A stretch of 53,564 bases of DNA, taken from the NCBI GenBank assembly GCA_012839805.1, contig DUMU01000027.1, positions 1 to 53,564 of the forward strand. Reading direction: 5' to 3'. Positions 1 through 53,564 of this stretch are shown piece after piece. The position numbers were made by a program, and so were the translations under genes. Under the pieces are notes generated by a model, which was not told where the DNA came from, searched no databases, and saw only the letters and a list, made by a program, of their open reading frames with translations. This DNA comes from Bacillota bacterium. GTDB lineage: Bacteria; Bacillota; Limnochordia; Limnochordales; DUMU01. Positions within the stretch are counted from its first letter, which is position 1. Each line of letters opens with the position of its first letter.

Positions 1-262
1 CTTGCCTCTCTATGTTGTCGACTGCCTCGTCAACGGAAGCGTACATATCGTTGGTACGGGCCTCACCCCGCACCAGGAGCCCCTGGGAGCTGACCGTGAT
101 CTCCACTATGTGCCTGCCTCGCTCGGTCCGCATCTTCACCGTGGCCGCCGGCTCGGAACCACCCACCCCCAAGAGCTTTTCGATCCGGCCCACTTTCTTC
201 TCCGCGTATGTACGTAGCGCCGGCGTCACCTCGAGGTTGTGCCCCGACACCGTGACTTTCAT
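1..262 (-). CDS. hpf: Ribosome hibernation promoting factor (C-terminal part outside window)
   Basis: The 87 visible residues match the N-terminal S30AE domain of HPF/YfiA proteins: an opening MKVTVSGHNLEVTPALR, then KKVGRIEKL, and an ending DMYASVDEAVDNIERQ, the family's DMYASID signature. These proteins bind the small ribosomal subunit in slow growth and, in the long form typical of Firmicutes, dimerise 70S ribosomes into 100S particles. Whether this is the long form cannot be told because the gene runs off the left edge. The ATG at 262 is preceded by a G-rich stretch and GAGGTG very close to the start. Its place downstream of fliD-fliS is the same as yvyD/hpf in Bacillus subtilis, which supports both the call and the synteny. 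Confidence 0.93.
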   Translation of the reverse strand, partial: MKVTVSGHNLEVTPALRTYAEKKVGRIEKLLGVGGSEPAATVKMRTERGRHIVEITVSSQGLLVRGEARTNDMYASVDEAVDNIERQ

Positions 263-394
263 CACCTCGCCCCCCCTGCCTTCTCTCCCGTTGCCTGTTT
301 GCCCTTATATTTCACGGCCCGTCACCCAAATCCTACTTCGACCGCGCACTACCTCCCGGGCTTCGCCGCCTTCGGGTACGCTTGAAGCCCGGGA

Positions 395-1711
395 TTACCT
401 GACCCCGCTAATAGCAAGGCGGGCCAGCTCGTAGAGTTCAAGAAAGCGCCCGAGGAGATTCCCTTCGGGGCCAACCGGGAGTAGCAGTGGCCGTGGGAGC
501 GCCGCCGGGAGGGCATTGCTTCGCGGTAGCCCCCCGGCTACCTCGTTTTGCCCGTGTCGCCACCCCAGGGGAAAGAGCCTGCCGGTTCCGTCCGGGAAGG
601 CCTGGAGCCTGACCACGGACCATTCGAGGCAGGCGACCGCGCTCTCTTGAACTTGCCGGCCAAGATAGAACAACCGGTTCGTACCCTTGCCCCCGGCTTT
701 CTCCTCCGCCTGGCCCAAAGCCGCCGGGCCGCTCCGTAGCTCTCGCCCCGGCTGCGTTTTCGCCGTCCACGATCCCCTGGCCGTTAGTGCGGACCGTGCC
801 CCCGGCTCCTTCCCCGTCGGCGCCATCAACTGCAACCCGGGTACGGCCAAAGCTATCGCACGCTGCAGTTCCACCGGAAGCCGGCTCTCCCAGAGAACGT
901 TCACCCCCTCCCGGGAGAGCCGTGCCACCGCCTCCTCCAGCCCGGGTAAGACGGGATTGGTCACCGCCAGGGTCCCCAGATAGACCGAACCGCCGCCCGG
1001 GGTACGTTCTGCCGCTGCCGCCCGCGGCGTTCCGAAAGGGCCCGGCATCCCGGGCTGAGGACGAACGCCAAGAGCGGTGGGAAAATGCCCGCGGGCCATC
1101 ACTTCCGCCGCCGCGCCTGCCAGCCGGGAACGGGACGAGCCATCCAGCTCCGCCACACCTCCCCGCTCCCCCAGCCAGTACCAGTGGCTGTGCGCCAGCA
1201 CCGCTTCGGGCAAACCGCGTACCAGGCTGAACTGCCTTCTTACCACCCCCGCGCCGGCCGCTCCGGATTCCGCCGAACGGTCGATCAACAGGTGGTCGGT
1301 CACGATCAGCCCCTGATGGGTCGGGGAGAGCAGCGCACCCGTACGGGTGGCCACCGCTCCCAGAGCAGCCAGGGAAAGAGACGGCCGATCCTCCCGCAAC
1401 AGGCAGGCTTCCGGTCCGAGGGGCACCGCCCTCACGCTCAGCAGGAAAAGCCGGAACAGGTTGGCGACCGGCACCGGCAGCGGGGGTGGCGGGCTACCCG
1501 TACCGGCCTCCAGCGCTACCTCGTCGCCCCACGGAGTCAGGAAAAGGGACGGCCGGCGGCTCCTGGTGTCGATCAGTGCCGAATCACCTATCACCAAAAC
1601 GCGTACGTTGATCACCCGGGGCAGCCAGCCCAGGTCCTGCCGGGTCAAACCGAACTCCCGCAGCCGCCCCTCCTGCCGGCGGTTCAACCATCTCCAAAAA
1701 CGAGCTGCCAT
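395..1711 (-). CDS. Hypothetical protein, 438 aa
   Basis: I do not recognise a family. The start is well supported: GGAGG lies five bases before the ATG at 1711. The N-terminal third looks like a folded domain rich in Leu, Val and Trp (for example VLVIGDSALIDTRS). The stretch at about residues 310-350 is Gly/Arg/Lys-rich and looks like a linker. The C-terminus ends in a leucine-rich helix (LGRFLELYELARLAISG). No signal peptide, clear membrane segment or metal motif is visible. It lies between the flagellar genes and hpf on the same strand and is divergent from the MerR-like gene, so it may belong to the motility locus, but that is only positional. Confidence 0.6.
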   Translation of the reverse strand: MAARFWRWLNRRQEGRLREFGLTRQDLGWLPRVINVRVLVIGDSALIDTRSRRPSLFLTPWGDEVALEAGTGSPPPPLPVPVANLFRLFLLSVRAVPLGPEACLLREDRPSLSLAALGAVATRTGALLSPTHQGLIVTDHLLIDRSAESGAAGAGVVRRQFSLVRGLPEAVLAHSHWYWLGERGGVAELDGSSRSRLAGAAAEVMARGHFPTALGVRPQPGMPGPFGTPRAAAAERTPGGGSVYLGTLAVTNPVLPGLEEAVARLSREGVNVLWESRLPVELQRAIALAVPGLQLMAPTGKEPGARSALTARGSWTAKTQPGRELRSGPAALGQAEEKAGGKGTNRLFYLGRQVQESAVACLEWSVVRLQAFPDGTGRLFPLGWRHGQNEVAGGLPRSNALPAALPRPLLLPVGPEGNLLGRFLELYELARLAISGVR

Positions 1712-1781
1712 ACCCGCCTCCGGCCGTTTCGCCGTGCATTACCCCGCGCCATTCCCCCGGCTCGCGCCCGCGGCGATTCCC

Positions 1782-1799
1782 TTGGCACGAGCCTTGCAT
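1782..1799 (+). promoter_or_regulatory. Sigma-54 (RpoN) -24/-12 promoter
   Basis: TTGGCACGAGCCTTGCAT matches the sigma-54 consensus (YTGGCACG-N4-TTGCW) at all conserved positions, with the -24 GG and -12 GC separated by the canonical ten bases. It lies in the intergenic region between divergent genes, about 95 bases upstream of the MerR-like gene start at 1895 and pointing towards it. Transcription from it would need an AAA+ enhancer-binding activator. None is encoded in the window. Confidence 0.65.
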
Positions 1800-1894
1800 T
1801 CAGAGTGTTTCCGGCCCTTCCGGTGCGGATGCCGTTCCGCTCCCCGAGTAGCCGGACGGCAGGGATTTCCTGGCCCGCGGCGAAGGTGAGAAGT

Positions 1895-2623
1895 ATGAGG
1901 GAGCAGGGGTTGTACACGGTACGCGCCGCAGCCCTGGCTCTGGGCTGGCCTCCTGCCCGGGTTCGATACTACGAGGCCCGGTTCCGCGACGAGTTGCGCT
2001 GCCCCCGGGAGGCCAACGGGGATCCGCTCTTCGGCGACAGACACCTGCGGGTGCTAAAAAGCGTGGACGAATGGCTCCAGGTCAACGGTGCGGAGGAGAC
2101 GGTGATTCGTGAACGGCTGGCCGCCCTGAGCTCCTGGATGAAAGGTGAACTGCCAATAGTAGAGGATTTCTTCCCCTCGGCGGAATTGGCTCTGCCCGAG
2201 TTAGCCCCGGCCGATGGGGACGCAGGGACCGCCGGGCCGACGCCCGCCCCGGCTGCCCGTACGGCTACCGAGCGGACCGGCGAAGCCGCGGCCGCAGCGG
2301 GAGAGGTCACCGCCGGGGCTCTGGAGCGGATCGAACACGCAGTAAAGGATCTGGCCGATCGAATGCAGGGGCTGGAGGAGACACTCAGCGCTCTTCTCGC
2401 GTACCTTCAGGAACAATCCGAACGGCAGAAACAGGACGAACCCGCCCTTTTTCACGTGATCAAACGGGACGATCCCCTGGCACAAACGACTATTCCGTGG
2501 GAACGAATGGATCCCGGGGCCTCGGTGCCGTCGCCGGGATCGTCGCCGTCGAACTTGCTCGGACCGTCGCCGGCGCCCCTAGCCGGGCCTTCCCGATCGC
2601 CCGTTTGGGTTTCTCCCGATTGA
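1895..2623 (+). CDS. MerR-type HTH protein with C-terminal coiled coil (RacA-like layout)
   Basis: The 242-residue protein opens with a MerR-like winged helix (about residues 5-75: LYTVRAAALALGWPPARVRYYE, then LFGDRHLRVLKSVDEWLQ). A low-complexity Ala/Pro/Gly/Thr linker follows (about 110-145), then a predicted coiled coil (about 148-190: ALERIEHAVKDLADRMQGLE), then a Pro/Ser-rich tail. The reading frame stays open far upstream, but the ATG at 1895 starts exactly at the HTH and has AAGGTGAG before it. MerR-like HTH plus coiled coil is the layout of the sporulation chromosome-anchoring protein RacA and of some plasmid/phage DNA-binding proteins. No effector-binding domain is seen. It is the only plus-strand gene in the flagellar region and lies behind a sigma-54-type promoter. 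The RacA comparison is by layout only. Confidence 0.75.
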   Translation: MREQGLYTVRAAALALGWPPARVRYYEARFRDELRCPREANGDPLFGDRHLRVLKSVDEWLQVNGAEETVIRERLAALSSWMKGELPIVEDFFPSAELALPELAPADGDAGTAGPTPAPAARTATERTGEAAAAAGEVTAGALERIEHAVKDLADRMQGLEETLSALLAYLQEQSERQKQDEPALFHVIKRDDPLAQTTIPWERMDPGASVPSPGSSPSNLLGPSPAPLAGPSRSPVWVSPD

Positions 2624-2632
2624 TCGCCGGCG

Positions 2633-3070
2633 TTACCCGATCCGGTCTACGAGGGTTGCCAGCGAACTACGCAGGTGCCGGTCCAGGGAGTGGCGGCTTC
2701 GCTGCAAGGCGAGTATGGCAGCCAGCGTGCGTGCGCGAGCGGCCTGGAGCGCCGCTTGCAGTTCCTCCCGCTCGGACCGTAATTGCTGCAGCTCGGCTAC
2801 CAGCTGTTCGCGCTCATGGGGAAGCTCGGGAGCACCCTTCATCAAAGAGGCCAGTGCCTCCCAGGCAGCCGCTTCTTCGGCTCCGTTTACACTTTCGGCC
2901 AGCTGCACCCAGGCCTCCTGCTGCAAAAGCTGGCGGTAAACGAGAGTCCTCGCTCGAAGGTTCTGCACTGCCCCGCAGGCTTGCTGCGCCCAGGCCAAGG
3001 GTTCAGTCCCTACGGTTGCTGTACCGGCTTGGCTGCCGAGGTCTGCTGCTCTTTGACGGCTTGCTCCCAT
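2633..3070 (-). CDS. FliT/FlgN-like flagellar chaperone candidate
   Basis: A 145-residue, Leu/Ala/Glu/Arg-rich, almost entirely helical protein follows fliS, the position of fliT in Bacillus. Helices run about 25-70 and 80-140, the latter a long heptad-type stretch with QLRSEREELQAALQAA. FliT proteins are small helical export chaperones for the filament cap FliD. Sequence identity to FliT is not obvious, so the call rests on size, helicity and position. The ATG at 3070 has GAGGAG three bases upstream but overlaps fliS by about 60 bases. A TTG at 2998, just after the fliS stop, is an alternative start giving about 121 residues. Confidence 0.6.
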   Translation of the reverse strand: MGASRQRAADLGSQAGTATVGTEPLAWAQQACGAVQNLRARTLVYRQLLQQEAWVQLAESVNGAEEAAAWEALASLMKGAPELPHEREQLVAELQQLRSEREELQAALQAARARTLAAILALQRSRHSLDRHLRSSLATLVDRIG

Positions 3071-3426
3071 GCGCTCCTCAACTCCTCCAGTAGCCGGCCG
3101 ACCTCCCGGACGGCTTCCACATCCTTGCGCAGCATACTCTGGATGAGGCGGTAGTTCATGTACTCGTAGAGCTGGAATAGCTGTGCTGCCAGCTGCCCGG
3201 CCTCGAAGTTGAGGGAACCGATCAGTTCGGCAAGGATATCCTGAACCCGGTACGTACGAGCCCGTGCCTCGGCCTCGTTGGCGGCTTCCCAGGCCGCAGC
3301 CGCCTGGCGCGCGTTGCGGATCGCCGCATCATAAAGAAGCAGGATGAGGCGGCCGGGACTGGCCGTTTCCACGGCGACCTGCTGGTACTGCTGCTGGTAC
3401 TGCTTATAGGCGCGGGGAAGAGTCAC
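3010..3426 (-). CDS. fliS: Flagellar export chaperone FliS
   Basis: The 138-residue protein has the FliS pattern: YKQYQQQYQQVAVETASPGRLILLLYDAAIRNARQA at the N-terminus, then LNFEAGQLAAQLFQLYEYMNYRLIQSMLRKD, matching the family's LD-x-LYxYMxxRLxxAN region. FliS binds flagellin in the cytoplasm, prevents premature polymerisation and passes it to FlhA. It starts with GTG at 3426 after an AAGGAAA-type ribosome site and lies directly downstream of fliD, as in most Firmicutes. In Bacillus FliS also links to the FliW-CsrA control of flagellin; both partners are encoded here. No flagellin gene is in the window. Confidence 0.95.
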   Translation of the reverse strand: MTLPRAYKQYQQQYQQVAVETASPGRLILLLYDAAIRNARQAAAAWEAANEAEARARTYRVQDILAELIGSLNFEAGQLAAQLFQLYEYMNYRLIQSMLRKDVEAVREVGRLLEELRSAWEQAVKEQQTSAAKPVQQP

Positions 3427-3459
3427 TTTCCTTGCCCCCTGATCATGCTATTCCCACGG

Positions 3460-4776
3460 TCAGCTTTGCTGGAGCTTTTGGATCTGGCCGGCCAACCAGT
3501 TGCTCTGGCTCTGCATCGCGCTGAGCGCCTTCTCCAGGGCGGTAAACTGCTGTACTAGATGCTGCCGTCGCAGCTCCAGCCGCCGCTCGAAGGCTTCTAT
3601 CTGCCGGTCGATGTCCTTGATACGGTCGTTTAGTGCCTCCTGGGTCTCCGGCACCACGCCGCTGCCCGTCTGCAGGGCCAGTCGCAGCATCCCGTCCAGG
3701 CGGGTGATAACCCCCTCCCGGCCATCGGTGGCCAGCGTAGCCTGGAAGAGCCGGCGAACTTCTTCCGGCTTCTCCGTGAGCAGCTTCGTGAACTTGGCTT
3801 CATCCACCGAAAGCCGCCCGTAACGGTCGGTCGTAATTCCCACCAGCGCCAGCTGATCCAGTTCACCGGCGGGCGTGCCCGCCACCGGGCTCGTCACCCG
3901 CGTCCGCAGATCGAACCCGAGGCGGATAAGGGTACTGTCCCCTTGCAGGGTGGCCTCCTTGGCCAACTTTTCCTGAATGAACCCGTAAGTTGAGTTGAAC
4001 TGATCGACGAAAGCCTTTACCCGGTCGACCACTGCTTGCGTGTCGTTCTCCACCGTGACGATGGTGGTACCGGTTCCCACCAGATCTACGGTAAGACCAG
4101 GACTCAGGTTGGTCAGCCGGTTCGACGCGCTGGTGATCGGCAGGCCGTTCACCGTAAGCTGGGCATCGGCGGGGGATTGAAGGGTGGTGGGCTGATCGAG
4201 TCCGAGACTCTGCAGTACGGAGGCATCGCCCGTGACCGTTATCGTCGACGCCGATCCCGTAGTGGTCGACTCGAGGACAAGAGTGTTGTCAATCAAGCTC
4301 GCCCTCACACCAGCATTGAGGGCATTGATCTTGTCGCGGACGACGGCCAAGCTATCAGTGCTCACCACGGTAAGCCCCACGCCGTTTATCTGCATCGCTC
4401 CGCTGGCTCCAAGAGCGGCATTGACGTCCGCCACCCGGATGCCGGCAATGCGATGGGCCTTGGCAAGACTGGTGACCACGATCTCGAATTGCCCCGTGGT
4501 AGCGGTAGAGGTAACCGAGGCCTTGGCCACGGCTTGATTGCTGACCGAGACCCGGCGGGCCGAGAAAGCGTCCGCGGACAGTAGAGCTCCGGCCTTATCC
4601 CGCAGGGCCTGCAGCCGTGTTTCCACGTCCTTCCACACGCCGGCCTCGCTCCGGAGCTGGTCCTGCTGCTTGCGCCAGATGCTGATGGGCCGGGATTCGA
4701 TTTGCATCAATTGCTCGATGAGAGTCTTGGTGTCTAGCCCGGAGGCCAGTCCACCGATCTGGAACATGCCGAACAC
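3460..4776 (-). CDS. fliD: Flagellar filament cap protein FliD
   Basis: The 438-residue protein starts with the FliD_N signature (FQIGGLASGLDTKTLIEQLMQIESRPI) and ends with the FliD_C domain and terminal coiled coil (about 375-437, ending SNWLAGQIQKLQQS). The D2/D3-like middle is Thr/Ser/Val-rich. FliD caps the growing filament and promotes flagellin folding at the tip. The length is near the small end for the family. The ATG at 4776 has GGGAGGTG seven bases upstream. It lies between flaG and fliS, the standard Firmicute order. Confidence 0.96.
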   Translation of the reverse strand: MFGMFQIGGLASGLDTKTLIEQLMQIESRPISIWRKQQDQLRSEAGVWKDVETRLQALRDKAGALLSADAFSARRVSVSNQAVAKASVTSTATTGQFEIVVTSLAKAHRIAGIRVADVNAALGASGAMQINGVGLTVVSTDSLAVVRDKINALNAGVRASLIDNTLVLESTTTGSASTITVTGDASVLQSLGLDQPTTLQSPADAQLTVNGLPITSASNRLTNLSPGLTVDLVGTGTTIVTVENDTQAVVDRVKAFVDQFNSTYGFIQEKLAKEATLQGDSTLIRLGFDLRTRVTSPVAGTPAGELDQLALVGITTDRYGRLSVDEAKFTKLLTEKPEEVRRLFQATLATDGREGVITRLDGMLRLALQTGSGVVPETQEALNDRIKDIDRQIEAFERRLELRRQHLVQQFTALEKALSAMQSQSNWLAGQIQKLQQS

Positions 4777-4842
4777 CTCCCGCCCGCTCGACCCTCATTC
4801 CTCAGCGCCGGGCCCTCATCCAGGGCTTCCTTTGTTTCCTTT

Positions 4843-5250
4843 TCATCCGTCAACGAAAAGACCGACCCGATAGCCAATCCGCAAAGCCCATTCCAAAATC
4901 CGGTAGGGCGGGATTCGACGCAGGATCTTGCCGTTTTCTATGTCGATGATCTCAATCGAGAGTTCCTGACCGTCACTTCCGTCGTGGATCACGAAACGGA
5001 GCCGGGTATCGAAGACGAGCCGAATCGGCATGCGCATTCGTGGCCCCTCCGCCTGCCTGGAGGTCCGCCAGCCCGGAGCAGAGACCGGTTCTCCCTTCTC
5101 CGTAGCCGCCTTTACCGCGGCCAACGCCGGCTCAGTTCCAGTTCGCGCCCGAGAGTCCGGCCCGGGACGTTCGGGATATCTCTCCCGGGCTGACGAGGCC
5201 GCCCGGCGGACCGCCTCCACACCCTCCACCGGGTCAATCCGTCCCGGCAC
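4843..5250 (-). CDS. flaG: FlaG family flagellar protein
   Basis: The last 65 residues match FlaG/YvyC: LVFDTRLRFVIHD, then LSIEIIDIENGKILRRIPPYRILEWA. The conserved IPP motif near the C-terminus is the clearest mark. The first 70 residues are a charged, low-complexity tail, as is usual in this family. FlaG proteins are not fully understood; loss affects filament length in several species. The GTG at 5250 has a perfect AAAGGAGGTG ribosome site seven bases upstream, better than any neighbour's. The gene is between fliY and fliD. Confidence 0.9.
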   Translation of the reverse strand: MPGRIDPVEGVEAVRRAASSARERYPERPGPDSRARTGTEPALAAVKAATEKGEPVSAPGWRTSRQAEGPRMRMPIRLVFDTRLRFVIHDGSDGQELSIEIIDIENGKILRRIPPYRILEWALRIGYRVGLFVDG

Positions 5251-5283
5251 GTTTCACCACCTCCTTTAAGCCGGTTTCTCCCC

Positions 5284-6576
5284 TCAACGTATCGGCAACG
5301 GCCCGGGCTTCGATAAGGTCCGGGGAGCGGCGGCCGCCAGCCGTTCCGCACTACTGGCCAGGCTGGTGATGCGCACGGCGTAGTTTCCGTCGACCTCGAC
5401 GATCTGCCCGAACGCGATCAGGCGCCCGTTGGCCAGTACCTCGACCGGCTGGCGCACGTTCTGCTGGAGGGTGATCATGGCCCCGGGGCCGAGCCGGGAG
5501 ATCATTTCGAAGGGTAGCTCTGTCGTTCCCAACCGGACGGCAACCTCTAGCGGCACGTCACGGATCAATTCAATGCTGAGATTACCCAGGCCATCGTCGT
5601 CACGAGCCTGCGGTCGTCCGGCTGTCGCCGCACGCCTAGACCGTGCGTGCGGGGTCTTTTTGCCTGCCCGGGCTTCCTTGCCCCCGGCCTCCTCGCGCCG
5701 GCGCGTACTGCCTCTACCTCGGCGTTCTTGCCCGGCCGTCTCCCCGGCGGGTTCCCCCGCCGGGGAGACGGGGGCGGCCACCACCTCACCGGATTCCGCC
5801 ACGGAAGAGATGGCGGCCATCACTTCACCAGCTTTCCCCGCGCCGGGAGCAGTAGCCGTCGGCGCGCCGGCTTCCAACGCGGAGGTAGTACCTGGGGCGA
5901 TGGTTTCTGTTTCGGGAAGGGCCTCCCCAACCACAAGGCCTTGGATTTGCCAGAGCTCGCGCACCAGCCCCCGTGCTAGTTGGGGCTGGAGCACGAGCGC
6001 CATCCCGATTTCGATTCCCTCCCCGATCCTGACCAGGCAGCCGACCACGGTGGCGCGGGAGCTCGCCGGCTCACCGGCCGAGGCCCTCAACTCTACCAGC
6101 AAATCCTCTTGCCGTACCCGGCGCGCCCGGGGAGGCCTGATCACCACCGGGCGCTGCAGCAAAGTGGCGAGCGCGGTGGCTGCGGAGCCCATCATCTGGT
6201 TCATGACCTCGGCCAAAGTGCTAAGCGAAAGCTCGTCGTCGGGGGTGATCTCGTCGGCCATCTCCCCCAGGATCAGCCTGGCGAGCTTGAGCCCCCCTTC
6301 CTCGTCGATCACGAGCATCCCCGTGCCGCGCATTCCTTGCTCGAAGCGGATTTGCACCACGTAACAGGGGGTCGAGTAACGGGCGGCAAGCTCTTCCCAG
6401 GTCAGGATTTCGGCCGTGGGGACCGTCACCTGGGCCGGGCGATTGGTCAACACGGAGAGAGAAGTGGACGAGGCTCCCATCATTATTGAGCCGATCTCTC
6501 GAACGGTATCCACTTCGAGCGGGGACAAGTCCTCTTCGTGCCCGGTTGAACCCATCTCGATATCGTCTGCTGGCAT
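5284..6576 (-). CDS. fliY: Flagellar switch protein FliY (CheC-like phosphatase plus FliN domain)
   Basis: The N-terminal half carries two CheC-type repeats (REIGSIMMGASSTSLSVL and LAEVMNQMMGSAATALATLL; the E-x2-N pair is complete only in the second, EVMN). The C-terminal 80 residues are a FliN/SpoA domain (LSIELIRDVPLEVAVRLGTTEL...GQIVEVDGNYAVRI). Between them lies a long Ala/Gly/Arg-rich linker (about 245-340). FliY sits in the switch C-ring, binds FliM and can dephosphorylate CheY-P. An upstream TTG at 6627 overlaps the fliM stop, but the ATG at 6576 has GGGAGGAT six bases before it and is preferred. The gene is normally in the large fla/che operon with fliM; here both are between csrA and flaG. 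Confidence 0.92.
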   Translation of the reverse strand: MPADDIEMGSTGHEEDLSPLEVDTVREIGSIMMGASSTSLSVLTNRPAQVTVPTAEILTWEELAARYSTPCYVVQIRFEQGMRGTGMLVIDEEGGLKLARLILGEMADEITPDDELSLSTLAEVMNQMMGSAATALATLLQRPVVIRPPRARRVRQEDLLVELRASAGEPASSRATVVGCLVRIGEGIEIGMALVLQPQLARGLVRELWQIQGLVVGEALPETETIAPGTTSALEAGAPTATAPGAGKAGEVMAAISSVAESGEVVAAPVSPAGEPAGETAGQERRGRGSTRRREEAGGKEARAGKKTPHARSRRAATAGRPQARDDDGLGNLSIELIRDVPLEVAVRLGTTELPFEMISRLGPGAMITLQQNVRQPVEVLANGRLIAFGQIVEVDGNYAVRITSLASSAERLAAAAPRTLSKPGPLPIR

Positions 6577-6623
6577 CGCCGCATCCTCCCTGATCGGCGT
6601 AAGTGGGACTTGTGGGAAAAAGT

Positions 6624-7637
6624 TCAATCTTTTCGCGTTATCTCGGTGATCAGTAGGGCCAATTTCCCGCCGGCACTGCCCGGTTTGGCTCGGAAGAGGG
6701 GCTGCCCGCCCACTACCACTTCCGCCGGGTCACCCACCGCGACGGGAAGAAGCAGGAGGTCTCCCGGAGAGAGGGCCATCATCTCTCCCACGGTCAGATG
6801 GGTGCGGCCGAGAAAAGCTTCGACCCGGATCGGTGTACGCCCGAGGTGAGCCCGCAGTCGCACCCGTTCCGCCGGGTTCCCACCCTGATTGCGGTTGAGC
6901 TCCCGGGTAGCATCGGGGGCGAGCGCGACCAGGGCCGCGTAGGGTAGAGCCAGGCTGAAGCCGTCGCGGTAATCTCCAAACAGCCCTTCGAACGTGGCCA
7001 CCACCAGTAGCTCCTGATCGGAGCCCGTGCTCAGGAAAAACGGATTGGTCTCGAGACCCGCCGGGCGCACGTCCAGGGGTACGATCCCCCGCCAGGCTTC
7101 CCGAAGTGCCTCCACCATCGGCGTGAAGAACTGGCGTTGCAGAACGCGGCGCTCGAGCTCGGTCGGTTCACGGGCCTCCCGACCTTCCTGAGGCCGCCCC
7201 CCGCAGAGGCGGATGTAGGCAACCAGAGCGAGCTCCACGCTCATCTGGCAAAAGCAAGTTGCCACCACCTTCTCGGGTAAAGAGGCCGCGCTCAGCTGGA
7301 GAGTACTTACTATCGTGGGGTTCGGAAGGGAACGCATGTATTCGTACTGTGAGATCAACTGCAGGCCCGTGAGGTTCAAGGACACGTCAAACCGCAGGCG
7401 AACCGAGATCACGTTTCGCCACTTGCGGGCGAAATCTTCGTATACTTTCCGCAACAGGCGGATCTGATCGCGGGTGAGCTGGCGTGGTGCACGGAAATCG
7501 AACCGCTCTATCCGCCGGGCTCCTTCCCTCGCCAGTTTCTCTACCCCCGGCTCGCTTTCCGGCCCCGCCGGTTCTTTGCCCTTTTGACGAGCCAAAACCA
7601 GGCGGTCGATCTCCGCTTGACTCAGGATCTCGTCCAC
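6624..7637 (-). CDS. fliM: Flagellar motor switch protein FliM
   Basis: The 337-residue protein begins with the CheY-P-binding peptide (MDEILSQAEIDRLV), followed by the CheC-like middle domain (FDFRAPRQLTRDQIRLLRKVYEDFAR, then SQYEYMRSLPNPTIVSTLQL) and a C-terminal SpoA domain (about 250-335, VRLRAHLGRTPIRVEAFLGRTHLTVGEMMALSPGDLLLL). This is the full FliM layout and usual length. It forms the C-ring with FliG and FliY/FliN and sets rotation direction. The start is GTG at 7637 after AAGGAGG. The gene ends in a 4-base overlap with an alternative TTG start of fliY, so the two are likely translated together. Confidence 0.95.
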   Translation of the reverse strand: MDEILSQAEIDRLVLARQKGKEPAGPESEPGVEKLAREGARRIERFDFRAPRQLTRDQIRLLRKVYEDFARKWRNVISVRLRFDVSLNLTGLQLISQYEYMRSLPNPTIVSTLQLSAASLPEKVVATCFCQMSVELALVAYIRLCGGRPQEGREAREPTELERRVLQRQFFTPMVEALREAWRGIVPLDVRPAGLETNPFFLSTGSDQELLVVATFEGLFGDYRDGFSLALPYAALVALAPDATRELNRNQGGNPAERVRLRAHLGRTPIRVEAFLGRTHLTVGEMMALSPGDLLLLPVAVGDPAEVVVGGQPLFRAKPGSAGGKLALLITEITRKD

Positions 7638-7703
7638 ACGGGTCTCCCCCTCCTTACCAGGATCGGCGGAGAGGGAAGGAACCTGAAGCTGGCCCGGCCG
7701 GTC

Positions 7704-7994
7704 TTATCCGGGCGGCGCGGGTGCTCCCGGAGGCGCACTTGCCTCCCTCACCGGCTTGGTACCTGTGGCCAGCCGGGTAAGGTCATCCTGGGTCAGGTTG
7801 GCCCCGTCGGCCGGCAATGCGGCCCGCCGGTTTTCCTCCTGGATTTCCCGGTAGATCTCCTCCCGGTGAACCGGAATATGGCGAGGCGCTTCTATTCCCA
7901 GCTTGACCTGGTCGCCGCGCACCCCCACCACGGTGATCTTGATATCGTCTCCGATCATGATGCTCTCGTCGAGCTTACGCGTGAGAACCAGCAC
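7704..7994 (-). CDS. csrA: Translational regulator CsrA, with C-terminal extension
   Basis: The first 60 residues are a canonical Csr[37 protein letters not shown], then [20 protein letters not shown]. CsrA dimers bind GGA motifs in mRNA leaders, in Gram-positives mainly that of flagellin. GTG at 7994 is chosen because the family starts at this residue and AGGGAGG lies eight bases upstream. The open frame continues to 8027 but without a ribosome site. A 30-residue Ala/Pro/Thr-rich tail extends beyond the usual length. It sits directly after fliW, whose product sequesters CsrA. Confidence 0.95.
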
Positions 7995-8053
7995 CGCGAG
8001 TCCCTCCCTGGACCCCGCCCTTCGCACGGACCACCCGCCGCGGGCGCCCTTCC

Positions 8054-8518
8054 TTAGGCCGACGCACCGACTTCCTTGTCTTCCAGGTCTCCGCCGTCCC
8101 CCGCCGCCACCTCGACCGGCGACGTCACCGGCTTGCGCAAGGGGAAGCGCAGCGGGTACGCCTCCTCCAGGATCTCCTGCCGGCCCTGGCGCCGGACCAG
8201 GTCGATAACGAGAGGCGCCCGCAGGTTGGCCGTCATCTGGGCCGGGTCGTTGGGCACGGTGACGATACAGTATATGGCCGCACCTTCCTCATCGTTCGCG
8301 AGAGCTAGCTCGTAACCTTCGACGAACGAATTGGGATCCACAACGACGAATGCCAGCCCCGACCCGTCAACTGCCTGCAGGATACGAAACGGAGTCTCGC
8401 CCAACGGGATCAGTATGTACTGCTTGACTCCTTCGAATCCTATTATACCCCGCGGGAAGGTGATGATGTCTTCGGTAGCGTACGAGATCTCGCCCCACCA
8501 GTTCCGCACGGTCGGCAC
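8054..8518 (-). CDS. fliW: Flagellar assembly factor FliW
   Basis: The 154-residue protein shows the FliW pattern: [43 protein letters not shown], and [25 protein letters not shown]. FliW binds CsrA and blocks it from repressing flagellin translation until free flagellin displaces it. The GTG at 8518 has AGGAGG eight bases upstream. The last 25 residues are acidic and variable. It is adjacent to csrA, the conserved partner arrangement. Confidence 0.96.
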
Positions 8519-8584
8519 AGTCTTTTGCCTCCTATCCCGATTCCCGATCCCGACGTCCCGTCGCCACCCGCCACCGGGTGAACT

Positions 8585-9433
8585 TCAGCGCAACCAGTCA
8601 ACCAGCGAGAAACGTTCCAGCCGGGCAGTAACCATCAACGTGGCCTCATAGGTAGCCTCCTGCTGCCGGAGCTCCGTCAGGGCAGCGGCGAGGTCGAAGC
8701 CGTCGGTGTCCGCAAGATTGCTCTCGAGTCGCACCTTGAGATTTTGGAGCTGCTCCTCGGTCCGCTCCACCCGGGCGGAACGAGCACCGACCTTCGCCCG
8801 TGCCCTGGCCACCAGCTCGATGGCGGCGTCCACTTTCGCCAGCCCTTCCGTGCGCAACCACTCCCCGGTCGCCGGGTCGCCGGGATCCAGATGGGCAATG
8901 ATCGCGTCTAAAGCAGGCAGCACCTGGTCGCCGGTGGTCGCCCCGGCACCACCGAACACGTCTTGCCGCTTGACGTTGACCACAACTGTTACCCCGGGGG
9001 CAATGACGCGCTGGACTTCCACGTCGCCGAAGAGCGAACTACCATTGTACTGCCCGTTGGCAATATCTTGCATCTCTTCCCTGATCTGGTCAATCTCGGT
9101 TCCTATCGCCGTTCGGTCCGCCTCGTTCAGGGTATCGGACGCGGCCAGCACCACGAGCTCGCGGACCCTCAACAGGAGTTGGCCGGCCCTGCCCAGGGCC
9201 GCGTCCGTCTCATCCAACCATGCCTTGGCGGCGGCGGCCTGGGTGCGGTACCCGTCTACGGCCGCCCGGACCTGATCAAGCCGCAATAGCTCCGGCATTC
9301 GTTCCGGGGAATCGTGGGGATACAAGAGGTTCCGGCCGCTCGCGATCCGAGCGGTGAGTTCACGGTTACGCTCCGCATGATCGGCCAGAGCTCGCTCTAC
9401 CAACCGTCTCGTAATGAGGGGCGTTATGCGCAT
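8585..9433 (-). CDS. flgL: Flagellar hook-filament junction protein FlgL
   Basis: The 282-residue protein has a flagellin-like N-terminus (MRITPLITRRLVERALADHAERNRELTARIASGRNLLYPHDSP) and a flagellin-like C-terminal helix (about 225-275, ESNLADTDGFDLAAALTELRQQEATYEATL). The middle region (about 100-205) includes DTLNEADRTAIGTEIDQIREEMQDIAN, the FlgL/flagellin core. FlgL joins FlgK to the filament. The ATG at 9433 has GGAGG eight bases upstream. Flagellin itself was considered but the size, position after flgK and lack of a hypervariable core favour FlgL. Confidence 0.9.
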   Translation of the reverse strand: MRITPLITRRLVERALADHAERNRELTARIASGRNLLYPHDSPERMPELLRLDQVRAAVDGYRTQAAAAKAWLDETDAALGRAGQLLLRVRELVVLAASDTLNEADRTAIGTEIDQIREEMQDIANGQYNGSSLFGDVEVQRVIAPGVTVVVNVKRQDVFGGAGATTGDQVLPALDAIIAHLDPGDPATGEWLRTEGLAKVDAAIELVARARAKVGARSARVERTEEQLQNLKVRLESNLADTDGFDLAAALTELRQQEATYEATLMVTARLERFSLVDWLR

Positions 9434-9448
9434 TCTCTTCGCCTCCGC

Positions 9449-10852
9449 TTACCGGCCCGCTCCGCCCAAAAGCTCTATCACCGTGCCTAACGCCTGATCC
9501 AGCGCGCGCACCAGCTGGGCCGCGGCCGCGTAGGCCTTCTCCGTGGCCACGAGCGCAATCATCTCCTCGTCCGGCGAGACCCCCACTTCCGACTGGCGAA
9601 TTGCCTGGAGGTGAGTCACCCGGTCTTCCGCCGCCATTCGGGCCCGCTCCGCCGCCCGGCTCCACTCACCCGCTCGAGCCACGATCTCGTTGCGATAAGT
9701 CTCTAGTGGATGTGGCTCGGTTGCCCCGGTGCTCTCGTCGCCCGGCGAGCCCTGCAACCACAGAAGCCAAGCCCTGATCTGGTCCTCGCTCGCCTGAAGC
9801 TGGGAGGGATTCTCCAGCAACTCGGGGTGCACCGTCAGGTTCTCCGCCACCGAGGGGCCTGCCGTGGTAGAAAAGAGTTCGACTCCCAACAGCTCGAGGG
9901 TCTTCTCCTGGAGAGCTTTCGCCATGGCTTCCAATGTCCATCGGAGAGTGCCGGGTTCATCAGGCCCACCAAGCTTGCCTTGGACGTCAAGATGGGCCTC
10001 GAGCATGCCACTTTGGCCGGCCAGTTCCTTTTCCAGGTCTATGGAGCGCCAGTAGTCGTCCAGGTCGGGGATAACCGTGTCGCCCTGAACGAGGATCTTA
10101 CCATTCAGTTCGATCCGGAGGTCCGGCTCGTCCTTGGTGTCGGAGGCGGCCTCCCGCACCGTGAAGGGAGCAAATGCGGATAGTTCCCTCAGGATGGCGT
10201 CCCGGCGGTCCCGCAGATCGTTGGCATACCGGGTCTCTCCGTAGGCTCCAAAACCCCGTTCGGCCTGGCGGATCGAGCCGTTCAACCGGGCCAGCTCGCG
10301 GAGAAGTTCTTTTACTCGTTCAATGCCTCGATCGAGTGCCTCCTGTTCGGACTGCTTAATCTCGTTCAAACCCTGGGCAAGCCTGCGGATCCCGGCCGCC
10401 AGATCGCTCGCTCGCTCCACCACCACCCGGCGAACACCGTTATCATCGGGTCGACCCGTCCACTCCAGCACCGCCTGCTCCAGGTCGTTCCACAGGCGGC
10501 TGATACTTCCGGCGCCCGACGGTTCATCGAGAAGGTCCTCCAGCGATCTCCAGACTTTCTCCATGGCTTCCGCCGCGTCCCGTTCGGCGGTGGCCTGCCG
10601 CAGCCGGCGTTCCACCAGCTGGTCCCGCTCCCGGACCACGCCGGCCACCCGGGGGGCGGCCCCGTTCACCGGCCCGCTCCGGGCCGCTACGCCTCCGGCC
10701 GACCATGCCCCCGGGAGGCTTTGTCTCACCACTCGCCGGCGGGAGTAGTGGGGATCGTCGGCGTGAGCCAGGTTTTCGGCGATGGTCTCCAGGCTCCGGC
10801 TCTGGGTGTTGAGAGCCTGGCTCGCCAAACCCAATGTGTGCAAGAGCGACAT
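9449..10852 (-). CDS. flgK: Flagellar hook-associated protein FlgK
   Basis: The 467-residue protein begins with the rod/hook signature LLHTLGLASQALNTQSRSLETIAENLAHADDPHYSRR, a variant of the family's ALNVTGHNIANANTPGYSRQ. It ends with the FlgK C-terminal helix (SEVGVSPDEEMIALVATEKAYAAAAQLVRALDQALGTVIEL). The start at 10852 is preferred over the frame's upper limit at 10942 because it begins at the conserved helix and has AAAGGGG upstream. The protein is shorter than many FlgK (540-600). The -24-residue N-terminal motif has DDP where most have NTP, so it is somewhat divergent. Confidence 0.93.
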   Translation of the reverse strand: MSLLHTLGLASQALNTQSRSLETIAENLAHADDPHYSRRRVVRQSLPGAWSAGGVAARSGPVNGAAPRVAGVVRERDQLVERRLRQATAERDAAEAMEKVWRSLEDLLDEPSGAGSISRLWNDLEQAVLEWTGRPDDNGVRRVVVERASDLAAGIRRLAQGLNEIKQSEQEALDRGIERVKELLRELARLNGSIRQAERGFGAYGETRYANDLRDRRDAILRELSAFAPFTVREAASDTKDEPDLRIELNGKILVQGDTVIPDLDDYWRSIDLEKELAGQSGMLEAHLDVQGKLGGPDEPGTLRWTLEAMAKALQEKTLELLGVELFSTTAGPSVAENLTVHPELLENPSQLQASEDQIRAWLLWLQGSPGDESTGATEPHPLETYRNEIVARAGEWSRAAERARMAAEDRVTHLQAIRQSEVGVSPDEEMIALVATEKAYAAAAQLVRALDQALGTVIELLGGAGR

Positions 10853-10865
10853 GGACTTGCCCCTT

Positions 10866-11216
10866 TCAGGCCCGAAGGTCCAGAGAAGGCGTGGCGGCCA
10901 GCGAAAGGAGGCGTAACTGCCCCCGGACGATGGCCAGTTCATCTTCGGCTAGCCGCCGGCAGACGGCCAGGTCGGCGCGGATTCGCTCTAGGTGGTCCTC
11001 CCACCTGTTGGCAGCGGTGTGCTCACCGGCAACCGCCGGCCCCGGCTCTGCCGCGCCGGGGATGGCCGGCGCGGTATTTCTCATCGTCGACTCGAGTTCG
11101 GCCAGGAGAGAAGGTATGGTCTTGAGGAGCCTTTGGAGGGCTGAAAGGTCCCTCGTTACCAGTGCCTTGCGCAGGGCACTGACTTCTTGGGCCAGCTCGT
11201 CCCAGGGCACGGTCAT
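10866..11216 (-). CDS. flgN: FlgN-like flagellar export chaperone
   Basis: A 116-residue all-helical protein just upstream of flgK. Helices run about 3-45 (WDELAQEVSALRKALVTRDLSALQRLLKTIPSLLAELEST) and 68-112, joined by a Pro/Ala-rich loop. FlgN proteins chaperone FlgK and FlgL to the export gate. Sequence similarity within this family is always low, so size, helicity and the flgM-flgN-flgK order carry the call. Confidence 0.75.
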   Translation of the reverse strand: MTVPWDELAQEVSALRKALVTRDLSALQRLLKTIPSLLAELESTMRNTAPAIPGAAEPGPAVAGEHTAANRWEDHLERIRADLAVCRRLAEDELAIVRGQLRLLSLAATPSLDLRA

Positions 11217-11257
11217 CCAACCCTTCGTCCCGAAGTGGGCCGGGCGAAGGCAAGCTG

Positions 11258-11593
11258 TTACTTCAACCGATCCGCCAGGATCCGCCCTAGCATTTTGTCG
11301 GCGATATCGCGGCTATCGACCCGATACTTACCCTGCTGAATGGCGGCGCGCAGTTCCGCCACCTTGTCCGCTCGTACGTCCGGTTCCGCTTCGATCCGCT
11401 GGCGCAGTTCCTGAACCAGCCTGGCCTGGCGTGAGATCGTTACCTGATCGCCGGCAGGCTGGTCGACCCGGGCCAGCCTCTCGGCCCGCCGGCTTTCCGC
11501 CGGCGGCTCGATACGGTAGACCCGGGAGACATTCTCGATCTCCTGGCGGGAGATCCTCACATTCATCCCCTCCATTCGCTCCGGCCCATTCAC
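11258..11593 (-). CDS. flgM: Anti-sigma-28 factor FlgM
   Basis: The C-terminal half matches FlgM: DQVTISRQARLVQELRQRIEAEPDVRADKVAELRAAIQQGKYRVDSRDIADKMLG, with the typical VRxxKVxxLRxxIxxGxYxVd pattern. FlgM holds the flagellar sigma factor SigD/FliA until the hook is complete and FlgM is exported. The start is not certain: ATG codons at 11593, 11575 and 11566 are possible, the last two behind GGAG or GGAGGGG. The N-terminal part is disordered in the family. Located between comF and flgN as in Bacillus. Confidence 0.93.
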   Translation of the reverse strand: MNGPERMEGMNVRISRQEIENVSRVYRIEPPAESRRAERLARVDQPAGDQVTISRQARLVQELRQRIEAEPDVRADKVAELRAAIQQGKYRVDSRDIADKMLGRILADRLK

Positions 11594-11594
11594 C

Positions 11595-12473
11595 CTATCG
11601 ACAGTTTCGCTTCATCCCTTGAATTCCCTCTAGATAACCCTGCCGATCATCTTTTTCCTGCCAGTCGGCCCGCTGAACCCCCACCGCCGCCACCAGCGCC
11701 CTCACCTCCGCCGCCCCTGCCTTGAGAAGTAGACGCGCCACCTCGTTGATAGTCGCTCCCGTGGTCAGGATATCGTCGACCAGCAGGACGCTTCGCCCCG
11801 CTATCCCCGCCGGGCGACCGATCTCGTAGAGACCGAAGGCATTTCGCCGGCGTGCCACTCCGCTAAGCAGGCTCTGGGGGGTTCCCCCGTGAACTCGCAA
11901 CACAGCGTCCGTTATGACCGGTAGCCCGAGGCGCAACGCCACCGGGCGGGCGAGGAGTTCGGCCTGGTTGTAGCCACGTTCTCGCTGCCGCTGCGGGCTC
12001 ACGGGTACGGGCACTACGGCCTGCACCCCGGCCAGGGCAGGGTCTCGCCCGGCCAGCTCGGCCATGAGCTCCCCCAACCCCGCGGCAATCTCCACCCGGT
12101 CACCATACTTCAAGAGCTGTATCCAGTGGCGCAACGCCCCGTCGTACACCCCCACCGCTCGCGCGACGACAAAAAAGCGGTAGTAACGCCGGCAATCGGT
12201 GCAGAGCCGGGAGGCGGTCTGGCGGAGCGGTCTCCCGCAACGATCGCAAAACGGGGGCGTCACGAAGGGCAAAAGAGCAAGGCAACCGGGGCACCCCGCC
12301 TGGGGAAACCAGAAGCCCTCCCGGGGAAGGCTTGGCTCTACCTGAGGCTGATCCGGAAAAAGTGACCAGCAAAACGGGCAGCGAAACTGCTCGGCGGCCA
12401 GGAGGTCACGAAAGCACTCCCAGACCTCCCGGGCCCAATACCGGCCGAGACGGACCAGCCCTTCTCCCCGCAT
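11595..12473 (-). CDS. comF: ComF family amidophosphoribosyltransferase-like protein
   Basis: The 292-residue protein has an N-terminal double zinc finger (CPFCWSLF, CPGC, then CDRCGRPL and CTDCRRYY, about residues 34-95) and a C-terminal type I phosphoribosyltransferase domain with the PRPP loop VLLVDDILTTGATINE (about 232-247) and VVPVPVSPQRQRERGYNQAELLA. ComFC/GntX proteins take part in DNA uptake during competence, probably with ComFA. No comFA is next to it. The gene is tightly followed by flgM (2 bases between coding frames at the longest flgM start), the comFC-flgM link known in Bacillus. Confidence 0.92.
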   Translation of the reverse strand: MRGEGLVRLGRYWAREVWECFRDLLAAEQFRCPFCWSLFPDQPQVEPSLPREGFWFPQAGCPGCLALLPFVTPPFCDRCGRPLRQTASRLCTDCRRYYRFFVVARAVGVYDGALRHWIQLLKYGDRVEIAAGLGELMAELAGRDPALAGVQAVVPVPVSPQRQRERGYNQAELLARPVALRLGLPVITDAVLRVHGGTPQSLLSGVARRRNAFGLYEIGRPAGIAGRSVLLVDDILTTGATINEVARLLLKAGAAEVRALVAAVGVQRADWQEKDDRQGYLEGIQGMKRNCR

Positions 12474-12476
12474 ACG

Positions 12477-13163
12477 CTACCCCGCACTCGACCGGCGGGC
12501 CAGCGGCCTGACCTCGAGCCAGTCGATCGTTCCCCGGTCCGTATACTCGACCCGCGCGAAGTACGCTTGATCCCGGCGCGGTGGCGCTTTCCTCCGCCAT
12601 TCCCGGCCGCGAGCGTCCGGGCAAAGGCCCGTCGCGTCGAATACGGCTTCGGCCTCGGGAAAGACGTAGTAAAGAAGGTAGCGGTCCACGGCGGGAAGCC
12701 GGCGCCGGGCCAGCTCGGCCAGCTTCACCCGCTCCATCTTCCCTTCGGGGTCCCAACCCGTATCGAGCTCCCCTTCGTACTTCGAACTCCGGAAGACGAA
12801 GCTCACCCAATCATGGCTCTTGGCGTCCGGGCCGACTTCCGAGGTTATCAGGCGCAGCTCGGGGTCGCGAAGGATGAGCCCGGTTTCCTCCCCCATCTCC
12901 CTGATGAGAGCAGCAGGGGGCTTTTCACCCAGTTCTATCCGCCCCCCGGGAGCTACCCAACAGCCCGCAAAGGGGTCCCGCTCCCGCAGCAGCATGATCA
13001 CCTCACGTTCGGCAACGCACGGGGTCGCTTCCTCGATCCAGGCTATGACCGCCGCCTCCTGGCGACGATCGGCCAGAAGCTGTATGGCTTCAAGCCATAA
13101 CCCCGCTTCCTTCAGGTACTCGTCGATTAGCCCCGCGAGCTCAATGGCCCGCGCCATACTCAC
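12477..13163 (-). CDS. NUDIX hydrolase
   Basis: The 228-residue protein has a full Nudix box at about residues 74-96 (GGRIELGEKPPAALIREMGEETG), giving the GX5EX7REUXEEXGU metal-binding signature. About 50 residues precede it and about 110 follow, including a YYVFPEAEAVFDATGL segment of unknown role. Substrate is not predictable; candidates include 8-oxo-dGTP and nucleotide sugars. The start codon is GTG at 13163, with ATG at 13157 an alternative; the first overlaps the stop of the preceding beta-helix gene, so translation is coupled. Confidence 0.9.
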   Translation of the reverse strand: MSMARAIELAGLIDEYLKEAGLWLEAIQLLADRRQEAAVIAWIEEATPCVAEREVIMLLRERDPFAGCWVAPGGRIELGEKPPAALIREMGEETGLILRDPELRLITSEVGPDAKSHDWVSFVFRSSKYEGELDTGWDPEGKMERVKLAELARRRLPAVDRYLLYYVFPEAEAVFDATGLCPDARGREWRRKAPPRRDQAYFARVEYTDRGTIDWLEVRPLARRSSAG

Positions 13164-13921
13164 ATCCCTACCGAAACGCCGCCCGGCGGCGAGGGCTCGG
13201 GTTGCCGTTCCACGGTCTCTTGCACCTGCCGCACTTTGATTATGCTATCCCCGGGATATACCCCTCTCAGCACCGCCCCTGCGTAGACCAGGGTCCTGGG
13301 CCCGATCAACGTACCGGGGTTCGCCACCGTGTTACACCCCGTCTTGACCTCATCTCCCAGAATGCCTCCCAGCTTGCGCCGTCCGGTCGGTATCTCCTCA
13401 CCTGAGGAGAGCTTGATCGTGATGGGACTGGCGTCGTTTTTCAGATTGGAGAGGCGCGTTCCGGCCCCCAGATTAACCCCGTAGCCGAGAATACTGTCCC
13501 CGACGTAGTTGAAGTGGGGCGCCTGGGCCCGATCCAGGAAGATCGACCCCTTCACCTCGGTGGCATGCCCCACCACGGCGTACTCTCCGATCCATACATT
13601 CTCCCGGACGTAGGCCGCGTGCCGCACTACTGCCCCCCGGCCGATCCAGGCCGGGCCCATGATGTACGCTCCCGGTTCGACCACCGCCTCCGGGGCCACG
13701 TAAACGTTCTCGCCGATCCAGGCGCCCGGCGCCACCCGACCCAGGACCAGCTCCCCCGCCGCGCGCTTTTCGGCGATCCGTTCCCGGAGGAACTCCTCGA
13801 GCCGCCCCAGCGCCTCCCACACATACTCCACTCCGGCAAATAGCGGGCTGCACCCCATCCTCAAAAGCCTCTCAGGGGCGAAAAACCGCTCCGGTTGCCA
13901 CGGTCCCGTCGTCTCCTGCAT
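13160..13921 (-). CDS. Left-handed beta-helix acyltransferase-like protein (GlmU C-terminal type)
   Basis: The 253-residue protein is dominated by hexapeptide repeats from about residue 60 on (GAWIGENVYVAPEAVVEPGAYIMGPAWIGRGAVVRHAAYVREN), followed by YVGDSILGYGVNLGAGTRLSNLKND, closely like the acetyltransferase half of bifunctional sugar nucleotidyltransferases such as GlmU. No N-terminal pyrophosphorylase domain is present. It could be a sugar-phosphate acetyltransferase or a stand-alone sugar-nucleotide accessory. The frame opens at a TTG at 13936, but the ATG at 13921 has GAGGGGG six bases before it. It is the first gene of the run leading into comF and the flagellar genes. Confidence 0.8.
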   Translation of the reverse strand: MQETTGPWQPERFFAPERLLRMGCSPLFAGVEYVWEALGRLEEFLRERIAEKRAAGELVLGRVAPGAWIGENVYVAPEAVVEPGAYIMGPAWIGRGAVVRHAAYVRENVWIGEYAVVGHATEVKGSIFLDRAQAPHFNYVGDSILGYGVNLGAGTRLSNLKNDASPITIKLSSGEEIPTGRRKLGGILGDEVKTGCNTVANPGTLIGPRTLVYAGAVLRGVYPGDSIIKVRQVQETVERQPEPSPPGGVSVGM

Positions 13922-13987
13922 ATCCAGCCCCCTCAACCACGGTCAGCATTGGATGGAGATAAACCGGTACTTCCCCCTTCCTTTTCC

Positions 13988-14016
13988 AGTTTACTCCAGA
14001 TACCGACGGAAAGCAA
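13988..14016 (-). promoter_or_regulatory. Promoter for the beta-helix/NUDIX/comF transcript
   Basis: On the minus strand TTGCTT and TAAACT are separated by 17 bases and lie about 70 bases before the ATG at 13921. It is a plausible sigma-A promoter and may feed the flagellar genes downstream, since the following genes are all closely packed. Confidence 0.5.
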
Positions 14017-14065
14017 GCCGTCCCGGAACCGATTTCCTCTATCACAGCAAATCCAATCGGGATAC

Positions 14066-14094
14066 TTGGAGTTCCTCGCCGGCCATGGTATGCT
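14066..14094 (+). promoter_or_regulatory. Candidate cysK promoter
   Basis: TTGGAG and TATGCT are spaced by 17 bases and lie about 50 bases before the cysK start. Four of six bases match consensus in each box. The -10 box overlaps the inverted repeat at 14090-14111. Confidence 0.5.
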
Positions 14095-14111
14095 CAGCGT
14101 AACCTGAGCAT
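14090..14111 (+). promoter_or_regulatory. Inverted repeat, possible operator of cysK
   Basis: ATGCTCAG and CTGAGCAT are perfect 8-base inverted arms around a 6-base spacer. The left arm covers the candidate -10 box, the classic position for a repressor site. As RNA it could also form a hairpin, but no U-tract follows, so a terminator is less likely. The regulator is unknown. Confidence 0.5.
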
Positions 14112-14145
14112 TCTGTTCACAGGAGGAGATAGGAGTGGCCCATCC

Positions 14146-15111
14146 ATGATTTACCATAACCTAACCGAACTGATCGGCCGCACGCCCCTTCTACGCCTCA
14201 ACCGGATCAGTGAAGAGACCGGGGCAGAAGTCATCGGGAAACTGGAGTATTTCAACCCGGCCGGGAGCGTGAAGGACCGGATCGGCTTCGCCATGATCCG
14301 CCGGGCCGAAGAGGAAGGGCGCATTCAGCCGGGCAAGAGCGTGATCGTGGAGCCGACCAGCGGCAACACCGGTATCGCGCTGGCTTTCGTCTGCGCCGCC
14401 CGGGGCTACCGGCTCATCCTTACCATGCCCGAGACCATGAGCATCGAGCGACGCAGGCTCTTACAGGCCTACGGCGCTGAGCTCGTCCTGACCCCCGGGG
14501 CGGAAGGGATGCCGGGCGCAATCCGCAAGGCCCAGGAGATCGTGTCGGAGACGCCGGGTGCGTTCATGCCGCAGCAGTTCGAAAACCCGGCCAACCCGGA
14601 GATCCATCGACGCACCACCGCCGAGGAGATCTGGCACGATACCGGCGGAAAGGTGGACATCCTGGTAGCCGGGGTGGGTACCGGCGGAACCATCACGGGC
14701 GTGGGCGAGGTGATCAAGGCCCGCAAACCCTCCTTCCGGGTGATCGCGGTGGAGCCGGCAGCCTCACCGGTCCTCTCGGGCGGTCCGCCCGGCCCTCACC
14801 GGATCCAGGGGATAGGAGCAGGCTTCGTCCCCCGGGTCCTCAACCGCAACGTTATCGATGAGGTGGTTACCATCACCAACGAGGAAGCATTCGAGGGCGC
14901 CCGGCGCCTCGCCAGGGAAGAAGGGCTGCTCGTCGGTATTTCCTCCGGGGCGGCGGCGATGGCGGCCACCAAGGTGGCAGGCCGTCCGGAAAACCGGGGA
15001 AAGATGATCGTGGTCATCCTGCCCGACACCGGTGAACGGTACCTATCCACCCCGCTTTTCGACGAGACCCCGGCGGCAGCGGCGGTCGGCGGAGCGTCTC
15101 CGTCTTCCTGA
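14146..15111 (+). CDS. cysK: Cysteine synthase (O-acetylserine sulfhydrylase)
   Basis: The 321-residue protein is a fold-type II PLP enzyme. It has the PLP lysine motif [11 protein letters not shown] (about residues 36-46), the substrate loop [12 protein letters not shown], the phosphate-binding [13 protein letters not shown] and the C-terminal SSGAAA. It makes cysteine from O-acetylserine and sulfide in the cytoplasm. The ATG follows AGGAG by ten bases, with a second GGAGGAG further up. The gene is single, divergent from the beta-helix operon and convergent with recD2. The inverted repeat over its promoter suggests control by cysteine or sulfur status. Confidence 0.96.
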
Positions 15112-15167
15112 AGCCTCGGAAGATCCGCCGGTCAATCCACCGGAGTCCCCGGAGACACGACCGGCGA

Positions 15168-17846
15168 CTACCGGCCCGAATCGGCCAGACGCCGGGCGAG
15201 CAGGGTGAAACGGCGCTCCTGTTCGCCTCGGCGCACGTAGACCGCCAGGGCCCGTTTTTCGCCGATGAGCACGCAGACACGCTTGGCCCGGGTGATGGCG
15301 GTGTAGAGAAGATGCCGGCTCATCAGGGAGGGGGCGATGAAGGTCACCGGGAAGACCACGGCAGCAAACTCGTTCCCCTGGCTTTTATGAACTGTGGTCG
15401 CATACGCGGGTACGATCTCGTCCAGCTGCTCGTCCCGGTAGAGGGCCAGCCGGCCGTCGTCGAAGAGCACGGCCACTTCGCTGCGGGCCGGGTCGACGGC
15501 GACGATCCGGCCGAGTTCGCCGTTGAACACACCTTCGCCCCGCTCCACCCTGGTCGCGGTGTGCCCCTGCTCACGCTTGCCAGCTCCGCCCCCGGCGCCG
15601 GTCTTCCCGGAGTCCACGTTCCCGGGGTAGATGCTGCCGTGCTCCGCGTCGAGACCTGCCTTGACGTCACCAACGTCCACCTCGTTGTCGATCTCCATAT
15701 CCCCTTCGTCCGGGGCTTCTTCCGCGGCTTGCTGGCGAGCCAGGGCTTTCAGCACGGCCAGCAGTTCGGACAGTTCTCGCGCCCCCGGGGCCGGCTCCGC
15801 CCCGTTCTCCGGTCGGACCCAGGTCTGCCGGTAGTCGTTGCGGATCTGCATCACCTTGTCACCCGGCCGGAAGGAGTACCCACCCCGAACCAGAGCAGGT
15901 TTCCCGCTCGCCGCGGGGTTGAGCGCCTCCTGCAGGCGGGCGTTGAGGGATTCCACCCCCACCTTCCCTTTTCGCATGGGAGCCAGTACCTGTATTGCCT
16001 CCACCGCCTGCTCCCCCGTCAACCCCAGCGCGGCGGGAAGGCGCCGGGTGGCATAGTCGACTACCAGCTCCGCCACGGCATCGGCATCCGTCTCTTCGAC
16101 CAGGAAAAAGTCGCGAAACCCCCACACCGGCATCAGACCCCGGTTGATCCGGTGCGCGTTGGTCACGATCCCGCTCTGTTCGGCCTGGCGGTAGATCCGG
16201 GAGAGCCGCACCACCGGCACCCGCCCGCTCGCGATCAGATCGGCGAGGAATTGGCCCGGACCAACGGAGGGCAGCTGATCGGCATCGCCTACCAGGACCA
16301 GGCGACCGCGCTCCGGCAAAGCTCGCAGCAAGGAGACCGCCAGCGAAAGGTCGAGCATGGAGACCTCGTCGACCACCACCACATCCGTTTCCAGGGGACG
16401 GTCCTCATTACGCCGGAAGCCAAAACGTTCCCGCACCCCTCCGGGCTCGAAGGCTTCTCCTTCTCCGGCTCCTGTGTCTTCCGGCAAGCCGGGCTCCGTG
16501 TCGATTCGGCCAAACTCGAGGAGCCGGTGAATGGTACGGGCAGGCCAGCCGGTGGCTTCGGCCAGGCGCCGGGCGGCGCGGCCGGTGGGAGCTGCCAGCG
16601 CGAAACGCTCTTCGGCCTCGTGCCAGAGGGAGACCAGGCACCGGATCAACGTGGTCTTGCCCGTACCCGGGCCGCCCGTGATCACGACACAGCTTTCCTG
16701 TAACCCCTTTTCGACCGCCTCTCGCTGCTCTGGAGAAAGCGATATGCCCTCCCTGGCCTCCCACCGGGCGATGGCCGCCGCGGCCTCGGCGTGGCTGAAG
16801 AGGGAAAGGGTGCGGGGCCGGTCGACGAGGTGACGGAGACGCTCCGCCGCCTCGCACTCCCGGCGCCACCAACGCGGCAGATATACCGCAACTTCGGCGC
16901 CATACTCCTCGGCTATAAGTTCTCCCTCTCGTATGACCTGGTCGAGTACGGAAGCGAGGCGGCGCAAGTCGAGGTCTTCCCCGTCGCCGTTGCCCTCACC
17001 CTCGCCGTCGCCACCGCCCCTGCCCTCTCCGTCGCCGGTGCCGGCAACCGTCCCTGCCGGACCGTTCGAAGGATCCCGGCCCTCCTCTCCTTCCAGCCGC
17101 AGAAGCCGGGCCGTCTGCCGCAAGAGGAGCGAGCGCGGAAGGAAGAGATGGCCGGACTCGGAGGCCTGCTCGAGGGCATAAAAAAGGCCGGCGGCCAGTC
17201 GCTCCGGGGCGTGGGAGGCAAACCCCAGACCTCTGGCGATCCGGTCGGCGATTTGAAACCCGATCCCGGGGACGTCCCGGGCCAACCGGTAGGGATTTTC
17301 CCGTACTATGGCCACGGCCCGGGGGCCGTAGCGGCGAAAGATGCGCCATGCATACGCCGGTGAAATGCCGTGCCCCTGCAGAAAGACCATGACCTGCTGC
17401 AGGGCTCGCTCGACCTGAAAAGCCCGGATAATAGCCTGCGCCCGCCGCGCTCCGATGCCTTCGACCTCTTTCACCCGCTCGGGCTCTTCGGCCAGCACCC
17501 GGAGAGTGTCCAGACCGAAAGCGCGCACGAGACGCCGGGCGGTGGCCGGCCCCACCCCGGGGAGCCGGCCTGAGGCGAGGTATGCCTCTATGCCCTTGAG
17601 CGTCTCCGGAGCAAAGATCTGGTATTCTTCCGCGTGGAACTGCCGGCCGTACTGGGGGTGTGATTCCCAGGCTCCCCAGAGCCTGAGCTTGTCCCCCGGA
17701 TTGAGCGCGACGAAGCGGCCGACCACTACCGCATTGGCCCCGGTGGCCGCCGGCCCCTGGCAGGCCCGCAGGCGGACCACAGTAAAAAGGCTCTCGGGGT
17801 CGTGGTAGGTAACCCGTTCAACGACCCCTTCGAGGACCGTCGCCAA
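15168..17846 (-). CDS. recD2: RecD2-type SF1B DNA helicase
   Basis: The 892-residue protein has an N-terminal helix-hairpin-helix region (about 90-215: LPGVGPATARRLVRAFG, VEGIGARRAQAII, VPGIGFQIADRIARGLGF) and a RecD-like helicase core. Walker A is GGPGTGKTT at about 391-399, then VVVDEVSMLD, GDADQLPSVGPGQFL, LSRIYRQA, ATTVHKSQGNEF and LLYTAITRAKR. RecD2 is a 5'-3' helicase not tied to RecBC and acts in repair and replication. It starts with TTG after GGGAGGGAA. The protein is longer than most RecD2 because of two acidic or Gly-rich inserts, at about 252-292 and 680-765. Confidence 0.95.
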   Translation of the reverse strand: MATVLEGVVERVTYHDPESLFTVVRLRACQGPAATGANAVVVGRFVALNPGDKLRLWGAWESHPQYGRQFHAEEYQIFAPETLKGIEAYLASGRLPGVGPATARRLVRAFGLDTLRVLAEEPERVKEVEGIGARRAQAIIRAFQVERALQQVMVFLQGHGISPAYAWRIFRRYGPRAVAIVRENPYRLARDVPGIGFQIADRIARGLGFASHAPERLAAGLFYALEQASESGHLFLPRSLLLRQTARLLRLEGEEGRDPSNGPAGTVAGTGDGEGRGGGDGEGEGNGDGEDLDLRRLASVLDQVIREGELIAEEYGAEVAVYLPRWWRRECEAAERLRHLVDRPRTLSLFSHAEAAAAIARWEAREGISLSPEQREAVEKGLQESCVVITGGPGTGKTTLIRCLVSLWHEAEERFALAAPTGRAARRLAEATGWPARTIHRLLEFGRIDTEPGLPEDTGAGEGEAFEPGGVRERFGFRRNEDRPLETDVVVVDEVSMLDLSLAVSLLRALPERGRLVLVGDADQLPSVGPGQFLADLIASGRVPVVRLSRIYRQAEQSGIVTNAHRINRGLMPVWGFRDFFLVEETDADAVAELVVDYATRRLPAALGLTGEQAVEAIQVLAPMRKGKVGVESLNARLQEALNPAASGKPALVRGGYSFRPGDKVMQIRNDYRQTWVRPENGAEPAPGARELSELLAVLKALARQQAAEEAPDEGDMEIDNEVDVGDVKAGLDAEHGSIYPGNVDSGKTGAGGGAGKREQGHTATRVERGEGVFNGELGRIVAVDPARSEVAVLFDDGRLALYRDEQLDEIVPAYATTVHKSQGNEFAAVVFPVTFIAPSLMSRHLLYTAITRAKRVCVLIGEKRALAVYVRRGEQERRFTLLARRLADSGR

Positions 17847-18007
17847 TCAATTCCCTCCCTGGAGTCACCCTGCTCGCCGATCCACCGGATTCGCCCCTCC
17901 ACTCGACCCGCCGGCCCGCCGGCCTTTCCGGTGCTGGTCGCTCTTTTCTGCAAACGGTGCGGCTTTCCTTCCCAGCTCTTCCTTCCCAGCTCTTCATTCC
18001 CGGCCTT

Positions 18008-18334
18008 TCACTCCAGACTCACCAGTCCCGACCGGACGGCCATCAGCACCACCCGCGTTCGATCCCCGGTCCCCAACTTTCGGTAGATGCTGCTTATATG
18101 GTTCTTCACCGTATGCATACTGATGAAGAGAGCACCGGCGATCTCACGATTGTTATACCCCTTGGCCATCAGGGAGAGCACTTCCCGTTCCCGGCGCGTT
18201 AGAATGGCCAGGAGATCCGCTGCGTCCGCCTTCCCGGCCGGCAGCCGCGGGGGTTGTCCGGCAGGGCCGCCGGAGGTTCCGCCCTCTCCTGCCTGCAGTG
18301 CCCAATAAGCTTGGGGCGCCCCTACCCGCCACAT
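18008..18334 (-). CDS. Stand-alone LuxR/GerE-type HTH regulator
   Basis: The last 65 residues are a LuxR C-terminal domain: LTRREREVLSLMAKGYNNREIAGALFISMHTVKNHISSIYRKLGTGDRTRVVLMAVRSGLV. The preceding 40 residues are Gly/Ala/Pro-rich with no receiver or ligand domain. At 108 residues it resembles GerE-size proteins, the sporulation regulator of 74 residues, but that comparison is only by layout. The ATG at 18334 has GGGAGG seven bases upstream. It is monocistronic on the minus strand between mtnP and recD2. Targets are unknown. Confidence 0.88.
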   Translation of the reverse strand: MWRVGAPQAYWALQAGEGGTSGGPAGQPPRLPAGKADAADLLAILTRREREVLSLMAKGYNNREIAGALFISMHTVKNHISSIYRKLGTGDRTRVVLMAVRSGLVSLE

Positions 18335-18507
18335 AGCCCGGCCTCCCAACAGGGTCCTCTCTTACGGAACAACAGGACATCCCGTCGTTTTATTCCCTAC
18401 ATAGTACTCGCTGCTTTGGGAGCGTGTGTCGCCGCGCAGTATGGCTGCGGTGAGCCCGTCTTCCTAATTTGCGCCTTGCTCGCGCCCGCCGGGAGCCCCC
18501 GGGAATG

Positions 18508-18539
18508 AAGAAGCACCGGCCGCAGCCGGCGCTTCTTCC
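18508..18539 (-). terminator. Hairpin after mtnP, probable terminator
   Basis: GAAGAAGC-A-CCGGC / GCCGG-C-GCTTCTTC form a long stem with one mismatch around a 4-base loop. It lies about 110 bases past the mtnP stop. On the minus strand it is followed only by ATTCCC, so there is no strong U-tract; it may act as an imperfect intrinsic terminator. The rest of 18335-18651 holds the tandem repeat at 18605-18644 and no gene that I can support. Confidence 0.55.
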
Positions 18540-18604
18540 AGGGGTTCGGGGTAGGGGGTATCGAATCCTATGCGCCCCGACCCGGCGGTATGCCGCACGT
18601 AGTG

Positions 18605-18644
18605 CCGGTCGCAGCCGGTCGCAGGCGGTTGCAGGCGGTTGCAG
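18605..18644 (+). repeat. Four 10-base tandem repeats just after mtnP
   Basis: Two copies of ccggtcgcag are followed by two copies of gcggttgcag, about 10 bases each, immediately past the mtnP stop codon. The two sub-types differ at two positions, which suggests duplication of duplicated units. No function is evident. Confidence 0.75.
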
Positions 18645-18651
18645 CTGCCGC

Positions 18652-19464
18652 TCAGGCTGGTGACGACGGAGCCGCGCACGAGCAATGGCGCTCACGGGGG
18701 AGCCGGCGCACGATTTCTAAGAGGAGATCTTTCAGCCGTTCGTTGTTGGCGGCGAAGACCCGCAAAACCTCCTCGTGGGAGACAGGCTTGACCTCGGGCT
18801 CACCCTCCAACCCGACATCGTAATCGGTGATCAAGGAGATGTTGAGGTAGCACAGCCCCAGCTCCCGGGCGAGGATCACCTCCGGATACTGGGTCATGTT
18901 GATCACTTCCCACCCGTGCTGCCGAAACTCCCGGCTTTCCGAGCGGGTAGAAAAGCGCGGTCCCTGGACTACCACCACCGTTCCCCGTTCATGGAAGGGA
19001 AAGTCGAGCGAACGGGCCGCTTCGGCGGCCACCTTTCGCATCTCGTCACAGTAGGGATCGGCCGCGCTTACGTGAGTGACGATGGGGCCGTCGAAAAACG
19101 TATCCTCCCGCCCCCAAGTGCGGTTGACGAACTGATCGCAGAAGACAAAATCCCCCGGCTTCACGTGGGGCTGGAGGCTCCCGGAAGCGCAGGGACCTAT
19201 GATACGCTTGACCCCTAGCTCCTTCATGGCCCAGAGGTTGGCCCGGTAATTTATGCGATGGGGCGGGAAGCGATGGTCTTTGCCGTGCCGCGGCAGGAAC
19301 GCCACCCGCCTTCCCCCCAGTTCGCCCAGGGCGATTTTGTCGCTGGGTGCTCCATACGGCGTCTCCACCCAGATCTCCCGGGGGCTCGCCAGGAGTTCAT
19401 AAAAGCCGGAACCACCGAAAATGCCGATCTCTGCCTGCGGTGCCCTCTCCTGCCCTACCTCCAC
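18652..19464 (-). CDS. mtnP: S-methyl-5'-thioadenosine phosphorylase
   Basis: The 270-residue protein has the MTAP/PNP family features: IGIFGGSGFYELL with the phosphate-binding Gly-rich loop, FLPRHGKDHRFPPHRINYRANLWAMKELGVKRIIGPCASGSL, VVVQGPRFSTRSESREFRQHG, and INMTQYPEVILARELGLCYLNISLITDYDVG. It cleaves methylthioadenosine to adenine and methylthioribose-1-phosphate, recycling the by-product of polyamine synthesis. It is last in the four-gene operon with the glycosyltransferase, deacetylase and BshC-like gene, 32 bases after the latter. The rest of the salvage pathway (mtnA, etc.) is not in the window. Confidence 0.94.
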   Translation of the reverse strand: MEVGQERAPQAEIGIFGGSGFYELLASPREIWVETPYGAPSDKIALGELGGRRVAFLPRHGKDHRFPPHRINYRANLWAMKELGVKRIIGPCASGSLQPHVKPGDFVFCDQFVNRTWGREDTFFDGPIVTHVSAADPYCDEMRKVAAEAARSLDFPFHERGTVVVVQGPRFSTRSESREFRQHGWEVINMTQYPEVILARELGLCYLNISLITDYDVGLEGEPEVKPVSHEEVLRVFAANNERLKDLLLEIVRRLPRERHCSCAAPSSPA

Positions 19465-19496
19465 GTTTCCTCGTCTCCTTTCCCGCGGCCTGGCCC

Positions 19497-21404
19497 TTAC
19501 CTGCTGGGGGCCTGGTTGTTTCCTCTCGCTGGCTGCCCGTGGCCCGCCGGCCGTTCACCGGTGGCCGCCGTTTTGCCCCCAAGAAGGCTTCCCCACCGAG
19601 AGGCGATCCGATCCCAAAGTAACCCCGGATCATACAGGAGAAAGGGATACTCCCGGAAGCGGGCAACTTCCTCCTCTTTCGCCTGAACTGCCAGCTCCTC
19701 AAGTCTCCTATCCAGTTCCGCGAGGAGGGGACGGAAGAAGCGGGCGAGCTCCTGGGTGGTTTGCGCGAGCTCGCGGGCAAGCTCCCGCTTTTCCTCACGG
19801 GAGGCCGTAGCGAGCCGGGCGATGAGCTTCTCTTTCCTTGCGGCCAGGCGAGTCGCCTCGGCCCGCGCTCCCTCGTCGGTAAGCCGTTCCAGGTACCGCT
19901 GGGGGTTTTGTTCGAGATCACGCCGGAAAGCCCGAATCTGTCCCATCTCTCCGGAGACTCCCAGCCGGATCGGCAAAGGGAGGTAACTGGTAAAGGAGAC
20001 CACCGCCCCTTCCGGCAGCGCCTGGCCGTAAAACGAACGGGCCACTGCTTCGGTCACCCGATCGTAGCGGCCCCCGCCCACCCCGTGGATGAAGAGATCG
20101 CTGAAGAAGAGGCGGGTAAAGAGGGTCAAGGTAAGCGCCTTGGGCCACACCCGGGCCCCGCTGGCCTGCCACCGTTCCAGGCTCATCATACCCCAGGACT
20201 CCCAGCTGGATGCCGGCGCCTCCGGGGCGGGCGGAGGAGGTAGGCGCAAGAAGGGCTCACCTGCCCGGCCGTCTTCGAAGGAGGAAAGGACCAGTTCGCC
20301 ACGTCCACCTCGGGAACAGGCAAGGCTCTGGCGCTGCTCGACGCCGGAGGGCCGTCTCTCGAGGAGTACCAACCAGAAAGGCAATTCCAGCGCCCCGCCG
20401 GCGGTGCCGAGGTCGGGAAACGGATTGGCCCGGGAACGAATCTTTCGCCGCTCCCGGTAGGCGCGCAGCTCTTGATTGTAGACCGAATGAAACTCTTCGG
20501 CCCGGGCCACGATGTCGAAGACGTAAGCCATGAACGCCGGGGTGCGCGCGAGCCAGGATACCGGGAGTTCCAGGTACCGTGGCCGGCCGGCGCCGGCTCG
20601 GGACTCCCAGCGCCGGCGAAGGCAAGCCAGCCAATCACCCAGGCTCGCAAGGCCCCCTCCCGACCGGGCGGTCGTGGCGACGAGCCGCCGGCTTTGCTGC
20701 CAACCTTCCCGCAACTCATCGAGATCGCCGGGAGCGATGGCGGCGTCGATCTTCTCGAGCCACCCCTCGAGCTCGGTCGCGGAGGGTGGCGCCTGCAAGA
20801 CGAAAGGCCGCGGCTGCACGAAAGGTGGGTCGACCATTTCCAGGCGCCATTCGGGGCGGCCCGGCCCGCCCCCGGGGGAACTTGCTCGCAAGGGAACCGG
20901 GAACCGGAGATCGGCAGCACTATCCGTGTCTACCACCAGGTTGACCGTTACGGGAGGGATACCGGCCTCGCCTGCCAAATGGTCGGCCGCGAGCTGGAGA
21001 ACCACGTTCTTGGCCCAGATGCCGGGATGGTAGAAAAGTGGCTGGTGACCGGTGGCAATGATCGGAACTCCGCCGGGCTCTTCCCTCCCGCTCCCGGCTC
21101 GTTCCTGCACCCTTGCCGCAACCTCCGCGTCCCCCATTACCTGCCGGGTGTACTCCCCCGCCAAAGCCAGGAGTTGCCGGCGGACCAAGACACGGAAAGC
21201 CTCGTGCCGCTGGCCCAGGGGACCGGGCAGAGCTGCCGATCGGGCCAGAAGGTCACGGTTTTGCCGGAGGGTAGTCGCCCAGGTAGCCGGTGAAGGAGCG
21301 ACGAGCAGCTCACCATCGGCTGAGGGTACTTCGTAGTCACAGCCGGTATCCGCCTGCGTAAGACAAGAGCAACCCGCCGGATCGCCGGAGGCCAACCCTT
21401 GCAT
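19497..21404 (-). CDS. Large protein with BshC-like layout (putative cysteine-adding or related ligase)
   Basis: The 635-residue protein is not a clear match to a named family by eye. It shows the layout of BshC, the last enzyme of bacillithiol synthesis. About residues 115-175 read IATGHQPLFYHPGIWAKNVVLQLAADHL and VNLVVDTDSAADL, comparable to BshC's GGQQAGLLTGPLY and FWVAGEDHD. A later RLFFSDLFIHGVGGGRYDRVTEA resembles the BshC core, and a C-terminal coiled coil (about 510-600) ends in a Tyr/Trp segment. The N-terminus has three Cys within 13 residues (CSCLTQADTGC). The ATG at 21404 has AGGGGGG nine bases upstream. It is 34 bases from a BshB1-type deacetylase gene. Substrate is unproven. Confidence 0.6.
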   Translation of the reverse strand: MQGLASGDPAGCSCLTQADTGCDYEVPSADGELLVAPSPATWATTLRQNRDLLARSAALPGPLGQRHEAFRVLVRRQLLALAGEYTRQVMGDAEVAARVQERAGSGREEPGGVPIIATGHQPLFYHPGIWAKNVVLQLAADHLAGEAGIPPVTVNLVVDTDSAADLRFPVPLRASSPGGGPGRPEWRLEMVDPPFVQPRPFVLQAPPSATELEGWLEKIDAAIAPGDLDELREGWQQSRRLVATTARSGGGLASLGDWLACLRRRWESRAGAGRPRYLELPVSWLARTPAFMAYVFDIVARAEEFHSVYNQELRAYRERRKIRSRANPFPDLGTAGGALELPFWLVLLERRPSGVEQRQSLACSRGGRGELVLSSFEDGRAGEPFLRLPPPPAPEAPASSWESWGMMSLERWQASGARVWPKALTLTLFTRLFFSDLFIHGVGGGRYDRVTEAVARSFYGQALPEGAVVSFTSYLPLPIRLGVSGEMGQIRAFRRDLEQNPQRYLERLTDEGARAEATRLAARKEKLIARLATASREEKRELARELAQTTQELARFFRPLLAELDRRLEELAVQAKEEEVARFREYPFLLYDPGLLWDRIASRWGSLLGGKTAATGERPAGHGQPARGNNQAPSR

Positions 21405-21438
21405 GGCTCGATTCCCCCCTGCGCGCTTTCTCAGCTTC

Positions 21439-22179
21439 TCAGATCAATCCTCGCAGTGAACCGAGGCCGACGGTCTCCCTGGTAACAAACGGTTCACCGG
21501 CGGCCCTCCCGATGCGGGCCCCGTAGCCACGTGCTTCGGTCTCGATCCGCAAGAGTGCCGCCCGGTCCCCCCGCCCGCGGATGAACTGGCTCTCGTAAAG
21601 GCTAAGGATTGCCAGCTTGCGCTCGAGAAAGGGTGAGATGTCCACGATAAACGCCGGCTGCGGGGTGACACGGATGTGGGTACTGAAGAAATGGAAAACC
21701 CTCTCGGGCCACCAGGGCTCGCCCGGCATCGGGGTCCGGGTCAACTTAGCGTAGAAGCGGGCTGCCTCTCCGATCGCCTGCGCCGCCAGATGGTCGGGAT
21801 GCGCGTCTTCCCAGTAGTGAACGAACAGCCACCGCGGCCGGGTCAGCCGGATGATACCGGCCAGCATCTCCCGGGCTTCGATAGAATCAACCAGGTAGCG
21901 GTTGGGGAAAGGCAGGATCCGGCGAAAGACGACACCTAAAGCCCGGGCGGCTTTCTCCGCCTCGGCCAGGCGTTCTTCCACCGAACCGAACGGAGTCGGT
22001 TCACCGTTGGTCAGGTCTACGATGCCGACGGAGAGCCCCTCCTCCACCGCCTGCAGGATGGTTCCGGCCATGCCGATCTCGACGTCATCGGGGTGGGCGC
22101 CGACGGCCAGGATGTCCACGGAAGTGAGTTCACCAACCGCGTATTCAGCCCTATCCTTGGTGGGTTCGGTCTCATTCAC
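21439..22179 (-). CDS. PIG-L/LmbE deacetylase, BshB1-type
   Basis: The 246-residue protein has the PIG-L zinc motif AVGAHPDDVEIGMAGTI (about residues 30-46) with the Asp-Asp catalytic pair, then DAHPDH (about 126-131) giving the third metal ligand, and a BshB1-like LSLYESQF near residue 195. The family removes acetyl groups from GlcNAc-linked compounds; BshB1 acts on GlcNAc-malate. The start codon is GTG, 18 bases after the glycosyltransferase stop, with AGGAG somewhat far upstream. It sits between the glycosyltransferase and the BshC-like gene, which favours a thiol or amino-sugar pathway. DLTNGEPTPFG is a variant found in other PIG-L branches, so bacillithiol is not certain. Confidence 0.88.
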   Translation of the reverse strand: MNETEPTKDRAEYAVGELTSVDILAVGAHPDDVEIGMAGTILQAVEEGLSVGIVDLTNGEPTPFGSVEERLAEAEKAARALGVVFRRILPFPNRYLVDSIEAREMLAGIIRLTRPRWLFVHYWEDAHPDHLAAQAIGEAARFYAKLTRTPMPGEPWWPERVFHFFSTHIRVTPQPAFIVDISPFLERKLAILSLYESQFIRGRGDRAALLRIETEARGYGARIGRAAGEPFVTRETVGLGSLRGLI

Positions 22180-22197
22180 CAGGGCATCCGCTCCTTC

Positions 22198-22953
22198 TTA
22201 TCCGACCCGGCATCCGTCCATCGAGCAGGGCAGCCTTCCCTCGATTTTCGAGAGCTCCTCCCCGATCACCCTAAGGTAGTAACGGAGTCGGGTGGCCGCA
22301 TCGTCGAGGGATCCGCCAAAACGGCGTTCAAAGTTGGGCACGTAGATTAACGGAACCGGTATCTCCTCGATACGCAGCCCGGCCTGCCAGGCCTGGAGCC
22401 ACAACTGTAGCGGCATGCCGTAGCCTGGCTCGTCGAGGGAGAGCCGGGTCAGCGAATCGACCCGATAAGCTTTGAACCCGCAAAAAGCATCGGTCAGCGA
22501 CCATCCCGTCAAACCGTTGATAACCTCCGTGATCAGCCGGTTTATACGGAGCCGCTCGGGAGGGACCTGCCGCAATTCTGCTTCCGTGGGAGGAACAAGA
22601 TACCGGCTACCCGAAACGATGTCGACTCCCGTGGCTTCGATCCGCTCCAGGAACTCCGAGACCTGGGCCGGCTCGTGCTGTTCGTCGCAGTCCATGGTCA
22701 CGACGATATCGTGACCGGCCGCTCGCGCGTATTCGAACCCGTCGCGTAACGCCCGCCCATAGCCAAGGTTCACGGGGTGTCTCAATACCCGTACGGTTGG
22801 AAAACGTTGGAGTTCGCTCGCCGTCTCGTCGGTGGAGCCGTCGTCCACGGCCAGCACTGCCCCCCGGTAATGGGTAAAGAGTTCCTCGAGCACCTTCCTG
22901 ACCGAGGGTCCTTCGTTGTAGACGGGAATGAGGACCAGCGGATTGGCAGCCAT
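22198..22953 (-). CDS. Family 2 glycosyltransferase
   Basis: The 251-residue protein is a GT-A fold GT2: VLIPVYNEGPSVRKVLEEL, AVDDGSTDETAS, NLGYGRALRDGFEYARA, VTMDCDEQHEP (the DxD-like metal site) and GSRYLVPP. Sequence resembles the dolichyl-phosphate mannose synthase and undecaprenyl-phosphate sugar transferase group. No C-terminal membrane segments are seen, so it is likely cytoplasmic. The ATG at 22953 has GGGAGG ten bases upstream and starts at the conserved fold; the frame is open to 23019. First gene of the operon. BshA, the usual bacillithiol glycosyltransferase, is GT4, so this would be a different chemistry. Confidence 0.92.
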   Translation of the reverse strand: MAANPLVLIPVYNEGPSVRKVLEELFTHYRGAVLAVDDGSTDETASELQRFPTVRVLRHPVNLGYGRALRDGFEYARAAGHDIVVTMDCDEQHEPAQVSEFLERIEATGVDIVSGSRYLVPPTEAELRQVPPERLRINRLITEVINGLTGWSLTDAFCGFKAYRVDSLTRLSLDEPGYGMPLQLWLQAWQAGLRIEEIPVPLIYVPNFERRFGGSLDDAATRLRYYLRVIGEELSKIEGRLPCSMDGCRVG

Positions 22954-22990
22954 ATGCTGATAACCTCCCGAAGCCGTTACCAGGCGGTTT

Positions 22991-23019
22991 ATTTTATAGC
23001 GATTATCGATAGGCAGCAA
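22991..23019 (-). promoter_or_regulatory. Promoter of the glycosyltransferase-deacetylase operon
   Basis: On the minus strand TTGCTG and TAAAAT are spaced by 17 bases, about 40 bases ahead of the glycosyltransferase ATG at 22953. The -10 box matches at five of six bases. Confidence 0.6.
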
Positions 23020-23138
23020 GGGCCTCCTGCCCCACCAATGGAGAAGTTCAGGACAAAGAAAGAGTGCACCGCGCTCCCAGGCTTAAGAGCCGGCGCACTG
23101 AGCAGACCTTCTCGAGGGGCCGTCCCGTCGTCTTTTCG

Positions 23139-23474
23139 TCACAGGAGCAACGAGAAAGTCCGGTCGATCCGGTGGACTCGTGACCCGTCGCCTTGTCTTT
23201 TTTCGAGGGCGGCCAGGACATGCAGGATACCGTCGTGGAGGTAATAGGATACCGCGCGGATCAAGTCGGCTGGCACCAGGGTCCCCAGCTGTTCGCGGAT
23301 TCGCTGATCAAGGCGGTCCATGGCGTTCCCGGGCTCCGCACCAGCGCAGTCTTGCTCCGGGCTGCCGCTCTGAGCTTTTCCTTTCTTTGTTCGGTCTTTT
23401 CGCGGCCCCGGACCCCCGGCAGACTCGAGCTCACCCGGCCCAAATTCCACAATGATCAGGCCTCTGACCTGCAT
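23139..23474 (-). CDS. Hypothetical protein, 111 aa
   Basis: I do not recognise it. The first 17 residues look like a beta strand (MQVRGLIIVEFGPGEL), then a charged Lys/Gly/Arg-rich linker (about 18-50), then a helical C-terminal part (MDRLDQRIREQLGTLVPADLIRAVSYYLHDGILHVLAALEKRQ). The ATG at 23474 has GGAGGTGG four bases upstream, which is what makes me accept the gene; the codon usage is like its neighbours. No signal peptide. Confidence 0.55.
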   Translation of the reverse strand: MQVRGLIIVEFGPGELESAGGPGPRKDRTKKGKAQSGSPEQDCAGAEPGNAMDRLDQRIREQLGTLVPADLIRAVSYYLHDGILHVLAALEKRQGDGSRVHRIDRTFSLLL

Positions 23475-23554
23475 CAAGCCACCTCCTGCCCCACGACGAT
23501 CCGGTCACGGAACCGCAGAAAGGGCATTTTCCGCTGGGGAGCAGCATTGGCTCT

Positions 23555-23896
23555 GGAAACGAGGGAGGGGTCCCTTCGACGACAGTGTTTCCAGGTCGTA
23601 TCTACGACCCTTTGGCCAGGCGCATGAAGTCCGTGATCATCCGATCCAGTTCGTCGTTGATCGCCCGCAGCTCATCTGGCGTGCCATGATCTGCGAGTTT
23701 GTAGAGTCGCTGCCGCAATTCCTCGATCTGCCGGCTCAACTCCTCTAACTGCTTCTTCCGCTCCGCTGGATGCCGTCGCCCGTGCTTGAGACGACCGGGT
23801 TGGTCAGCGATATTCGTGTCCCCCCTGTCGACGCCGGCAGCAACAGGGTCGCGACATAGGACGAAAGCGCTTCGCTGGGGACCCCTCTTCGTTTCC
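23555..23896. repeat. Inverted repeat pair enclosing the Spo0E-like gene
   Basis: GGAAACGAGGGAGGGGTCCC at 23555-23574 and the complement of 23877-23896 (GGAAACGAAGAGGGGTCCCC) are near-identical, differing by a substitution and a one-base shift. The two arms lie 342 bases apart and point inwards. This could be a small non-autonomous element, or a long-range RNA stem in the minus-strand transcript. No target-site duplication was identified with confidence. Confidence 0.5.
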
Positions 23897-23898
23897 AA
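23602..23898 (-). CDS. Spo0E-like aspartyl-phosphate phosphatase
   Basis: The last 50 residues match the Spo0E-like family: LSRQIEELRQRLYKLADHGTPDELRAINDELDRMITDFMRL, two helices with an INDELD motif in place of the usual SQELD. Spo0E proteins dephosphorylate Spo0A-P and delay sporulation. The first 48 residues do not fit the family and the frame starts at a TTG (23898), so the true start is probably inside, for example near residue 49, but no strong ribosome site was found. The frame's N-terminal part includes one arm of the flanking inverted repeat. Confidence 0.65.
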   Translation of the reverse strand: METKRGPQRSAFVLCRDPVAAGVDRGDTNIADQPGRLKHGRRHPAERKKQLEELSRQIEELRQRLYKLADHGTPDELRAINDELDRMITDFMRLAKGS

Positions 23899-23935
23899 TC
23901 TGCCAGACTTTTAGGCAATCGTCAAGACATGCCTG

Positions 23936-25018
23936 TCACGAGGCCGGTTCCCAGACCACTTCCACTTCGCTACTTCGCGGGCTCTCCGAAAGCCCATCCC
24001 GGGCGCTCACGGCGAAGGCCAGTCGCCGCCCTCTTTCGTCTCGCCGTGGCTGGTATACGTAACGCAAGGTCCCGGCCGGAACGGTATCGGCCGCCTCGAA
24101 CCTTTCAAAAAGGTCATGCCGGACGTATACCACGTATCCCTGCAGATCGGCCGGAACCGGATTCGGTGGCTGCCATTCGAGGACGATTCCTTCCGAAGTA
24201 ACGCTCGCCGACAGGCCCGTGGGAGCGCCGGGAGCCGGATCAAGAGTACCGTTGACGGTCAGGGTGCCGGTCTGTACCGACCATCGCACCGTTGCCAACC
24301 TCCCGGGCTCTATATCCACCCGCTGGTAGGGGCTGGCATATTTGAGCGAGTTCGTCATGGTCAGGCCGTTGTAAAGCTCGATCGACAGATCATAGGTGCC
24401 CGCCGGGATGAACCACTTGCCCTTCCAAGCACCGTTCGCGTCGGGAAAGATCTTGGCGTCGTTAGTCTCAAGGACACTAGGCGAGAGACGGACGTAACAC
24501 ATTTGGATCTGGCTGCGTTCCTGGAAGCCGGCAAGATCGATCTCTACCTCGAGCCAGCCGCGGGCAGGTCCCAAGGTCACGTTGGCTACCGCCGTCCGAT
24601 CGGGCTCCACCAGAACGGTAGTAGCTCCGTAGAGGACCTGTCGTTGTTGTACCTTGTCGAATGCCATCACCTCTACCTTCCAGCGACCGGTGTAGACACC
24701 GGAGAAAACCGTACTCCAGCCGTCGGTCCCGGCCGTTAGCGGTTTCAAGTAGCGGGTATTGTCCTTGCTGAGCAGGGCCTGGACCTCCAGATTGGAGCCG
24801 GTAGTCATGGGAGCAACCGCAGCCACCTTGACCTGGACATTGCCCACGGCCCGCCTTCCCGTCCCGGGCATGCAGCCGGCGGCCAACGCCATCGTCAAAG
24901 TCGTGAAGATTCCTGCACGCAGGAGGTAACCAGCACTCCCAGTTTGGAAAACAAAACGCGGTACATGTGTCCCGAAGCGGTGTCTCGTCGTCCGGACCAT
25001 AGGCCGTTGCACCGTCAT
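23936..25018 (-). CDS. Lipoprotein with C-terminal fibronectin type III domain
   Basis: The 360-residue protein has a long N-region, then a lipoprotein signal peptide (TTLTMALAAGC, with Cys at about 49). Three beta-rich segments follow: a VQVKVAAVAP domain, a second with WLEVEIDLAG, and GAWKGKWFIPAGTYDLSIELYNG. The last 95 residues are fibronectin III-like (PGAPTGLSASVTSEGIVLEWQPPNP...LQGYVVYVR). It is anchored to a membrane outer face; function unknown. The ATG at 25018 has GGAGGAG five bases upstream; the frame opens at 25081. It stands alone after ahcY. Confidence 0.82.
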   Translation of the reverse strand: MTVQRPMVRTTRHRFGTHVPRFVFQTGSAGYLLRAGIFTTLTMALAAGCMPGTGRRAVGNVQVKVAAVAPMTTGSNLEVQALLSKDNTRYLKPLTAGTDGWSTVFSGVYTGRWKVEVMAFDKVQQRQVLYGATTVLVEPDRTAVANVTLGPARGWLEVEIDLAGFQERSQIQMCYVRLSPSVLETNDAKIFPDANGAWKGKWFIPAGTYDLSIELYNGLTMTNSLKYASPYQRVDIEPGRLATVRWSVQTGTLTVNGTLDPAPGAPTGLSASVTSEGIVLEWQPPNPVPADLQGYVVYVRHDLFERFEAADTVPAGTLRYVYQPRRDERGRRLAFAVSARDGLSESPRSSEVEVVWEPAS

Positions 25019-25163
25019 GACGCTCCTCCTTCCTCTCACCCGGGCAGCTCGCCCGGTGGCGTGGCAGAGTAATGCCGTCATCCTGCGGCGCGTGCTCAGG
25101 TTCGGCCCATCCCGACGAGGGCGGCGGCTCTCGGGTGCGTTGGTATCATATACCAGAAGGGGT

Positions 25164-25177
25164 CGACAGGTCTGTCG
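25164..25177. promoter_or_regulatory. CGACAG-GT-CTGTCG palindrome upstream of the lipoprotein gene
   Basis: A perfect 6-2-6 palindrome lies about 145 bases before the lipoprotein start, next to a TATGAT-like -10 on the minus strand within a second small palindrome TGGTATCATATACCA. It may be an operator. No good -35 was found, so the promoter is not certain. Confidence 0.35.
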
Positions 25178-25192
25178 TTTGCTGTCGAAGGG

Positions 25193-25226
25193 AAAAAAAG
25201 GGGGGAGCGTTTCAAGTACCTGCTCC
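25193..25226 (-). terminator. Candidate terminator after ahcY
   Basis: On the minus strand GGAGC, a 13-base loop and GCTCC are followed by CCCC and a run of seven T. The stem is short, but the T-run and its position just after the ahcY stop fit an intrinsic terminator. Confidence 0.4.
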
Positions 25227-25247
25227 AGGGCGCATGGGACTGGCTCG

Positions 25248-26531
25248 CTAGGTCCCCGCGGGGAAAGCCCGCAAGTACTCCTCTTGTTCGGGACGAAGAG
25301 TGTCGATACGGACTCCCATCGAGTGCAGCTTACGGCGGGCCACTTCGTGGTCGATGGCTTCCGGTACTGCGTAGACCCCCGGTGAAAGCCCCGGGCGACT
25401 CGCCAGCCACGCGCTGACCAGCGCCTGGTTGGCGAAACTCATATCCATCACCGCGGCGGGATGGCCTTCGGCCGCGGCCAGATTGACCAGCCTGCCCTCA
25501 GCCAGAACCCTGATCCGCCGGCCATCGGCCAGTTCGAACTCCTCCACCTGATCGCGTACTACCCGCCGGCGTACCGCCAGCGCGGCCAGGGCCTCCAGGT
25601 TTATCTCCACATTAAAGTGACCGGCGTTGGCCAGGATCGCGCCATCCTTCATCACAGCGAAGTGCTCCGCGTCGATTACGTGCCAGTTCGCGGTAACGGT
25701 AACGAAGATGTCACCTATTCGAGCCGCCTCCTCCAACGGCATCACCCGGTAACCGTCCATCAGTGCTTCCAGGGCCCGGACGGGGTTGACCTCGGTAACG
25801 ATCACGTTCGCCCCCATCCCCCGCGCCCGGCTGGCCACCCCCCGGCCGCACCAGCCGTAACCGGCTACGACGAAGGTCGTACCGGCAAGGAGCAGGTTCG
25901 TCGCTCGCAAGATACCGTCGATGGTGGACTGCCCGGTACCGTACCGGTTATCGAAAAGGTGTTTGGTGTCGGCGTCGTTGACCGCCACCACCGGATAGGC
26001 AAGCGCACCGGCCGCGGCCATGGCCCGCAAGCGGTTGACGCCGGTGGTGGTCTCCTCCGCCCCCCCCATCACCCCGGGGAGGAGTGACCGGCGCTGGCTG
26101 TGGAGCACGTTTATCAGATCGGCCCCGTCATCTAGCGTGATCTGTGGTTCTAGATCAAGAACGCGATTGATGTGTTGGTAGTACGAATCCCGGTCTTCGC
26201 CCCGGATGGCAAAGGTCGGGATCCCGTAGACTTCGCACAGGGCGGCCGCGACATCATCCTGAGTGCTCAAGGGGTTCGAGGCCGCCAGGGCCACCGTCGC
26301 TCCCCCGGCCACCAGGGTGCGCATGAGATTGGCCGTCTCGGTGGTCACGTGCAGGCAGGCCGCGATGCGAACCCCGGCCAGAGGTTTTGCAACCTGCTGC
26401 TCCCATTCCCGGCGAATCCCGGTCAGAACCGGCATTTGGCTTTCGGCCCATTCGATTCGCCTTCGTCCCTCCTCCGCCAGCCCCCGGTCACGGCAAATAC
26501 CAAGCAATCCACCTCTTGTGGTTTCGCCCAT
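25248..26531 (-). CDS. ahcY: Adenosylhomocysteinase
   Basis: The 427-residue protein is a full S-adenosylhomocysteine hydrolase. Substrate domain motifs are [21 protein letters not shown] and [14 protein letters not shown]; then [34 protein letters not shown] with the key Lys and Asp, the NAD-binding [21 protein letters not shown], and the C-terminal [20 protein letters not shown]. It splits SAH to adenosine and homocysteine, clearing the product of SAM-dependent methylation. It is the shorter bacterial/archaeal form. The ATG follows GAGGGTGAAGT. It is 92 bases downstream of metK, likely the same transcript. Confidence 0.97.
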
Positions 26532-26623
26532 ACTTCACCCTCGACTTCCTTTGGTTATTCTCCCGGGCTCTTCTCGGGCTCTTCGTCCTCTCGCGCTTAT
26601 CCGACCTGCCTGCGCCCCCGGCT

Positions 26624-27880
26624 CTATGCTTCCTCGCGCAGGAGCGCCGCCTTGTCCAGCCGTTCCCATGGTAGGTCCAGCTCGGGACGGCCGAAGTGCC
26701 CGTAGACCGAAACCTGGCGGTAGATGGGCCGGGCCAGGTCCAACTCGCGAATCATGGCCGCCGGACGCAGATCGAAGTGGCGGCGGATTAATGCTTCCAG
26801 TTCAGCATCGGGCACCAGCCCCGTTCCGAAAGTGTCCACCCGTATGGAAACCGGGCGGGCGACGCCGATGGCATAAGCGATCTGGACCTCGCAACGGCGG
26901 GCCAGACCGGACGCGACCACGTTCTTGGCCACGTAACGAGCCGCGTACGCCCCCGAACGGTCGACCTTGCTGGGATCCTTGCCGCTGAACGAACCCCCGC
27001 CGTGCCGTGCCATGCCACCGTAAGTATCGACGATCACCTTACGGCCGGTAAGCCCGGTATCCCCGGCCGGGCCACCGATCACGAAGCGTCCGGTAGGGTT
27101 GATGTAGTAGCGGGTACGCTCATCCAGAAGTGCTGCTGGCACCACGGGCCGGACCACTTGCGCCAGTACATCCTCCTCCAGGGTCTTGAGGGAGACGTCC
27201 GGGTGGTGCTGGGTAGAGACCACGATCGCGTCGATCCGCACCGGCCGGTCGCCTTCATACTCCACGGTGACCTGGGTTTTGCCGTCCGGGCGCAAGTAGG
27301 GGAGTAGCTGGGTCTTGCGCACCTCCGCCAGGCGCATGGCCAGCCGGTGGGCAAGGGTGATCGGCAGGGGCATCAGCTCCGGGGTCTCGTCGGTCGCATA
27401 ACCGAACATCATCCCCTGGTCACCGGCGCCCTGCCGCTCCAGCTCCTCCTCGGGACCGACCAGGCCCTCGCGCATCTCCCACGCCGTCTCTACTCCTTGG
27501 GCAATGTCCGGAGATTGTTCCTTGATGGAGGTAACTACGCCACACGTGTCGGCATCAAAGCCGAATTTGGCCCGGGTGTAGCCGATTTGACGAATGGTCT
27601 CTCGTGCAATCTGAGGGATGTCGACGTAGCACGAAGTAGTTATCTCACCCATGACCAGAACCAGGCCGGTGGTGACGGCCGCTTCGCATGCCACCCGTGC
27701 CTTAGGATCCTTTTCGAGGATGGCATCGAGCACCGCATCGGCGATCTGGTCACAGATCTTGTCGGGATGCCCCTCCGTTACCGATTCGGAGGTGAAAAGC
27801 GAACGCCGCATCGCCCCTGTCCCGGCCTCCCTGCTTGCTCCACCGGCTTGCCCCACCATAGCCCTGGCTTCCCTTGCCAC
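26624..27880 (-). CDS. metK: S-adenosylmethionine synthase
   Basis: The enzyme makes SAM from methionine and ATP. Visible are [36 protein letters not shown], the catalytic loop [16 protein letters not shown], the ATP-binding [21 protein letters not shown] and [19 protein letters not shown]. The family core starts at an ATG at 27811 (395 residues, the normal length). A GTG at 27880 has AAGGAGG eight bases upstream, better than the ATG, so I extend to it; the 23 added residues are low complexity and their reality is open. It precedes ahcY and sits behind a strong promoter and an attenuator-like leader. Confidence 0.96.
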
Positions 27881-27916
27881 GCCCCCGGCCTCCTTCGCCC
27901 GCACCTACGAACGAAA

Positions 27917-27944
27917 ACGCCCCCGCTCAAGCTTGCGGAAGCGT
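27917..27944 (-). terminator. Terminator-like hairpin in the metK leader
   Basis: On the minus strand ACGCTTCCGC, the loop AAGCTTGA and GCGGGGGCGT form ten continuous pairs (two are G-U), followed directly by TTTCGTT. It lies between the metK promoter and start, where it would act as an attenuator. An upstream GAGCTTG could pair with CAAGCTT spanning the end of the left arm and the loop, and open the stem. The SAM-I core is absent. Confidence 0.6.
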
Positions 27945-27978
27945 CCGGCTGTCCCGCCAAACGATGATCCAAGCTCCG

Positions 27979-28007
27979 ATGCTAACATACCGGGTAGAGG
28001 GTGTCAA
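27979..28007 (-). promoter_or_regulatory. metK promoter
   Basis: On the minus strand TTGACA and TAGCAT are separated by 17 bases. The -35 is perfect and the -10 matches at four positions. It would give a leader of about 90 bases before the GTG start of metK. Confidence 0.8.
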
Positions 28008-28059
28008 TGCTTCCCAACCTGGAACCCGGCACCGCCGCCAATACCGTCCTAACCCCGGT

Positions 28060-28722
28060 TCAAACCAGCCGGAGCAGGCCCAAAACGACCAGGATCGCCG
28101 CCGGCACCAGTTCCTGCGCGCGTCCCCGGAAAGCCGCGGGCTCTTCTTCGGTGACTCCTGACTCCACTCCCGACCGTGGTGGCTGGCCGCTCCGCCGGCG
28201 CGCGGCTCGTGCCAGCGCGAGGCCAACCCGTAAAGCCACCCCGTTCGCCAACCCCACCAGGACGGCGAGAACCAGCCACCGCGGCGGATGGCCCAGGGCA
28301 GCGGCCAACCCGACCCCCAGCGAGTCGAGGGCCAGTGCCGTTCCGATGAGCACCGTCTCCAGGCCGGTTATGGTACCGGACCGGTCTAGATCCGATTGCT
28401 CCGGGTGCTTCAACACCCAGGCTGGGAGTTCAAGGGTGGTATGCTGTTCCCGCGTTCGCGGCGGCGAAAGCGCGATCCAGATGCCCATCCCGATCAGCAG
28501 CACCCCGCCGGCCCATCGCCCTGCTGCCGGGCCCACCCAACTCGCCAGCACTCCTCCGCCCATTAGCGACAGGGCAAAGAGCCCGGCACAGGTCAAGCTG
28601 ATCAAAAGCAGCGAAACATTGGGAATGCGGATCCCCCGCAGCCCGTAGGCTACTCCCACCGTCACGGCGTCAAGGCTGAGGGCCACCGACAAAAACAGCC
28701 ACTCCCCGTACTGCCAGGCCAT
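28060..28722 (-). CDS. ytaF: MntP-like sporulation membrane protein YtaF
   Basis: The 220-residue protein has six hydrophobic segments in two halves with inverted repeat pattern: LFLSVALSLDAVTVGVAYGLRGIRIPN and, after an acidic DLDRSGTIT loop, GLETVLIGTALALDSLGVGLAAALG. The Asp in each half is the presumed ion site of the MntP manganese-export fold. The DxDxSGTI stretch is typical of the YtaF branch, made in sporulating Firmicutes. The actual substrate is not established. The gene is divergent from the thiamine pyrophosphokinase gene. Confidence 0.88.
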   Translation of the reverse strand: MAWQYGEWLFLSVALSLDAVTVGVAYGLRGIRIPNVSLLLISLTCAGLFALSLMGGGVLASWVGPAAGRWAGGVLLIGMGIWIALSPPRTREQHTTLELPAWVLKHPEQSDLDRSGTITGLETVLIGTALALDSLGVGLAAALGHPPRWLVLAVLVGLANGVALRVGLALARAARRRSGQPPRSGVESGVTEEEPAAFRGRAQELVPAAILVVLGLLRLV

Positions 28723-28852
28723 GTACTTCCCTCCGCTCCCTGCCCCCCGGCTTGGGCTGCCTGCGCGCTCTGCGCTTCTTGCCTATGCTATGGAGAGCAG
28801 CGAAGAGGGGTGTATGCTAGTCAGGGGTAGCTCTCAATGGAGGTAGCTTGGG

Positions 28853-29665
28853 ATGTCGAATAGTCCTGCGTCCGGATTCATTGGCACCGGCAGAACCAAG
28901 AGCGGCAGCCACGACGGCAGTGCCGGCGGTGTAAGTGGTACGAGCAGGGCCGCCACGACCGGCAGTCCGGGCACCGGGAGCCTCGTCAATAAGGGCGACG
29001 ATCAGCTCGTCATGCTGGTACTGAACGGTACGCCCTCCCCTGCCCCTTTCTTGCGCCGCCTGTGGGCCGTCTCGATGCCGGCACTCCTCATCGCCGCCGA
29101 CGGTGGCGCCTCCGCCTGTCTTGCTGCCGGCCTCACCCCCCACCACCTCGTCGGTGATTTCGACTCCCTCCCCTCTTCCCTGGTAGAACTGCTTGCCTCC
29201 CGCAAGACCATCATTCACCGCTATCCGGAAGAGAAAGATGCTACCGACGGTGAACTCTCCCTGCGGCTAGCTGCTGAACTGGGTGCTACCCGGGTGCTCC
29301 TCACCGGGACTCGTGGTGGCCGGACCAGTCAATTCCTCGGGGTGCTCGGCCTGCTCCGCCTGGCGGAAAGCCTCCGCCTGCCGGCCACCATCCGCGAGCC
29401 GGGAGAAGAGACCAGGGTGCTCACCGGGCCCGGCCGGCTACTCATACCGGGCCAACCGGGGGATCTCCTCTCCCTCGTTCCCCTGACTGCATGCCGTGGC
29501 CTTACTACGAAGGGAACTCGCTGGGAGTTGGCGCAAGCAGATCTCGACGCAGGCAGTTCCCGGGGAATCAGCAACCGGCTGGCCGCTCCCCCGGTTGAAC
29601 TTGAGCTTCGAGAGGGGACCCTGGTCGTCGTCCGGGAGTGGGAGGAGCCGGGCGACCGGTTCTAG
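28853..29665 (+). CDS. thiN: Thiamine pyrophosphokinase
   Basis: The 270-residue protein has the TPK signatures: LLIADGG-type (LIAADGGASACLAAGL), the catalytic HHLVGDFDSLP, then EEKDATDGELSLRLA, and the thiamine-binding C-terminal TTKGTRWELAQADLDAGSSRGISN. It transfers pyrophosphate from ATP to thiamine. The first 50 residues are Ser/Gly/Thr-rich and look disordered, an unusual addition to a family of about 210-220 residues. The ATG has GGAGGTAG six bases upstream, so the extended N-terminus does appear to be translated. Single gene. Confidence 0.92.
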   Translation: MSNSPASGFIGTGRTKSGSHDGSAGGVSGTSRAATTGSPGTGSLVNKGDDQLVMLVLNGTPSPAPFLRRLWAVSMPALLIAADGGASACLAAGLTPHHLVGDFDSLPSSLVELLASRKTIIHRYPEEKDATDGELSLRLAAELGATRVLLTGTRGGRTSQFLGVLGLLRLAESLRLPATIREPGEETRVLTGPGRLLIPGQPGDLLSLVPLTACRGLTTKGTRWELAQADLDAGSSRGISNRLAAPPVELELREGTLVVVREWEEPGDRF

Positions 29666-29701
29666 CCGGTCCGGCCGCGGCGGACCTCGGGACAGCCGCT
29701 G

Positions 29702-30766
29702 CTACACCCAGCCGCGCCGGCGCATGTATCCGTAGATACCGAGTCCCAGGCCGAGCATGATGAAAAGGACTGCGTAATATCCCCAGCGCCAGTGAAGTTC
29801 GGGCATGTGATGGAAGTTCATACCATATATGCCGGTGATGAGGGTCAGCGGCATGATGAGGGTGGCCACGCCGGTCAGGCGCTCCATGGTCCGGTTCATG
29901 CTGGTGGAAAGCTCGGCGAGGAGCAGGTTTTGGACCGAAACGTAGAGCTCCATGACGGAGTTGAGGCGCTCGCGAGTGGTTTCCAGCATGTCTTCGGCTC
30001 GCTGCAAGTGGTCGAGGAGATCACGGTAGTAAGGGCGTACCCAGCGGTTGAGGAGGGGGGCATCTTCGTTCAGCAGCGTCTCGACGAGCATCCGCTGCTG
30101 GACGATGCGCCGCCGCAGCTGGCTGAGGGCCCGGCGTGAACGGCTGATCCGCGTGAGGAGGCGGCGGGTGGTCGTGGTGGCCCCGGGCGGGCAGTCGGGA
30201 TGATCAGGCCGCCCGCGCCGGTGGCGAGGGTCGTGGGGAAAGGCCAGTTCCGGGTCGATACTGGTCTCCAGGCGGTCGATGCGCTCGGCCCAGGCATCCG
30301 CCAGAGGCAGATACTGGTCGATGATGGCGTCCAGGATGGCATGGAGGACAAATGCCACCCCTCTGCCCAGGATGGCGGCCGGATGCTGCCGGCAGCGACG
30401 GCGAGCTTCGTCGAGGGGAGGACAGGGCCCTTCGTGTACGGAGATCACGTAGTTCGTCCCCACGTAGAGGTGGATCTCGGGCGCCTGCACGCGCTGCGTC
30501 TCGAAGTCGTATCCGAGGGCATGGGTGACGATGAAGTGGTAGCCCTCGTATTGCTCGACCTTCGGAACCGGCGTGTAATGCTCGAGGTCCTCCAGCGTCA
30601 GCGGGTGAAATCCCAGGCTCTCGAGGAGCGCGAGCTCGGCCCGACCGGGGCCGGTGACATCCCACCACACCGTCTTCCCCCGGCCTTCCCGGATGGTGAC
30701 GGCGATTGTCTCTTGGTCTTGCTCAACCCTCAGCCCGTTCGGTTCCTCCCAGATGAACGCTTCCAC
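29702..30766 (-). CDS. corA: CorA family magnesium/cobalt transporter
   Basis: The 354-residue protein has the large soluble N-terminal domain with the long helix (about 195-290) and two C-terminal membrane helices (about 293-315 and 326-347). The signature GMN is present in LITGIYGMNFHHMPE, followed by the second helix and a positively charged tail RRRGWV. The pentameric CorA channel takes up Mg2+. A run of His/Arg/Pro between about 175 and 200 is an extra flexible loop. The start is GTG with GGGAGG eight bases upstream. Confidence 0.95.
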   Translation of the reverse strand: MEAFIWEEPNGLRVEQDQETIAVTIREGRGKTVWWDVTGPGRAELALLESLGFHPLTLEDLEHYTPVPKVEQYEGYHFIVTHALGYDFETQRVQAPEIHLYVGTNYVISVHEGPCPPLDEARRRCRQHPAAILGRGVAFVLHAILDAIIDQYLPLADAWAERIDRLETSIDPELAFPHDPRHRRGRPDHPDCPPGATTTTRRLLTRISRSRRALSQLRRRIVQQRMLVETLLNEDAPLLNRWVRPYYRDLLDHLQRAEDMLETTRERLNSVMELYVSVQNLLLAELSTSMNRTMERLTGVATLIMPLTLITGIYGMNFHHMPELHWRWGYYAVLFIMLGLGLGIYGYMRRRGWV

Positions 30767-30779
30767 TCCGGTTTCCTCC

Positions 30780-30900
30780 CTTGCCGTCCTGATCTTGCCG
30801 CCCCGATCTTGACCTTGCCGCCCCGACCTTGTCGCCGTGATCTTGACCTTGCCGCCCTACTCCTGCCGTGATCTCGCCCTTCGTCCTTGATCTCACCGAT
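30780..30900 (-). repeat. Imperfect tandem repeats upstream of corA
   Basis: Read on the plus strand, cttgccgccccgatcttgac and variants recur about four times before the corA start, with units of roughly 20 bases. One frame is open across the repeats but gives a low-complexity Arg/Gly/Ser product and no start signal, so I do not call a gene. From here to 31411 there is no supported gene apart from the features listed. Confidence 0.6.
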
Positions 30901-31057
30901 CGTCCGGTGGCTTCGCATCCGGCGCGTTTTCTCCTTCTGGTTTGGTTCTGGACCTTCCCGGAACGCAGCATCCGCGGCCTCGCTGCCACTAGCTCCGGCC
31001 GGGGAGAAAAAAGGAGGGGCCCGGCGGCCAAGGAAAGGCGCGGTGGCAAGGACCGTT

Positions 31058-31115
31058 GGCACATTTTGCACCATCTGAACTCCCGGCGGATGGCGCACTT
31101 TGCACCATCCAGACT
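31058..31115. repeat. Direct repeat pair with TTTGCACCATC core
   Basis: Two 24-base copies, at 31058-31081 and 31092-31115, share GGC-CA-TTTGCACCATC and an ACT end, 34 bases apart. The second lies in a hairpin (31088-31110, nine pairs with one G-U). They are in the long space between corA and the NUDIX gene and may be protein-binding sites. Confidence 0.5.
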
Positions 31116-31411
31116 TCACCCCGGCACCGCCTCTACTCCCGGGCGGCCTCCGCTTCCGGCGACCCGCAGGCCTGCCGGTAACCCCCGCAACTGCTTCCCC
31201 GGTTACCGCCGGCGGCCGCTCACCCGCCTGGCCCGCCGCCAAGCCCCTCGATCCCCGGTGGCCCGAGGCGGCTTCCCGACGCCCGGCAGGTCGGCCGCCT
31301 GCGGGCGGTGGCGCAACCAGCGGCCATCCTTGGCGCGCGCCGGCCCGCCTCGCCCCTGGTGCGGGCCGGCCGGCCTGGTGTATGCTGAACCGAAAGAGAG
31401 GTGTACACGCT

Positions 31412-31903
31412 TTGTTTCGAGTTACTCAAAAAGTCCGCACCGTGCGCGGCGAAGAGCACACTTATACGGTGATCGAGCATCCCGGGGCAGTGACCATCGT
31501 CCCTTACCGGGACGGCCGCTTCGGCCTCATCCGCCAGTTCCGGCCGGCCATTGACCGGGAGATCCTGGAGTTCCCCGCCGGCACCCTCGAGCCGCCCGAG
31601 CCGCCCCGGGCCGCGGCCGAGCGAGAGCTCGGCGAAGAGATGGGCCTGGCTGCCAGTGAATGGCAGGAGCTCGGCCGGTTTTACCTCGCCCCGGGGTACT
31701 CCTCGGAGTTCATGTACGTCTTCCTTGCTCGCGGGCTGACCGGAACTCCCAACGGCAGGGAGCTGCAGGGTGGAGAGGAGATCGGGGAGGATGTCTGGCT
31801 CTCCCTGGCCGAGCTCCAGGCCGCGGCTCGCCGGGGCGAGATCATGGACGCGAAGACCCTGGCCGCCATCGGTTATCTAACCTGGTTGGACGCAAGACTA
31901 TAG
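31412..31903 (+). CDS. NUDIX hydrolase, ADP-ribose pyrophosphatase type
   Basis: The 163-residue protein matches ADP-ribose pyrophosphatases: TYTVIEHPGAVTIVPYRDGRFGLIRQFRPAIDREILEFPAGTLEP, then the Nudix box GTLEPPEPPRAAAERELGEEMGL, and FYLAPGYSSEFMYVFLA. The family splits ADP-ribose to AMP and ribose-5-phosphate. The frame is open from 31100, but TTG at 31412 starts at the family boundary with AGAGAGGTG seven bases before it; ATG at 31382 is a second choice. Single gene, opposite strand to both neighbours. Confidence 0.92.
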   Translation: MFRVTQKVRTVRGEEHTYTVIEHPGAVTIVPYRDGRFGLIRQFRPAIDREILEFPAGTLEPPEPPRAAAERELGEEMGLAASEWQELGRFYLAPGYSSEFMYVFLARGLTGTPNGRELQGGEEIGEDVWLSLAELQAAARRGEIMDAKTLAAIGYLTWLDARL

Positions 31904-31978
31904 GAATAGCTACGCTAGCCCACCCAGCCCGCGAGGCCGCGGCAGACTCAGTTGTAAACCAGATCCGCTTCGGACAGG

Positions 31979-33058
31979 TCACCCGCCGGACCCACCGGCG
32001 GAGGGGAAAAGACGGGCGGCCAATTCGCCAAGGTCGCCCACTACCCAGTCCGGCCGCCATTCCCCGGGCAGGGCTTCGAGATCGGCCACGTCTCGAGGCG
32101 AAGTGACGCCGGTCAGCACCAGGCAGGAGGGCAGGCCGTGGCGACGAGCAAAGGCGATGTCGGTGTCCAGGCGGTCGCCGATAATGAGGACCCGCTTGCC
32201 CTGGAAAGAAGGTAGGCCCCGGGTGGTGCCGGGGCTCGAAGCGGGCGAGGATGGTTCCGAAGCCGAACGGGCGGCGGATGCCCCGGTGGACGGTAGCGTA
32301 CTTACCAGTTCGGCGAGCCCGAGGCGGTCCAGGGCGGCCTCGAGTAACGGCCGCCCGGGTTTGCCCATGAGCCGGGGGCTCTTCCCGGAACAAGCCTCTA
32401 CCGCCGCCAGGAGCGCACCGCAGCCCGGCCCGATGCCGTCGGCATAGGGGAAAGTCTTATCAGGGTTGGTACCGATGAAAATCGCACCCTGGCGGATGAA
32501 ATGGCAGGCCGCCCGGAGTTTTGAATAGTCGAAGCGGGTGTCGAGGCCGACCACCACCGCGTCGATGGCGCGATCGCGGGCGTTCCGCTCGGCCCATGCT
32601 CCGCCGGCGTCAACAATCTCTATTCCCGCCTCCTGGAGAGTGTCGAAAAGCCCCGTTTCCCCGATCACCATCGCCCGGACCGGGTGGCCGAGCTCCTCCC
32701 GGAGAGGACCCCTGAGATACCGGGCAGTCGCTACCGACGAAGTCAACACCCGCTCGGGCTCCGTGGGAATCCCGAGCCCGGTCAGTCTCTCGGCAAAGCT
32801 CGCCGGAGTACGGGTCGAGTTGTTGGTTACGAATACCCAATCTGAACCCTCTGCTGCCGCCGCCTGGAAAAACGTGCGGGCTCCGGGAAGCAGTTCTTTT
32901 TCCCGGTAGACCACCCCGTCGAGGTCCAGGATGAAATGCCACCCGGCCCCGGTCGCTTTCCCTGATGCAGCCGCTCCTCCCGCGGAGGCCCTTCCTTCCG
33001 CCATTGTGGATGGTGCTCCTGCTACTGCCGCCGGTCCTGTTACCGGTGTTCCCGTCAC
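31979..33058 (-). CDS. HAD superfamily phosphatase, class IIA (NagD/PNPase type)
   Basis: The 359-residue protein contains the HAD-IIA core: FILDLDGVVYREKELLPGA with the nucleophile and general acid, FVTNNSTRTPASFAERLTGLGI, GTNPDKTFPYADGIGPGCGA, KPGRPLLEAAL with the conserved Lys, and IGDRLDTDIAFARRHGLPSCLVLTGV. The family dephosphorylates sugar and nucleotide phosphates, including 2-phosphoglycolate and p-nitrophenylphosphate. A Ser/Pro-rich insert at about 250-275 interrupts the fold between the Lys and Asp motifs. The start at GTG 33058 has GGAGG six bases upstream; the frame reaches 33157 within the SDR gene. Confidence 0.9.
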   Translation of the reverse strand: MTGTPVTGPAAVAGAPSTMAEGRASAGGAAASGKATGAGWHFILDLDGVVYREKELLPGARTFFQAAAAEGSDWVFVTNNSTRTPASFAERLTGLGIPTEPERVLTSSVATARYLRGPLREELGHPVRAMVIGETGLFDTLQEAGIEIVDAGGAWAERNARDRAIDAVVVGLDTRFDYSKLRAACHFIRQGAIFIGTNPDKTFPYADGIGPGCGALLAAVEACSGKSPRLMGKPGRPLLEAALDRLGLAELVSTLPSTGASAARSASEPSSPASSPGTTRGLPSFQGKRVLIIGDRLDTDIAFARRHGLPSCLVLTGVTSPRDVADLEALPGEWRPDWVVGDLGELAARLFPSAGGSGG

Positions 33059-33131
33059 TCTTCTCCTCCACCCGTTGCTACCGTTCATACTGGCGCTGCT
33101 CATGCTCAGGCCGACGCCCATGCCAGGCGTA

Positions 33132-33953
33132 TCAGTAGAGGCTTTCCACCCAGCCACCGTCGACCTGCAAGACCACGCCGGTAATATAACTCGCGCGCTC
33201 CGAGGCGAGGAAGGCCACCGCGTCGGCCAGCTCTTCCGGCCGCCCCAGGCGGCCCAGGGGGATGTGATGGATCCAGCTGCGGTAGACGTCTTCGGGAGAG
33301 ATGCCGGCGGCCGCCGCCCGGGCCTTGGCCAGCTCCACCAGGCGGTCGGTCCGGGTGTAGCCGGGGCAGACGACGTTGGCCGTTACCTGGTACGGACCGA
33401 GCTCATTGGCCAGGCTTTTGATGAACCCGAGCACCCCGGCCCGGGCGGTATTGGAGACCATCAAATCGGGCAAGGGCCGTTTGGCCCCGATGGAGGTCAG
33501 CGCGATGATCCTCCCCCATCGACGGGCCTTCATACCTTCGACCACGCCCCTGGCCAGCCGTATCGTACTGAGCAGGTTCTGTTCCAGTCCCTGCCGCCAT
33601 GCCTCTTCCCCCAGGGCCGAGAACGGCCCGGGCGGCGGCCCGCCGGCGTTGGCTACCAGGATATCTACCGGGCCAAGGCCGCGCTGCACCTCGTCGAGGA
33701 GCCGGTTGATGTCATCCAGGCGGGCTACATCTGCCGCTACCGCGAGGATACGGCCGCCCTCCCGTTCCGTACCCGCGCGGGTTTGCCCCGCCTCCGCCTG
33801 AATGCGCTCGGCTGCCTCCCGGAGAGGCCCCTCCTGCCGGGCGCAGATGGCAACATCTGCTCCCTCTTCGTATAGCTTCCGCGCGATTGCATACCCCAGC
33901 CCGCGGCTCGCGGCCGTGACCAGGGCCCGTCGACCTTTGATGCCCAAATCCAT
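33132..33953 (-). CDS. Short-chain dehydrogenase/reductase lacking the usual YxxxK
   Basis: The 273-residue protein has a classic SDR frame: LVTAASRGLGYAIARKL (TAxxxGxG in place of TGxxxGxG), VDILVANAGGPPPG (NAG motif), and IIALTSIGAKRPLPD with the catalytic Ser region. The usual Tyr-x3-Lys is replaced by MVSNTARAGVLGF. A known SDR subgroup similar to beta-ketoacyl-ACP reductases also lacks the catalytic tetrad. The C-terminus (ITGVVLQVDGGWVESLY) is typical. Either the chemistry differs or it acts as a binding protein. Followed closely by the HAD gene, which overlaps its end only if the longest start is used. Confidence 0.92.
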   Translation of the reverse strand: MDLGIKGRRALVTAASRGLGYAIARKLYEEGADVAICARQEGPLREAAERIQAEAGQTRAGTEREGGRILAVAADVARLDDINRLLDEVQRGLGPVDILVANAGGPPPGPFSALGEEAWRQGLEQNLLSTIRLARGVVEGMKARRWGRIIALTSIGAKRPLPDLMVSNTARAGVLGFIKSLANELGPYQVTANVVCPGYTRTDRLVELAKARAAAAGISPEDVYRSWIHHIPLGRLGRPEELADAVAFLASERASYITGVVLQVDGGWVESLY

Positions 33954-34007
33954 CCCCGCCTGCCTCCTTGAAACTACTACTGCGGGTCGCCGCCGGTGGC
34001 TACCTCG

Positions 34008-35507
34008 TCAGGGGCCGGGCCCGCTTCGTCTTACCGGATCGTCTACCTCCCCCAGGATCGAGGCTACCTCCTCGCGGCACTCCTCGGGAACGAAGACGTT
34101 TACCGCCGTGCGTTCCCTGCTTACCAAAGCTCGGATCACATCTGACAACTTGGACAACTCCCGCAGGCGTCCCTGCCCGTCCAGCACCAAAATGGGCTCG
34201 ACCCTCTGTTGCCGCCGGGATGGGGCGCGAAGTTCACCCGGCCCACCCGCCAAAGGAACGCCCCCGGCGGCAGCAACCGCGGCCGGAGTCGATGCGACCG
34301 GTTCCCGGCGGGCCGCTTCCTCCTCGGCCTCTGTATAGTAGTCATAAGGCACGTCCCGGGCAGTGTCGGTGAGGAAATAATAACGGGGATCGTAACCCGC
34401 CTTTTGAACTACCTCCGCCGCCGCCGGGAGTCGATCGGCCGGAAGGAGGCTTCGCTGGGTCTTGAAAACCGGCTTGAGGAGCCGCCGGTCGAGGAGCCGG
34501 CCGGCCAGGTCCTGTAAAATGGGGTCGTCCGCGTACCGCCAGCGCTTGAACGCCATCCAGACGTCCACATCGTCCACCGCCAGGTACTCATCGAGTGACG
34601 GTTCACCCCGTAGAAACGGGGTGAGCGAGGGCAGTATCTCATGCTCCGCCAGGGCACCCGCCCGGAAAAGCTCCACCGCTCGGGCCCAGGCCCGTCGCAA
34701 CAGGAGTTCCTCACTACGGGTGGTCTTGTGAAAGTATACCTGCCAGTACATGTAGTATCGCGCGAGTACGTATTCCTCGGCCGACGGGACTCCCTTTTCC
34801 ACGAAGACCACCCGGCCCCGGCACAGCGTGAGCGTATGAATCACGCGTTCTAGGTCGAAACGCCCGTAAAGCGTCCCCGTATATAGAGCATCCCGTAGCA
34901 GGTAATCCATACGGTCTACGTCCAGCTGGCTCGAGACCAGCGACACCAGGAACGGAATGGTTCCCTCACCCTCACTCAGCAGCGCGACCACCTGAGCGGG
35001 CAGGTCCGGATCGGCGGCGGCCAGGACCTGGTGAATTCGGGTCTCGGGGTCGAGGATCACCCGCGCCGCCCAGCTCTCGTGGCCTACGCCCGGTGTGAGG
35101 GTGCCTTCGAGGGCGTGGGAGAACGGCCCGTGCCCCACGTCGTGCAGGAGCGCGGCGACCGCGGCGGTGCACGCCGTCTCTTCCGGAAGGGCAAAACCCA
35201 TTTCACGCAGGTGGGTGAGAACCCGGTTCAAGATGTGGAACGCCCCCAGAGAGTGGCCGAACCGGCTGTGCTCGGCACCGTGGTACACTCCGAAGGCCGT
35301 TCCCAACTGGCGGATCCGGCGGAGTCGCTGGAACTCGGGAGTGTCGATCAGCATTTGAACCAGACGCCAGTAAAGCGGTATGGAGTCGTGTACGGGATCT
35401 TTGAAGATCTTGTCCACTCGCTCGAGGGCCCACGCTTCCACCGTAAACTCCACCGTCCTTGGAGAGCTGTGCCCGCCGCCGTCACCATATCCCGTACCGG
35501 CTGCCAT
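34008..35507 (-). CDS. HD domain phosphohydrolase (SAMHD1/dGTPase-like)
   Basis: The 499-residue protein has the HD-domain order IFKDPVHDSIPLYWRLVQMLIDTPEFQRLRRIRQLGTAFGVYHGAEHSRFGHSLGAFHI, LLHDVGHGPFSHALE (the HD pair), and LVSSQLDVDRMDYLLRDALYTG with the last Asp ligand. This is the layout of SAMHD1-like dNTPases and of the Bacillus YwfO family. About 60 residues at the C-terminus (from about 385) include a Gly/Arg-rich linker and a second small domain of unknown role. The start is taken at ATG 35507; a later GTG is possible. It is single in the minus-strand gene run. Confidence 0.92.
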   Translation of the reverse strand: MAAGTGYGDGGGHSSPRTVEFTVEAWALERVDKIFKDPVHDSIPLYWRLVQMLIDTPEFQRLRRIRQLGTAFGVYHGAEHSRFGHSLGAFHILNRVLTHLREMGFALPEETACTAAVAALLHDVGHGPFSHALEGTLTPGVGHESWAARVILDPETRIHQVLAAADPDLPAQVVALLSEGEGTIPFLVSLVSSQLDVDRMDYLLRDALYTGTLYGRFDLERVIHTLTLCRGRVVFVEKGVPSAEEYVLARYYMYWQVYFHKTTRSEELLLRRAWARAVELFRAGALAEHEILPSLTPFLRGEPSLDEYLAVDDVDVWMAFKRWRYADDPILQDLAGRLLDRRLLKPVFKTQRSLLPADRLPAAAEVVQKAGYDPRYYFLTDTARDVPYDYYTEAEEEAARREPVASTPAAVAAAGGVPLAGGPGELRAPSRRQQRVEPILVLDGQGRLRELSKLSDVIRALVSRERTAVNVFVPEECREEVASILGEVDDPVRRSGPGP

Positions 35508-35614
35508 CCTCCGCCGAGATCAAAGCTGCGCAGTTAGGGCTGGCTCGGGCCCGCCGTTCTCCCAGCTGCCACAGCGGATGGACCACCTCACGGTCACGGC
35601 AGGGTCGGCCAGGA

Positions 35615-36625
35615 TCACGCCATTCTTTCGTATTGCTCCAAGGTTATCACGCCTTCAATGGGTTCGCCCCTCCAAAAGCGCAAAAGGCGAGCGATCACGT
35701 CCTGGCCCATGTCTACCCGGCGATCGGGAGTCGGGCCCGCAATGTGGGGGGTGATCATCACGTTAGGCAGGTCCCAGAGGGGGCTGTCGGCAGGAAGGGG
35801 CTCGAGCGGGTCAGTCACGTCCAGGCAGATGCGGATCCGCCCGTTCACCGCCGCCTCCACCAGCGCCGCGTAATCGACCAGACGACCGCGGGCCGTGTTG
35901 ATAAAGACCGCCCCCGGCTGCATGCAAGCAAAATGCTCCCGCCGGATCATGCCGGCGGTCTCGCGGGTTACGGCAGCATGCAAAGAGACGATGCGCGACG
36001 TGGCGAAAAGTTCCTGGAGGTCGCCCGTCTTCTCCACCCCGAGACGAGCCGCCTCCTCGGCGCTGAGGTAGGGATCGTAGACCTGGAAGCGGCACCGGAA
36101 AGGAGCAAAAAGTTCGAGTACGGCCCGGCCTACCTGCCCGAGGCCCACCAGGCCCACGCGCTGGAAAAAGAGCCCCTCCACCGGCTGGTCGGCCTGCCAG
36201 CGATGGGCGGGCTTGTTCTCCCGCTGGTAGGCCACGAGACTCCGCAGCGAGGCCAGGGCAAACAACAGCGTCATTTCCGCCACGCCGCGCGCCATGACCC
36301 GAGCGGCGTTTATGACGGTTATCCCTTTTTGCAGCGCCCAGACGTCTACGTAGGGTTTGATACTGCCGGCGGCGTGCCCGATGAAACGAAGCCGCGGGGC
36401 TTGTTCCAGCAGTTCACGGGAGAGGAACGGTGACCCCCAGCTGGTAATCACCGCGTCGGCCGTAGCCAGGGCTTCGGTGAGCGCGGCCGCTTCGACTTCA
36501 CCTTGGCCTCCCAGGTCGCGCACGTTGGCGGCGGCCCGCAGAGCCGCTTCGGTCTCCCGGTCCACGATCTGGCGGAACTGGCGGTGGGGGATCAGTAACA
36601 CCACCTCTGGCTGCGGCATGTCCAC
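35615..36625 (-). CDS. D-2-hydroxyacid dehydrogenase, NAD(P)-dependent
   Basis: The 336-residue protein is of the D-isomer 2-hydroxyacid dehydrogenase family. It has the nucleotide motif VGLVGLGQVGRAVLELF (about 157-173), then catalytic residues in NTARGRLVD (Arg), DVTDPLEPLP (acidic residue) and TPHIAGPT (His). Substrate could be glyoxylate, hydroxypyruvate or phosphoglycerate; the lack of an ACT domain argues against SerA. It lies 220 bases downstream of a sugar-binding protein gene. The ATG at 36625 follows a GGGAGGAGGAG site. Confidence 0.9.
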   Translation of the reverse strand: MDMPQPEVVLLIPHRQFRQIVDRETEAALRAAANVRDLGGQGEVEAAALTEALATADAVITSWGSPFLSRELLEQAPRLRFIGHAAGSIKPYVDVWALQKGITVINAARVMARGVAEMTLLFALASLRSLVAYQRENKPAHRWQADQPVEGLFFQRVGLVGLGQVGRAVLELFAPFRCRFQVYDPYLSAEEAARLGVEKTGDLQELFATSRIVSLHAAVTRETAGMIRREHFACMQPGAVFINTARGRLVDYAALVEAAVNGRIRICLDVTDPLEPLPADSPLWDLPNVMITPHIAGPTPDRRVDMGQDVIARLLRFWRGEPIEGVITLEQYERMA

Positions 36626-36764
36626 GAATCTCCTCCTCCCGGCGTTCGGCAGCTACTGTTACCCAGGTGACCGGTCGCAAGATGACGAGTTCGCTTTGAT
36701 GAGCATACTTCGCCAGGCAGTCCCCGATCCCTTTGATCGTCGCGTCCCCGCCCGCGCGCATAGA

Positions 36765-36788
36765 CCGGGCCAGGGGAAACTGGCCCGG
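36765..36788 (-). terminator. Hairpin after the sugar-binding protein gene
   Basis: CCGGGCCAG and CTGGCCCGG are perfect 9-base arms with a 6-base loop, about 60 bases beyond the stop. No U-tract follows on the minus strand, so the role as a terminator is tentative. Confidence 0.4.
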
Positions 36789-36844
36789 GCGCGGGTCGGG
36801 TATTTTCTTGGGTTCGGGCTACTCCTTGGCCAGTTCCTGCCTGG

Positions 36845-38230
36845 CTACTTCTTAGCGCCGAACTTCTTCTGGACGAGCTTGGTTACCGCCTCGTCGATCT
36901 CTTTTAGAACAGTGGACACCGCCCGTGTATTCCCCCAGATGCCGGGCATGCGTCCCTGAATCTCCTGGAAGAAATCGGGCCAGCCCACGATTACGTGATC
37001 CAGCGACTCTCGCCCGTACTTCTGGCTTCCGGCGAGGGCCGTCAGGATCTCCGCCGCAGAATGGAAGCGGGAGAACCGGCTGAGCTTTTGGACGTAGGCC
37101 ACCAGGGCCGAACGCCGGGCCGGGGCGAAGTTGGCGATGTTCACATAGTCCTTCATGACCTCGGCGCTGGTGATGTACTTGACGAACTTCCAGGCCGCCT
37201 CGGGGTTCTTCGTATGGCGGTAGATCATCCAGGGATCGGTGTAGACCATGCTGGTATAAGTGCTGGCCGAGCCGCCCCGCGGGAAGGGCGCCATCCCCCA
37301 GCGGAACTTGATCTCGCTTTCATGTCCCAGCACCAGCCAGGGGCCTTCGCCCACCGCCATGGGTACCCGGCCGTCGGTGAACTGGCGGGTCGGATACATG
37401 CTCGAGCTATAGTCGCCGGTCGTAGTTTCGAAGGTAATGGCAGTCTTCTGCCCGTAGAGCATGTCGACGGCGGTCTGGTACGCCTGCCGGTTGGCCGGAG
37501 TGTCGAAAGTTGGACGATTCACGACGCCCGTCCGCCAGCTCGCACTGTCGAACCAGTCACCGCCGAAAGCCCAGGAATACTGGATGTCCAGGTACGACCA
37601 GTGGATGATGGCAAGGCCGGCCCGGTCGATGGTTCCGTCCGGTTTGCCCACCGTCAGCTTGCGGGCATATTCCTGCAGCCGGGTCCAGGTCCAGCTAGTA
37701 TCGTCCCAATCCGGCGAGGGGGTCTTTAGACCTGCCTGTTCCAGCGCATCCGCATTGTACCAGAAGAAGCTCCCGATGGAGACGAACGGTATGCCCCACT
37801 GCTTGTCCCCATCCCGGTAGGCATTCCAGGCGCCCGGGAGGAAATCGTTCACGTCGATCTCCTCCGCGTCGCGCTTGATGAAGGGCGCTAGATCAAGAAG
37901 CCAACCGTCGTAGAGGTAAGTGTTGACCGGGCCGCCGTGGTCCCACACATCTGGCGGGTTACCGGTAGCAAAGAGCGTCGTCAGCTTGGAGCCGTAATCC
38001 GAACCGGCTTCCGTTATGATCTCCACGTCGATGTCCGGGTTTTTCTTCTCGAAGTCGGCTATGACTTTTTTCTCCCATTCATACTCGACCGGTATTTCCT
38101 CGCGCAGGTAGACGGTGATCTTTGTCTTGGCGAACGCAGCCGGGCTTCCCCAAGCAGCAGCACATGCAAAGACGACAGCCAACACCGTAACCAATCCCAA
38201 CCGCGGCCCAACCCTCGGTGACCGCATCAT
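36845..38230 (-). CDS. Extracellular sugar-binding protein of an ABC transporter (family 1)
   Basis: The 461-residue protein has a Sec signal (RSPRVGPRLGLVTVLAVVFACAAAWGSPAAFA, cut after AFA) followed by a family 1 binding fold: KITVYLREEIPVEYEWEKKVIADFEKKNPDIDVEIITEA, FATGNPPDVWDHGG, GIPFVSIGSFFWYNADALEQAGL, and MAPFPRGGSASTYTSMVYTDPWMIYRHTKNPEAAWKFVKYITS. No lipobox Cys follows the cleavage site. ATG at 38230 follows AAGGAGGG; the frame reaches 38326. Permease and ATPase genes are absent nearby, so its partners lie elsewhere. Confidence 0.93.
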   Translation of the reverse strand: MMRSPRVGPRLGLVTVLAVVFACAAAWGSPAAFAKTKITVYLREEIPVEYEWEKKVIADFEKKNPDIDVEIITEAGSDYGSKLTTLFATGNPPDVWDHGGPVNTYLYDGWLLDLAPFIKRDAEEIDVNDFLPGAWNAYRDGDKQWGIPFVSIGSFFWYNADALEQAGLKTPSPDWDDTSWTWTRLQEYARKLTVGKPDGTIDRAGLAIIHWSYLDIQYSWAFGGDWFDSASWRTGVVNRPTFDTPANRQAYQTAVDMLYGQKTAITFETTTGDYSSSMYPTRQFTDGRVPMAVGEGPWLVLGHESEIKFRWGMAPFPRGGSASTYTSMVYTDPWMIYRHTKNPEAAWKFVKYITSAEVMKDYVNIANFAPARRSALVAYVQKLSRFSRFHSAAEILTALAGSQKYGRESLDHVIVGWPDFFQEIQGRMPGIWGNTRAVSTVLKEIDEAVTKLVQKKFGAKK

Positions 38231-38394
38231 GCCGAAACCCTCCTTCAGCTGAACCGGCTGAGTGGGAATTCGGCACCACCTTGCCGTCTCCTGCCGTCCT
38301 CCCCACCCTGGCGCAAAAAGATGCAAAAAAACGCGATCGGGGCCGGGCCGGCGCAGAACTCCGCCTGCCGGGCGCGCCGTTCGTCAGGAGCATA

Positions 38395-38429
38395 GCAGGG
38401 CGGCGGCCTGCTCCTGGCCGCCGCCCTGC
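38395..38429 (-). terminator. Strong hairpin after the metNIQ genes
   Basis: GCAGGGCGGCGGCC and GGCCGCCGCCCTGC are perfect 14-base arms around a 7-base loop, about 50 bases after the metQ stop. The stem is very stable but is not followed by a U-run; T-rich stretches occur about 60 bases further on. Confidence 0.6.
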
Positions 38430-38479
38430 CGCCCAGAGCCCGACCGTAGCCCCGGCTCCCGGGCCGGGGAAACGCCGTA

Positions 38480-39349
38480 TCAAAAGACGGGGACCACCGC
38501 TCCCTTGTACTGCTCGAGGATGAACTGCCTCACCTCGGGGGTCGTCAGCGCCTCGGCCAGCTTTCGCAAGGCGGGGTTATCCCTGTCCTTAGTCCGCACC
38601 GCGAGCACGTTCACGTAGGGAGAGCTCGCGTCCTCGATGAAGAGAGCATCTTTTGTGGGAACCAGACCGGCCTCCAACGCGAAGTTGGTGTTGATCACCG
38701 CCGCGTGCAGGTCGTCCAGGGCCCGCGGCAATTGCGGTGCCTCCAGCTCCCGGATCCGCAGGTTCTTGGGATTCTCTACGATATCGAAGGGAGTCGCCGT
38801 AATGCCCGCGCCCTTGCGCAGCTTGATGAGGCCCGCACGTTCCAGGAGCAGCAAGGCTCGTCCGCCGTTGGTCGGGTCGTTAGGAATGCCCACCTGCGCT
38901 CCCTGGGGTAGATCCTTCAGATTCTTAACCCGGCGGGAGTAGACGCCCATAGGCTCGATGTGAACCTTGGCAATGTAGGTGAGGTCCAGGTGGTGATCCC
39001 GGGAGAACGTCTCCAGGTAAGGAATATGCTGGAAGTAGTTGGCGTCTATCTCTCCCTCGGCCAGGGCCAGGTTCGGTCGAACGTAGTCGGTGAACTCGAT
39101 GACCTGAAGCTGGATTCCCTGCTTGGCCAGGGCCGGTTTGATGAAATTCAGGATTTCGGCATGGGGTACGGGCGATGCCCCCACCTTGATCACCACCGGC
39201 GCCGCCGCCGGCGCGGCCGGCGCCAGCAGCGCCGCCACCGCCAGTACCGGTAATACCGCCGCCAGGAGCGCCACGTTCACCGGCAACCGGGCAGGTCCCG
39301 CCGGTGCCCGGCGGCCCGTCCGGGCTCGCTGTTTCCTGATGATCTCCAT
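38480..39349 (-). CDS. metQ: Methionine ABC transporter substrate-binding protein
   Basis: The 289-residue protein matches MetQ/NlpA: IKVGASPVPHAEILNFIKPALAKQGIQLQVIEFTDYVRPNLALAEGEIDANYFQHIPYLETF, VHIEPMGVYSRRVKNLKDLPQGAQVGIPNDPTNGGRALLLLE, and DDLHAAVINTNFALEAGL. It binds methionine for import by MetNI. The N-terminus (about 1-50) is a long Ala/Pro-rich signal with no Cys, so unlike most Gram-positive MetQ it is not a lipoprotein. This fits a periplasm. The ATG has GGATGAGAG about six bases upstream. Last gene of the metNIQ set. Confidence 0.95.
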   Translation of the reverse strand: MEIIRKQRARTGRRAPAGPARLPVNVALLAAVLPVLAVAALLAPAAPAAAPVVIKVGASPVPHAEILNFIKPALAKQGIQLQVIEFTDYVRPNLALAEGEIDANYFQHIPYLETFSRDHHLDLTYIAKVHIEPMGVYSRRVKNLKDLPQGAQVGIPNDPTNGGRALLLLERAGLIKLRKGAGITATPFDIVENPKNLRIRELEAPQLPRALDDLHAAVINTNFALEAGLVPTKDALFIEDASSPYVNVLAVRTKDRDNPALRKLAEALTTPEVRQFILEQYKGAVVPVF

Positions 39350-39434
39350 CGTTTACTCTCATCCTTTCTCGCCGAACTTCTTTCACCGTGCTTTTCCTGA
39401 CGTGCTCAGCTTCCGCCTCCACCCCGTCACGCCC

Positions 39435-40127
39435 TCAGCGGTGGTCCACCCGGCGAGCGAGGCTGTCGCCCACCACCTGTACCACCTGGACGAAGAGCAC
39501 CAGTATGACTACCGTGACGATCATCACCCCCACCTGGAAACGTTGGTAACCGTAGCGTATGGCCAGGTCCCCCAGCCCGCCGCCTCCGATCGCCCCCGCC
39601 ATGGCGGAGTAGCCGACCAGGTTGATGGCGGTGATGGTCGCCCCGGCGATCAGAGAAGGTAGCGCTTCGGGGAGGAGTACTCGCCCGATGATCTGGGAAA
39701 AGGAGGCCCCCATGGCCTGGGCAGCCTCGATCACGCCCGGGTCGACCTCCAGCAGCGAAGTTTCCACCAGCCGGGCTACGAAGGGAATGGCCGCCACCGT
39801 CAGCGGCACGATGGCCGCCCAGGTGCCGATGGAGGTACCGACGATGAGCCGGGTGAACGGTATGATGGCCACCATCAGGATGATGAAGGGTAGTGACCGG
39901 CCGACGTTGACCACGATGCCCAGCACGTGGTGGAGAACCGGATTAGGCCGCAGGTGGCCGGGACCGCTGACGACGAGCAGGACCCCCAAGGGAAGCCCGC
40001 CCAGTTCGGCCAGTACCAGGCTGAGGGAGACCATCAGCAACGTCTCTTTCAGTGCCTGCGTCATCTGTTGCCAGAGAAACGGGCTTCCCAGCGGGCCGAG
40101 CAGAGCGCTCAGGGATTCCCACCCCAT
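39435..40127 (-). CDS. metI: Methionine ABC transporter permease
   Basis: The 230-residue protein has five hydrophobic segments and the permease EAA loop SLLEVDPGVIEAAQAMGASFSQIIGRVLLPEALPSLIAGATI. Other family sequences are QALKETLLMVSLSLVLAELGGLPLG and GYSAMAGAIGGGGLGDLAIRYGYQRF. The ATG at 40127 is preferred over the frame's limit at 40292. It lies three bases past the metN stop and has GGAGGTG ten bases before it, inside the metN end, so translation is coupled. Confidence 0.96.
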   Translation of the reverse strand: MGWESLSALLGPLGSPFLWQQMTQALKETLLMVSLSLVLAELGGLPLGVLLVVSGPGHLRPNPVLHHVLGIVVNVGRSLPFIILMVAIIPFTRLIVGTSIGTWAAIVPLTVAAIPFVARLVETSLLEVDPGVIEAAQAMGASFSQIIGRVLLPEALPSLIAGATITAINLVGYSAMAGAIGGGGLGDLAIRYGYQRFQVGVMIVTVVILVLFVQVVQVVGDSLARRVDHR

Positions 40128-40129
40128 CT

Positions 40130-41269
40130 TCAGGCCGCACCTCCTTCCACCCGGGCCGGGCTCGGTACCGCAGCGCTCTCCTGGTCGACCGGCCGGATCT
40201 CTTCGACTTCCACCCCGCGCCGCTTCAAGTACTGCCGGGCTTCTTCCACCGCCGCGGGAGTGCCGCTGATCTCCACCACCAGTCGCCCCCACGGCACGCC
40301 GCCCAGCTGCTCGATGCGGCCGAAGAGGACGTTCAGCATGACGGGCAGCGTCCGCACCACCTCGGCTACCACCGGTTCATGGGCCACCTCCCCGAGGAAG
40401 CCCAGGCGGAAGAGGCGGTGGGAGCTGTCCCGGGGGCGGTTGAGGATATCGGCGGGCACGTCCTCCTGCAGCTGCGCCCGCAAGAGCCGCTGGCCGGCCT
40501 CGCTTTGGGGCCGGGAGAAGACCTGGGCCACGGGGCCGATTTCCACCAGCCGCCCCTGGTCGATCACCGCCACCCGGTGGCAGATCTCCCGGATCACGTG
40601 CATCTCATGGGTAATCATGAGGATGGTGAGGCCCATGCGGCGGTTGATCTCTTGAAGCAGGCGCAGCACCGATAACGTGGTCTCCGGATCGAGGGCGGAA
40701 GTCGCCTCGTCGGAGAGCAGCAGCACCGGTTCGGGGGCGAGGGCGCGGGCGATACCCACCCGTTGCTTCTGCCCTCCGGACAACTGGCTGGGATAAGCCG
40801 CCGCGCGGTCGCTCAAGCCCACGAGCTCTAGGAGCTCGTCGACCCGCCGGCGGATCTCCGGCCGGGGAAAGCCTGCTATCTCCAGAGGGAAGGCGACGTT
40901 GCCGGCCACGGTGCGCGAGGAGAGGAGGGCGAAGTGCTGGAAGATCATACCGATGCGGCGCCGCGCCTGCATCAGGGAGCGGCCGGTGAGCCTGGTCATC
41001 TCCTGTCCCGCCACCGTCACGCGGCCGGCATCCGGGCGCTCCAGCAGGTTTATGCACCGGATGAGGGTACTCTTCCCGGCTCCGCTCAGGCCCATGACCC
41101 CGAAGATCTCCCCCGGGTAGACCGCGAAACTCACGTCGTCGAGAGCCACGATCTCCCGCCGCCCCTGGCGGAAGCGCTTGGTCAGGTGCTCCACCTCGAC
41201 CAGTGGCGCGGCCTCCCGCGAATCGCTCAGAATCCCGGCTGCCTGTGTCGCCACCGCCACCTCTCTCAT
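40130..41269 (-). CDS. metN: Methionine ABC transporter ATP-binding protein with NIL domain
   Basis: From residue about 20 on this is a full ABC ATPase: VMGLSGAGKSTLIRCINLLERP (Walker A), FQHFALLSSRTVAGNVAFPLEI (Q loop), QLSGGQKQRVGIARALAPEPVLLLSDEATSALDPETT (signature and Walker B), and ITHEMHVIREICHRVAVIDQGRLVE. The C-terminal NIL ferredoxin-like domain (about 285-360) binds methionine and trans-inhibits transport. ATG at 41269 is used, but a GTG nine codons in has better spacing from GGAGG. The gene is preceded by the SAM-I riboswitch. Confidence 0.96.
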   Translation of the reverse strand: MREVAVATQAAGILSDSREAAPLVEVEHLTKRFRQGRREIVALDDVSFAVYPGEIFGVMGLSGAGKSTLIRCINLLERPDAGRVTVAGQEMTRLTGRSLMQARRRIGMIFQHFALLSSRTVAGNVAFPLEIAGFPRPEIRRRVDELLELVGLSDRAAAYPSQLSGGQKQRVGIARALAPEPVLLLSDEATSALDPETTLSVLRLLQEINRRMGLTILMITHEMHVIREICHRVAVIDQGRLVEIGPVAQVFSRPQSEAGQRLLRAQLQEDVPADILNRPRDSSHRLFRLGFLGEVAHEPVVAEVVRTLPVMLNVLFGRIEQLGGVPWGRLVVEISGTPAAVEEARQYLKRRGVEVEEIRPVDQESAAVPSPARVEGGAA

Positions 41270-41307
41270 CCTCCTCGCCCGCATCCGCGGTCGCTTCCCC
41301 GGGCATG

Positions 41308-41332
41308 AAAAAAGACCTCTTGAGCAGAGGTC
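41308..41332 (-). terminator. Intrinsic terminator of the metN riboswitch
   Basis: GACCTCT, loop GCTCA and AGAGGTC are followed by six T on the minus strand. It lies just downstream of the SAM-I aptamer and before metN, and would stop transcription when SAM is bound. Confidence 0.92.
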
Positions 41333-41346
41333 AGACCGTCGTCCGC

Positions 41347-41463
41347 CTCTCCTCATCTCTCCGGGTGCTCCCGGCAGGAATTGGCACCTGGCAAGGCCTC
41401 CTCGGCCTTGCTGGTTGCCGGGCTTCATCGGGCCAGTCCCTCCGCCTCTCTCGATAAGAAGAG
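41347..41463 (-). ncRNA. SAM-I riboswitch (S-box)
   Basis: On the minus strand the P1 arms are CTCTTCTTATC and GATGAGGAGAG. Between them are the S-box landmarks: AGAGAGGCGGAGGGACTGGC, the CCCGATGAAGCCCGGCAACC box, and GGTGCCAATTCCTGC. This aptamer binds S-adenosylmethionine and leads to termination at the hairpin that follows. It places metN-metI-metQ under SAM control. Confidence 0.97.
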
Positions 41464-41484
41464 CGCCTATGAAACTTTGCCTCA

Positions 41485-41513
41485 AGTGTAACGGCCCATC
41501 GCGGGCATGTCAA
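41485..41513 (-). promoter_or_regulatory. Promoter of the metNIQ operon
   Basis: TTGACA and TACACT are 17 bases apart on the minus strand, ending about 20 bases before the riboswitch P1. The -35 is perfect; the -10 matches at four of six bases. Confidence 0.85.
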
Positions 41514-41586
41514 GAAGTGAGCAAGCCGTTCATAAGAATGAAGACGCACCAACTACAGGAAGGCCGGATTTAGGCGGGAGTTCTAA

Positions 41587-42579
41587 ATGGGCCGGCGGCA
41601 ATCGTCTCTTGTAATGTTGTTCGTATTCCTTGCCTTCCAAAACCCGAGCCTGAACGGCTCCGGGTTCACCAGACCTACCTGCGAGGAAACCCGGGCCCTG
41701 CGGCCGGCCGACCCGCCGCCCCGGGGCGATGACGTATGGGAGCTGCAGGCCCGTCTTCTGCAGCTCGGTCTCTACGCGGGCCCGCTCGACGGGGTCTACC
41801 AGGGCGAAACGGTGAAGGCGGTGCGGCTCGCCCAAACCCTCGCCTCGTTGCCACCCGACGGGGTGGTGGATGATGAGGTCTGGCAGGCTCTGGATCGCCT
41901 GGGAAAGCCGTTACTCGGCGTGGACTCCTCCGAAGTCGCCGCCACGCCCTCCACCCACCTGCCACCGCCCCCGGGACCGCTCTTTCTCTACGTCGATCTC
42001 GACCGGGCCACGTTGACCGTGTATAGCGACGGGAAGCCTTACAAGACCTACCCCGTCGCCGTCGGCAAGAGCAGGACGGCCAGCCCCGTGGGCGACTGGA
42101 AGGTGGTCTGGAAAGACCGGGGCTGGGGCGGGGGCTTCGGGACCCGCTGGTTGGGACTGAACGTCCCCTGGGGCATTTACGGCATCCACGGCACCAACAA
42201 GCCGTGGTCAATCGGCCGGCGCGCCAGCCACGGGTGCTTTCGCATGTTCAACCGGGATGTGGAAGAGCTCTACGAGTGGGTGCCCCTCGGTACACCGGTG
42301 CTGGTACGGGGCGGGAAGCCGGTACGGGTCACCCGGCGCGAGCTGGCTCCGGGGGCCAGCGGGCAAGAGGTAGTTTACTTGCAGATGGCCCTGCAGCAGG
42401 CAGGAATGCTGGCCGGAGCGGCCGACGGCCGTTTTGGCCCCCTCACCGAAAAGGCGGTGGCCGAGTTGCAGGCAGCCCTGCGCCTGCCGGTCACCGGCCG
42501 GGCCGGAACCGACGTGCTGGTGCTCCTTGGTCTCAGGAGCCTGCCGGGCTTGAAGACCGCCTACGATACCCCCGGCTGA
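41587..42579 (+). CDS. L,D-transpeptidase with two peptidoglycan-binding domains
   Basis: The 330-residue protein has an N-terminal signal (MGRRQSSLVMLFVFLAF), a first peptidoglycan-binding domain (about 45-105, LQARLLQLGLYAGPLDGVYQGETVKAV), and a YkuD domain with HG-x9-IGRRASHGCFRM (about 199-219), in which Cys is the catalytic residue. A second peptidoglycan-binding repeat follows (about 255-310). It makes 3-3 cross-links in peptidoglycan or attaches proteins to it. The ATG has GGGAG six bases upstream. It precedes the membrane-anchored solute-binding-like gene by 73 bases, probably the same transcript. Confidence 0.93.
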   Translation: MGRRQSSLVMLFVFLAFQNPSLNGSGFTRPTCEETRALRPADPPPRGDDVWELQARLLQLGLYAGPLDGVYQGETVKAVRLAQTLASLPPDGVVDDEVWQALDRLGKPLLGVDSSEVAATPSTHLPPPPGPLFLYVDLDRATLTVYSDGKPYKTYPVAVGKSRTASPVGDWKVVWKDRGWGGGFGTRWLGLNVPWGIYGIHGTNKPWSIGRRASHGCFRMFNRDVEELYEWVPLGTPVLVRGGKPVRVTRRELAPGASGQEVVYLQMALQQAGMLAGAADGRFGPLTEKAVAELQAALRLPVTGRAGTDVLVLLGLRSLPGLKTAYDTPG

Positions 42580-42652
42580 ACTGCGAACCGGAGGGGAAAC
42601 TCCACCGCGACCTGAGGGAACGGGCGAGAGGACCGGTGAAGGAGGTTGGTCG

Positions 42653-44278
42653 ATGCCTCGCGACCGAACATACCGGGGCCTGGTTTTCGGGGGTGCCAGG
42701 CTCGCGGTCTATGTCGTCCTGGGACTCGCTCTGGCCCGGATGGCAGTAGCCCTGGACGAAAACCCGAGCCTGGTCAGGCAGGCCTGGATCAACGGGTTGC
42801 AGACCCTGGGGTTCCGCCTGCCGGGCGGGGCGCCGCCGGTCGTTCCGGCGGCAAGCTCGGAGCTCCAGCCTCTCCCTCGCCCGGACCCGCGCCCCCGTCC
42901 TGAGCAGGCCGAACCCGCGGACGGAACGGGGGATACGAACCGGATTACGCTCCACCTCTGGGAGTACCGCCTTCCCGAGCTGGGCCGCGCACCCGGCCGT
43001 TGGGCAAGCCTGCTGCCCCTCGGAGGCCAGGTCCCCGGTGACCAGGCCCGCGTGGTGGAGGCGGCCACAAGCGAGTTCCGGGAGCGCTATCCGCAGGTTG
43101 AGGTGGCAGTCACTTGGCTATCCGAAAACGAAATCACCGCCGAACTAAGTTCCGCCGCGGCGCAGGGGAAACCCCTACCGGACCTGGTGGCCTTGCCGCG
43201 AGGACGTTTGATCTCAGAACGGGCGACCGCTATCACGACCCTCCGGGGAGGGTGGTTCGGCCCGGTCGAGAACGCGATCTGCCTTCCCGAATGGGCGCTG
43301 GCCGATCTCCCCGCCGCGTCCGGAGCAGGCCCCTGGTTGATCCCCCGGTGGATGGAGTGGCAGGGCTGGCTGGTTAGCCCGCGGCTGTGGCAGCAGGCCG
43401 GGCTTCCCCTGGACGAAGTACGGACCTCCGGATGGAGTCGAAAGCAGGCTCTCGCCTGGGCCAGGAAAGCCCGGGCAGCAGCGGCGAGCAGCTCGCCCGA
43501 CCGCCCGGCCACCCTTTTCCTCTTCCCTACGGCGAGCGCCTGGGAGGGACTGCTGCTCGCCGGCGGCCACCCCCGGCCTTATGAACCCTCAGCACGGGGC
43601 CCCCAGGTCGCCTGGCCAGAGGAGGTACTCCAGGATATCCTCGGTTCGTGGCGAGACTGGCTCCAGGCCGCCGGGCCGCGCCCCTTTTCGTCGAACGCTT
43701 TGAGTGATTGGACGGCTCGAGCTGCCCAAGGCAAGCTTTTTGCCGCCGGCCCCGCCGGCCCGCTCGTCTATCGTCTCTTGCAGCCCGCGGCGAACGGGAC
43801 GGACCGGGACGAAGCCCCCGCTCTGGTGCCGGTTCCCGGTGACGCCCGTCCCGGCTACCCTGCCTTTGTATCCGGGTATCAGGTCCTGGGCCACCGTACC
43901 CCCTCTGAAAAGGAGCAAGAGGCCGCGGGGTCAGAACGGGTACGGCTCAGCACCGAGCTGGGGCTTCTCCTGGCCAGCAGGACCGGGGAGTGGGCCCAGC
44001 GAGAGTGGGGGTTCCTACCGGTTGCCCCCGGCGCCCGCTCCTCCCTCTCGCCGGTCGCGGGTGAGGGAGCAGATTCGCACCAGGCCGGGCTTGCCCCCTT
44101 CCTGCAACCGCAAGGAGCGATAGTGCGTGATCTCCTTCCCTTCCGGCTGGCCGAGGCTGTCGATGTCATGCTCGGGGAACTCGAACGCTACGCTCCCGAC
44201 CTCGCCCGGGGCAACCTCAGCCCCGGCGAGGTGGCGCAGCGAGCGGAGAGCATTCTCCTCTCGCCCCTCGAACCGTAG
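42653..44278 (+). CDS. Membrane-anchored extracellular solute-binding-like protein
   Basis: The 541-residue protein has an N-terminal hydrophobic segment (about 11-31, LVFGGARLAVYVVLGLALARMAVAL) without a lipobox, a Pro-rich stalk (about 55-95), and a periplasmic family 1 binding-like domain: ITLHLWEYRLPE, VVEAATSEFRERYPQVEVAVTWLSENEITAELSSAAAQGKPLPDLVALPRG, and a C-terminal VIDVM-type helix. This resembles sugar-binding proteins but is tethered by a transmembrane helix. No permease follows. It could be a sensor or a cell-wall binding module for the adjacent L,D-transpeptidase. Function is uncertain. Confidence 0.8.
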   Translation: MPRDRTYRGLVFGGARLAVYVVLGLALARMAVALDENPSLVRQAWINGLQTLGFRLPGGAPPVVPAASSELQPLPRPDPRPRPEQAEPADGTGDTNRITLHLWEYRLPELGRAPGRWASLLPLGGQVPGDQARVVEAATSEFRERYPQVEVAVTWLSENEITAELSSAAAQGKPLPDLVALPRGRLISERATAITTLRGGWFGPVENAICLPEWALADLPAASGAGPWLIPRWMEWQGWLVSPRLWQQAGLPLDEVRTSGWSRKQALAWARKARAAAASSSPDRPATLFLFPTASAWEGLLLAGGHPRPYEPSARGPQVAWPEEVLQDILGSWRDWLQAAGPRPFSSNALSDWTARAAQGKLFAAGPAGPLVYRLLQPAANGTDRDEAPALVPVPGDARPGYPAFVSGYQVLGHRTPSEKEQEAAGSERVRLSTELGLLLASRTGEWAQREWGFLPVAPGARSSLSPVAGEGADSHQAGLAPFLQPQGAIVRDLLPFRLAEAVDVMLGELERYAPDLARGNLSPGEVAQRAESILLSPLEP

Positions 44279-44384
44279 CTGCCACCGGCCCGCTGGTGCA
44301 TAATGAGGGATGAGGTGCCGGGCTTCAAAGAGCGAAACGGCCCCCGCGGAAAGCGACGAGACGAAATAAGGGTAGGAATGAGGA

Positions 44385-44915
44385 ATGAACGGGCAAGAGC
44401 GCGGCGGCCCGGGAGAGCAGGACGGCACCGGCCCGATTCTCGTCAGCGCGTGCCTGGCGGGCATCGCCTGCCGGTTCGACGGTAGCGCCCGGCCGCTGGA
44501 ACCTTTGGTGCGCATGGTACGCGAAGGGAAGGCAATTCCGGTCTGCCCGGAAGTGCTGGGCGGTCTTCCCACTCCTCGCGCCATCGCCGAAATCCGGCCG
44601 GGGAAAGGCCGGGTGTTCACCTCGAGGGGCGAGGACGTGACGGAAGCTTTCACACGGGGAGCGCAGGAGGTTCTTCGCCTTGCCCGTGCCGCCCGTGCCC
44701 GGCTTGCGGTTTTCAAGGAACGCAGTCCTTCCTGCGGCGTTCACCAGGTATACGACGGGACTTTTCAGGGCCGGATCGTGCCGGGCCGGGGTATCGCCAC
44801 CGCCGCCCTGGTGGCCGAAGGCATCAAGGTAGTAAGTGACGAAGAGTTCACCAAGGGACAGGGCCGGGAGGGCCGGGGGACTCCCGGGCCGGCCGGGCCG
44901 GAACCGTCGCGTTGA
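44385..44915 (+). CDS. DUF523 domain protein
   Basis: The 176-residue protein matches DUF523 (YbbK-like): ILVSACLAGIACRFDG near the N-terminus, AIPVCPEVLGGLPTPRAIAEI, and FKERSPSCGVHQVYDGTFQGRIVPGRGIATAAL. Conserved Cys residues in SACL and SPSCG are typical. Function is not established; some are fused to DUF1722. A Gly/Pro-rich tail of about 20 residues follows. The ATG is preceded by GAGGA. The perfect sigma-A promoter of the next gene overlaps its stop. Confidence 0.85.
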   Translation: MNGQERGGPGEQDGTGPILVSACLAGIACRFDGSARPLEPLVRMVREGKAIPVCPEVLGGLPTPRAIAEIRPGKGRVFTSRGEDVTEAFTRGAQEVLRLARAARARLAVFKERSPSCGVHQVYDGTFQGRIVPGRGIATAALVAEGIKVVSDEEFTKGQGREGRGTPGPAGPEPSR

Positions 44916-44940
44916 CAAGGGTGGGGGGCGTCGTTATAAT
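44912..44940 (+). promoter_or_regulatory. Perfect consensus sigma-A promoter
   Basis: TTGACA and TATAAT are separated by exactly 17 bases, overlapping the end of the DUF523 gene. The start of transcription would be near 44947, giving an untranslated leader of about 70 bases before the ATG at 45015. Confidence 0.92.
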
Positions 44941-45014
44941 CGTCTTGTTTTGAGACCCGGCCCGAAGTGAGGGGGAGGAGCCGCGCTCCCGCCCCTCGAA
45001 TGGGGGTGCCGCAT

Positions 45015-45287
45015 ATGAGCGAGCAAAACCGCATGGGCGATTGGTTTCGTCGGAATTACGGCAACTTCCGGCCCTTCGGGGAGAGCGGCAAGGACGAACC
45101 ACCCACCGAGGAAAATAGTGACGAAGAGTTCCAGGATTTTGAGCTGACCCTCACCTTTCCTCAACCCCCCGACAATGTCTGGCAATCGATCAAGCTGCTA
45201 AACGGGCGTCTCGTCGTGACCTTCGAGTTCGTGTTCGACGACGTGACCTCCCTGGAAAGCGGCGAGGAAGCGGACGGCGAGGCTTGA
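45015..45287 (+). CDS. Small acidic hypothetical protein, 90 aa
   Basis: No family recognised. The first 30 residues are basic/aromatic (SEQNRMGDWFRRNYGNFRPFGESG), followed by a strongly acidic part (DEPPTEENSDEEFQDFELTLTFPQPP) and DNVWQSIKLLNGRLVVTFEFVFDDVTSLE. No signal peptide. The ATG at 45015 has GGGGGTG six bases upstream; the frame reaches 44967. The gene has a perfect consensus promoter and a strong terminator, so it is probably highly transcribed as a single-gene unit. Confidence 0.75.
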   Translation: MSEQNRMGDWFRRNYGNFRPFGESGKDEPPTEENSDEEFQDFELTLTFPQPPDNVWQSIKLLNGRLVVTFEFVFDDVTSLESGEEADGEA

Positions 45288-45308
45288 ACGCGGAAGCGAC
45301 GATGCCGG

Positions 45309-45347
45309 GGGGCCGGTGGCCGTGAGGTCACCGGCCCCTCGTTTCTT
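45309..45347 (+). terminator. Intrinsic terminator after the 90-residue gene
   Basis: GGGGCCGGTGGCC, loop GTGA and GGTCACCGGCCCC form 13 pairs (one G-U), followed by TCGTTTCTT. It starts about 20 bases past the stop codon. Confidence 0.88.
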
Positions 45348-45492
45348 GGTCTCCCCTCGCGACCGGGCAAGCCCGGAGCAGGAGTACGGACGCGGCATGC
45401 CCGGCTTCCCCGCTTCATAGCATCCAGGTGGGGTCATCTCAAGGAAGGTAGGGAGAAGGCGGGGATACTCCCGCCCTCGGGGGGAGTGGCGC

Positions 45493-46080
45493 TTGACCTA
45501 CGTCTGGGCCTTCCTGGTGCTGGCCGGCCTGGCAGTAATGGCGGCCAACGGTTCTCCCGACGAGATCACCCGGACGCTGCTTGCCCAGGCACGCAGCGGC
45601 TTGCAAGCTTCCTTCGATCTTTTGGCGGTGGTAGTCCTGTGGCTCGGAATCAGCCGGATAGCGGAAAAGGCCGGTCTCCTGCCCGCGCTGGCCCGGCTCG
45701 TCGCGCCGCTTCTTCGCCGGCTCTTCCCCACCCTCCCGCCCGACCATCCCGCCCTCGCCCCCATGGCTATCAACCTCACCGCGAATTTCCTCGGTCTCGG
45801 CAACGCCGCCACGCCCTTCGGGCTCCAGGCCATGAAGGAACTGGGGAAGACCAACCCGGTCCCGGGACGGATCACCCCGGCCATGACCACTTTCTTGGTT
45901 CTGAATAGTGCCTGCGTCACCGCCGTTCCGGCCACCGCCATCGTCCTGCGGGCGGCCATGGGTGCCTCCCATCCCGCTGCGATTGCCTTCCCCGCCGCGC
46001 TCGCTTCCCTGGCCGCCGCCACCACCGTGGTGATCGCGGACGCGCTCTGCCGGCATTTTCCGCCCCGGAGGCGGCCGTGA
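45493..46080 (+). CDS. spmA: Spore maturation protein A
   Basis: The 195-residue membrane protein matches SpmA: MTYVWAFLVLAGLAVMAANG, LLAVVVLWLGISRIAEKAGLL, and the signature MAINLTANFLGLGNAATPFGLQAMKEL with SACVTAVPATAIVLRA after it. It carries the nucleoside-recognition (gate) domain. SpmA and SpmB are needed for proper spore core dehydration in Bacillus. The start is TTG after GGGGGAG. It overlaps spmB. Confidence 0.95.
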   Translation: MTYVWAFLVLAGLAVMAANGSPDEITRTLLAQARSGLQASFDLLAVVVLWLGISRIAEKAGLLPALARLVAPLLRRLFPTLPPDHPALAPMAINLTANFLGLGNAATPFGLQAMKELGKTNPVPGRITPAMTTFLVLNSACVTAVPATAIVLRAAMGASHPAAIAFPAALASLAAATTVVIADALCRHFPPRRRP

Positions 46081-46595
46081 ACCTCGCCGCCTGGCTCATA
46101 CCGGTGCTGGTGGCCGCCGTCATCCTGGCGGCCTTGCGGCGTGGGGTCAACGTTCTCGAGGCCTTCGTCGAAGGCGCCGGTCACGGCCTGGTCCTCGTCT
46201 ACCAGCTTGCCCCCTACATAATCGCAGTCTACCTTGCCATTGGCCTGGTCCAGGAGTCCGGGCTCCTGCAATGGCTCGCCCATGCCCTCGACCCCGTACT
46301 CACCCGGGCCGGGCTCCCCGCCGCCCTGTTGCCGCTCCTCATCGTACGCCCGCTCTCGGGTAGTGCGTCCCTCGCCGTGATCACCGAGATCCTGCGCACT
46401 TACGGCCCCGACAGCCTGGTGGGTGTAATGGCCTCCATCATGCAGGGAAGCAGTGACACAACCTTTTACGTGCTCACCGTCTATACCGGTGCTGCCCGCG
46501 TCCGGGAGACCGGGCGAGCCCTTCCCCTCGCCCTGCTGGGAGATCTCGTAGGTTTTGCCGCCGCGATCTACCTCGCCCGCCACTGGCACTTCTGA
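46077..46595 (+). CDS. spmB: Spore maturation protein B
   Basis: The 172-residue membrane protein matches SpmB: LIPVLVAAVILAALRRGVNVLEAFVEGAGHGLVLVYQLAPYIIAVYLAIGLVQESG, and the signature RPLSGSASLAVITEI plus MASIMQGSSDTTFYVLTVYTGA. It pairs with SpmA. It starts with GTG that overlaps the spmA stop (GTGA), so the two are translationally coupled. Confidence 0.95.
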   Translation: MNLAAWLIPVLVAAVILAALRRGVNVLEAFVEGAGHGLVLVYQLAPYIIAVYLAIGLVQESGLLQWLAHALDPVLTRAGLPAALLPLLIVRPLSGSASLAVITEILRTYGPDSLVGVMASIMQGSSDTTFYVLTVYTGAARVRETGRALPLALLGDLVGFAAAIYLARHWHF

Positions 46596-46685
46596 AGATG
46601 CCGCACGTATGCCCGAAGCCGCCGGGAGGCAATACTGGGGAGTAGAACCAGAGGGGCGAAATCCCCGGGGAAAGGAGAACCTACC

Positions 46686-46934
46686 GTGGCGACGTCCGGC
46701 CGGCTCCTATGTGAGGCCACTTTGTTACCGCTTGAGGCGACCAACTCGGACGAAATCATCAATGACGGCATAAAGACGCTTGCCCTCTACGAGGTAAGCT
46801 ACGAGGTCGGCCCGATCAGCACTACGGTGAAGGGCGAGCCGGACCAGGTATGGGGCGCGCTGCGAGGGATGTACGAGCGTGCCGCCCACCAGGGCCGCGA
46901 GGTCATGCTGGTGGTCAAGATAACCAACGGCTGA
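46686..46934 (+). CDS. Small MTH1187/YkoF-type thiamine-binding protein
   Basis: The 82-residue protein fits the MTH1187-like (DUF77) fold: CEATLLPLEATNSDEIINDGIKTLALYEVSYEVGPISTTVKGEPDQVWGALRGMYERAAHQGREVMLVVKI. The alternating beta-alpha-beta-beta-alpha-beta pattern and the GP-x4-TTVKGE segment are the main marks. Family members bind thiamine or related compounds; this one is not proven. GTG start with AAAGGAG eight bases upstream. It follows spmB by about 90 bases. Confidence 0.75.
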   Translation: MATSGRLLCEATLLPLEATNSDEIINDGIKTLALYEVSYEVGPISTTVKGEPDQVWGALRGMYERAAHQGREVMLVVKITNG

Positions 46935-46984
46935 TCCGTGAAACTTCCCGCGTCCTGGGGCATTGCCCTGGCTTCCCGTCCGTG

Positions 46985-48532
46985 TCAGGGAGCAAGGGGG
47001 ATACTGATCCGGACCGAGGCGACCAAAGAGGTCTGGCCACTACCTCCCAGACCCGTGCGGTCGTGCTCCACTCCCACCTCCACGTTAACCTTCATGTCGC
47101 GCCAGTTGAGGCTCTGGCCCACGCTGATACGAACCTTTTGCTGCTCCGAGCTGGTCCCCGCTTGCTGCGGGACAACTGGCTGGCCTTCGCCGGCCTGGCG
47201 GATGAAGCGAACTTCACCGTAGGTGGAGACGGTAGCCTGGACGGAGACCGTGGTCTGGTCCCCCCCGGGTTCACCGGCGGCCAGCACGGCTTTGACCGGC
47301 ACCCGGGCAACTTGAGCCGCCGCTTCCTCGCCGGCCTGGCCGTTCCCGGCGACCCGGCGCGCGGCTTCCTCTAGGGCCTCGCGATCCACCGCCATACCGA
47401 ACCGCAAAGGGAAGACCCAGGCCGGCAACGCCACCGGCCGCGTGCCCTGCCAGCCGACCCGGACCACCAGGAGTTCGCTCCCCGGACCCAACCAAAACCC
47501 CAGCGGCTGGCCGTTCAGATAATAACTGTTTGCAGGGTTGGTATCCTTATAAACATTGGGGCTCGTGCGCGCGTATTCCACCTGGATCTGCTGCGTCCCC
47601 TCCGCCTTGCCCGGGTTAACGACCAAATCCTTCTGCCACCCGAGAAGCCACGCGCTACGATCCCAGGTTGAACTCCCCGCCTCCGGGCGCCCCCCGCCCG
47701 TGTCTCCCCGGCCAGATCCGGGAGCCAGGTAGGGTGGATCGTCCAGGAAAAGCTCCCCGTACAGCCGGCCGCCTCCGGGCAACTCGAGGCTGGCATCCAA
47801 TCCTAGATTCTCATTCATCTCTCCCGCTGAACCATCTTCACCGCCGGCCAGCCACTGCCAGAATCCTTGAGGAACAAAGGGGAAGAAGTATTCGGGTCGC
47901 CAGGGAAAGCTGCCACGAACCGAAGCGGTCTCCGTGACCCCCAGCTGGAAACGACTGGTTGCGTTAAGCAGCCCCTGCCATTCCCAGCGCCGGGCCAACA
48001 GGAAGCGACCGTCCTGCCAGTCGAGGGCCGCTACCCCCTGGCGGTAATCCAGCGAAGAGCGAGAGTAATCCACCAGGAGCCAATCGAGCGGGGTAGCGCT
48101 TCCCAGTGTGAGCTGGCCGAAGCGACCCGGACCCCAACTTACGGCCTGCCGGCCGAGGGTGGGACGGAGCGTGCCTCCCGCCAGGGCCAACTCCCCTCCG
48201 TCGAGCAGCGTTTCGAACACTTTGTCTATCTGGGAACTTACCCCGGAAGGAGCGCTGGAAGCGCCGGCGCCGGTCTGGTTGCGGGCGGCAGCCTCCGCCT
48301 GCCTCCAGACGGGCGACTGCACCGGCTCCAGGGGGATCCGCACCACCGTTTCGAGCTCCACCTTACCGGTGACCACCGTCCCCGTCGCGGCCGGAGAAGA
48401 CGGCAGAGCCCCGGTTTGTCCCCAAGCCGGGTTAACCCCGGCGGCAAGGCCCGAGAGAAAGAATGACAGAAAGCCGGGGAGGATGCCTGCCAAAACCCAC
48501 CGGGACGACTTTTTCGACCAGCCCGTGATCAA
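46985..48532 (-). CDS. Wzi-like outer-membrane beta-barrel protein
   Basis: The 515-residue protein has a signal peptide (about 10-38, WVLAGILPGFLSFFLSGLAAGVNPAWG) and a beta-rich body typical of the capsule-assembly Wzi family: TLRPTLGRQAVSWGPGRFGQLTLGSATPLDWLLVDY, then amphipathic strands ending in VNVEVGVEHDRTGLGG and VRISIPLAP at the C-terminus. Wzi is an outer-membrane lectin that holds polysaccharide at the surface. Such barrels need an outer membrane. Starts with TTG, GGGAGG eight bases before. It is last in the export cluster. Confidence 0.8.
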   Translation of the reverse strand: MITGWSKKSSRWVLAGILPGFLSFFLSGLAAGVNPAWGQTGALPSSPAATGTVVTGKVELETVVRIPLEPVQSPVWRQAEAAARNQTGAGASSAPSGVSSQIDKVFETLLDGGELALAGGTLRPTLGRQAVSWGPGRFGQLTLGSATPLDWLLVDYSRSSLDYRQGVAALDWQDGRFLLARRWEWQGLLNATSRFQLGVTETASVRGSFPWRPEYFFPFVPQGFWQWLAGGEDGSAGEMNENLGLDASLELPGGGRLYGELFLDDPPYLAPGSGRGDTGGGRPEAGSSTWDRSAWLLGWQKDLVVNPGKAEGTQQIQVEYARTSPNVYKDTNPANSYYLNGQPLGFWLGPGSELLVVRVGWQGTRPVALPAWVFPLRFGMAVDREALEEAARRVAGNGQAGEEAAAQVARVPVKAVLAAGEPGGDQTTVSVQATVSTYGEVRFIRQAGEGQPVVPQQAGTSSEQQKVRISVGQSLNWRDMKVNVEVGVEHDRTGLGGSGQTSLVASVRISIPLAP

Positions 48533-48595
48533 ACCTGACGCCTCCCTTCCCTGTGCGGGCGTCCCGTAACGTCACCGCAGCCGGCTGGGGGTTGG

Positions 48596-49456
48596 CTAGC
48601 GCGCCGGCCTGGTTGCCCGGGGCCGCTGTGGAAAGAAGAACCGGCGCCAGCCCGCCCGCACCGATCGGGGCCGGCCACGGGAATCGATAGGAATGGGTTC
48701 GACGGCGGCCACATATTCTCCTGCCAGAACATGGCTGGGCCACTCGCAACCGATCAGTCGTGCTTGTTCTCTGCCCGCCACGGCCTCGATCGTACGCAGG
48801 GCCGCCTCGAGCCGTGGCGGCCGGCGCTCGGGGTCGTGACCGTCACTGCCCAAGAGGTGGGTCAGCCCGTGGCGCAGAAAAAGCAGGGCTGCGTTCTGGA
48901 CGGGCTCCCCGAAGCGCCCGGTCAGGCTTTCCGCGTCCACCTGCGTCATGACCCCCTGGGCAACCAGTTCATAAAGGAGATAAGGATGTTCCTGGAGATA
49001 GGTGTTTCGTTCCGGGTGAGCGAGCACGGGGACGATACCATGAAGCAGGAGCTCGAAGCAGACGGGGGCAACATAGTTGGGATAACTGTAGAAGGGCAGT
49101 TCGGTGAGGACGTAACGGCGCTCCCCCCGCACGGTAAGGGAGGGTTGCCCGGTCAGAACCTCCACCAGGTCGGGCCGGAAGGTGACTTCGGCGGCAAGAT
49201 GGAGCCGGAGCGGAAGGTTCCGGCGGAGGATAGCCTCCTGCAAGCTTCGGAAGGATTGGATCACCGCCTCCTCGGCCGGCGAATAGGTGTCGTGCAGGGC
49301 ATGCGGGGTAGCCACCACGTCAGTAATTGCCTCGGCCACCGCTACCTCGGCCATGGCCAGTGCTTTTTCCAGCGTATCCGGGCCATCGTCCACGCCCGGT
49401 AGGAGGTGACAGTGGAAGTCTACTTTCCGAGGGCCAAGCGATGGACGCGCATCCAC
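48596..49456 (-). CDS. CpsB/CapC-type PHP tyrosine-protein phosphatase
   Basis: The 286-residue protein is a PHP-family phosphatase: KVDFHCHLLPGVDDGPDTLEKALAMAEVAVAEAITDVVATPH (metal motif HxH and the second H), AAEVTFRPD, LAHPERN, and GSDGHDPERRPP. In capsule systems it removes phosphate from the tyrosine-rich tail of the BY-kinase. The start is GTG with a GGGGGGAG stretch about ten bases upstream. The C-terminal 35 residues are basic and extra. It follows the kinase by a few bases. Confidence 0.93.
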   Translation of the reverse strand: MDARPSLGPRKVDFHCHLLPGVDDGPDTLEKALAMAEVAVAEAITDVVATPHALHDTYSPAEEAVIQSFRSLQEAILRRNLPLRLHLAAEVTFRPDLVEVLTGQPSLTVRGERRYVLTELPFYSYPNYVAPVCFELLLHGIVPVLAHPERNTYLQEHPYLLYELVAQGVMTQVDAESLTGRFGEPVQNAALLFLRHGLTHLLGSDGHDPERRPPRLEAALRTIEAVAGREQARLIGCEWPSHVLAGEYVAAVEPIPIDSRGRPRSVRAGWRRFFFPQRPRATRPAR

Positions 49457-49463
49457 TTTGATG

Positions 49464-50255
49464 CTACTCCCCCCGGCGCGGCGAACGGGACGGTTGCGAG
49501 GTTACGTGACTCGGGTCCTCATCCCGCGGGGTATCAACGGAGGCGGCCGCCTCGGAGCGGGCGTCGCTGCCCGCGGCGTGGCGGTAATAGTAATAGTAGT
49601 AATAGCCGTAACGACCGCCCCGCATTTGCACGTCATTCAGGATGACGCCGAGAATCCTGGCTCCCACCCTTTGCAGATTGAGCCGGGCTTGCCTGGCCGC
49701 CTCCCGGTCGGTGTGGCCGGAACGAACGAGGAGAATCACCCCGTCCACCCGCGGGGCGAGTACGGCCGCGTCAGTGATCGCGACCACCGGCGGGGCGTCG
49801 AAAAGAGCCAGGTCGTACATCTCCTGCAGGCGAGCGATTATCTCCCCCATCGCCGCGGAGCCCAGCAGTTCAGAAGGGTTGGGAGGAAGCGGGCCCGACC
49901 CCAGGAAGGAGAGGTTTTCGATGCCGGTCGGCTGGATCGCCTCTTCCAGAGGAACCGTACCTAGGAGGACGTTGGTGAGACCCACCCGCTCCGGCCGGTT
50001 GAGGAGCCGGTGCAACGCCGGGCGTCGCAGGTCAGCATTGACCAGGAGCACTTTGCTCCCCGCCTGGGCCATCGCCACCCCCAGGTTGGCCAGGGCCGTC
50101 GTTTTGCCCTCGTCCGGACCGGCACTGGTGATGAGCAGGGTGCGCAACGCGTGTCCTACCGCTGCAAACTGGATATTGGTGCGCAGGGTCCGGTAGGCCT
50201 CTGCCACCGGCGACTTGGGCTGATGGTGTACTATCAGCATGTCTTCCTGGGCCAA
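49464..50255 (-). CDS. Tyrosine-protein kinase of the CpsD/CapB (BY-kinase) family
   Basis: The 263-residue protein has the BY-kinase nucleotide motifs: TSAGPDEGKTTALANLG (Walker A), VLLVNADLRRPALHRLL (Walker A prime) and YDLALFDAPPV (Walker B). The tail has a tyrosine cluster YGYYYYYYYR at about residues 221-230, the autophosphorylation sites. It works with the Wzz/Wzc-type partner to regulate polysaccharide polymer length. The start is TTG with GGGGAG six bases upstream. It is directly after the chain-length gene. Confidence 0.94.
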   Translation of the reverse strand: MAQEDMLIVHHQPKSPVAEAYRTLRTNIQFAAVGHALRTLLITSAGPDEGKTTALANLGVAMAQAGSKVLLVNADLRRPALHRLLNRPERVGLTNVLLGTVPLEEAIQPTGIENLSFLGSGPLPPNPSELLGSAAMGEIIARLQEMYDLALFDAPPVVAITDAAVLAPRVDGVILLVRSGHTDREAARQARLNLQRVGARILGVILNDVQMRGGRYGYYYYYYYRHAAGSDARSEAAASVDTPRDEDPSHVTSQPSRSPRRGE

Positions 50256-50256
50256 C

Positions 50257-51795
50257 TCATTCTCCCCTTCCCGGCCGGCCGCGGTGCGCTCGGGATCGCC
50301 CGCTCCGGCGTCGAAACGTAAACCAGCTCCGTACCCCCGACGTGCTCCAACCCCCGGCGGCGCTCGCCTGCGCTTCGACGATAGACGGGATCAGGCCCAG
50401 GACGGGTAGCTCTAGCTCTCGTTCCACGTCCTCCTGGGTCTTGAGGGAGGTGTCGAGGAACTCGAGCAGGAAAGCCACTCCTACCCCGGCCAAGAGGCCG
50501 AGCATGAGAGCGATGGCCAGGTTCAGCTTCACCCGGGGGCTGACCGGGGAGGTGGGACGAACCGCCGGGTCGATGACCCAGACGTCGGATATCTGCATGT
50601 TTTCGGCGATGCGGGTCTCCTCGTAACGGGTACGAAGCATCATGTAAACCTGCTCGTTCACCTGCACGTCACGGTTGAGTCGTGCCAGCTCCAGCTCCTT
50701 TTGGGGCAGGCCGTTCAGGACGGCATTGTTTTGCTGGATCAGCCTGGCCAGCGCATCACGCCGGGCTTCGAGAGAAAGGATGTCGGTCTGCAAGTTGAGC
50801 AGCTTTTCGAGAAGTGCCTGATAGACCGGGTTGAGCGATTCGGTTTCCGAAGGAACGACCTTAGCCACTTCCTTCGCCAGCTGGTCCCGCACCTGTTGGA
50901 TCTGGGCCTTCAGATCGAGCACGCGGGGATGCTGCTCGGTGAACTGCTCCTGAGCCCCGGCGAGCTGGGTCTCCAGGTCGGCCAGGCGCGTCCGGTAATA
51001 CTGGATCATGGGGTTATCGGCGATCTGCCGCGCGGTGACCAGCGTTTGGGGCTGGGCCTGAAGCTGCTTTTCCACCTCCCGCCGGCTTTCCTCCGCCTGG
51101 TGTAGATCCACTTCCGCCTCCGCCCGCATGGTTTCCAGCTCGGCTATCTTGTTGAGCAGGACTTTCGTCTCCTCGGTGGGGGAAATCACCTTCGAACTCT
51201 CACGGAAGCGCAACTGCAGGTCCTCGGCCTGGCGAAGCTGGGCCTGCACCTTGGGCAGCTGCTCTTCGATAAAGGCAAGGGCGCTGCGGGTCCCCCGGCG
51301 GTTGTATTCCTCGCTCAACTGCTGGAACGCGGTGACCAGCGCGTTGGTGGCCTGTTGGGCGAAATCCGGATCCTGGGAACGGACCGTCACTTTGATCGTG
51401 TCGGTACCCTGGATTGGCTGAACCTGGACGTTCCCAGACAACTCCGCAAAACGCGGGTTGCTCGATTCGGCCGGTATTCCCAGCAGGCCGGCGGCCCGGC
51501 GCACTATCTCCCTACTGCGCAGGATGGCCGCGTAGTTTTGCAGGGGGTCTTTGGCCCCCGCCAGGAAACCTTCCGGCGTGAACGGAAGCTGCGTCGTTTG
51601 CGACGAGGAACGAATCAGTATGGTGGCCGATGATTCGTATATCCTCGGGCTCATACTGGTAGCCAGCACGGCACCGATGAGCGCCACCAGGACGAGCGCC
51701 AGTATCTCCCACTTGCGCCGGATCAGCACTTCGAGGTACTGCCGCAGGTCTATCTCCATTTCCTGGGCCTCGATAGCCCCCGCCCGTTCGCTCAC
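50257..51795 (-). CDS. Wzz/Wzc/GumC-type polysaccharide chain-length protein
   Basis: The 512-residue protein has an N-terminal membrane segment (about 30-47, WEILALVLVALIGAVLATSM), a Wzz domain, a long periplasmic coiled coil (about 170-410), a PxxP region (VIDPAVRPTSPVSPRVKLNLAIALMLGLLAGVGVAFLLEFLD) with the second membrane segment, and a cytoplasmic end. The kinase is a separate gene, as in Gram-positive CpsC/CpsD, but the long coiled coil resembles the Gram-negative GumC/Wzc type. Start is GTG at 51795, with an ATG 12 codons in as an alternative. Confidence 0.94.
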   Translation of the reverse strand: MSERAGAIEAQEMEIDLRQYLEVLIRRKWEILALVLVALIGAVLATSMSPRIYESSATILIRSSSQTTQLPFTPEGFLAGAKDPLQNYAAILRSREIVRRAAGLLGIPAESSNPRFAELSGNVQVQPIQGTDTIKVTVRSQDPDFAQQATNALVTAFQQLSEEYNRRGTRSALAFIEEQLPKVQAQLRQAEDLQLRFRESSKVISPTEETKVLLNKIAELETMRAEAEVDLHQAEESRREVEKQLQAQPQTLVTARQIADNPMIQYYRTRLADLETQLAGAQEQFTEQHPRVLDLKAQIQQVRDQLAKEVAKVVPSETESLNPVYQALLEKLLNLQTDILSLEARRDALARLIQQNNAVLNGLPQKELELARLNRDVQVNEQVYMMLRTRYEETRIAENMQISDVWVIDPAVRPTSPVSPRVKLNLAIALMLGLLAGVGVAFLLEFLDTSLKTQEDVERELELPVLGLIPSIVEAQASAAGGWSTSGVRSWFTFRRRSGRSRAHRGRPGRGE

Positions 51796-51888
51796 TCCCC
51801 GTTACCCCCTACTGCGCCTCTACCATGACGTACCTGCACCGTCACCGCTTACCCGCACTCATACCCCTTACCCGGACCCATACCCTGG

Positions 51889-53564
51889 TTACAGTCCGAG
51901 CAGGTCCTTGAAGAGCTTGATCCCGCTTAAGAAACTGAAGATCTTCTGCCAGTCGGGCTTGCCGGTCTCGGGCACGTATATGATGTCACCCGGCTGGATG
52001 AGCGGATTCTCCCGAGCATCGCCCTGGAAGACGAGCCGATCCTTGCCTAGGCTATAGGTGGTGGACTGCCGGGGATCGCCCCCCCGGTAGATACCCACCG
52101 CCTCCAGCGCGGCCCGTTCCGTCGGCCCGCCGGCCAAGCCGATCGCGTCCATCACCCGCATCCCGGGCTGGATCGTGTAAAGCCCAGGGTTGCGGACCTC
52201 TCCAAGCACCAGTACCTGGCGGAGCGCCTCCGGGAGGTAGACCACGTCACCCGGCTGTAGCACCAGGTTGGCTTCCGGGCTTCCCGTGCCCAAGATATCG
52301 GTGTAATTGACCGTAAACAACCGCTCGGGCGTCTCCTGGCCCGCGGTCACCCGCCGCAGCACCGTGATTGCCTCTACCCGGGCGTCCGGCGACGGTCCTC
52401 CCGCAAGTGCAATGAGATCCAGGAGGCGGGAACCCGGCGGCAGGGTGTAAGCGCCCGGGCGTGCCACCTTCCCCAATATCGCCACCTGGCGAGCCGGAGG
52501 CAGGTAGAGAACGTCACCCGGCTCGAGCAGCTCGTTCTCGTCGCTCGCCGGGTTCGCCAGGAGCCGAGCGAGGTCCAGGACCTTTTGAACCGGTGGTTCG
52601 CCGCGCCGGGTGAGCGTTAGCGCCGGATAATCGGCCTGCTCGGTGGGCCCGCCCGCCGCCGCCAGAGCATCCAGCACTCGGGCCCCCGTTTTCAACGTAT
52701 AGGCACCGGGTGAACGTACTGCACCGTAGACCAGCACCCGTCGTTCTCGCTCCGGGACGTAGATGACATCACCGCCGCGAACCCGCCGGTTGGCAGGCCC
52801 CGCCGGGTCGGCCAGGGCCGCTTGGGCATCCACTTCCTCGGTGAACGAAGGTTCAGCCGACGTAAACTGAACTCGCGCCAGATCCGCCGCCTCCAGCGGG
52901 CCGCCGGCCGCGGCCAGGGCCTGCACCAGGGTAGCCGGCTCGTCCAGAACGTAACTGCCGGGAACACGTACCGCTCCGAGCACGGCCACCGCCTGCAGGC
53001 GTCGTGGTACCACGATGACCTCTCCGCCCCGCAGTACCCGATTGGCCTCGTTACCGGGGTTGGCCAGGAGGACGTCTAGGTCAAGCCGGTCCATGCGCCC
53101 TCCCCGGCTCAAGGTTACCTGCCGCCGATCGGCCGGGGCCGTAAGTCCTCCGGCCTGAGCTATCGCGTCGAGCACCGTCATCCCGGGCTGCACGGGGTAC
53201 TGCCCGGGCCGGGTTACCTCGCCCAGCACCGTCACCTGTTGCCGGCCTTGGGGCACGTACAGGATGCTCCCGGCCGGAAGCAGGACGTTAGCCGCCCCAC
53301 CCGGATCCCGCACCGCCGCCTCCAGATCGAGCGTGGTTGTTTTCCCTTCTACGGGATCGGTCAGCGTTACCGCCCCGAGATCGGCATCGGGTAGAGTCCC
53401 GCCCGCCGCCGCGATCACGTCCACCAAACGCATCCCCGCCCGCCAGGCATAAGCCCGCGGCGCCCGTACCTCCCCCAGAACCACCACCTCGGGTGGCCCC
53501 TCCGGGAGATAGATAACGTCCCCGGGAATGATCTCCACGTTCTCCGCCGAAGCCGGATCCTGGA
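51889..53564 (-). CDS. Multi-SLBB polysaccharide export protein (partial at right edge)
   Basis: The frame has no start in the window: before the GTG at 53538 it continues in-frame to the right end (QDPASAENVEIIPGDVIYLP). At least six SLBB-type repeats of about 85-90 residues are visible, each with GDVIYLPE-like and VLGEVRxPGxYxxxxGxxVLDAIAxAGG patterns. SLBB repeats bind carbohydrate and, in Wza, form part of the outer-membrane export channel, usually two per protein. The C-terminus ends in a short amphipathic segment (WQKIFSFLSGIKLFKDLLGL). It heads the export cluster. How many repeats and whether a signal peptide is present is unknown. Confidence 0.92.
   Translation of the reverse strand, partial: QDPASAENVEIIPGDVIYLPEGPPEVVVLGEVRAPRAYAWRAGMRLVDVIAAAGGTLPDADLGAVTLTDPVEGKTTTLDLEAAVRDPGGAANVLLPAGSILYVPQGRQQVTVLGEVTRPGQYPVQPGMTVLDAIAQAGGLTAPADRRQVTLSRGGRMDRLDLDVLLANPGNEANRVLRGGEVIVVPRRLQAVAVLGAVRVPGSYVLDEPATLVQALAAAGGPLEAADLARVQFTSAEPSFTEEVDAQAALADPAGPANRRVRGGDVIYVPERERRVLVYGAVRSPGAYTLKTGARVLDALAAAGGPTEQADYPALTLTRRGEPPVQKVLDLARLLANPASDENELLEPGDVLYLPPARQVAILGKVARPGAYTLPPGSRLLDLIALAGGPSPDARVEAITVLRRVTAGQETPERLFTVNYTDILGTGSPEANLVLQPGDVVYLPEALRQVLVLGEVRNPGLYTIQPGMRVMDAIGLAGGPTERAALEAVGIYRGGDPRQSTTYSLGKDRLVFQGDARENPLIQPGDIIYVPETGKPDWQKIFSFLSGIKLFKDLLGL

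Follow-up and report, generated by a model that had tools for sequence, protein, structure and literature searches.

A putative polysaccharide export module with an elongated SLBB-repeat protein in a predicted diderm, endospore-forming Limnochordales bacterium

How might a polysaccharide export cluster that appears to mix Gram-positive and outer-membrane components operate in a spore-forming member of the Bacillota? The window (the whole 53,564-nucleotide stretch of DNA analyzed here) constitutes the entire contig C13 of a 51-contig MAG. The host is a member of the Limnochordales, a lineage given by named relatives (same-genus and same-family genomes); a 16S search of the MAG found none. A preliminary description had proposed a capsule-type export cluster in a diderm endospore former and had set a CpsBCD-like kinase and phosphatase set against the outer-membrane types encoded beside it. 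We consider it likely that the locus supplies the export functions of a Wzx/Wzy-type polysaccharide pathway and that its host is a diderm Limnochordales bacterium that forms endospores.

Results

Five genes, encoding an OPX/SLBB export protein, a Wzz/GNVR protein, a tyrosine kinase, a PHP phosphatase, and a Wzi-like protein, were found at the end of the window, as had been described; all lie on the minus strand. The same five-gene order is repeated in two relatives of the family. Two Gate-domain proteins encoded next to the cluster on the plus strand, outside the exporter, provide a sporulation context; these are SpmA-like (45493..46080; PF07670, E = 6e-13) and SpmB-like (46077..46595; PF07670, E = 5.6e-13), in agreement with the original assignment. 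YtaF and the Spo0E-like protein also were as described, although YtaF scored 126 bits against a cut-off of 149.6 and the Spo0E-like protein fell slightly below the Pfam cut-off. SpoIVA was detected in the genome at 363 bits, over its cut-off, and an endospore-forming host therefore is predicted from its genes. MetQ has no Cys close to its N terminus, confirming that it lacks a lipobox.

A genome search for outer-membrane biogenesis genes, which the preliminary description had called for, was productive. Contig C10 carries a locus encoding BamA, OmpH, LpxD, LpxA, LpxC, LpxI, FabZ, MsbA, LptF/G, LptC, an LptD-like protein, and OmpM-like SLH barrels. BamA (TIGR03303, 304 bits), OmpH, LpxA, LpxD, and LptC (24.7 bits; cut-off, 21) exceeded their cut-offs, and the homologs of LpxC, LpxI, MsbA, and LptF/G scored under the equivalog cut-offs. 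A genome-wide search for LptD with PF04453 gave no match, the same model having detected only 2 of 14 diderm controls, but an LptD-like protein of 803 amino acids, encoded after one of two LptF/G-type genes, was matched at E = 0.004, below the cut-off. The presence of BamA with lipid A and Lpt genes, our gene criterion for a diderm, supports the prediction of a diderm, endospore-forming host that had been made from the window. This state is already on record for Limnochordia (Taib 2020; Watanabe 2016; PMC11456536).

The window is a single contig out of 51, and contamination of the MAG could in principle account for the outer-membrane genes or for the cluster. This explanation is highly improbable and is already contradicted: contamination was measured at 0.92%, two other MAGs of the family share the gene order, the exporter module recurs throughout the class, and the SpmA/B-like genes adjoin the cluster on the same contig, with the SpmA-like gene occupying the same place in genome G002.

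The first gene of the cluster (51889..53562, minus strand) encodes the C-terminal 557 amino acids of a giant OPX protein (Poly_export followed by SLBB repeats). The SLBB export protein of the preliminary description is thus present, but its gene is incomplete in the window and runs past the contig end; its first half lies at the end of C10. There, an 887-amino-acid frame beginning at 98448 contains a Poly_export domain (87.6 bits) and seven SLBBs, and it leaves the contig in a direction that fits the end of the window. Aligned with the OPX protein of G002, the C10 fragment corresponds to residues 64 to 799 and the window fragment to residues 1033 to 1592, leaving about 235 unsequenced amino acids between them. 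Continuity of the gene from C10 to C13 rests on synteny rather than on reads. The window fragment contributes six SLBBs (Pfam SLBB, E = 3.9e-77) and matches the NCBIfam EpsE model at 274 bits, over the cut-off. With 13 repeats read, the host protein probably carries about 16 in all. Intact genes in two relatives encode proteins of 1,592 amino acids with 16 SLBBs and 1,512 amino acids with 15 SLBBs, and in both the N-terminal PF02563 domain and the SLBBs that follow it lie in a single open reading frame, as befits an OPX protein. Poly_export was matched once per genome in 42 of 73 genomes of the class. Size alone is not new, since OPX proteins as long as 1,728 amino acids have been listed (PMC9601211); the 15 to 16 SLBBs of these proteins, however, exceed the range of 1 to 14 found in a survey of OPX proteins (PMC9603273).

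The AF2 model of the OPX protein (pLDDT, 70.7) was matched best by Wza (2w8h/2j58) and also by the Wza-Wzc complex. The Wza_C domain (PF18412) gave no Pfam match on the OPX C-terminal segments at E values up to 10. The conserved C-terminal segment, PETGKPDWQKIFSFLSGIKLFKDLLGL, is predicted at low pLDDT to form a helix, and this helix-forming segment is conserved across the class. Its hydrophobic moment does not exceed that of shuffled sequences, a result that does not support an amphipathic, Wza-like helix. With neither a Wza_C domain nor a significantly amphipathic segment, an alpha-helical OPX pore is only hypothetical, and the protein was not assigned to Class 1 (Wza-like).

The polysaccharide co-polymerase (PCP; 50257..51795, minus strand) comprises 512 amino acids with Wzz (Pfam, 3.2e-13) and GNVR (4.6e-20) domains and no fused kinase. 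Its nearest solved structures are PslE and Wzc, and it scored 220 bits against the NCBIfam XrtA-system chain length determinant (cut-off, 279). A separate BY-type tyrosine kinase (49464..50255, minus strand; AAA_31/CbiA in Pfam) follows, with a Walker A motif (GPDEGKTT), a C-terminal tyrosine cluster (YGYYYYYYY), and a score of 206 bits against TIGR01007 tyrosine autokinase (cut-off, 108), which place it in that family; the nearest solved structure is S. aureus CapAB (1.6e-49). The next gene (48596..49456, minus strand) encodes a PHP-type tyrosine phosphatase of the CpsB/CapC family (PF19567, E = 2.1e-48; 165 bits versus a cut-off of 27). The CpsBCD-like gene set was therefore as described, but the PHP phosphatase is not exclusive to Gram-positive bacteria, P. 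gingivalis Php1 being one example from outside that group (PMC6759763), and so the set does not truly contradict an outer membrane.

The last gene (46985..48532, minus strand) encodes a 515-residue protein with an N-terminal signal-like segment that we regard as a distant Wzi-like outer-membrane beta-barrel protein. Its PF14052 match (E = 0.0075; 15.7 bits) lies below the gathering score of 30.1, and a search of the host's own genome with this model gave no match at E = 0.001. In a survey of 73 class genomes, the Wzi-like barrel turned up in no family but that of the window, the PF14052 matches elsewhere being sub-threshold. A tblastn search with the Limnochordales family alignment recovered two clear PF14052 Wzi proteins (L025/L026; 75 and 45 bits), and a PDB sequence profile search with the Wzi-like family returned nothing. 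The AF2 model is of low confidence (pLDDT, 47.5) and shows about 14 strands, compared with the 18-stranded barrel and helical plug of Wzi. Its best structural match is E. coli Wzi (2YNK; Z = 12.2, 3.3 Å over 224 residues), with a Foldseek E value of 2e-4; other porins match at Z scores of 10 to 12, and outer-membrane barrels account for almost all of the top matches. The protein ends without a C-terminal aromatic residue. The 515-residue protein thus is modeled as a beta-barrel, at low confidence, and a likeness to Wzi is suggested by the best structural match but not by the family score.

These data bear on the route across the outer membrane. In a composite translocon, the OPX protein would be purely periplasmic (Class 3-like), and the pore would be the Wzi-like barrel in the family or, in the whole class, the SLH barrel-like protein encoded two genes upstream of the OPX gene. 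Such OPX/barrel translocons are known (PMC9601211, PMC9603273), the OPX protein lacks Wza_C, barrel genes lie no more than five genes away in the family, and two exporters, AlgE and BcsC, are also among the structural matches of the 515-residue model. Against this, 93% of published coupled barrels pair with OPX proteins of 280 amino acids or less (PMC9601211), and assignment to Class 3 with a partner barrel was rejected at the 1,512 to 1,592 amino acids seen in the relatives; Wzi, the best match, is an anchor dispensable for export (PMC9601211); and the helix-forming OPX C terminus is conserved class-wide. We regard a composite translocon as possible but less likely than not.

No glycosyltransferase, flippase, or polymerase gene adjoins the exporter cluster, which hence is no ordinary capsule locus. 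The OPX upstream half instead closes the C10 locus for BamA, the lipid A and Lpt machinery, and the OmpM-like barrels. The OPX-PCP module is syntenic across Limnochordia, mostly with the kinase and CpsB, downstream of OmpM-like barrel genes and RuvX, and the PCP gene lies beside the OPX gene in nearly every stretch read. The cluster that had been proposed as capsule-type thus stands at the end of a class-wide outer-membrane locus. An unlinked Wzy-type glycan cluster on contig C32 carries Wzy_C, glycosyltransferase, WecA-like, and UDP-glucose dehydrogenase-like genes. A flippase was not confirmed by Pfam, a 571-amino-acid candidate having no match, and a PF02397 initiating transferase was looked for and not found.

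Characterized OPX/PCP systems export capsule or exopolysaccharide. This precedent, and the fact that no ligase was identified, speak against an O-antigen-like, S-layer-associated, or other envelope glycan as the exported polymer. The placement of the export genes within a core outer-membrane locus rather than a variable capsule locus speaks for it, as do the UDP-glucuronate-type genes of the unlinked cluster (judged by eye) and the S-layers observed in cultivated relatives (PMC11456536). On balance, a noncapsular glycan falls just short of an even chance.

The number of SLBBs ranges from 5 to 16 across the class, the ends being conserved and the middle variable. Were the SLBBs stacked in rings like those of Wza, OPX arrays of about 7 to 16 SLBBs would span some tens of nanometers; OmpM stalks of about 190 to 330 residues would span 28 to 49 nm if helical throughout. 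Between families, SLBB number was correlated with OmpM stalk length (independent contrasts, r = 0.62, P = 0.008, 16 contrasts), the stalk ends of L067, L070, and L087 having been corrected by eye ahead of the contrasts. No correlation was seen within families in an analysis run before those three ends were set by hand, and the contrast signs were 8 to 5. The test was conceived after seeing the data, and 4 of the 17 genomes were not represented by a PCP in the tree; given this and the stalk ends set by eye, it is exploratory only. SLBB ring number could track periplasm width in Limnochordia, with arrays and stalks both measuring a diderm envelope of unusual width; the idea is appealing, but its support is weak, and we judge it unlikely. 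The repeat variation and the between-family trend also could suit an array that is mainly structural, acting as an envelope bridge or periplasm-width reader with export secondary or lost. This is more doubtful still, given the exporter-like adjacency of PCP, and usually of kinase and phosphatase.

Discussion

The best reading of the locus is a Wza/Wzc-like trans-envelope exporter with a split, Gram-positive-style co-polymerase and kinase, an elongated periplasmic OPX protein, and an unlinked Wzy-type cluster feeding it. The C32 cluster would synthesize the glycan, with the WecA-like transferase performing the first step. Switched on and off by the kinase and phosphatase, the PCP in the inner membrane would pass the chain to an oligomeric OPX protein whose SLBB domains, stacked as rings, may form a long periplasmic conduit. 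The chain would then cross the outer membrane via the OPX C-terminal helices or via a partner barrel, and in the window's family the Wzi-like barrel may bind or pass the polymer at the surface.

This arrangement shares its Poly_export/SLBB OPX protein, GNVR PCP, BY-kinase, and Wzi-type barrel with the E. coli Wza-Wzc group 1 exporter and Wzi. It differs in having about 16 SLBBs (2 in E. coli), no Wza_C domain, a kinase unfused to the PCP, a PHP rather than a Wzb-type phosphatase, and genes situated in an outer-membrane biogenesis locus rather than beside glycan genes. The separate kinase, PHP phosphatase, and separate chain-length protein recall CpsBCD (CapABC) of S. pneumoniae and S. aureus, whereas the PCP here contains a GNVR domain as well as a long central region, and its partners are an OPX protein and an outer membrane. 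The composite translocons of M. xanthus (EpsY/EpsX) and V. cholerae (VpsN/VpsM) likewise combine an OPX protein without Wza_C with a nearby beta-barrel gene, but their OPX proteins are about 200 amino acids, compared with about 1,500 here, and the present barrel is closest to Wzi rather than to the AlgE/PgaA type. The EpsE/EpsF and XrtA (PEP-CTERM) systems provide the closest NCBIfam models, EpsE for the OPX protein and, below cut-off, XrtA for the PCP; unlike them, the locus has far more SLBB repeats and no exosortase context in the stretches read. The diderm Firmicute cluster of Taib et al. (2020), as it is cited in PMC11456536, likewise unites BamA, OmpH, Lpx, FabZ, Lpt, and OmpM; relative to that account, the locus here, at least in Limnochordia, ends in an OPX exporter module.

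Few Firmicute lineages retained an outer membrane, and Limnochordia are among them, so their envelope genes bear on its loss in Gram-positive bacteria. A Gram-positive-style regulatory set here stands beside an OPX protein in a predicted diderm and is genetically tied to outer-membrane assembly. Two-membrane spore formers are already known; the unusual point is the length of the OPX protein, whose approximately 16 ring-forming repeats may inform on envelope width. Should repeat number indeed follow periplasm width, the exporter would be a trans-envelope tube whose length evolves through gain and loss of central repeats. Repeat number gives a simple means, open to test, of probing periplasm width in the Limnochordia that have been cultivated.

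Export cluster at the end of the window

The exporter genes occupy the final 6.6 kb of the window. The window makes up all of contig C13 (53,564 bases), from a MAG of 2.78 Mb (96.4% complete, 0.92% contamination). On the minus strand they are transcribed in the order SLBB protein (running off the contig end), Wzz/GNVR co-polymerase (PCP), stand-alone tyrosine kinase, CpsB/CapC PHP phosphatase and a 515-residue protein (46985..48532). Family membership was clear for the first four, the SLBB protein being present as a fragment, and this much of the preliminary description was borne out. No glycosyltransferase operon adjoins the exporter genes in this genome. Contig C32 carries a Wzy-type cluster that includes glycosyltransferases, a DegT aminotransferase and a Wzy_C protein, together with WecA-like, UDP-glucose dehydrogenase-like and epimerase genes identified by eye.

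The fifth protein had been described as a Wzi-like barrel. Its match to the Wzi family was weak (15.7 bits versus a cut-off of 30.1). A model built from five sequences (pLDDT 47.5, about 14 strands) had outer-membrane barrels as its best structural matches: Wzi 2YNK (Z 12.2 over 224 residues), OmpM1, OprB and Occ porins (Z 11-12), and AlgE (Z 10-11). This low-confidence model supports the barrel fold; matches within one Z unit count as tied, and the Wzi type is therefore favored but not proven. The motif WGPGRFGQL is common to this protein and two clear Wzi proteins of unrelated MAGs. The final C-terminal aromatic residue is absent from it and present in the BamA and OmpM-like proteins of the same genome.

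Near the window start (3010-11593) is a flagellar set named by eye (FliS, FliD, FlaG-like, FliM/FliY, CsrA, FliW, FlgL, FlgK and FlgM-like), which makes present or past flagella probable in this organism.

A probably split OPX gene and the outer-membrane locus

The sole Poly_export domain of the genome lies on another contig, C10 (98448-98666), in a frame open to the contig end. Against the single 1,592-aa polysaccharide-export protein (OPX) of the relative G002, the C10 fragment aligns to residues 64-799 and the window fragment to 1033-1592, leaving about 235 residues unsequenced. Since both align to one protein, the contig ends are most simply two halves of one gene, judging by synteny and direction rather than reads. 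An assembly break is expected in a repeat-rich gene. The window would thus be joined to the outer-membrane locus of C10, which runs from Omp85/BamA through OmpH, LpxD, LptF/G, LptD-like, LptC, LptA-like proteins, LpxC, FabZ-like, LpxA, LpxI, LpxB-like, MsbA and a second LptF/G to an OmpM-type SLH-stalk-barrel protein.

The host is a member of the Limnochordales. No 16S gene was found in the MAG. By gene content it is diderm, and SpoIVA was found. The proposed diderm endospore former is thus upheld by the BamA/Lpx/Lpt/OmpM set and SpoIVA, but is not new for the class: outer membrane and spores have already been described for Limnochordia, and PMC11456536, which cites Taib 2020 and Watanabe 2016, shows didermic walls in two cultivated relatives.

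Two LpxB-related proteins occur in the locus (stretch L009, 8214-9608 and 11445-12794), one LpxB-like (27 bits) and the other TIGR03492 "lipid-A-disaccharide synthase-related"; G002 has an extra LpxB-like gene (394 aa) at the same place (L012:6149-7333). A BamA neighbor has a SpoIVB peptidase S55-type domain (L008:9096-11390, E=2.8e-7).

Repeat number and gene order across Limnochordia

Poly_export matches were found in 42 of 73 class genomes, one per genome. SLBBs after this domain number 16 and 15 in the host's relatives G002 and G001, at a pitch of about 84-98 residues; in the host, 7 (C10) and 6 (window) were observed and about 16 are inferred. End repeats mostly match one to one between species, but middle repeats do not. 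Among 28 further stretches, in some of which the gene is cut or split, complete-looking OPX genes have 5 to 14 SLBBs. The size is extreme, yet precedented, given surveyed ranges of 1-14 SLBBs in Class 1 and 1-7 in Class 3 (PMC9603273) and listed lengths of 138-1,728 aa (PMC9601211).

Near relatives differ fast in SLBB number: 7 in L067 (genome G032) versus 12-13 in its group, and 7 in L086 (G043) versus 12 in its sister L063 (G034). In L057 (G063) and L058 (G062), the two genomes of one genus in a neighboring family, the OPX apparently forms two adjacent frames, the one with Poly_export measuring about 385-399 aa and the other, with 5 SLBBs, 471-593 aa, reflecting a shared frameshift, true gene fission or a calling artifact.

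Most stretches of sufficient extent share one gene order: DUF3084-like, OmpM-like stalk barrel, RuvX-like, a second SLH-containing barrel-like protein, a conserved signal-peptide protein, OPX, PCP, kinase and CpsB, followed in part of them by a ParB-like protein. Beside the PCP, kinase and CpsB are both absent in L056, and CpsB is absent in L057, L058 and L073. The Wzi-like gene is limited to the window's family in the class survey.

The ParB-like protein (ParB_N plus HTH; L006:3545-4708, L007:12790-13821, L059:14922-15818), a DNA-binding protein within an envelope operon, accompanies OPX in several Limnochordia; it precedes OPX in the window's family and follows CpsB elsewhere. The signal-peptide protein preceding OPX class-wide (300-350 aa; L015:4033-4971 and orthologues) gave no solid match to any Pfam family (TrbI weakly) and is possibly an unrecognized exporter or outer-membrane component.

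OmpM stalks in the class are about 190-330 residues, longer than the approximately 85 residues of Veillonella OmpM1 (from a stalk construct spanning residues 22-107; PMC10628300). Comparing SLBB number with stalk length in 17 genomes gave a Spearman coefficient of 0.75 and independent contrasts of r=0.62 (p=0.008), with contrast signs of only 8 to 5. Within families they were uncorrelated, as computed before by-eye correction of three stalk ends, and L086, with 7 SLBBs and a stalk of 259, runs against the trend. We regard this ruler relation as a lead.

Proposed export mechanism

The window OPX part, modeled from three sequences (pLDDT 70.7), best matched Wza and the Wza-Wzc complex, its inter-domain geometry being unreliable at pTM 0.34. 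In the Wza-Wzc complex the channel is continuous over 360 A (PMC12881504), and the OPX-PCP docking there serves as our template: the inner-membrane PCP would dock to an OPX oligomer, with kinase and phosphatase cycling the assembly. An OPX of about 16 SLBBs could alone span a wide periplasm. Pfam found no Wza_C domain in the OPX C-terminal segments, and the amphipathicity of the conserved segment PETxKPDWxxIF... was not significant; barrels encoded near OPX are candidates for outer-membrane crossing of the chain.

The exporter module is real and well conserved, in a class already known as diderm and spore-forming; what sets it apart is the number of SLBB repeats, the split regulatory set and the position in the outer-membrane locus.
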